34,260 bases of DNA, taken from a virus. The translations under genes and the position numbers were made by a program. Shown here in pieces: positions 1 through 34,260 of the stretch. Location of the stretch: positions 1-34,260 of the IMG/VR virus record IMGVR_UViG_3300010157_000147; one strand, written 5' to 3'. The notes beneath the pieces are model-generated. The model worked only from the letters and a program-made list of their open reading frames with translations, made no database searches and had not been told where the DNA came from. Positions within the stretch are counted from its first letter, which is position 1, and every line of letters begins with the position of its first letter.

Positions 1-417
1 GTCTCCGACGAGCCACGGGCAAAGTGTAACATCGCCAATGGTAGTAGGCTCATGAACAACAGTAATTCCAGGAATATACTTGCCGAACTCGACAGAGTGT
101 ATATCTCGTTTGTCTTTGTAATAAAGATCATGATTGCCAGGAAAGAAATAAAATTGATCAAACGCCTTACCGAGCTTTTCCAGGGCCCTAAGACTATAGT
201 CCATAGTAGTGATATTAAGACTGTTGCGATTGTGATGCCAATCACCCATAAAAATTCCAACATCACAACCTTGCTCCTTGGCTTTAGCAATATACCAGTC
301 TACAAAGTCTTCGCAGTCCTGGTTATGTACTTGGCTGTTAGACTTTAACCCAAAATGTATGTCAGTGAAACAGGCTACTCGTTTAAAAAGGTTACTCAAT
401 ATAGTATCTCCATTCAT
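1..417 (-). CDS. 47: gp47-like recombination nuclease subunit (Mre11/SbcD type), 5' part only
   Basis: This is the N-terminal 139 residues of a calcineurin-like metallophosphoesterase; the gene runs off the left edge. The metal-binding motifs are visible in order: FTDIHFG (Asp19, His21), GDWHH (Asp59, His61) and GNHD (Asn95, His96). In T4, gp47 pairs with the ATPase gp46 to resect DNA ends for recombination-dependent replication. It lies 27 nt downstream of the gp55-like gene on the same strand and is probably co-transcribed with it. The ATG at 417 has no Shine-Dalgarno; a TTG at 399 has GGAG (411-408) eight bases upstream and would give MSNLFKRVACFTD, so the true start may be 399. Seen: motifs and order. 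Known: family role. Inferred: assignment to gp47 rather than another phage phosphoesterase. Confidence 0.88.
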   Translation of the reverse strand, partial: MNGDTILSNLFKRVACFTDIHFGLKSNSQVHNQDCEDFVDWYIAKAKEQGCDVGIFMGDWHHNRNSLNITTMDYSLRALEKLGKAFDQFYFFPGNHDLYYKDKRDIHSVEFGKYIPGITVVHEPTTIGDVTLCPWLVGD

Positions 418-444
418 CTATTATAGTTGTTTTACAGCTACAGG

Positions 445-1266
445 TCAATCGGTAGTTTCGTCGAATCGTTTGACCGCGGCAGCGTGTTCTCCAGATCCTG
501 TTCTTGAGTAACTTGGATTCATTCCGTTGATTTCTAACAGGTCATCACGGATATTTTGATTACGTTTTTCCAAGTTAATAATGCGTACAAAGCTGTTAGT
601 AACAGCGGCAGTAAAGTAGGCAAACGGATTATCAGATTTACTCTCATCAAACTGCAAACCAATTTGTGTTAATTGTAAAATAGCCTGCCCACGCATTTCG
701 TCGTTATAGGTATAACCACGGACATTGCCGCGAGTAGCATATCTTTCGCATAGTTTAATGTACATGCGAGCCAATGTATTGGTAATCTGCCCGTGATCCT
801 TATTGAACTTGCCTTTTTCTAAATCACCCTTCCAATGACTTTTGCCAACGCATACTAAAATATCGTTTTCGTCAAACTTCCAATGTTGGAAAGGAGGAAA
901 GTTTACTTTGTCTCTATGATCTGCTAGAGTTTTAGGATTTTTCTTGCGTGTGCCGTTTAACGGAATATGATCAAATGACATAATACGGAAAATAACATCA
1001 GTTTTGGCAATTTTCTTATAATCAATCTCAGTATCTGCTTGCTTGACTTTATCGCCTAGTGTTTTTCGACGTTGGTATTCTTCTTGCCCAATACGCTTAG
1101 CCTGAGCACGTTTTGCTTCAGCAATAGTTCTAATGTTAACTTTGTCTACGTTAGGTAGTATAAGATCATATCGATGGTATGCAGGATCAGTAAAACTACA
1201 AAATGTATTCTTGCTTTTATGTATTTCTTCTAGTAGATCTTTGTTGTTTAGATAATTAACTTTCAT
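445..1266 (-). CDS. 55: gp55-like sigma factor for late transcription
   Basis: A 273-residue protein resembling the T4 late sigma factor gp55, which directs host RNA polymerase to late promoters. The N-terminus (NYLNNKDLLEEI, residues 4-15) recalls the T4 gp55 start (YNYVNNKELLQAI). Residues about 158-245 match the sigma region-2-like core: ERY..RGNVRGYTYNDEM, then FDESKSDNPFAYFTAAVTN and EKRNQN. Between them lies a lysine-rich insertion (about 20-157) that T4 gp55 (185 aa, from memory) lacks. The hydrophobic clamp-binding tail that I recall for T4 gp55 (SLDFLYE) is not evident; the C-terminus is RFDETTD. The start is supported by AGGA five bases before the ATG and by a consensus sigma70 promoter just upstream. 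It is followed on the same strand by gp47. Candidate late boxes for this factor are found in the same window. Confidence 0.85.
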   Translation of the reverse strand: MKVNYLNNKDLLEEIHKSKNTFCSFTDPAYHRYDLILPNVDKVNIRTIAEAKRAQAKRIGQEEYQRRKTLGDKVKQADTEIDYKKIAKTDVIFRIMSFDHIPLNGTRKKNPKTLADHRDKVNFPPFQHWKFDENDILVCVGKSHWKGDLEKGKFNKDHGQITNTLARMYIKLCERYATRGNVRGYTYNDEMRGQAILQLTQIGLQFDESKSDNPFAYFTAAVTNSFVRIINLEKRNQNIRDDLLEINGMNPSYSRTGSGEHAAAVKRFDETTD

Positions 1267-1277
1267 TGTAGTCCTAT

Positions 1278-1293
1278 TTTATAATATTATAAA
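1278..1293. repeat. 16-bp perfect AT palindrome over the gp55 -10 box
   Basis: TTTATAATATTATAAA reads the same on both strands and contains the gp55 promoter -10 box (1286-1291). It creates a second TATAAT on the plus strand (1280-1285), but no matching -35 is seen there. It may be an operator for a dimeric regulator, or just an AT-rich coincidence. Confidence 0.5.
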
Positions 1294-1314
1294 CTATGCA
1301 CTTAATTTTGTCAA
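1286..1314 (-). promoter_or_regulatory. consensus sigma70-type promoter for gp55-gp47
   Basis: On the minus strand TTGACA (1314-1309), a 17-base spacer and TATAAT (1291-1286) form an exact consensus promoter. The expected start is near 1279, about 13 bases before the gp55 ATG, leaving room for the AGGA ribosome site. It would let unmodified host polymerase make the late sigma factor. Only sequence identity and spacing are seen; activity is inferred. Confidence 0.85.
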
Positions 1315-1321
1315 CTAAATA
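1315..1321 (+). promoter_or_regulatory. candidate T4-type late promoter box, unit 1
   Basis: CTAAATA, close to the T4 late box TATAAATA, lies 20 bases before the ATG of the tube-cap gene at 1342, with AAAGGAG (1329-1335) between. Identical boxes stand before 7335 and 28084 with nearly the same spacing. It directly abuts the -35 hexamer of the divergent gp55 promoter. Confidence 0.7.
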
Positions 1322-1341
1322 GAGTAACAAAGGAGTCCATA

Positions 1342-2412
1342 ATGGGATTTGACTTAGGTTCAAGTATTGGGTCGGTTGTTAGCCAAGCACAATCTATTGG
1401 CTCGTCAATTAGTGGAGCAATGGGCGGATTGCAAGGAGCATTAGGCACTGCTAGCAAATTAGCCGGCGCACTTAATAATTTATCCAACCCTGCCGGACTG
1501 ATATCAGCATTACGAAGCATTAATTTACCAGGCGGTGGCGGTAGCGGATCTGCAGCCGCTGCAACACGAGTTCAATTTTCAGGACCTGGTAATTCGGATG
1601 ATTGGCGTGTGCGTTTGTCAATCCCTCCAAACTTTTTTGCATCAAGTGATGTCCTTGCTCCGTTGCAACGAGCTGGCGGCCTAGTATTTCCATACACTCC
1701 TACAATTGGTATTTCACATAGTGCCAGTTATGATGATGTTGCAATTACACATCAAAATTATCAATTCATGGCCTATCAGAATAGTAAAGCAAATGCAATT
1801 TCTGTATCAGGACCCTTCAACGTTGAAGATGCTGTACAAGCACAATATTGGATTGCTGCTGTACACTTTTTAAGATCGGCTACAAAAATGTACACAGGAG
1901 ACGGTGACTCGGCAGGCAGTCCTCCTCCTATCTTATCGTTAAACGGCTACGGCGATTTTGTTTTTAAGAATGTTCCTGTAGTAATTACTAGTTTTAGCAT
2001 TGACCTGCCAGCCGATGCAAATTACATTGCTACTACAATGGGCACAGCAGGATTTAGCGGATTTGGCACAGCATCTGGTGGTGCTGCATCTACAATCTCA
2101 GGTGTGGCCGCACTAAGTTCAGGATTAGCAGGTGTAGCAGGCGCCCTTGGCGCAGGCAAACTAGCAACTACGTTAGGCGGCATAGGAGCAGTTGGCGGAA
2201 CCATTGGCGGAGTTGCTAGCTTATTAAGTGGCGGCGCAGGCCAAGGCCTTGGCGGAGCATTTCCAACAGCAAGCGGCAACACCCATGTGCCGAATAAGAG
2301 TACATTAACAGTTACCCTACAGCCAGTATACAGCAGAGAAGCAGTTAGACAATTCAGCTTGCAAAAATTTGTAACAGGTGGGTATGTTAATGGATCAGGT
2401 GGATATATCTAA
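1342..2412 (+). CDS. baseplate tail-tube cap/initiator protein (gp48/gp54-like)
   Basis: A 356-residue structural protein that by family sits where the baseplate hub meets the tail tube. The core (about 83-245) contains DDWRVRLSIPP, VFPYTPTIGISHSASYDDV, AVHFLRSATKMYTG, PPPILSLNGYGDFVF and SFSIDLPADANYI. The C-terminus has VPNKSTLTVTLQPVYSRE and ends GSGGYI, the pattern I associate with gp48-type proteins of aquatic T4-like phages. Residues 1-75 and about 233-315 are Gly/Ala/Ser-rich, low-complexity and hydrophobic; the second segment interrupts the conserved core. The length is close to T4 gp48 (364 aa, from memory). The start is set by AAAGGAG six bases upstream. The stop overlaps the next ATG (TAATG). 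gp48 versus gp54 cannot be settled by reading alone. Confidence 0.75.
   Translation: MGFDLGSSIGSVVSQAQSIGSSISGAMGGLQGALGTASKLAGALNNLSNPAGLISALRSINLPGGGGSGSAAAATRVQFSGPGNSDDWRVRLSIPPNFFASSDVLAPLQRAGGLVFPYTPTIGISHSASYDDVAITHQNYQFMAYQNSKANAISVSGPFNVEDAVQAQYWIAAVHFLRSATKMYTGDGDSAGSPPPILSLNGYGDFVFKNVPVVITSFSIDLPADANYIATTMGTAGFSGFGTASGGAASTISGVAALSSGLAGVAGALGAGKLATTLGGIGAVGGTIGGVASLLSGGAGQGLGGAFPTASGNTHVPNKSTLTVTLQPVYSREAVRQFSLQKFVTGGYVNGSGGYI
2137..2151 (+). repeat. 15-nt exact repeat, copy 1
   Basis: GCAGGCGCCCTTGGC occurs here and again at 2914-2928. In both places it encodes part of a GVAGALG peptide inside an Ala/Gly-rich segment, in two adjacent baseplate genes. It may mark shared ancestry of the low-complexity segments. 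Confidence 0.7.
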
Positions 2413-2711
2413 TGGCAACATATTCTAATACAAGCCCCTGGGCAAATACTACAATCAATAATAATTATCTGGGAATTTTAAAAATACGCCCAGTAAGCGC
2501 AGAAGCTGATGATGCTATCTATACAATAGAACCTCAGTATAGCCATCGTCCTGATCTATTGGCACACGACCTTTATGGCACTAATAAATTATGGTGGGTG
2601 TTCATCCAACGCAACTTAGATATCTTGCAAGATCCTATCTATGATTTTATTCCGGGGACTAGAATTTACCTTCCTAAGAAATCAAGTTTAATAGATATAT
2701 TAGGATTGTAA
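2412..2711 (+). CDS. 53: gp53-like baseplate wedge protein (LysM-like fold)
   Basis: A 99-residue protein with the core of the phage gp53 family: YSHRPDLLAHDLYG, LWWVFIQRNLDI, DPIYDFIPG and TRIYLPKK (about residues 43-90). T4 gp53 bridges the wedge to the hub and contains a LysM-like fold. This version is about half the T4 length (196 aa, from memory) and keeps just that fold plus a short N-terminal strand region. It starts in a TAATG overlap with the preceding cap gene, with GGTGG about ten bases before the ATG, and ends one base before the next start. It belongs to the same baseplate operon. Confidence 0.82.
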   Translation: MATYSNTSPWANTTINNNYLGILKIRPVSAEADDAIYTIEPQYSHRPDLLAHDLYGTNKLWWVFIQRNLDILQDPIYDFIPGTRIYLPKKSSLIDILGL

Positions 2712-2712
2712 T

Positions 2713-5172
2713 ATGGGATTGTTTGATTCTGCACTTAATTCTGCAACATCGGCAATTAGCCAAGCTACTAAAGTTGTATCTAATATCGGCTTGGCTAGTG
2801 CATTAGGCTCAGTTAACGGTGCTATCAGCGGTATACAAAAAGCAGCAGCCAATGGAATAAGTAATCTTGGCACAGCCCTGTCATCGGCAATACCTGGTCA
2901 GATTGCCGGCGTTGCAGGCGCCCTTGGCCAAATACAACAACAGATATCAAACATTGTTGACCTAGGCAACCTCAGCAAGTCAATTAATTCGTCTGCAACC
3001 TCAGTAAATCTTAGAACTGAGTTGCCAATGGCAAATATATTACACAGTTATGCTAGTTATAATTATATTTTTACATTAAGCGTACTTGATGCCGCAAGCA
3101 TAAATTTCCCAAACGAAACATACAAGAAAGGCCAGTTAGGTCAAGTTATTTTTAAAAGTGGTAGCGGAAGCCCCGATAATCGAGTAAAAACCGCATATGG
3201 TAAGTTTGATTTCTTTATGGATAATTTAACTGTAGGTAGCGTTATTAACTTAGACAAAGATACTGGTAATACTAACGCTACTAAAATAAATTTTAAAGTT
3301 ACTGAAATTTATAGCATGGGATTGTTTTTTGAATCCTTACAAATTGCTGCTGAAGCCGCAGGCTATAAGAATTATATGGATGTTCCATTATTATTAACAA
3401 TTGAGTTCAAAGGCCATTTAAATTCTGCGCAACAAGGAATTGCAGCAGATACACTATCTATAGAAAAAACAACAAAGCACTTTCCTTTAAAATTAAGCAC
3501 TATTGAAATGAAAGTCACCGGTCGTGGTGCTGAATATGATGTGGCAGCATTTCCTTGGAATGAAAAAGGTTTTTCCAGCAGCTACTTACAACTTAAAACA
3601 GACATCACAATTAGAGGTAAAACAGTTGGACAGATGTTGCAAACTGGCGAAAGAAGTTTACAGGTTGTATTAAATGAACGTCTCAACGATGCAGCTAAGA
3701 AAAAAGGAATAGTTAAAGTACCTGATCAAATATTGATTATGTTTCCTAGTGACTTGACGTCTGGCGCGGCCGTTGACAATGAAGATTACGGTGGGTCAGC
3801 AACCCAATCTCCGAGCACAGGCGCAGTACAAGGCGGCGACTTACAAACTAAATTAAAAGTAGCCTTAAAGGCTAAAGACGAAGGCGGAAACGGAACCTTA
3901 ATACAAGAAGATGGAGACATGAATTCGTTAGGACGATCTAGTATGGGATTTAATCCCGAGAGGATCGGCGATGCGTCTTTTGCCAAAGATGGATTAGTCT
4001 ACGATGAAAAAGCTAAAGTGTACACCCGAGGAAACATTGCAATAGACCCAACTGAAGGAACATTTAAATTCTCGCAAGGTACAGATATCCCTAACGCTAT
4101 AAATCAAGTCATGTTAATGAGCGACTATGGCCGCCAAGCACTGACTAGCACACAAACATCTGACACTGGAAAAATTCCATGGTGGCGCATTGAAGCGCAG
4201 GTATATACCATTCCATCAGATGACAATTTAGATAAAACTGGAGTTCAACCAAAACTTATTGTGTATCGTGTAGTACCATTTGGTATTGATGCATCAAGCT
4301 TCATGCCAACAAACACTGCTAACCCTAAAGTTAAGCAAGCAAAAAAACAAGCAGTCAAAGCATACAACTATATCTACACAGCTAAAAATTTAGATATTAT
4401 AAATTTTGATATTAAATTTAAAGCGGCGTTCTATTCCGCTATGTCTGCAGATGCAGGAAAAAATAACGAAGGCGCTCAAAGAGCAAAAGAATCGTCCGGT
4501 GCAAATGCTGCTCAAGATGCAGAATCAGTAGCACCAGAATCTGGAAATAAAACGCCATTAGCCGGCGAAGCAACAAAAGAAATACGCAGTGATGTAATCA
4601 AAACAGATACTGGTACTGGTACCAGTGGCCGCGAAACTCCTGAGACTAGAGCTGCAAGAGAATTTCAAAATAATGTACTAAACAATCCTTTTGACATGGT
4701 TAATACTACACTAACTATTTTAGGCGATCCGTATTATCTAGGTGACAGTGGAATGGGCAACTACACTGCACCTAAGTCACAATATGAAAATATGACGGCT
4801 GATTACAGCATTGATTATCAAACTGGAGAAGTTGATATTACTGTAGATTTTAGAACTCCTATTGACCTCGATATGAGTAAAGGTGCGTATGAATTTGGCC
4901 CGACAAAATTAGTAAATCAGTTTAGCGGATTATATCAAGTTACTAGAGTCGAAAGTACGTTTAATCGAGGAAGATTTACGCAAGTATTAACGTTGATTAG
5001 GCGTGCAGGTCAGACCAGTGATCCTTCTGCAGATGCAGGCGGCACAATTAAACTTATTAAAGATACACAAGATGTTAAGCCAGCAGTTGCAGATGGTGCA
5101 ACTGGTACTGGGGAACTTAGAACACCGGCAGAAATACAACAAAGCACCGATCTTGCAGGATTTGACGGATAA
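2713..5172 (+). CDS. large baseplate structural protein, hub (gp27-type) candidate
   Basis: An 819-residue protein I recognise only as a baseplate family of aquatic T4-like phages. Residues 1-95 are Ala/Ser/Gly-rich. Residues 100-350 hold a beta-rich region ending in TGRGAEYDVAAFPWNE and a hub-like segment (MLQTGERSLQVVLNERL). Residues about 487-585 start with PWWRIEAQVY. A charged low-complexity linker spans about 588-655. Residues 660-766 end with FSGLYQVTRVES..NRGRFTQVLTLIRRA, the kind of closing strands seen in hub proteins of the gp27/gpD class. Its position directly before the gp5-like spike protein also fits gp27, though T4 gp27 is only about half as long. Hub identity is inferred from context and the C-terminal pattern. 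AGGATTG precedes the start. Confidence 0.6.
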   Translation: MGLFDSALNSATSAISQATKVVSNIGLASALGSVNGAISGIQKAAANGISNLGTALSSAIPGQIAGVAGALGQIQQQISNIVDLGNLSKSINSSATSVNLRTELPMANILHSYASYNYIFTLSVLDAASINFPNETYKKGQLGQVIFKSGSGSPDNRVKTAYGKFDFFMDNLTVGSVINLDKDTGNTNATKINFKVTEIYSMGLFFESLQIAAEAAGYKNYMDVPLLLTIEFKGHLNSAQQGIAADTLSIEKTTKHFPLKLSTIEMKVTGRGAEYDVAAFPWNEKGFSSSYLQLKTDITIRGKTVGQMLQTGERSLQVVLNERLNDAAKKKGIVKVPDQILIMFPSDLTSGAAVDNEDYGGSATQSPSTGAVQGGDLQTKLKVALKAKDEGGNGTLIQEDGDMNSLGRSSMGFNPERIGDASFAKDGLVYDEKAKVYTRGNIAIDPTEGTFKFSQGTDIPNAINQVMLMSDYGRQALTSTQTSDTGKIPWWRIEAQVYTIPSDDNLDKTGVQPKLIVYRVVPFGIDASSFMPTNTANPKVKQAKKQAVKAYNYIYTAKNLDIINFDIKFKAAFYSAMSADAGKNNEGAQRAKESSGANAAQDAESVAPESGNKTPLAGEATKEIRSDVIKTDTGTGTSGRETPETRAAREFQNNVLNNPFDMVNTTLTILGDPYYLGDSGMGNYTAPKSQYENMTADYSIDYQTGEVDITVDFRTPIDLDMSKGAYEFGPTKLVNQFSGLYQVTRVESTFNRGRFTQVLTLIRRAGQTSDPSADAGGTIKLIKDTQDVKPAVADGATGTGELRTPAEIQQSTDLAGFDG
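2914..2928 (+). repeat. 15-nt exact repeat, copy 2
   Basis: Second copy of GCAGGCGCCCTTGGC (first at 2137-2151), again encoding AGALG within the N-terminal low-complexity segment of the hub candidate. Confidence 0.7.
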
Positions 5173-5174
5173 TT

Positions 5175-6833
5175 ATGGCAGAAGATACAAGAAACCCCGC
5201 ATCTGAAGGTAGGAAAACAGACCCAGGCCCGTTCTTGGCTAAAGTTATTAGCCACCACGATAAAAATTACATGGGCATCCTTGAGGTGCAATTATATAGA
5301 GAAGTTGGTAACGATGATGCGGCAGAAGGACAACTTCTTCAAGCAAGATACCTAAGCCCATTCTACGGAGTTACTAGCGTTGATTATGTTAGTGATGCTG
5401 AAGACACCTATAATAACACACAAAAAAGTTATGGCATGTGGATGATCCCGCCCGATGTGGGATCTACAGTAATGATCATCTTTGTTGAAGGGCAAGGATG
5501 GTTCTGGATGGGATGTGTACTGGACGATAAAATGAATTTTATGACTCCTGGTTATGCATCAACATACTATAATGTAGAAGACTCTAAGACTACTGATAAA
5601 GAACGAGTACCGGTTGCAGAATATAATAAAGTTATCGGTGCTGAAACTCTTGACTCAACTACCATTACTAAACCTGCAACACCGCAAGAAGTTGTCCTTA
5701 ATGATCAAGGATTGCTAGAAGATGATATCCGAGGAATTACCTCAAGCAGTGCTCGCAGGGAAACACCGTCGATGGTCTTTGGAATTTCAACACCTGGCCC
5801 ACTTGATAAACAAGATGGCTCTAAGACAGGTGCGGTAGGGAAACGAGAATATAGGAATCAAAATACATTTGTTAGCCGATTAGGCGGCAGTAGTTTTGTC
5901 ATGGACGATGGTGATGACAAATACTTACGAAAAACTAAAGCTGGCGATGGCCCACCAGAATATGCTCGAGTAGAAAATCAAGAAGATGACGGCAATCCTA
6001 CATTATTACACAATGAGTTAATGAGATTTAGGACTCGAACCGGTCATCAAATATTAATGCATAACACTGAAGATTTAATCTATATTGGCAATGCTAGGGG
6101 AACAACTTGGATTGAGTTAACCAGTGACGGCAAGATAGATATTTTTGCACAAGACAGCGTTAGTGTACATACTAAAAACGATTTAAATTTCTATGCAGAT
6201 AGGGATATCAATATGGAAGCGGGTCGAAACTTTAATCTTAAAGTAGCAGAACGCCATCAAACTGAAGTAGGAATGGATAAGATTACAATTGTAAACGGCA
6301 ACGTTGTAATACAAGTTGATGGCACACAAGATGAAACAATTACGGGCGCACACACTCAATCGTTTGAAGCAACATGGGATGTTACAACAGGCGATCAAAC
6401 TAACATAACAGTAGGTGGCGGCTTTGATCTTAATACTAGCGACGCCAACAAGTTAACTTCTGGTAGTAACATGGAAATAAGTGCTGCAAATACAACAATA
6501 TCCGGCGGCAATATTAATTTTAACGGCCCTGCTGCTGCATCAGCAGGTTCAGCTACCGCAGCAACCCCACCAGAGCCCCTTCCAACAATTGATAATCCTA
6601 CGGAAACAGATGGTGAAACAATAACTAGTATTATGGCAAGGATTCCAACAATGGAACCATACCCACATCACGAAAACTTAGATGGTACGCTGTTTAAACC
6701 AGATGCAACTGACAGAGAAGCCGCTACTGCTATAGAAATTCCTCCAGCTTGGAAACAATATACAACGATTGAAGATACCTTTGTTAGACTTGCTACTCCG
6801 GCAGATCCTGAAGATGATAATACAGGCGCATAA
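5175..6833 (+). CDS. 5: gp5-like baseplate hub spike protein without a visible lysozyme domain
   Basis: A 552-residue protein with gp5/VgrG architecture. Residues about 15-115 form an OB-fold-like start (GPFLAKVISHHDKNYMGILEVQL, given here only in part; PPDVGSTVMIIFVEGQ; WFWMGCVLDD). Residues about 190-300 contain RETPSMVFGISTPGPLDK and GGSSFVMDDGD. Residues about 280-440 contain RTRTGHQILMHNTEDLIYI followed by short-period beta repeats (DGKIDIFAQDSVSVHTKNDL and GNVVIQVDGTQDETITG), expected to form the trimeric needle. The C-terminus has ARIPTMEPYPHHENLDG. T4 gp5 carries a lysozyme between the OB-fold and the helix; here that stretch shows no lysozyme-like motif. It starts two bases after the hub-candidate stop. 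Confidence 0.8.
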   Translation: MAEDTRNPASEGRKTDPGPFLAKVISHHDKNYMGILEVQLYREVGNDDAAEGQLLQARYLSPFYGVTSVDYVSDAEDTYNNTQKSYGMWMIPPDVGSTVMIIFVEGQGWFWMGCVLDDKMNFMTPGYASTYYNVEDSKTTDKERVPVAEYNKVIGAETLDSTTITKPATPQEVVLNDQGLLEDDIRGITSSSARRETPSMVFGISTPGPLDKQDGSKTGAVGKREYRNQNTFVSRLGGSSFVMDDGDDKYLRKTKAGDGPPEYARVENQEDDGNPTLLHNELMRFRTRTGHQILMHNTEDLIYIGNARGTTWIELTSDGKIDIFAQDSVSVHTKNDLNFYADRDINMEAGRNFNLKVAERHQTEVGMDKITIVNGNVVIQVDGTQDETITGAHTQSFEATWDVTTGDQTNITVGGGFDLNTSDANKLTSGSNMEISAANTTISGGNINFNGPAAASAGSATAATPPEPLPTIDNPTETDGETITSIMARIPTMEPYPHHENLDGTLFKPDATDREAATAIEIPPAWKQYTTIEDTFVRLATPADPEDDNTGA

Positions 6834-6841
6834 ATATTACT

Positions 6842-7285
6842 ATGTCAGCTAATCCTAAACTATATGATAAAATTGTTTTACCGGGTGTTAAGACGCAGCA
6901 AAACGTTCCCGGTACAAAAACCTATAAAGGATTTAGCACAATTTCGCCTGATGCCGCAAGTTTTGCACTATACGATCTTGCTCTAATTAAGCAGGACATA
7001 CTTAATCACTTTCATATACGCCAAGGCGAAAAATTAAATGATCCAACATTTGGCACAGTAATCTGGGATATTTTATTTGAACCATTGACTGAAGAACTAA
7101 AGCAGTTGGTGGCAAAGAATGTTGAAGACATAATTAACTATGACCCGCGTGTTCGTGCTGACCAAGTTATCATCACACAGTATGACAGTGGTCTTCAAAT
7201 TGAATGTAGATTAACCTACCTTCCATACTACATACAAGAGTCTATACAGCTGAAATTTGATCAAGCTAATGGACTAATGAATTAA
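6842..7285 (+). CDS. 25: gp25-like baseplate wedge protein
   Basis: A 147-residue member of the gp25/gpW family, the wedge component that starts sheath assembly in contractile tails. The core pattern is clear: LALIKQDILNHFHIRQGEKLND, then PTFGTVIWDILFEPLTE, then the helix ending in INYDPRVRADQV and a closing pair of strands (residues about 42-135). The length is close to T4 gp25 (132 aa, from memory). It ends the first structural unit, with a 49-base gap before gp6 that holds a late-type box. The Shine-Dalgarno is weak (AGG near 6823), so it is probably translated by coupling to the preceding gene eight bases upstream. Confidence 0.9.
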   Translation: MSANPKLYDKIVLPGVKTQQNVPGTKTYKGFSTISPDAASFALYDLALIKQDILNHFHIRQGEKLNDPTFGTVIWDILFEPLTEELKQLVAKNVEDIINYDPRVRADQVIITQYDSGLQIECRLTYLPYYIQESIQLKFDQANGLMN

Positions 7286-7306
7286 ACTCCTACATAATAA
7301 ACTACG

Positions 7307-7313
7307 CTAAATA
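7307..7313 (+). promoter_or_regulatory. candidate T4-type late promoter box, unit 2
   Basis: CTAAATA lies 21 bases before the gp6 ATG (7335), in the 49-base gap after gp25. GGGAAGGG (7324-7331) is the ribosome site. It is the same heptamer as at 1315 and 28054. Confidence 0.7.
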
Positions 7314-7334
7314 CTCAATAATTGGGAAGGGCGT

Positions 7335-10300
7335 ATGTCAGCAACTGATCGACAAAATAGATTACTGGTAGCAGAAGATTGGAAACGTATATACCAGACG
7401 TTTCGTAATGCAGATTTCCAAAGCTACGACTTTGAAAATCTTCGCAGAGTAATGATTAATTATATCCGTGAAAACTATCCGGAAGATTTTAACGATTACA
7501 TTGAAAGTTCAGAGTACTTGGCCCTTATCGACCTAATTGCATTCCTTGGTCAAAGCATCAGTTTCCGCACAGATTTAAACGCTCGTGAGAACTTTTTAGA
7601 GCTAGCAGAACGTCGTGACAGCGTATTACGCCTTGCCCGCTTGCTTAGTTATAACCCAAAACGTAACATTGCAGGCTCTGGATTATTGAAATTCACAGCA
7701 GTACAGACTACTCAAACAGTAGTTGATTCCAACGGCCGAAACCTAGTTAATCAAGTAATTGGTTGGAATGATCCAGCTAACGCTAACTGGTATGATCAGT
7801 TTATTAAAATTATAAATGCAGCATTGCCTGCAAGTCGTCAGTTTGGAAACCCCGATGATAAAGCTGACATTTACAACATTCCTACTGAACAATACCGCTT
7901 TCAAGCTGCTAATGTCAGCGTGCCAGTTTACGCATTTGCAAAAGCCATTGATGGTCGAAACATGAGTTTTGAAGTAGTGTCTACTACGTTCAAAGGCGCG
8001 GAAGAAATCTACGAAGAACCGCCGGCAATTGGTAACAGATTAGGATTTGTTTATCGTAATGACGGCCGAGGCGCCGGCAGTACTAATAGCGGATTCTTCC
8101 TACATTTTAGACAAGGAATTTTAAACCAAGGAACATTTACAATCGATCAACCTGCAACTAATGAAACAGTTGACCTTGATGCAGTTAATGTTAACAACAC
8201 CGACGTATGGTTATATCGTTTAAATCAAACAGGTGTTGAGTCAGAATATTGGGCTAAAGTTCCAAGCCTTGAAGGTAATAACATTATCTATAATAGCTTA
8301 AACAAATCTATTAAAAACATTTATAATGTTACTACTCGTTCTAACGATCGTATTAGTTTAGCATTTAGTGATGGCACATTTGGTAACTTACCGCGAGGCA
8401 CATTTAGAGTTTACTACCGTGCAAGCAACGGTATTAGTTATACAATCAATCCTCGAGATGTTAAAAATGTAGTTATTGAAGTTCCATATGTATCCAATGT
8501 TGGACAAGCTGAAACACTAACGTTAACCTTAAGTTTACAAACATCAGTAAGTAATTCTACAGAAGCTGAATCTAACACCAGTATTAAAAATAATGCACCT
8601 TCTACCTATTATACACAAAATAGGATGATTACTGCTGAAGATTATAATCTAAGCCCGCTTGGAATTAATCAAGAAGTTATAAAAGTCAAAGCAGTTAATA
8701 GAAGTGCCAGCGGCATTAGCCGATACTTTGACCTAGTTGATCCTACTGGCAAATATAGTAAAACTAATTTGTTTGGTGATGACGGCGCTCTATATAAAGA
8801 AGAATATACTAGTAGTTTTAAGTTTAATTATACTACCCGCACAGATATCGAAGCAGTAATTTATAATCAAGTGTATGAAACATTGAAGACAACGCAGCTT
8901 CGTGATTTCTACTATTCTAAGTTTTCCAGGGTCACAATTGACAATATTACATGGTATAGTAAAACAGTAGACACTAATCAATCAACTGGATTTGTTGGTT
9001 CACTTGGTGTTCCGTCTCAACTTGGCACATATACAAACACTAATTTACGATTTGTAACTGCCGGCGTACTATTAAAATTTACGGCACCACCTAACAAATA
9101 TTTCAATAAATCCAATGACAATAAATTAGAAACTATCAACCCCGCAAAACCTGCTGCAAATTCAACAGATTCGTTATGGGTAAAAGTAATATCTGTTGTA
9201 GGTGACGGCACAAATGGCGGCACTGGTGTAGTTGCTAACGGGTCTGGAACAGTAATACTAAACGATATTGTTCCAGAAACTGCAATTTTATTAGAAATTA
9301 TTCCGGCATGGAAGGCAACTATTAACTCTACAGTAATTGCCACTATGGTAGATTTAATATTTTCAAATAAGCCATTTGGCCTACGATACGACACTGAAAC
9401 AGCTACTTGGAAAATTGTATTTGAAGTTAATTTAAATACTTTGGAAAATTTTAGTACAGCAAATCAAGGTAATAATTCTAATCAACAAAGAGATGCTAGC
9501 TGGTTAATATTGTTTACTACTAATACTGAATTTTATACAGTAACATCTAGATTAATTAGATATATTTTTGAAAGCGATAAACAGATTCGATTTTTCTTTG
9601 ATGCAAGTGATAAAATTTATGATACACGTACTAATACTATTGTAAAAGATAAAATAAAAGTATTAGGAATTAATACAGCGCCACCAACATTTATTAATCC
9701 ATTTACCTATGACCGTGAGTGGGAAATTACTGAAGAATATACTGGCTTAGATGGGTATGTTGATACAAAGAAAATTCAAGTTACATTCAGCGATACCGAC
9801 GATGACAGTGTAGTTGATAACCCAGAATTGTTTGAAGAAATTGTTGATCAAATGGATGTACAAAACCCAGTTAGTGATAATAACAAATATGTAATTCTTG
9901 AGAGATATGTAATTGCCTACGGACAAGAAGATTATAAATTATTTAATAATAGTAATGGTACTGTTACTATTTTAGATACTCAGCCAACAAATACATCAAG
10001 TTATACTACCGGACAATATTTTTATTTTAAAGATGCAGGGGTAGTTAAACAATTCAATAACGGTAATTTTACATTATCTTTAAATTACAAAGTATACAAT
10101 GGCCGCAGAGATGTTAAGTTTCAGTATATTCATAATGCAGATTATGAATCTCGTATAGATCCAGGATTAACAAATATTATAGATACATTTATTTTAACCA
10201 AACAATATGATAAAACATATCGTCAGTGGTTAGCTGGTTCTCGTACTACTGAACCACTGGCACCTAGTACTGACTATTTGTATACATTACTGTCTACTGA

Positions 10301-10784
10301 TCTTAATAAGATTAAATCAATTAGCGACGAACTAATTTATCACCCAGTAAAATATAAAGTATTATTTGGAGAAAAAGCATCATTAGATGTACAAGCAACT
10401 TTTAAAATTGTAAAAAATTCAGAAATTGTTATTAGTGATAATGATGTTAAGTCAAGAGTACTATCAGCGATCAACGAATTTTTTACACTTGAAAATTGGG
10501 ATTTTGGTGACAGTTTTTATTTTAGTGAGTTGTCGTCTTATGTAATGAGTCGACTAACTCCTAACATTGTAAACTTTTTAATAGTACCTAAAGATACTAC
10601 ATTATCTTTTGGTGGCCTCTACGAAATACGATCAGAAAAAGATCAAATTTTTATCAATGGTGCAACCATTGACAACCTTGAAATTATATCAGCTGTAACT
10701 GCTAGTAAGATTAACAGTAGCGGAACAATAACTATGACATCATCTACATTAAGTACACAGTCTATTACTAGTGGGAGTTACTAA
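7335..10784 (+). CDS. 6: gp6-like baseplate wedge protein (baseplate J-type), enlarged
   Basis: A 1,149-residue homologue of T4 gp6, which forms the inner ring of wedge dimers around the hub. The N-terminus is highly typical: DFENLRRVMINYIRENYPEDFNDY, then LIDLIAFLGQSISFRTDLNA, ENFLELAERRDSVLRLARLL and YNPKR (about residues 35-115; motifs given in pieces). A baseplate-J-like core runs about 335-490 (DGTFGNLPRGTFRVYYR, MITAEDYNLSPLG, IKVKAVNRSASG). The C-terminal dimerisation-like region is about 975-1120 (SISDELIYHPVKYKVLFGE, LENWDFGDSF). T4 gp6 is 660 aa from memory; the extra length lies mainly at about 500-970. Its stop overlaps the next start (TAATG), tying it to the giant protein. Confidence 0.9.
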   Translation: MSATDRQNRLLVAEDWKRIYQTFRNADFQSYDFENLRRVMINYIRENYPEDFNDYIESSEYLALIDLIAFLGQSISFRTDLNARENFLELAERRDSVLRLARLLSYNPKRNIAGSGLLKFTAVQTTQTVVDSNGRNLVNQVIGWNDPANANWYDQFIKIINAALPASRQFGNPDDKADIYNIPTEQYRFQAANVSVPVYAFAKAIDGRNMSFEVVSTTFKGAEEIYEEPPAIGNRLGFVYRNDGRGAGSTNSGFFLHFRQGILNQGTFTIDQPATNETVDLDAVNVNNTDVWLYRLNQTGVESEYWAKVPSLEGNNIIYNSLNKSIKNIYNVTTRSNDRISLAFSDGTFGNLPRGTFRVYYRASNGISYTINPRDVKNVVIEVPYVSNVGQAETLTLTLSLQTSVSNSTEAESNTSIKNNAPSTYYTQNRMITAEDYNLSPLGINQEVIKVKAVNRSASGISRYFDLVDPTGKYSKTNLFGDDGALYKEEYTSSFKFNYTTRTDIEAVIYNQVYETLKTTQLRDFYYSKFSRVTIDNITWYSKTVDTNQSTGFVGSLGVPSQLGTYTNTNLRFVTAGVLLKFTAPPNKYFNKSNDNKLETINPAKPAANSTDSLWVKVISVVGDGTNGGTGVVANGSGTVILNDIVPETAILLEIIPAWKATINSTVIATMVDLIFSNKPFGLRYDTETATWKIVFEVNLNTLENFSTANQGNNSNQQRDASWLILFTTNTEFYTVTSRLIRYIFESDKQIRFFFDASDKIYDTRTNTIVKDKIKVLGINTAPPTFINPFTYDREWEITEEYTGLDGYVDTKKIQVTFSDTDDDSVVDNPELFEEIVDQMDVQNPVSDNNKYVILERYVIAYGQEDYKLFNNSNGTVTILDTQPTNTSSYTTGQYFYFKDAGVVKQFNNGNFTLSLNYKVYNGRRDVKFQYIHNADYESRIDPGLTNIIDTFILTKQYDKTYRQWLAGSRTTEPLAPSTDYLYTLLSTDLNKIKSISDELIYHPVKYKVLFGEKASLDVQATFKIVKNSEIVISDNDVKSRVLSAINEFFTLENWDFGDSFYFSELSSYVMSRLTPNIVNFLIVPKDTTLSFGGLYEIRSEKDQIFINGATIDNLEIISAVTASKINSSGTITMTSSTLSTQSITSGSY

Positions 10785-13700
10785 TGGCAAATAACGATCA
10801 AAACGAATTAGGCATTCCTTTGACAAGTTCAGACGGCAGAGAATCTGCTAATTTATTGCCAAGAATTTTTAGAACAGATAGTAACAAAAAGTTTTTACAA
10901 GCCACTTTAGATCAGCTAACTCAGCCAGGCACAGTTAAAAAAGTTAATGGTTATATAGGACGCCAAACTGCAAAAGCAGTAACATCGGCAGATATTTTTG
11001 TAACTGCTGCTGATACTATTCGTCAAAATTATCAATTAGAGCCAGCAGCAGTTATTCAAGATTATCTTGGTAATACTAACTTTTATAAAGATTATATTGA
11101 CCATATAAATCATATCGATGTATCTGGCGGCAATGTTCAAAATCATGAAAGAGTGAACAGTCAAGTATCATATTCTTGGAATCCGCACATGAATTGGGAT
11201 AAGTTTGTTAATTATCAACAATACTATTGGTTGCCTTACGGCCCAGCCCCTATTGAAATCGCCGGCCAGCAGCTCGCTATAGAAAGTACATATACAGTCG
11301 AAGCTGTCGATGAATCTGACAATTATGCATTTTTATTCTCACCTGATGGACTAACTCGTAATCCTACGTTAACGTTGTATAGAGGCCAAACTTATACTTT
11401 TGTAATTGATAGCTTGGGTAATCCTTTTAGTATTAAAACTTCTAGGGTAGCAGGAGATCTAGAAAGGTATACAATTGGAGTGTCTACATCAGCAGTTGAA
11501 TCCGGCACCATAACATTTACTGTTGGTGTTAATGCCCCTGATGTATTATACTATGTTAGCGAAAATAGTGCCGACACCGGCGGTGTATTTCATGTATTAA
11601 ATATTGACAATAACACTTACTTGAATGTTGACGCTGATATTTTAGGTAAAAAAACATATACTATGAGCAGTGGTATGCCGTTGTCAAACGGTATGAAAGT
11701 AAAGTTTACCGGTAACATATACCCTACAAATTATGCTACTGGATATTGGTATGTTGAAGGCATTGGAACTGCTATTCGTTTAATTTCTGAATCTGATCTT
11801 GAAATTATTGGTTCGTATTCTCAAGAAAAAGCATTGTTGTTTGATGACGGCGCATTCGATCAAAGTCCTTTTAGTACAGCAACTTCTTTCCCGCAGAAAA
11901 AAGATTACATTCTAGTTGCCCGCGGAAGTATAGATAGAAACCCGTGGAGTCGATATAATCGTTGGTTCCATCAAGATGTGATTATTGCAGCGGCCACAGC
12001 CGCCGGACAGGTGCCGTCCCTAGATCAATCTGCTCGAGCAATTCGTCCAATTATTGAATTTGATGCCGGTTTAAAATTATTTAATTTTGGACACAAAGCA
12101 AAGACAAATGTTACGTTAATTGATACATTTACTACAGATGTATTTTCAACCATTGAAGGTACACTTGGATACAATATTGATGGCGTGGATCTTGCAGAAG
12201 GTATGAGAGTGTTGTTTGCAGCAGATACTGACTTATTAGTTAAAGGCAGAATCTTTAATATCAATTTTATAAATGTAACAGTACCTGGTCGCCAAATAGG
12301 ATTCTATGCTTTGCCAGGAATTGATCCAACGACTAATACTATAACTATAGAAACTAATCTGTTAACAAATGCAATTGGCCACGGCCTAACAACAGGGAAT
12401 CAGGTATTATATCTTAATAATGGAAATACTAGTATTTCTGGATTGACTAACAGAAAAGTCTATTATGTTCAAGTACTTAATTCTACACAGATACAATTAT
12501 ATAATGATAAGAACTTAACAGTTGTTGCAGATATTTTTGCTACAGGTTCAGACGTTCATAAATTAGAAGTCTTTTCAGGTTTACGTAGACAAATTAATTT
12601 AGTTGAGGCTGATGATAGTCTTCCGTTAGAAAACGAAACTGTACTAGTTGAAGCAGGGGTAGTAAATCAAGGAACCATGTATTGGTATACTGGCACTACA
12701 TGGAAAATTGGTCAGACCAAAACTCTAGTTAATCAACCACCGTTATTTGATATATTTGATGCTACTGGAATAAGTTACGGAAATGCATTAGTATATGATG
12801 GAACAACATTTGTGGGTAACAAACTATTTTCGTATAAGATGGGTACTGGTACTACCGATAGCGAATTAGGATTCCCGTTAGCCTATCAAAATATAAACAA
12901 CATTGGCGATATTAGTTTTGAGTTTAATTTAATAGCAGACAGTTTTACCTACAAGAAAGTTGTTGATATTATTACTACTGCTACGGATGTTGGGTTCTTA
13001 AAATCAATTTTAGGACTGACCACCTTTAATTATGTTAATGGTTGGAAAACAACTCAAATCACAAATTTACAACCTATTGTAAGAATTTATAAAGAAAGTG
13101 GTCTAGTTAATAATTTTCCTATCGATGTATATTCTAATGTAGATGAGCTAGATGATTTAGAAGTCAGAGTATATATTAACGGTAAACGTCTAGCAAAATC
13201 TAACTATACAATTTCTACTAATGTTGTTAGAAAATCTGTAGTGTTAATAACTAATGTTTCTTTGACTGATGTAGTTACACTAAAATGTTTTTCAGCGCAA
13301 CAAAAAAATAATAACGGATATTATGAAGTTCCAGTTAATCTGCAAAATAATCCACTGAATAATAATTTATCAGAATTTACATTAGGTCAAGTAATTGATC
13401 ACGTTGATACTATTATTGATAACATTGATACATTTGTTGGCACATATCCAGGAACTAGTAATCTAAGAGATATTGGGAATATTACACCTTACGGTACACG
13501 TTTTATTCAACATTCCGGCCCAGTAAATCTAAGTTTATACCATTTTGGCTCAACAACTGCTAACGTGTTTAAAGCTCTTGAACAAGCTCGAGATGACTAT
13601 AGTAAATTTAAACGAGCATTTATCGTAGCAGCGTCAAGTTCGGGAATTGATACAGATACTCGTCGACATGTTGACTATGTATTATCAGACCTAGCAAAAG

Positions 13701-16700
13701 ATAAATCAACAAATCGTCCTTATTACCTATCAGATATGTATGGATATGCCGCATCAAATATATCTGAATATATAGTATTAGATCCTCGCACTAAAATATA
13801 TCCTTTGACGGTAGCATTTAATTTAACAGTGTTATCAAACAAATCTGTTAACATTTACCTCAATGATGTTCAGCTTGTAGAGGGACGTGATTATACATTT
13901 GGTACAGATGTATTCTTTGAAATATTAACTGATCTAGCAGAGGGAGATATCCTTACTGCGGTAGAATACGAAAGTACTGACGGATCGTTTTGTCCGGCTA
14001 CTCCTACTAAATTAGGTTTATACCCTAAATTTATTCCTTCTAAATTTTTAGATACTACTTACTTAGAACCAACCGAAGTTATACAAGGCCACGACGGTAG
14101 TATAACAATTGCCTTTGGCGACTACCGCGATGATTTAATTTTAGAATTAGAAAAACGTATCTTTAACAATATTAAAGTACAATATAACCCTGACATTTTT
14201 AATATCTATGATTACATTCCTGGATATGACAGAGCAACAATGTATTCAAAAGAAGAATACGAGACTATATTAAGTACCTTCTTTTATCAATGGACTAACT
14301 ATGTTGGACAAGATTTTACCAAACAAAATGTTGAATGGTGGGACAGATTAAATCCATTTACCTTTAATTACCGTGGTAATTATGCATCTAATGGTTCGCC
14401 TGTTCCTGCATACTGGAGAGGTGTATACCGCTGGCTATTAGATACAGATCGTCCGCATACTCATCCATGGGAATGTTTGGGATTTAGCTTACCTCCTCAT
14501 TGGTGGCAAGAAGTGTATGGTCCGGCGCCATACACTAGCAATAACTTAATCATGTGGGATGATATTCGTCAAGGAATAATTAGAGAGCCAAATAAACCTA
14601 TTAGACGATTAGAAAAATTTGCAAAATCAGTGTTGTCTAAAGGAACTCCTGTAACTGAAACAGGCGAGTTACAGGACCCATTAAACTCTAATTTTGTTAG
14701 CGGTCCAATCAAACCAACTGCTGAAGGATATTATGCATTTGGTGATGTTGGCCCAGTTGAGTCAGCATGGAGACGTTCGGGACATTATCCTTTTGCAATT
14801 ATTCAAGCAGCATTATTAATGCAACCTAATAAAGTGTTAGGTACTTGTTTGGATAGAAGTCGAATTGTGCGAAACCTCAGCGGTCAACTAGTATACTCTA
14901 CTAGTGGCCTACGTATTCGCCTTGCTGATATTGTGCTACCATCTACCGCAGCAAGTACTTCAAGAGTATTAACGTCTGGGTTAATTAATTATATTATTGA
15001 CTATCTAACTAATGATACAACTTTTTTAATCAAACAATATCAGACTGATTTAGACACGTTAACTAATAATCTTGGAATTAAGTTAGGTGGATTCACCGCA
15101 AAGAATAAATTTAAATTGCTATTAGATAGCAAGAACCCAACTAGTACTGGAAGCATTTTTATTCCTGAAGAAAATTATACTGTTTTCTTAAATACCTCGT
15201 CAGCAGTTAAAAAAGTAACCTACAGTGGTGTGGTTATTACTAAACATTCTGACGGATTTGAAATAAGCGGATACAATAATGAACTGCCATACTTTAATTA
15301 TAACCCATGGTTAGAATCTGCTAGGACTATCACCGTAGGCGGCATTTCTGAAAGCTATATAGTTTGGTCTGCAGGAAAACGATATGTAGCAGGCGGCATT
15401 GTATTTTACGGTAATCGATATTACAGAGTAAATGTTACTCATACAGCAACTGATACATTTGATAATACATTATTTTCTAGACTTGCAGCACTACCAGTCT
15501 CAGGTGGCCGTAATGCTGATATTAGAAAATCTTGGGATACTACATTAGTACTAACTCTTGGGTATGGTACAAAATTGTCTACAGTACAAGAAGTAGTTGA
15601 TTTCCTGCAAGGGTATGGTTCTTACTTGTCAGAACAAGGATTTATATTTGACGATTTTAATACTACATTAAAGTCTATTACCAACTGGGAAACCGCAGTA
15701 AAAGAATTCATGTTCTGGACAACTCAAAACTGGGGTGCTGGAGCAGTTCTATCGTTAAGTCCTGCTTCAAATAAAATAACACTAACAACTACTAAGAGTA
15801 TAGTTAATGATTTATTAGATCCGTTTTTTGGTTACAAAATATTTAGAGTAGACGGTCAAAAATTAGAACCTGAATTTACTAATACCTATAGAAACGATGC
15901 TACTAGTGAATTTTCAATAACACCTACTAATACTACCCACGGAATATATGGCGCAGTATTTTATATGATACAGAAAGAGCATGTATTGATTTTAGATAAT
16001 CGAACATTGTTTAATGATGTAATTTACGATCTTGAACCAGGATACCGTCAAGACCGTGTTAAAGTTATAGGGTACATTAGTCAAAATTGGAACGGGGGGT
16101 TTAATATTCCTGGATTTATTTTTGATCAAGCTAGAATTAATGATTGGTCTATGTGGACTGATTACAAGCTAGGTGATATTGTAAAATACAAAGAATTTTA
16201 TTATTCTGCATTATCAACTCTTCCAGGAGTGCAAGAATTTAATGCCGCTGATTGGGCAATGCTCGCCAGTAAACCTACTGCAAAGATGGTTGCTAACTGG
16301 GATTATAAATCTGAACAATTTACTGATTTTTATGATTTAGATACTGATAACTTTGATGCTGAGCAACAAAAATTTGCTCAGCATTTAATAGGATACCAGA
16401 AACGTCAGTATCTTGAAAATATTATTAAAGACGATGTAAGTCAATATAAATTTTATCAAGGAATGATTATTGAAAAAGGTACACAGAATGTGCTTAATAA
16501 ATTGTTCGATGTACTCAGCGCCGACGGCATGGAAAGTTTAACTTTTGACGAAGAATGGGCAGTCCGTGTTGGCGATTACGGAGCAGTAGCAGCATTTGAT
16601 GAAACAGAATTTATCTTAGATGAATCCCAATTTAAAATTAATCCACAACCCGTTGAACTAGTATCAACAATTGACCCTACTATTGTAGATTTTGTCTATA

Positions 16701-19700
16701 GACAACGTCCATCAGATGTCTATATTAAACCGTTAGGATATAATAACGATATATGGGCAGTAACAGGTACTAAACAATATCTACGTACTCCAGGATTTGT
16801 TAGGTATGAGGATGTATTATTAAGTGTTGATACACTAACTGATGCGTTACAAAATGACATTAGCACTTTTACTGAAGGTGACTATGTATGGTGTGCATTT
16901 GAAAATATGTTGAACAGTTTTAAAGAAAGATGGAATGTCTACAGATTTACGCAAAGTGCATTTACTGTAACAGATGCAACATATTCATATAATTCTACTA
17001 GCAAAATTGGTGAGTTAACTATTACTTGCAATACAGCTCCGACAGTAGAAGCAGGTGACATACTAGGAATTAAAAATTTTAATATTCCTAAAGACGGATT
17101 TTACACAGTACACTCAGTTGATTCTAATGATATTATTATTAGAACAATAGTAACCGGATGGGAACCGCTGGCAGACCCTACACTAATAGTGTTATATCAA
17201 TTCATTCCTTGTTTGTTTAATTCAATTGATGATGTAAATGATAACTTGCCAACTAGCATTAAGTCCAACGAATTAGTATGGACTAAAGACTCTGGCAATG
17301 GTACTTGGGGAGTATACAACAATAATAAAGTATATAATTCTTTTAATATTGATGTTGCTACTATTCCTGACCTTACTGGAATAAATTTTGGAAAGAAAGT
17401 TTCACTATCTCAAACTGGAACAACTGCTGTTGTAACAGATGCAGATCAGGTAATCATCTTAGATAGAAAAAATATAATTTCAACGTATGATGCAGCTCCG
17501 GCATACAATTGGATTCAGAATCAATCAATAGTATTAGATCCCACAATTGCAGATATTGCAGATCAAGAATTTGGTGCAGAAACTGCATTATCTGCAGACG
17601 GCATGTGGCTAGCAATAGCAGCTCCATTTGCAGATAACGTTGGTAGCAGCGGATACAATAATCAAGGTTATGTATCTCTATACTATAAAACATTAGGTAC
17701 TGGCTACACGCTAGTTGACACTAAGACAGGTGCAGGTGCCGCCAGTTTGTTTGGATCTAAACTAGTATTTGCTAAATCAGGCAATACTTACATACTAGCA
17801 GTATCGGCAGCTAATACTGTATATTTTTATCAAACTACTGGAACTAGTAGTTGGACTAGTTATGCAGCTTCCTTGTCAATACCCAATGTTAAAAATATTT
17901 CACTATCTGAAACAGGTAACAAATTTGCCGCAGCAGTACCAAGTGCTGTTTCGAATAAAGGCCAGGTAAAATTATATACGTTAACAATGGGCAACTATGG
18001 CTCGCCAATCACGCTCGCTGGTACTGCATCAGATGATAGATTTGGTGAAAGCATCTCGTTAACCCAATCTTCAAAGTATATTGCTATTGGTAGTAATATT
18101 GGTAATGTCTACATATACAATACTAGCAGTACCAGTGTACCCTATCAAACAATTTCAAGCATAACTAACAATAGCGGCGACCAATTTGGGACATATGTGC
18201 AATTTGCAAATAATGATTCTACATTAGTAGTATCTGCTATAGGTGTTAGCCGTGTAGACATTTATGATCTTTACGGTGCTAAATTTTTATACGGAGAAAG
18301 TGTTACCTCAACTGCGTCCAGTTACGGAGCATCAATCACCGCAGGTGATAATACAATTTTAGTAGGAGCTCCCAATTTCAACAGCTCTGCAGGTACAACA
18401 TTTTCATATATTAAATCGTCGTTAGTAAAATCTTGGTCTTTAAGAGTTTATGAGCAGCTAAGACCTAATATTTCTAATGTTAAAAAAGCATATTTGTATA
18501 ATAAAATAACTAACAAGATTGTAACATATCTTGATGTAGTTGACCCTATACAAGGTAAGATTCCTGGACCAGCCGATCAAGAAATTCGATACAAAACATA
18601 TTTTGACCCGGCAACTTACTCTGTTGGAACTAATGCAGTCAATGTTGATAGCGGATTAAATTGGACTACTTCTCAAGTAGGAATGCTATGGTGGAATTTA
18701 ACTCGTGCAAAATTTTTAGACAATCAGGGCGGGGAAGTAGTATATAGATCAACTACTTGGAATAAGTTATACAAGACTGCAAGTATTGACATCTATGAGT
18801 GGGTTGAAACTAAGTATCTACCAAGTGAATGGGACAAATTAGCAGATACTACTAAGGGCCTAACAGCCGGTATTAGTGGTACAAGCCTTTACGGTGATAC
18901 CGTCTACAGTGTTAAAAACAAATATGACACTGTTGGGCAAAAATTAATCCCTACATATTATTTCTGGGTTAAGAATAAAAAAGTAATACCTAATGCTGCT
19001 GGTAGAACACTTACTGCTAGCAGCATTGCTAGTTTAATTTCTGACCCGATTGGCCACGGATATACTTGTGTTGCACCTACCGGCACAAGTAGTTTTAGTT
19101 TAGTTAATTTTAATAACTTATTAGAAGATACTGATGTAGTGTTAAATTTTCAAACTTGGGTAATTGATAATCATGATATTAATATGCACAGCCAATGGAA
19201 AATTATAAGCGAGCATGTTAACACTACAATACCTAAAAATATTGAAAACAAATGGATAGACAGTTTAATTGGTAAAGACAGCAACGATCGAGTTATACCT
19301 GACACCAATCTTCCAGTAAAAAATAGATATGGCATTGAGTTTAGACCTCGACAAGGTATGTTTGTTAATAGAGTAGAGGCACTCAAACAATATATAGAAC
19401 GTGTAAATTCTATTTTAATGGATCATTTAATTGTTGACGATTTTGATATAAGTGATCTAATGTTATCAGACCCAATACCAACAGCAGTTTCTGGACTATG
19501 GGATAGTACAATTGATTTTGAAACTGAACTAAAATTTGTCGGAACAGCAACCTTAGTTGATGCAAAATTACGAGCTATAACAGAAAACGGAGTTATAATA
19601 GAGGTAATTATAGATAATGCAGGATACGGTTATAAAAATCCACCGCTTATTAAAATTTCAAGTTCCGGTAACGGAGCAGTACTTGTACCGGTGCTAGATG

Positions 19701-22700
19701 TTGCTGGCAGGATTATCAAAGTAAGTATAAAAAACTCTGGTCGCAATTATTTTGATGATACAATTTTAACAGTAAGATCTTACTCTGTTCTAGTACTAAG
19801 TGATACTAATTCTTTTAACAAGTGGAGCATCTACTCTTGGGATACTAAAGATAAACTATGGAATAGAGCAAGAAGCCAATCATACGATGTAACAAAATTC
19901 TGGAACTACACTGACTGGTACGCCGCTGGATATACACAGTTTACAAAAATTGACTATCTTGTTGATAATACCTATTATCTTGTAACGTTGTCTGCAAATA
20001 TTGGCAGCATAGTTAAGGTAAAAAATATTGGAACAGGTGGTTGGTTATTATTAGAGAAATATAATAATTTAACAACTATTGATTATACACAAAATTATAA
20101 AGTTGTAGGTAGACAGAACGGAACTATACAGTTTTCGAGTAGCATCTTTACCTTTGTTAATTCTTCAGTAGGATTTGATAATCAACTGTTTGATGCTTCT
20201 CTATATGACAATTTTGCCGCAGCAGAATTACGAATCATCATTAACACTGTTAAAGATAAATTATTAGTTGATGATTTACGAGTAGAATATTTAAAATTAT
20301 TCTTTGCAAGTTTACGTTATGTTCTACATGAACAAATTTTTGTTGATTGGGCATTTAAAACTAGCTTTGTAAAAGCAACTCATAATGTTGGAGAGTTAAA
20401 AGAAAAAGTTACTTATAATAATGATAACTTGTCTAATTTTGAAGATTATATCAACGAAGTAAAACCGTATAGAACAAAAATTAGAGAATATATTAGTTCT
20501 TATAACAAGACAGATTATGCTAGACAATCAACAACTGACTTTGATTTAATTCCGTTAGTTAACGATAACTTAACTGTTACTCCTATGAGTGTAACGGTGC
20601 AGACTGACGGCAGCATTGCAGCAGGGTCGAATAGTATACTTGCTTACCCTTGGAAACATTGGTATGATCATGTAGGATTTACCATCCAGTCTATTGAAAT
20701 ATTTGATGGCGGCAGCGGTTATATTACTCGACCTATAGTTAAAATTGAAGGCGGATTTGGTACTGGAGCTCAAGCTAAAGCATATATTTCTAATGGTAAA
20801 GTTAATCGCATTGATTTAATATCCGGTGGTACTGGGTATCTTAAAGCACCTACGATTATTATTGACGGCGGCCTTTCAGAAACTGGCACTGCTGCAACAG
20901 TAGTTGCTATTATTGAAAGTGAAGTTGTTAGAGCTAACAAAATTGCTATTAAGTTTGATAGAATAACACGAAATTATTATACTAGTGGTGATCTTAATAA
21001 AGTTTCTGAAGACCTTGATGGCACCGGCTCGAGAGTACAGTTTGCACTAAAGTGGAGTCCTCGAATAGAAATTGGATCTGTTTCTATAAAACTTTATCCA
21101 GTTGGTATAGATCCTGATACAGTCGGAGTTACTGGAATTGATATTTTACGAGGTGAATATAAACTATCAACTAAAAAATCTACCAGTAAAGGTTACACTA
21201 GCTATTCTGGATTATTAACATTAGACACCGCTCCGGCAGTGGGTGAGACAATTAGAATTATCTATGAAAGAAACTTTGAACACTTGTCAGCTGCTGATAG
21301 AATTAAATTCTTTTACAAACCTACCGCTGGTATGTTAGGAGTTGATCTAGCACAGTTGATGCACGGCATTGATTATGACGGAGTTCAATTACAAGGACTG
21401 GGATTTGGAGCAACTGGCGGCTGGGATGCGCTTCCATGGTTTACTGATGAATGGGATGGATTTGATCCCAAGTATGATGACAGAATTATCACAGCCAGCG
21501 CAGGTGACTACGGCTATACATTAGGATACACTCCGGATGCAGGAGAAGTTATTAATGTATACATTTCTAGATATGTTCCTACAGCAACAGTTAATCTTTA
21601 TATAGTGGCACTTTCACCATTAGATGATAAATCTCTATGGATTACTACCGACACTGCTCACGGATTTACTGCTGATATGTTTATTACTATATCAGGAGTG
21701 ATTCACTCCGGAAACTACAATGGAACACATAGAATTCGACAAATAATTTCTGAAGATAAATTTTCAATTACTTTAGGAGAATCTGCAATGTTGGGGATTA
21801 GTGGAACTGTGTACGGATATAGATACAGTGCTCCTATTAGAATCGATGATCCTGCATTTAGTACATATCCAATGTCTGGTAAACCAAATGTAGTAATGAC
21901 ATCCATTGTAGCTAATGGTACAACTGATGCGTTTACGTTACCTAATGCACATTTGACTATTAATAATAACGATAAAGTTATTTTCCGCAAGAGTACTAGT
22001 GATGGAAGCATTTTACCTCAGCCTAATGAGTACGATACCCAATTACAGGGCGGTGCCTTTGATGGTTCAACACTGACTACAGCAACAGGATATGCTCCTG
22101 CTGATATCAATGTTGATGGCGATGATTTCGTAACTCCAAACACAAGTCATGCTCCTGAAGAAATCGTTCCAGGTCACATAACAGATGCAGTAGCTATTAA
22201 AGTATATCATAGACCAGCAGGCGGAGCCCCAAATATTCTGTTTAAGAATTACAAAGGCAACGGCTTAACTACTGAATTTATCATAGGTCAATACTTTGCT
22301 ACTGATCGAGCAGTAATTGTGAAAGTTGGCAATGAAATAATTGACCAGCTAGACTATACTATTGATTGGTCGTCAAACTTTATCAAGTTTGATACTGCAC
22401 CAATTACTGATTCAGTTGTTAGTGTAATTAGTATAGGATTTAATAGCGAAAATATATTAGACTTAGATTACTTTATAGCTGATGGCAGCACTACTGAATA
22501 TGTAACTCGTGCTCCGTGGCTTGAAAGAGCACTAAATTCTACTGTGCTAGTCAATGGAGCTGTAGCTGAGTACGAATTATTTAAGACTGATTCAACATAT
22601 GATAGTCCTAATAGAGTAGCTATACGATTTGGAACAGCAGTGGAAGAAAATGCTCTTATCAATTATATGATAGATACAAGTACTTCTATACAAACTTCTA

Positions 22701-24202
22701 GTGTTGTAAAAAGTCAAATTATTACCACTAACGGGGTTGATGTAAGTTATAACTTAGATAATTTAAATTCATCTTTATTGCCGGGAAATAGATTACAGCC
22801 TTATGAAACTAATATTATTGTAAGAAAAGGTCAAGAAATACTTCGACCACCTACAGTTATGTACTTTACAATGTTAGATAACAATTTGTCTTATAATATT
22901 CCTGCACATAAATTTGCAACTTATACAATTAATGCTACAGATATTCAAGTCTATTCTGATTCTAATAAGCTAATACCAGGTGTAGAATATATTATTGATT
23001 TATTGGGAATCACAGTAGAGCTTGCACAATCGTCATATGTAGAAAATGCCAAGTTAGCAGTAGTAGTTACTTTAGATTCGGATTATTCTGTAACTAACAA
23101 CGGTACCATAGAGTTTGCTACAATCTATCCAAATAACACCGATATAGAAATAATTACATTCTATAATCATATGTTGCTAGATATTGATAGAACTACGGAT
23201 GTATTTGTTCCGTCTACTATATTAACTCCGGGCACAACTGACTATTATGAATTTACTAATAAGTTAGGTGGACAGTTTAGCCTACGTCGTCCAGCAGTGT
23301 CAGATGATTATGTTTGGATTATTAAAAATGGAACATTATTAACTCATAGCGTTGACTATGTAGTAGAAGATGATCGAGTAACTGTTAAATTAAAAGATTC
23401 TCTAATTGATACTGATGTAGTCCAAGTAATGTTGTTCTCCGATGAAACAATAACTACTAGTTTTGGATTCATGCAGTTTAAAGATATGTTAAATCGTGTA
23501 CATTACAAACGTCTACGTGCAGACAAAGCTACTATCCTAGCTGCTGATCTAAATCAGTCAGATATTGAGATTGTTGTAGATGACGGCTCAGTATTCTCTG
23601 TACCTAATCCAGCACTAAACTTGCCTGGTATTATTGAGATTAATGGAGAGCGTATCGAATATTTTACTAAAATAGGTAATGTATTAGGTCAGTTACGCCG
23701 AGGAACATTAGGTACAGGCACTCCAGTAGTTCATGCAGCTGGCACAACTGTACAAGATATAGGCCCAACTGAAACCATTCCGTATTCTGACACCATTATT
23801 GTTAATACAATAGTCAGTGACGGATTTACTACAGATGTGGGCAACTTAGCGTATATTCCTAAACTAGGAATTAATCCTAAACCTAAACAGCATAATTATG
23901 ATACGGTTGACGTATTTGTTAACGGCTACAGATTAAAAAAAGCAGAATACAAACTGTTTATGGAATCAAACCCTAACCATCAACCGTACAGTCCCGAAGG
24001 CGATATAACTTTCCCTGCAGAATTTAGTGTAGACGGAGTTCATAATCGAATCACTCTAACAACTGCTGCTGCTGAGAAAACAAAGGTAGTTATTGTTAAG
24101 AAAGAGTTAAAATTATGGGAAGATGAAGGCAAGAGTTTAGCAAATTCTAACAATAAGATTGCTAATTTCTTGAAAGGAAACGCAACGGTTTGGCCACGAT
24201 AA
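10784..24202 (+). CDS. giant modular baseplate-wedge-region structural protein (4,472 aa; gp7 position)
   Basis: One unbroken frame. The N-terminal 155 residues (NLLPRIFRTDSNKKFLQ; YSWNPHMNWDKFVNYQQYYW) and the regions at about 1222-1510 (HPWECLGFSLPPHWW, YGPAPYTS) and 1870-1960 (DDVSQYKFYQGMI) match a family I associate with aquatic T4-like baseplates. Modules in between: a cupredoxin-like domain at about 190-275 without copper ligands; HGLTTG.. and HGFTAD.. fibre modules (about 520-605, 3613-3670); aromatic CBM-like segments; a seven-repeat propeller at about 2200-2545; GxGY..P repeats near 2945 and 3305-3370; and several NG..L..DYT type Ig-like repeats at about 3700-4472. By position it replaces T4 gp7 (1,032 aa, from memory), possibly with gp8 and gp10 functions. 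Host-surface or fibre-anchoring roles are inferred. GGGAG precedes the ATG. Confidence 0.7.
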   Translation: MANNDQNELGIPLTSSDGRESANLLPRIFRTDSNKKFLQATLDQLTQPGTVKKVNGYIGRQTAKAVTSADIFVTAADTIRQNYQLEPAAVIQDYLGNTNFYKDYIDHINHIDVSGGNVQNHERVNSQVSYSWNPHMNWDKFVNYQQYYWLPYGPAPIEIAGQQLAIESTYTVEAVDESDNYAFLFSPDGLTRNPTLTLYRGQTYTFVIDSLGNPFSIKTSRVAGDLERYTIGVSTSAVESGTITFTVGVNAPDVLYYVSENSADTGGVFHVLNIDNNTYLNVDADILGKKTYTMSSGMPLSNGMKVKFTGNIYPTNYATGYWYVEGIGTAIRLISESDLEIIGSYSQEKALLFDDGAFDQSPFSTATSFPQKKDYILVARGSIDRNPWSRYNRWFHQDVIIAAATAAGQVPSLDQSARAIRPIIEFDAGLKLFNFGHKAKTNVTLIDTFTTDVFSTIEGTLGYNIDGVDLAEGMRVLFAADTDLLVKGRIFNINFINVTVPGRQIGFYALPGIDPTTNTITIETNLLTNAIGHGLTTGNQVLYLNNGNTSISGLTNRKVYYVQVLNSTQIQLYNDKNLTVVADIFATGSDVHKLEVFSGLRRQINLVEADDSLPLENETVLVEAGVVNQGTMYWYTGTTWKIGQTKTLVNQPPLFDIFDATGISYGNALVYDGTTFVGNKLFSYKMGTGTTDSELGFPLAYQNINNIGDISFEFNLIADSFTYKKVVDIITTATDVGFLKSILGLTTFNYVNGWKTTQITNLQPIVRIYKESGLVNNFPIDVYSNVDELDDLEVRVYINGKRLAKSNYTISTNVVRKSVVLITNVSLTDVVTLKCFSAQQKNNNGYYEVPVNLQNNPLNNNLSEFTLGQVIDHVDTIIDNIDTFVGTYPGTSNLRDIGNITPYGTRFIQHSGPVNLSLYHFGSTTANVFKALEQARDDYSKFKRAFIVAASSSGIDTDTRRHVDYVLSDLAKDKSTNRPYYLSDMYGYAASNISEYIVLDPRTKIYPLTVAFNLTVLSNKSVNIYLNDVQLVEGRDYTFGTDVFFEILTDLAEGDILTAVEYESTDGSFCPATPTKLGLYPKFIPSKFLDTTYLEPTEVIQGHDGSITIAFGDYRDDLILELEKRIFNNIKVQYNPDIFNIYDYIPGYDRATMYSKEEYETILSTFFYQWTNYVGQDFTKQNVEWWDRLNPFTFNYRGNYASNGSPVPAYWRGVYRWLLDTDRPHTHPWECLGFSLPPHWWQEVYGPAPYTSNNLIMWDDIRQGIIREPNKPIRRLEKFAKSVLSKGTPVTETGELQDPLNSNFVSGPIKPTAEGYYAFGDVGPVESAWRRSGHYPFAIIQAALLMQPNKVLGTCLDRSRIVRNLSGQLVYSTSGLRIRLADIVLPSTAASTSRVLTSGLINYIIDYLTNDTTFLIKQYQTDLDTLTNNLGIKLGGFTAKNKFKLLLDSKNPTSTGSIFIPEENYTVFLNTSSAVKKVTYSGVVITKHSDGFEISGYNNELPYFNYNPWLESARTITVGGISESYIVWSAGKRYVAGGIVFYGNRYYRVNVTHTATDTFDNTLFSRLAALPVSGGRNADIRKSWDTTLVLTLGYGTKLSTVQEVVDFLQGYGSYLSEQGFIFDDFNTTLKSITNWETAVKEFMFWTTQNWGAGAVLSLSPASNKITLTTTKSIVNDLLDPFFGYKIFRVDGQKLEPEFTNTYRNDATSEFSITPTNTTHGIYGAVFYMIQKEHVLILDNRTLFNDVIYDLEPGYRQDRVKVIGYISQNWNGGFNIPGFIFDQARINDWSMWTDYKLGDIVKYKEFYYSALSTLPGVQEFNAADWAMLASKPTAKMVANWDYKSEQFTDFYDLDTDNFDAEQQKFAQHLIGYQKRQYLENIIKDDVSQYKFYQGMIIEKGTQNVLNKLFDVLSADGMESLTFDEEWAVRVGDYGAVAAFDETEFILDESQFKINPQPVELVSTIDPTIVDFVYRQRPSDVYIKPLGYNNDIWAVTGTKQYLRTPGFVRYEDVLLSVDTLTDALQNDISTFTEGDYVWCAFENMLNSFKERWNVYRFTQSAFTVTDATYSYNSTSKIGELTITCNTAPTVEAGDILGIKNFNIPKDGFYTVHSVDSNDIIIRTIVTGWEPLADPTLIVLYQFIPCLFNSIDDVNDNLPTSIKSNELVWTKDSGNGTWGVYNNNKVYNSFNIDVATIPDLTGINFGKKVSLSQTGTTAVVTDADQVIILDRKNIISTYDAAPAYNWIQNQSIVLDPTIADIADQEFGAETALSADGMWLAIAAPFADNVGSSGYNNQGYVSLYYKTLGTGYTLVDTKTGAGAASLFGSKLVFAKSGNTYILAVSAANTVYFYQTTGTSSWTSYAASLSIPNVKNISLSETGNKFAAAVPSAVSNKGQVKLYTLTMGNYGSPITLAGTASDDRFGESISLTQSSKYIAIGSNIGNVYIYNTSSTSVPYQTISSITNNSGDQFGTYVQFANNDSTLVVSAIGVSRVDIYDLYGAKFLYGESVTSTASSYGASITAGDNTILVGAPNFNSSAGTTFSYIKSSLVKSWSLRVYEQLRPNISNVKKAYLYNKITNKIVTYLDVVDPIQGKIPGPADQEIRYKTYFDPATYSVGTNAVNVDSGLNWTTSQVGMLWWNLTRAKFLDNQGGEVVYRSTTWNKLYKTASIDIYEWVETKYLPSEWDKLADTTKGLTAGISGTSLYGDTVYSVKNKYDTVGQKLIPTYYFWVKNKKVIPNAAGRTLTASSIASLISDPIGHGYTCVAPTGTSSFSLVNFNNLLEDTDVVLNFQTWVIDNHDINMHSQWKIISEHVNTTIPKNIENKWIDSLIGKDSNDRVIPDTNLPVKNRYGIEFRPRQGMFVNRVEALKQYIERVNSILMDHLIVDDFDISDLMLSDPIPTAVSGLWDSTIDFETELKFVGTATLVDAKLRAITENGVIIEVIIDNAGYGYKNPPLIKISSSGNGAVLVPVLDVAGRIIKVSIKNSGRNYFDDTILTVRSYSVLVLSDTNSFNKWSIYSWDTKDKLWNRARSQSYDVTKFWNYTDWYAAGYTQFTKIDYLVDNTYYLVTLSANIGSIVKVKNIGTGGWLLLEKYNNLTTIDYTQNYKVVGRQNGTIQFSSSIFTFVNSSVGFDNQLFDASLYDNFAAAELRIIINTVKDKLLVDDLRVEYLKLFFASLRYVLHEQIFVDWAFKTSFVKATHNVGELKEKVTYNNDNLSNFEDYINEVKPYRTKIREYISSYNKTDYARQSTTDFDLIPLVNDNLTVTPMSVTVQTDGSIAAGSNSILAYPWKHWYDHVGFTIQSIEIFDGGSGYITRPIVKIEGGFGTGAQAKAYISNGKVNRIDLISGGTGYLKAPTIIIDGGLSETGTAATVVAIIESEVVRANKIAIKFDRITRNYYTSGDLNKVSEDLDGTGSRVQFALKWSPRIEIGSVSIKLYPVGIDPDTVGVTGIDILRGEYKLSTKKSTSKGYTSYSGLLTLDTAPAVGETIRIIYERNFEHLSAADRIKFFYKPTAGMLGVDLAQLMHGIDYDGVQLQGLGFGATGGWDALPWFTDEWDGFDPKYDDRIITASAGDYGYTLGYTPDAGEVINVYISRYVPTATVNLYIVALSPLDDKSLWITTDTAHGFTADMFITISGVIHSGNYNGTHRIRQIISEDKFSITLGESAMLGISGTVYGYRYSAPIRIDDPAFSTYPMSGKPNVVMTSIVANGTTDAFTLPNAHLTINNNDKVIFRKSTSDGSILPQPNEYDTQLQGGAFDGSTLTTATGYAPADINVDGDDFVTPNTSHAPEEIVPGHITDAVAIKVYHRPAGGAPNILFKNYKGNGLTTEFIIGQYFATDRAVIVKVGNEIIDQLDYTIDWSSNFIKFDTAPITDSVVSVISIGFNSENILDLDYFIADGSTTEYVTRAPWLERALNSTVLVNGAVAEYELFKTDSTYDSPNRVAIRFGTAVEENALINYMIDTSTSIQTSSVVKSQIITTNGVDVSYNLDNLNSSLLPGNRLQPYETNIIVRKGQEILRPPTVMYFTMLDNNLSYNIPAHKFATYTINATDIQVYSDSNKLIPGVEYIIDLLGITVELAQSSYVENAKLAVVVTLDSDYSVTNNGTIEFATIYPNNTDIEIITFYNHMLLDIDRTTDVFVPSTILTPGTTDYYEFTNKLGGQFSLRRPAVSDDYVWIIKNGTLLTHSVDYVVEDDRVTVKLKDSLIDTDVVQVMLFSDETITTSFGFMQFKDMLNRVHYKRLRADKATILAADLNQSDIEIVVDDGSVFSVPNPALNLPGIIEINGERIEYFTKIGNVLGQLRRGTLGTGTPVVHAAGTTVQDIGPTETIPYSDTIIVNTIVSDGFTTDVGNLAYIPKLGINPKPKQHNYDTVDVFVNGYRLKKAEYKLFMESNPNHQPYSPEGDITFPAEFSVDGVHNRITLTTAAAEKTKVVIVKKELKLWEDEGKSLANSNNKIANFLKGNATVWPR

Positions 24203-24205
24203 ATA
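24198..24205 (+). promoter_or_regulatory. candidate T4-type late promoter box, unit 3
   Basis: GATAAATA differs from T4 TATAAATA only at its first base. It spans the stop of the giant gene and lies 20 bases before the ATG at 24226, with GAGAGA (24215-24220) as ribosome site. The spacing matches the CTAAATA boxes elsewhere. Confidence 0.68.
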
Positions 24206-24225
24206 ATAAACAATGAGAGATCACT

Positions 24226-24837
24226 ATGCAAGGTAAAGACTTATCAGGAATTCACATAGAGGGACATATTAAAATATATGACCCTAAAACACAAGAGGTT
24301 TTCATTAATAAACGTAATGCTATACACTACGAAAATATGAGCATTGCGCTGGCAGAAAGTATTGCCAACGCCGGGCAAGGATTTATCTATGAGATTGCGT
24401 TTGGCAACGGTGGTACAACTGTAGACCCTACAGGTATTATTACCTACTTAACGCCAAATTCAACTGGGACAAGTGCTACATTATACAGTGAGACCTACAG
24501 TAAAGTAATAGATGATCGCTCAGTAACTAATTTAGATCCTGTAAGGAACAAGATTGAAACTCGACATGTAACAGGTACTAACTATACTGATGTATTTGTT
24601 ACTTGTTTGCTAGATTATGGCGAGCCGCAAGGACAAGATGCATTTGATAACACAACTAACAACAATTCAGACTTTGTGTTTGATGAGTTAGGCTTACGAT
24701 CTTATAGTACTAGTGGGACTGGCAAGTTATTAACCCACGTTATTTTTCACCCTGTACAAAAGAGTTTAAATCGTTTGATCCAAGTTGACTATACAGTACG
24801 TATCCAGAGTTTGACTGGACTAAGTGAGGTTGCATAA
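24226..24837 (+). CDS. small virion structural protein, function unknown (baseplate/fibre junction)
   Basis: A 203-residue protein without a T4 counterpart that I recognise. It begins with a beta-rich segment (GIHIEGHIKIYDPKTQEVFI), then INAGQ-type text with YEIAFGNGGTTVDPTG (about residues 54-70), a predicted strand-rich middle (TRHVTGTNYTDVFVTCLL) and a C-terminal half with FDELGLRSY and a hydrophobic strand pair. There is no signal peptide, membrane segment or enzymatic motif. It is first in a unit headed by a late-type box and overlaps the first fibre gene (TAATG), so a fibre-attachment or baseplate role is inferred from context. It could be a reduced wedge protein standing in for gp8, gp9 or gp11; the sequence does not decide this. 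Confidence 0.6.
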   Translation: MQGKDLSGIHIEGHIKIYDPKTQEVFINKRNAIHYENMSIALAESIANAGQGFIYEIAFGNGGTTVDPTGIITYLTPNSTGTSATLYSETYSKVIDDRSVTNLDPVRNKIETRHVTGTNYTDVFVTCLLDYGEPQGQDAFDNTTNNNSDFVFDELGLRSYSTSGTGKLLTHVIFHPVQKSLNRLIQVDYTVRIQSLTGLSEVA

Positions 24838-26939
24838 TGTCATATAAAATTGATCACTCAGATCTTCCAAATAATGGTTCTATTACAGTTGACGACCAAC
24901 AGCTTAATCAGCAAACAAGTTTAACATTTGTAGGAAAGAATTACACTGGATATTCACAATTTATTGCAGAAAATTTCTTACATTTATTAGAAAATTTTGC
25001 TAGGGCCACTGCCCCTGGCGAACTTCCAGGCGAAGGTTCCCCCATCCCAGGTCAGCTATGGTACAATACCGGGCGTACTTCTGACCCAGCCAAGCCTCAA
25101 TTACTAGTATACGACGAATCTCATAATTGGGTACCTGCTGGTAATGTTATTAAATCAATCAGTCCTCCAACAAATGCTACAATTGGAGATTTGTGGGTTG
25201 ATACCTCAAACCAACAGCTATCTCTATGGTCGGGTTCAAGTTGGATTCTTGTAGGCCCGCAGTTTAGTGCGGGCGCACAAACAGGCCCGTATGTTGGAGA
25301 CCCAATACCTGATACAACATCTCCGATTGCTATTAATCATAATGTTATTAAATTAATTGTAGCTGACGAAATTGTTGCAATTATTAGTAAAGATGCATTT
25401 ACTCCTAAGACGACGATCGAAGGATTTGCAACAATAAAACAAGGCATTAACATTTCTACTAAAGATTTTGACGGTAACGGCACTGTTCTTAATAAATTAT
25501 GGGGCACTGCTGAAACTGCATCTAGTTTATTAGTGGGAAATACCGCAGTTGCAGCAACAAACTTTTTAAGAAGTGATATTGCTAGCGTTACTAATTATGG
25601 ATTAGGAATTAGAAACAATGCAGGAATTACTGTAGGCTCTGACTTAGCAACATCATTAACAGCTAGTCAAGTAGGAGAATCAGTTTTATATAACAAGATT
25701 GATGGCTCTAGCATTTTTATTAGAATTAAACAAAGTGGTGTTGATAAAGATGTTATCACAGTTACTGGTCCACGTGTTGGAGTTAACAAAACTAATCCGG
25801 CTCAAGCGTTAGATGTAACTGGATCAATTGCAGCAAGTGATAGTATATTAATTACCGGAACTACTAATGCCACTAATCTAATTACTGGTAGTTTACAAAC
25901 AGCAGGCGGAGCAGCCGTTACAAAAAATTTACAAGTTGGACAAAACTTAACTGTAATAGGTACTGCGGCAACCGGTGCATTAACGGTAACAGGCGCACTT
26001 GCAGCATCAGGCGCAATAACAGCACCTACAATTAATGCAACTACGTTTAACGGAACATTTGTAGGTCAACTTTCTGGATCAGTAACTGGTACAGCAACAC
26101 GATTAACTAGTCCTACAGTATTTCAATTGCAAGGAGATATAACTAGTAATTCAATTAGTTTCACTGGCGCACAAGTAGGCGGTACTGCAACATTTACTAC
26201 AGTTATATCGTCAGACTTTATCAATACTAAAACTGCGGTCTTTGATTCAAATAACTCCGACGAATTAATTATTAATAGAATTGGTACAGGGTTAAGAAAA
26301 ACTAATAAACAGACTTTTTTAGCAAATGTTGCAACAATACCAACAGGAACTATTCTTCCTTTTGCAGGAACAACTGTACCTAACGGATATTTGTTATGTG
26401 ACGGTAGCGAACAATTAATTTCGTCGTACCCGGAACTTTTTGCTATAATTGGGTACACCTACAAACCACTAGTAGATATACTAGGAGTATCAACTTTTGG
26501 TATACCTGATCTTAGAGGCAGATTTCCTTTAGGAAAAGATAGTATGAATAATGGAACAATTGTTCCATTATTGCCAACTGGAGAAACGTCAAACACAACA
26601 ATTGGTCCAGCAGCAGATAGAGTAACTGAGGTCACTGCAGATACTGTTGGTATGTATAACGGTGCAGAAGATAAGACATTGACAGTAAATAACCTTCCGC
26701 AGCATAGACACAACTTACAAGGAAATGCGGGCGGCCAGTACTATGCATTTAGAAATGCTCCCGGCGCACCCGACGATACTGATGCAACAAGTGGCCTAGG
26801 AGCTACTGATACTAATACTGGTCAGTATTTAACTAATAGTGGACCAATTGTTGCCAGCGGCGCACTAGCGGTTCCATTTAATACAATGAATCCGTACTTG
26901 ACAATTAACTACATCATCTTTACTGGTAGGATTATATAA
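24837..26939 (+). CDS. tail fibre/short tail fibre protein with tail-collar domain (gp12-like C-terminus)
   Basis: A 700-residue adhesin. Residues 1-150 are the N-terminal module shared with the next two fibre genes, including two tryptophan repeats (GQLWYNT..LLVYDE and GDLWVDT..QLSLWSG). The middle contains VGVNKTNPAQALDVTGS (about 315) and Ala/Thr/Gly-rich beta repeats typical of fibrous shafts (about 330-430). The collar domain starts at about 501 (IPTGTILPFAGTTVPNGYL, LCDG) and runs to IPDLRGRFPLGKD (about 556). A metal-type HxH motif, QHRH (His623, His625), is followed by a C-terminal NPYLTINYIIFTGRII. In T4 gp12 an HxH motif binds zinc and the collar region is near the receptor-binding tip. 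Receptor binding here is inferred. The ATG lies in a TAATG overlap with GAGGT upstream. Confidence 0.82.
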   Translation: MSYKIDHSDLPNNGSITVDDQQLNQQTSLTFVGKNYTGYSQFIAENFLHLLENFARATAPGELPGEGSPIPGQLWYNTGRTSDPAKPQLLVYDESHNWVPAGNVIKSISPPTNATIGDLWVDTSNQQLSLWSGSSWILVGPQFSAGAQTGPYVGDPIPDTTSPIAINHNVIKLIVADEIVAIISKDAFTPKTTIEGFATIKQGINISTKDFDGNGTVLNKLWGTAETASSLLVGNTAVAATNFLRSDIASVTNYGLGIRNNAGITVGSDLATSLTASQVGESVLYNKIDGSSIFIRIKQSGVDKDVITVTGPRVGVNKTNPAQALDVTGSIAASDSILITGTTNATNLITGSLQTAGGAAVTKNLQVGQNLTVIGTAATGALTVTGALAASGAITAPTINATTFNGTFVGQLSGSVTGTATRLTSPTVFQLQGDITSNSISFTGAQVGGTATFTTVISSDFINTKTAVFDSNNSDELIINRIGTGLRKTNKQTFLANVATIPTGTILPFAGTTVPNGYLLCDGSEQLISSYPELFAIIGYTYKPLVDILGVSTFGIPDLRGRFPLGKDSMNNGTIVPLLPTGETSNTTIGPAADRVTEVTADTVGMYNGAEDKTLTVNNLPQHRHNLQGNAGGQYYAFRNAPGAPDDTDATSGLGATDTNTGQYLTNSGPIVASGALAVPFNTMNPYLTINYIIFTGRII

Positions 26940-28045
26940 TGACTTATAAGATTAATAAAACAGACGGTGCGTTAATTGCTGAAGTTATTGACAGCGCAAT
27001 TGATCAAACAACTACAGATATTACTCTCATTGGTAAAAATGTGTCCGGATACGGCGAATTTATCAATGAGAACTTTGTAAAGATTCTTGAAAATTTTGCT
27101 AATACAAGTCAACCTAATAACCCACTGACTGGTCAAATATGGTTTGACACTAGTGAAAACAGATTAAAAGTATATGACGGCCTTGGTTTTAAAAACGGCA
27201 GCGGCCCTATAGTATCAAGTACTCCACCAACTACAGCAATCCAAGGAGATTTTTGGATTGACAGCGCAGAAAATCAACTGTACTTTTATACTGGCACTAA
27301 CAAATACCCCGCTAGTAAAATTTGGAAAGATAGCCAAAAAAAATCAGGATTTGAAGTTGACACTATATATGACACTAATAATGCTCCTAGAGTAATTGTT
27401 AAACTATATGTCGGGCAAGCATTATTGGGTATATTCAGTAAAGATCCCGTAGCGTTTACTCCTCGTGAGGATAGTATTGGCCTTGGGGGATTCACCGGTG
27501 AAATTGGTCCAGGATTTAATCAAAGTACACTAGCAGGTATGAAATTCCGTGTTACTGCTACTAACGCTGATGCATTAATGGGTAAAACACCCGCAAACTT
27601 TGTATCAACGCTGGGTAATTCGACAATTGCCTCGCCAAGCGGCCCAGACGGCCCCGGAACATTATCAATTTTAAATAGCACTCCGTTGATACTAGGGGCA
27701 GGATCTCAAACTGAGATTAGGGTTGATAATAGTTCATTACAGATAGTATGTGCCTATCCTTATCAGAACTTTTTGCTTAAAGTTAAGAATTCGGGCGGAG
27801 TTGTAGATGCAATACTAGTGGATAGTCAACACAGTAAAGTTGGAATTTTTAACAATACTCCGGAGTATACCCTAGATGTAACAGGTAGTTTTAGAGCATC
27901 TACACAGTTACAACTTCCAAAATATACAGTTTTTGACCGTGATGCAAGAACTATGTCTAGCGAAAATAATGGAGAGTTAATTTATAACACTACGACAGAT
28001 AAAATTCAAGCATACGCAGCAGGCACATGGGTAGATCTAAATTGA
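26939..28045 (+). CDS. tail fibre paralogue 2 (shared N-terminal module, short)
   Basis: A 368-residue paralogue of the preceding fibre. Residues 1-125 repeat the common module: TDITLIGKNVSGYGEFINENF, in part, then GQIWFDTSENRLKVYDG and GDFWIDSAENQLYFYTG. The centre is unlike the other two. VGIFNNTPEYTLDVTGSF (about 301) is the same type of fibre motif as in copy 1. The C-terminus ends with a further degenerate tryptophan repeat, GELIYNTTTDKIQAYAAGTW. There is no collar domain. It starts in a TAATG overlap with AGGAT upstream and ends the unit; the 38-base gap after it holds a late-type box. It is probably an alternative or accessory fibre attached to the baseplate the same way as copy 1. Confidence 0.72.
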   Translation: MTYKINKTDGALIAEVIDSAIDQTTTDITLIGKNVSGYGEFINENFVKILENFANTSQPNNPLTGQIWFDTSENRLKVYDGLGFKNGSGPIVSSTPPTTAIQGDFWIDSAENQLYFYTGTNKYPASKIWKDSQKKSGFEVDTIYDTNNAPRVIVKLYVGQALLGIFSKDPVAFTPREDSIGLGGFTGEIGPGFNQSTLAGMKFRVTATNADALMGKTPANFVSTLGNSTIASPSGPDGPGTLSILNSTPLILGAGSQTEIRVDNSSLQIVCAYPYQNFLLKVKNSGGVVDAILVDSQHSKVGIFNNTPEYTLDVTGSFRASTQLQLPKYTVFDRDARTMSSENNGELIYNTTTDKIQAYAAGTWVDLN

Positions 28046-28053
28046 ATTTTAAA

Positions 28054-28060
28054 CTAAATA
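28054..28060 (+). promoter_or_regulatory. candidate T4-type late promoter box, unit 4
   Basis: CTAAATA, 23 bases before the ATG at 28084, with AGGGGT (28071-28076) between. It occupies the only sizeable gap in the fibre cluster. Confidence 0.68.
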
Positions 28061-28083
28061 CTAATAGTTAAGGGGTAGAACGA

Positions 28084-29592
28084 ATGTCGTACAGCATTAA
28101 TAGATATAATGGAACAATAGTGTCCGTCGTTGAAGACGGCACCATCGATAATACGCTTGATATTAAACTTATCGGCAAAAATTATGCTGGTTATGGCGAA
28201 GTCCAAAACGAAAATTTTGTACATTTACTAGAACACTTCGCAGGCCCAACAGAACCTTCTCGCAGAATTACTGGTCAAATTTGGTATAATAGTGACTCTA
28301 AGAAATTACAGTATTATACTGCTACTGGTGCTACTGGGTGGAAAACAACAGGCGGTGCTGAAACCGGTCCCACTCCCCCAACTAGCCCCACATTAGGAGA
28401 TTTCTGGTGGGACACTGCTAATGATCAACTGTTTTCATGGAGCGGAACACAATTTATTTTAGTTGGCCCACAAGGAGTTTCAGGTAGCGGAACTACGCAA
28501 CTGAAATCTCGCAGTGTTAAAGCAGCTCCTGGTGGCATAGTTGGCGGCACGTATGTTCCAATTATTCAAGCCATTGTTGATGACTCTACGATATATATTA
28601 TTTCTAAAACTTCATTTGAAATTGACCAAACAGTTCCCGGGAACACAATTGCAGGCTTTGGAATTATCAAAGCCGGTATCACATTAAAAGATACTAACAA
28701 TGCAGAAGGTGTAACTACTTCAGCAACTGAAGTTTTCCATGGAACTGCTACTAATGCATTGGCGTTAGGTGGCGTTACCGCTAACGATTTTCTTGCTATT
28801 TTAAATTACGATTTTACACCGGCAGCTGATCCTGTACTGTTTAATAGTGGCGGATTTACTGTTGGTGGCACAAGTGGTGCTGGCGTTAATACACTAACAG
28901 TTAATATTAATTCAAGTAATCCAGTATTTAAATCAGCAACTTCATTAATGTCTTTTCAGACAACTTCGGGATCAGTTAAGACTCCGTTGACGTTGTCTTC
29001 TAATAACATTTTGCCAGGTGCTGATAGCGTATCTAACATTGGCTCTGCTAGTTTTAAATATGCTACAGTATATGCAACATCGTTTAACGGTCCGGCTACT
29101 CAAGCAGATTCTCTTAGTGTTGGCGGCAATTATCAAGTAGCTAGCACCTCAGCTGGCGTAAACACAGTAGCTGCGCGAGACAATTCTGGAAACTTAACAG
29201 CCAATGTGTTTAATGGTACAGCTACCGCAGCTCGTTATGCTGACTTGGCTGAAAAATACTTGGCTGATGCAGAATATGAAGTTGGTACAGTTGTTATGAT
29301 AGGCGGCGAAACTGAAGTTACCGCAGCACAAGTTGGATTCCGTGCAATTGGTGCAGTATCTGCTAATCCTGCACATTTAATGAATAGCGAATTAGCAGGC
29401 GGCACGGCAGTTGCGTTAAAAGGACGAGTTCCAATTAAAGTAACAGGATCAGTTATTAAAGGTCAACGTTTAGTTGCTGGCCCAAACGGCACTGCTCAAG
29501 CAGCCATGGGAAATACTGCAGATGTGTTTGCAATTGCATTAGAAAGCAGTGACGACACTGGAGTTAAACTAGTCGAAGCACTAGTATTATAA
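28084..29592 (+). CDS. tail fibre paralogue 3 (shared N-terminal module, distinct C-terminal domain)
   Basis: A 502-residue fibre. Residues 1-135 carry the shared module (LIGKNYAGYGEVQNENFVHL, GQIWYNSDSKKLQYY, GDFWWDTANDQLFSWSG). The middle (about 210-370) is Ser/Thr/Gly-rich with VSNIGSASFKYATVYATSF, a pattern found before fibre tips. From about 382 a different domain starts, ARYADLAEKYLADAEYEVG, followed by beta-rich text to the end; I associate this ending with fibres of aquatic T4-like phages. It has its own late-type box and ribosome site, unlike copy 2. The next gene begins nine bases after its stop. A host-recognition role is inferred from family and location. Confidence 0.75.
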   Translation: MSYSINRYNGTIVSVVEDGTIDNTLDIKLIGKNYAGYGEVQNENFVHLLEHFAGPTEPSRRITGQIWYNSDSKKLQYYTATGATGWKTTGGAETGPTPPTSPTLGDFWWDTANDQLFSWSGTQFILVGPQGVSGSGTTQLKSRSVKAAPGGIVGGTYVPIIQAIVDDSTIYIISKTSFEIDQTVPGNTIAGFGIIKAGITLKDTNNAEGVTTSATEVFHGTATNALALGGVTANDFLAILNYDFTPAADPVLFNSGGFTVGGTSGAGVNTLTVNINSSNPVFKSATSLMSFQTTSGSVKTPLTLSSNNILPGADSVSNIGSASFKYATVYATSFNGPATQADSLSVGGNYQVASTSAGVNTVAARDNSGNLTANVFNGTATAARYADLAEKYLADAEYEVGTVVMIGGETEVTAAQVGFRAIGAVSANPAHLMNSELAGGTAVALKGRVPIKVTGSVIKGQRLVAGPNGTAQAAMGNTADVFAIALESSDDTGVKLVEALVL

Positions 29593-29601
29593 GGATAAAA
29601 C

Positions 29602-30495
29602 ATGTCAGCAGGGCAAGGTCAAATAATTGAAAAAGCTGATTACGATACTATTAAAGCTAAAGTTGATTTAGTTTTAGGTACGGGATCAGGACAAACAGGA
29701 TACGGTCAAACTATTACTTCGCCAGCAGTTACTGCTGGTGCTGTAATATACGCCCAACAATGGCTTTATTTAAGAAATGATATGGTAAAGTGTCGCCAAC
29801 ACCAAACTGGTGCATCTGTAGGTACAGGTAGTGCAACAGATGGAGCAAACTTATTAGTACCATCAAGCGGAGCTTCAATTACAGAAGCATTACGTAATCA
29901 ATTTAATCTATTTTCAAATACAATCACCTCAGATAAATTCTCAATTGGTGCTGGACAATATTCTGGTGAGGGATTAATTACTGGAACCTATTCTTCGGCA
30001 TGGAACGGAACATTAACACATACTGTTACAGTCTCAAGTACTGCTGATAACATGCGATATTTTTTCAATGCTGGCGGCAAGATTCGTGTATCTGCTAACC
30101 GTTCCGGCGGCACATCTAGTAGCAAGAATACTACTTGGGACACCATGTTTAGTCAGATGGGCGAATTCCAGATGGATTATACCCAGACAACATTTACTGG
30201 TGCAGCAACGGGTTCTGCAATAGGTTGGTTTGATCTTACTACATCAAATCAGCTAGTTGGACAAAAAAGTGCTCCGTCAGGTTCTTATGCAGAAAATAGA
30301 TACTACATCTATGCTCGTCGAGATGCAGGATCAACTCAGTTGATTTTAACAATTCAGTTTCAAGACAATGACGTTGGCGATCCAAACTTTGACGAAAATG
30401 TTGACGGCACATTAAACAGTGTTATCAGTCAATACCGCCCGTCCGGTGCAAACGTATCAGTAACAGCACCTACTGCTAGTCAGTCAATATCGTAA
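29602..30495 (+). CDS. virion structural protein, function unknown
   Basis: A 297-residue protein of a type I have seen beside fibre genes in aquatic T4-like phages but cannot name. The N-terminal part has KVDLVLGTGSGQTGYGQTI (about 20-40) and YLRNDMVKCRQHQTG (about 57-71). Next come NQFNLFSNTITSD and a Gly/Ser/Thr-rich beta region with FNAGGKIRVSANRSGG (about 154-170). The C-terminus is beta-rich up to a Ser/Thr tail. There is no signal peptide or transmembrane segment. AAGGAT precedes the ATG, nine bases after the fibre 3 stop, so it is probably translated from the same late message. It could be a fibre-tip or fibre-connector protein; this is contextual only. Confidence 0.6.
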   Translation: MSAGQGQIIEKADYDTIKAKVDLVLGTGSGQTGYGQTITSPAVTAGAVIYAQQWLYLRNDMVKCRQHQTGASVGTGSATDGANLLVPSSGASITEALRNQFNLFSNTITSDKFSIGAGQYSGEGLITGTYSSAWNGTLTHTVTVSSTADNMRYFFNAGGKIRVSANRSGGTSSSKNTTWDTMFSQMGEFQMDYTQTTFTGAATGSAIGWFDLTTSNQLVGQKSAPSGSYAENRYYIYARRDAGSTQLILTIQFQDNDVGDPNFDENVDGTLNSVISQYRPSGANVSVTAPTASQSIS

Positions 30496-30506
30496 CTCTA
30501 AACTTC

Positions 30507-30535
30507 TTGACAAGCTAATTACTATACTGTATAGT
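30507..30535 (+). promoter_or_regulatory. sigma70-type promoter for the glycosyltransferase block
   Basis: TTGACA (30507-30512), a 17-base spacer and TATAGT (30530-30535), one mismatch from consensus. The expected start is near 30542, a few bases before the GGAGG ribosome site of the 115-aa gene. No late-type box is seen in this gap, in contrast to the structural units. Confidence 0.8.
30521..30535. repeat. 15-bp palindrome overlapping the -10 box (operator candidate)
   Basis: ACTATAC T GTATAGT: two perfect 7-base arms around one central base. The right arm contains the -10 hexamer, so a dimeric protein bound here would block the promoter. The site is seen; any regulator is unknown and not in the window. 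Confidence 0.6.
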
Positions 30536-30554
30536 AAAAGCTCTGGAGGTTACT

Positions 30555-30902
30555 GTGGACGAACGATTAGAAAAAGCATTTCAAACAGCCAATTATATGA
30601 CCACGTTGAGCAATCAACGTAAGGTTATTCTTGAAGAATTTCAACAAAGTCTTATCTATTATTTTCAAGGTGCAAGTTTCACAATTGATAGAAACTTAAT
30701 TACCTTTATTGGCACACTTGTTACTCGTGAAACTACAGTAGCCGTAGTACTTGACGATAATAACATTCCCGTAGAAATCCCCGATTTAAAATTATTTTTA
30801 GACGAGATTATTTCTATCTACTTTAGTGCAACCAACGACTATTTGGTAAAGTACAATCAAATTAAAACCAAACGCCGTGTTGGCGATTTAATGGCCCTAT
30901 GA
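30555..30902 (+). CDS. small conserved phage protein, function unknown
   Basis: A 115-residue protein starting at GTG, chosen because GGAGG (30545-30549) lies five bases upstream and the frame opens there (MDERLEKAF). It begins with a helix-rich stretch (about 1-38: ANYMTTLSNQRKVILEEFQQSL), then strands around FTIDRNLITFIGTLV, a DDNNIPVEIPDL segment, and a C-terminal helix with YFSATNDYLVKYNQIKTKRR. It resembles small proteins found near fibre genes of aquatic T4-like phages; no function is known to me. It is first in the unit behind the sigma70-type promoter and overlaps the first glycosyltransferase-like gene (ATGA), so it may work with those enzymes. Confidence 0.6.
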   Translation: MDERLEKAFQTANYMTTLSNQRKVILEEFQQSLIYYFQGASFTIDRNLITFIGTLVTRETTVAVVLDDNNIPVEIPDLKLFLDEIISIYFSATNDYLVKYNQIKTKRRVGDLMAL

Positions 30903-31738
30903 CACGTGGCGTATTAATATTTGCGCAAAATAATGCAGAGATTGACTATGCAAAGATATCTTTGTTTGCCGCCAAACGAGTAAAAGAATATCTAGGAGTA
31001 CCTGTTAGTTTAGTTACAGATAGCGCAAGCTGGCTTAAACAAAGTCAGCCAGATGCCGAACAAGTGTTTGATCAAATCATAGAAATATGGACAGAAACAC
31101 ATCAGACTAAAAAATTCTATGACGGATCGCTGGCTGTAAAAACGTTAACATGGAAAAACTTATCACGTGTTGATTGTTGTTTTTTGTCTCCCTATGATGA
31201 GACGCTAGTTATTGACAGTGATTTCATTATTAGCAGCCCTACATTAATGAATATATGGGATAATCAAAACGATTTCTTAATATATAAAGATAGTTTTGAT
31301 CTAGCTAGCTGGCGCGATGACCGCAGTTTTAGATATTTAAATCAACATTCTATTCCGTTCTATTGGGCCACTGCATTTTATTTTAAAAAGACCGCAGCTA
31401 CATGGGCGTTCTTTGATCTAATTAAAAACATTAAATTAAATTGGAATTATTATAGATTGTTGTATAATATAGACTCTACAGTATTTCGAAATGACTTTGC
31501 GTTCAGCATTGCTATACATATGATGGGTGAAGATTTTGCAACGCCGTTGCCCGGAAAAATGAACTACATTTTAGATAGAGATATTTTGTTAGATATAGAC
31601 AATTCTAAATTAACATTTTTAGTTGAAAGGAAAAATTTTAACGGAGAATACACAGCAGTTAAGACCAGCAATCTAGATGTACATGTTATGAACAAATATA
31701 GTCTTACTCGTTGTATTGACGGAGTAGTAAATGAGTAA
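30899..31738 (+). CDS. GT-A-fold glycosyltransferase-like protein 1
   Basis: A 279-residue protein resembling nucleotide-sugar transferases of the GT8-like type. The N-terminus forms a Rossmann-like start (GVLIFAQNNAEIDYAKISLF; VPVSLVTDS), and a hydrophobic strand leads into a DxD motif, SPYDETLVIDSDF (Asp106, Asp108), the expected metal and sugar-nucleotide site. Downstream text has FYWATAFYFKKT (about 158-170), similar to the acceptor-side region of the next gene (LYSGMCYFKKS). It overlaps the upstream gene by ATGA and the downstream gene by eight bases. The donor sugar and acceptor cannot be read from the sequence. Virion fibre, host surface or phage DNA decoration are all possible. Confidence 0.65.
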   Translation: MTRGVLIFAQNNAEIDYAKISLFAAKRVKEYLGVPVSLVTDSASWLKQSQPDAEQVFDQIIEIWTETHQTKKFYDGSLAVKTLTWKNLSRVDCCFLSPYDETLVIDSDFIISSPTLMNIWDNQNDFLIYKDSFDLASWRDDRSFRYLNQHSIPFYWATAFYFKKTAATWAFFDLIKNIKLNWNYYRLLYNIDSTVFRNDFAFSIAIHMMGEDFATPLPGKMNYILDRDILLDIDNSKLTFLVERKNFNGEYTAVKTSNLDVHVMNKYSLTRCIDGVVNE

Positions 31739-32555
31739 AGGATTTTTAGTACTTGCTCAGAATAGTGATGTTGACTATGTACGTCAAGCATATGCACTAG
31801 CGTTAAGCATTAAAGCGACTCAGCCTACTATTAATAATGTTAGCATTATTACTAATGATATGTTGCCAGCAGGATTTTCTAAAGCATTTGACAAAGTTAT
31901 TCCAATCTACTTTGGAGACTCGGCTGCAAACAGTGCATGGAAAGTAGAAAACAGATGGAAACTGTACAGATCAAGTCCGTACGACGAAACTATTGTATTA
32001 GATGCAGATATGCTAGTATTAGATAATATAGAACATGTTTGGAAATTTGCCAGCGAACGAAATTTGTGTTTTACTTCATCAGTTACAGATTATAAATCTC
32101 GTATAGTTGTTGACGACACATATAGAAAAATGTTTGTAGCTAACGATTTACCAAACTTATATTCTGGAATGTGTTATTTTAAAAAATCTCAACTTGCAGA
32201 GGACTTTTTTAAACTGCTAGAATTTATTACTAATAATTGGAATAAAGTCTTCTATGACGCTGCGCCTAAAAACATGCAGAACTTTTATAGCTTTGATGTC
32301 TCAGTGGCCATTGCTGCCAAGTTAATGGGCATTGACGATATTGTTACACATAAACATAGCCCATTTACTTTCACACACCTAAAGCCAGCATTACAAGGTT
32401 GGGATCCAATTCCACAATCTTGTCTAAGCCAACTATTGATAAATTTTACAGACTCTAGAGAATTATATCTAAATAATTTTAGACAACGAGGAGTGTTTCA
32501 TTATGTAGAGGATGCATTCCTTACTGATGAAATTATTAAAAAATTAAATGTATAA
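31731..32555 (+). CDS. GT-A-fold glycosyltransferase-like protein 2 (paralogue of protein 1)
   Basis: A 274-residue paralogue of the preceding gene. Matching elements in the same order: GFLVLAQNSDVDYVRQAYAL (N-terminal strand and helix), VSIITND, SSPYDETIVLDADML with DxD at Asp91/Asp93, and LYSGMCYFKKS. The C-terminal part has THKHSPFTFTHLKPALQGWD (about 204-225), which could line the acceptor site. The pair probably arose by tandem duplication followed by strong divergence. It starts within the end of the preceding gene with GGAG upstream and overlaps the next gene by eight bases. Enzyme class is inferred from motif order; the sugar is unknown. Confidence 0.68.
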   Translation: MSKGFLVLAQNSDVDYVRQAYALALSIKATQPTINNVSIITNDMLPAGFSKAFDKVIPIYFGDSAANSAWKVENRWKLYRSSPYDETIVLDADMLVLDNIEHVWKFASERNLCFTSSVTDYKSRIVVDDTYRKMFVANDLPNLYSGMCYFKKSQLAEDFFKLLEFITNNWNKVFYDAAPKNMQNFYSFDVSVAIAAKLMGIDDIVTHKHSPFTFTHLKPALQGWDPIPQSCLSQLLINFTDSRELYLNNFRQRGVFHYVEDAFLTDEIIKKLNV

Positions 32556-33165
32556 TCCAGAAGAAGACGTTATACCCTACGAGCTAATAGCTAAGTCGTT
32601 AGCATTGAGTACTGTAGTATTACCTTATCGAGTGTACTTTGATAAAGATACCGGAGATATTTTAAGTGTTACAAATGAAGCCAGTACTCAGTATGACTAT
32701 TTTGTAGAATTTGAGTTTGATATTGTTAAAGACTTTTTGAATGGTGTTAGCCAATTTAAAGATTTTCAAATTACGTTTATTGACCAAAATACACCAAGAA
32801 TTGTTTCTAAGTACGAAGATGATATTACAGCAGTATTTTTAACTCAAGCACCGTTAGTAACAAACTGGGACAGTATGTTTACTATTGAAAATTATCCTAC
32901 ATTTAAAAAATGGGGATTTCAAATACGTAACGATCAACGAGAAATATTAAAAAAATATAACCTTAATACTACACTTGAGATTTATGTAATCGACAAACGT
33001 AACATGAATTTTATCTATAGAACTATTAAAATTTCAATAAATGAATTAATTAAAAAAGATAGAGAAATTGTGTATTACCATTCTGACAAAGAAGGTGATA
33101 TCAATAATACAGTAGTGTATGTTAAACAATTCTTCTCATCAGTTGGACATTATATAATACCATGA
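32548..33165 (+). CDS. protein of unknown function in the glycosyltransferase block
   Basis: A 205-residue protein I do not recognise. It opens with a helix (YELIAKSLALSTV), then YRVYFDKDTGDILSVTNE (about 27-44), alternating strands and helices (VEFEFDIVKDFLNGV), WDSMFTIENYPTFKKWGFQI (about 110-129) and a strand-rich end with EIYVIDKRNMNFIYRTI. There is no DxD, signal peptide or membrane helix. It has no clear Shine-Dalgarno, overlaps the preceding stop by eight bases and the next start by four (ATGA), and so is probably made by translational coupling. Its place between transferase-like genes suggests a related job but does not show it. Confidence 0.5.
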   Translation: MYNPEEDVIPYELIAKSLALSTVVLPYRVYFDKDTGDILSVTNEASTQYDYFVEFEFDIVKDFLNGVSQFKDFQITFIDQNTPRIVSKYEDDITAVFLTQAPLVTNWDSMFTIENYPTFKKWGFQIRNDQREILKKYNLNTTLEIYVIDKRNMNFIYRTIKISINELIKKDREIVYYHSDKEGDINNTVVYVKQFFSSVGHYIIP

Positions 33166-34073
33166 CACAAACAGTTAAAATTTTAGATTACGATATTATC
33201 TATCTCAGCTACGATGAACCGAACGCTGAAAAAAATTATGCAGATCTGTTAAAAAAAGTGCCTTGGGCAAAACGTGTACACGGAGTTAAAGGTAGTGATG
33301 AAGCACATAAAGCCTGCGCTCGATTAAGTGATACCGATCGATTTGTTACAGTAGATGGTGACAATACAGTACGAGAAGATTTCCTAAATCAAGAAATTGA
33401 TTTTGATGAACATAAAGATTTATCAAAGTGTGTTATTAGCTGGGCAGGATACAATGTAGTCAACGGACTTATGTACGGTAATGGCGGATTAAAGTTATGG
33501 CCTAAGCAGTACGTATTAGACATGAAAACGCACGAAAACGCACCCGCTGATGATCCTAATGCACAAGTAGACTTCTGCTGGGATGCAGAGTACATACAGA
33601 TGAATAGTTGCTTTAGTGATGTGTATAATAATGCAAGTCCGTTTCAAGCATGGAGAGCTGGATTTCGTGAAGGTGTAAAAATGTCACTAGAGCGCGGAGT
33701 TAAAACAGCCAACAAAGAATTTAAGAAAGAAATTCATTGGAAGAACTTAGATCGTTTGCGAGTTTGGCTGAATGTTGGAGCTGACTCAACAAACGGACTA
33801 TGGGCTATTTTAGGAGCCCGCCACGGATGCTACATGACCAACTGCACTGATTGGGACTATGTACAGGTTAGAGATTTTGATTACCTTACTAGTCTCTGGC
33901 ACAATGACGTGGAGCATTTGAACGTTGAAGACTCTATTAAGACCTATGGTGTTAGCTTAAAAAACGCACTCGATCTTGAGATAGCAACATTAGATGCAGA
34001 TGCTAGTAAATTTTTTAAATCAGTGCACCTTAACCAATATCGTAAAGGTAGTGGATTTCTGGATAAAGAATAA
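33162..34073 (+). CDS. glycosyltransferase-like protein 3 (SYDEPNAE family)
   Basis: A 303-residue protein with a glycosyltransferase-like front end: YDIIYLSYDEPNAEKNYADL (about 10-29), AKRVHGVKGSDEAHKACARL (about 36-55) and FVTVDGDNTV with a DGD motif at Asp65/Asp67. The remainder is unusual for small transferases: CVISWAGYNVVNGLMYGNGG (about 90-109), LWPKQYVLDM and VDFCWDAEYIQMN, which could form an acceptor pocket. The pattern is one I associate with cyanophage-type hypothetical proteins. It is not close in sequence to transferases 1 and 2. The stop overlaps the next start (TAATG). Activity and substrate are inferred only. Confidence 0.62.
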   Translation: MTQTVKILDYDIIYLSYDEPNAEKNYADLLKKVPWAKRVHGVKGSDEAHKACARLSDTDRFVTVDGDNTVREDFLNQEIDFDEHKDLSKCVISWAGYNVVNGLMYGNGGLKLWPKQYVLDMKTHENAPADDPNAQVDFCWDAEYIQMNSCFSDVYNNASPFQAWRAGFREGVKMSLERGVKTANKEFKKEIHWKNLDRLRVWLNVGADSTNGLWAILGARHGCYMTNCTDWDYVQVRDFDYLTSLWHNDVEHLNVEDSIKTYGVSLKNALDLEIATLDADASKFFKSVHLNQYRKGSGFLDKE

Positions 34074-34260
34074 TGTACGATATAGTATTTTACAATTCTA
34101 AACCTCTACCTGAAGAGCGTCAAACGTTTTTAACAGAAAAATATCCTCACGCTAAATTTGTAGAGTTTGACAACACACTAACTAATACTGCTAACTTGGC
34201 TAAGAAAAATGTTCTTACTAAATTCTTTTGGTTTATAGATTCAAGTTATGAATTTTTAGA
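34073..34260 (+). CDS. possible fourth glycosyltransferase-like protein, 3' end outside window
   Basis: The first 62 residues of a gene that runs off the right edge. MYDIVFYNSKPLPEERQTFL and KYPHAKFVEFDNT parallel the YDIIYLSYDEP and VPWAKRVHGVKG segments of the preceding protein. LTKFFWFIDSSYEFL aligns where that protein has TVDGDN. The position of the DxD is DSS (Asp56), so the second acidic residue is not present in this alignment. It starts in a TAATG overlap and is part of the same operon. It may be a non-catalytic relative or a transferase using another metal site. Confidence 0.5.
   Translation, partial: MYDIVFYNSKPLPEERQTFLTEKYPHAKFVEFDNTLTNTANLAKKNVLTKFFWFIDSSYEFL

Follow-up and report, generated by a model that had tools for sequence, protein, structure and literature searches.

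Control of translation by an RNA hairpin that covers the ribosome-binding site (RBS), combined with a promoter nested in that hairpin, has been described for the genes e, soc, 49 and I-TevI of bacteriophage T4 (PMC3014915; PMC2988022). RBS hairpins lying within long phage transcripts have also been described for mobE of phage Aeh1 and seg43 of Aeromonas phage 25, and all genes known to be subject to RBS-hairpin/nested-promoter control are late genes (PMC2988022). The published T4-type cases that we found are all late genes that are silenced early. A device of this kind also operates on the transposase genes of IS10 and IS50, in which a host-type promoter near the end of the element gives a translatable RNA while in transcripts that enter from outside the RBS is concealed by folding, and it serves to limit transposition. 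Here, a short intergenic element was analysed in viral DNA of 34,260 nucleotides (IMG/VR virus record IMGVR_UViG_3300010157_000147, positions 1 to 34,260; the whole stretch is referred to as the window). It is likely that RNA reaching this element by read-through from the late tail genes is held in a translationally locked form, and that a host-type promoter nested in the locking structure frees the glycosyltransferase block downstream.

The gap in question (30496-30554) extends from the stop codon of a 297-aa gene (29602..30495, + strand), the last of the late structural block and the presumed source of read-through, to the GTG start codon of a 115-aa gene (30555..30902, +). The latter is followed on the + strand by genes for a 279-aa GT8-like glycosyltransferase (30899..31738), a 274-aa GT8/glycogenin-like glycosyltransferase (31731..32555), a 205-aa protein (32548..33165) and a 303-aa protein that is a conserved operon member (33162..34073), the start of each overlapping the end of the gene before it. 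This order (115, 279, 274, 205 and 303 aa), with overlaps of 4 to 8 nt, is kept in most relatives, and because of the overlapping starts, control exerted at the first start codon would probably spread through the operon by translational coupling. In some relatives an additional gene is inserted between the two glycosyltransferase genes, encoding 153 aa in L145, L147, L165 and L169 and 300 aa in L151.

The functional assignment of the block was based on profile and structural comparisons. The 274-aa protein matched glycogenin in a profile comparison (E 3e-4), a model of the 279-aa protein matched glycogenin and LgtC in Foldseek (E 1e-6), and a GT-A fold like that of glycogenin and LgtC, with a DxD motif (D106xD108, invariant), is predicted for the GT8-like proteins; the two proteins were considered GT8-like, putative transferases. 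The model of the 115-aa protein matched DUF4376 phage proteins (Foldseek, E about 5e-4, TM 0.57-0.75), a match of fold only, and a Pfam search with this protein gave no hit; middling matches of the same model to prefoldin/coiled-coil structures in the PDB (best Z 7.2) were set aside. Pfam and PDB sequence searches provided no name for the 115-aa, 279-aa and 303-aa proteins, and a Pfam search provided none for the 205-aa protein. DUF4376 proteins are tail-fibre chaperones in the phages in which they have been studied (PMC10579305, PMC10877375). The initial annotation had suggested, as one example, that the transferases modify the host surface or the phage DNA rather than the fibres, a proposal that found no support here: the first gene resembles fibre chaperones, and the fibres are a possible sugar acceptor.

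Several features of the window are relevant to late transcription. A gene for a gp55-like late sigma factor of 273 aa (445-1266, - strand; PHROG 12791, E 1.9e-76) adjoins SbcD/SbcC-like genes, as in T4, and structural genes are preceded by TAAATA-type boxes in their upstream gaps (at 1316, 6831, 7308, 24200 and 28055), so that both components of T4-type late transcription are present. In seven sequences, 4 to 10 TAAATA boxes per sequence were located at -60..-12 of gene starts (0.2 to 1.5 expected), a placement that fits T4-type late promoters. Over both strands of the window, TAAATA is strongly depleted (21 occurrences, with 71 expected), a pattern that selection against stray late promoters would produce. 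The gap 30496-30554 contains no TAAATA, consistent with the earlier remark that a late box is missing here, unlike in the tail units, and a hidden late box in this gap was rejected for the window. Moreover, no terminator-like site was called on the + strand from 29560 to 31185. The promoter of the gp55-like gene, a plain TTGACA-17-TATAAT (1286-1314, - strand), is divergent from the late box of the tail operon (1315-1321).

In the gap, the host-type promoter that the initial annotation had placed between the last structural gene and the 115-aa/glycosyltransferase unit was confirmed at 30507-30535 on the + strand, with the -35 hexamer TTGACA (30507..30512), which is conserved in relatives, followed after 17 nt by the -10 hexamer TATAGT (30530..30535). 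It contains 11 of the 12 bases of the sigma70 consensus and ranks first among the 60 promoter-like sites in 20000-34260. The pattern TTGACA-N16-18-TATANT occurs only twice in the window (0.19 expected from shuffling), once in this gap and once before the gene for the gp55-like late sigma factor. Since sigma70-type promoters elsewhere in these genomes precede gp55 and other non-structural genes, it is reasonable that the block is transcribed separately and possibly earlier, as suggested before. From the position of the -10 hexamer, a putative transcription start was predicted near 30542 (30541..30543, +), which would leave a leader of 13 nt without the 5' arm of the hairpin described below.

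No match to this region was found in annotated phage genomes, either in a DNA near-identity search with the gap or in protein searches with the 297-aa and 115-aa proteins, and the relatives used here are therefore contigs of uncultured viruses. Among these, the 115-aa gene has 48 close relatives, and 80 were retained in a profile search; the upstream sequences comprised 51 distinct ones, and relatives with sufficient upstream sequence formed 23 clusters at <70% identity. A TTGACA/TATAAT-type promoter (at least 11/12, spacing 16-18) was found in 11 of the 23 clusters, compared with 0.01 expected as the mean of shuffles, and when the database was scanned for the composite motif, all exact matches (22/22) preceded the 115-aa gene family. 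Both results indicate that, judged by its sequence, the gap promoter is under selection. Thus, the glycosyltransferase block does appear to have a sigma70-type promoter of its own, as had been proposed, with hexamers and spacing kept in relatives far above chance.

The -10 hexamer lies in a palindrome that had been described as 7+1+7 (ACTATAC T GTATAGT) and proved to be longer, 9+1+9 (TTACTATAC T GTATAGTAA, 30519-30537, +); no further copy with up to 3 mismatches was found in the window. This palindrome looks like the top of an RNA hairpin, the base of which would pair a CUUCU/CCUC strand with the Shine-Dalgarno (SD) sequence GGAGG. In the window, the order from the base is an anti-SD strand ACUUCU (30502..30507) paired with GGAGGU (30545-30550), including the SD of the 115-aa gene (GGAGG, 30545..30549, +), then a middle helix formed by AGCT (30513..30516) and AGCT (30539-30542), and then the palindrome. 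The folding z-score of the window hairpin alone is modest (-2.1 to -2.3).

Comparison of this gap in relatives, which had been suggested earlier as a check, revealed covariation of the hairpin in addition to the conservation of the promoter beyond chance. In almost every cluster the hairpin includes or abuts the SD and the start codon, though the sequence turns over, and the mean folding z-score is -3.6 for the 23 clusters (21 of them below -2) compared with -0.4 for 74 control gene starts. Covariation was computed on 19 sequences, in which 89% of cells are paired, vs 26-45% with slid partners, and the covariation score was reached by none of 500 shuffles. Five pairs change on both sides with pairing kept, three of them in the anti-SD:SD helix (92% of cells paired) and two in the upper helix; the middle AGCT/AGCT helix is weaker (79%). 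The compensatory changes include C-G to U-A at alignment columns 2/54, A-U to G-C at columns 1/55, and U-A to C-G at columns 4/52, where the SD itself becomes AGGGG. In L133, L136, L145 and L152, the SD is predicted to lie mostly in the loop, with the start region still structured. A motif in the 5' arm, AGMTAAYTACT (30513-30523 in the window, and in most relatives), is kept despite a pairing partner that shifts between lineages from upstream of the SD to beside the AUG. This motif was also considered as a repeated operator or phage promoter and rejected, as it precedes only the 115-aa gene in each genome and its other matches are intragenic.

Predictions for naked RNA were used to estimate the accessibility of the start region. 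The mean energy needed to open positions -16..+2 is 14.9 kcal/mol at the start of the 115-aa gene, compared with 5.5 kcal/mol in 72 control genes (p 4e-12), and it is at least 9.5 kcal/mol in every cluster. From the predicted starts of the nested promoters, the computed value falls to 3.8 kcal/mol, and ordinary genes cut at -13 give 3.2 kcal/mol. In the window, the unpaired probability of the SD is 0.03 for the full-length transcript and rises to 0.40 when the RNA begins at 30542, the predicted start. Taken alone, the contrast between full-length and shortened RNA proves little, because shorter leaders always open more easily. Shuffling gave only moderate support for SD sequestration, as the shuffles retain the pyrimidine-rich content, and the comparison of opening energies with other genes is the better test.

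These observations are most consistent with a mechanism in which how well the block is translated depends on the promoter used. Transcripts running in from the late tail genes would carry the whole element and fold, pairing the SD with the upstream CUUCU/CCUC strand, so that the first gene, and probably the operon through its overlapping starts, would be poorly translated. RNA from the nested promoter would begin near 30542, inside the 3' arm, and would be translated, as no hairpin could form. The host-type promoter would thus correspond to the on state, and late read-through to the off state.

A rather unlikely alternative is that the hairpin limits the dose from any late-operon transcript, with the nested promoter as a separate booster and timing beside the point. 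About half of the clusters keep the hairpin without a recognisable sigma70 promoter, and their opening energies are as high as those of clusters with one, both of which would be expected of a general limiter. Within 400 nt of the hairpin-only sequences, a promoter of 10/12 was found in none of 19. Because of these lineages, the role of the hairpin cannot always depend on a sigma70-type nested promoter; either other promoters can be nested in it, or the hairpin also acts as a plain translation limiter. TAAATA is located inside the hairpin in L155 and L173, two sequences without a clear sigma70 promoter. On the other hand, wherever the promoter exists, its -10 hexamer is found within the loop or on its 3' side, and the transcript would thereby lose the 5' arm, an arrangement that argues for promoter-dependent translation rather than mere dose limitation.

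It is improbable that the hairpin serves to protect or process late tail mRNA at its 3' end, as an RNase III site, an exonuclease block or a weak terminator, with the promoter simply packed into the same gap. The hairpin starts only a few nt past the stop of the last structural gene, a position that would suit such a role, and another gap in relatives has a hairpin that leaves the SD untouched. In that gap (L071:8055-8083, + strand, and the same place in other relatives), the 17-nt spacer of a promoter, TTGACA GGAGCTTCGGCTCCTGT TATAAT, forms a perfect UUCG hairpin whose stem shows compensatory changes (GGACC/GGTCC, CCTCC/GGAGG and GGGTC/GACCC) and does not pair with the SD. However, the hairpin before the 115-aa gene has no U-run and was not called as a terminator, and its covarying pairs include the SD, which a 3'-end stabiliser would not need.

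The palindrome had been described in the initial annotation as operator-like, which would make it a DNA site at which a phage or host repressor controls the promoter. A near-perfect palindrome over the -10 box is what such a site would look like, yet this reading is quite improbable. The fixed half-site spacing and conserved half-sites of a repressor operator were not found: the spacing is 5 nt in the window and 8 nt in L009 and L014 (-10 hexamer TACAAT), varying in other relatives too, and in L009 and L014 the distance between the -35 and -10 hexamers is still 17 nt despite the larger hairpin loop. The arms change together through compensatory changes that preserve the symmetry. Because the spacing is free and the arms change freely, a site for a dimeric repressor is unlikely. 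Moreover, the paired region reaches past the palindrome as far as the SD, lineages that lack the promoter still keep the hairpin, and the site is present in a single copy in the window, with the 47-74 kb contigs of relatives lacking the motif before other genes. Variable spacing, compensatory arms, SD pairing and persistence without a promoter all point to RNA structure. Finally, a chance combination of promoter-like and palindromic sequence in an AT-rich gap is hardly credible, even with 60 sites of at least 9/12 in 20000-34260 vs 54.7 expected, given that promoter and hairpin are both conserved across divergent relatives.

Related elements were observed elsewhere in this group of T4-like phages. 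In the gap before a 1149-aa gene (at 7335), UACGC (7303-7307) shares its end with the late box CTAAATA and is predicted to pair with GCGUA (7331-7335), by which the AUG would be hidden when transcription reads through; this hairpin is conserved in five relatives, with invariant arms that give no covariation support. Strong start-region hairpins with a nested or adjacent late box ATAAATA were also found at L085:2230, before a 115-aa gene unrelated to that of the window, and at L071:6166, before a 94-aa gene; both arrangements are T4 gene e-like. These late-box hairpins have the T4-like direction, and the L085 and L071 cases are the stronger ones. The occurrence of both late-box-nested and sigma70-nested hairpins suggests a shared design principle, and it is conceivable, if still tentative, that nested promoters are general translation keys working both ways, with translation of each gene confined to transcripts from the promoter class it carries, which would allow a late operon to precede, without a terminator, a block that is shut off late.

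If the proposed mechanism is true, this conserved element, with its host-type promoter inside the hairpin and its place behind a late operon, would be evidence that the hairpin trick can also serve to shut a block off late, or to insulate it, where phages do without terminators. Some caution follows as well: a palindrome that covers a -10 box in a compact phage gap may reflect RNA structure rather than an operator. The gap element is short and can be tested.

In comparison with known systems, the closest resemblance is to T4 e, soc, 49 and I-TevI, with which this locus shares an RBS hidden in a read-through hairpin (here predicted) and a promoter whose position deprives its transcripts of the 5' arm (here from a predicted start). 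Of the features typical of T4 e, compensatory changes in the hairpin are found here, and a stable hairpin including the SD and a transcript without the 5' arm are predicted, whereas a nested late (gp55) promoter is replaced by sigma70 hexamers without TAAATA. In the T4 genes early or middle RNA is silenced and a late promoter is nested; here the nested promoter is of sigma70 type and the silenced RNA is presumably late, so that the timing would be reversed. Unlike the T4 cases, the target is a chaperone-like/glycosyltransferase operon. Aeh1 mobE and Aeromonas phage 25 seg43 differ in being homing endonuclease genes with a late promoter or none. The IS10/IS50 device belongs to transposon end repeats rather than to a phage operon and shares no sequence with the element described here.
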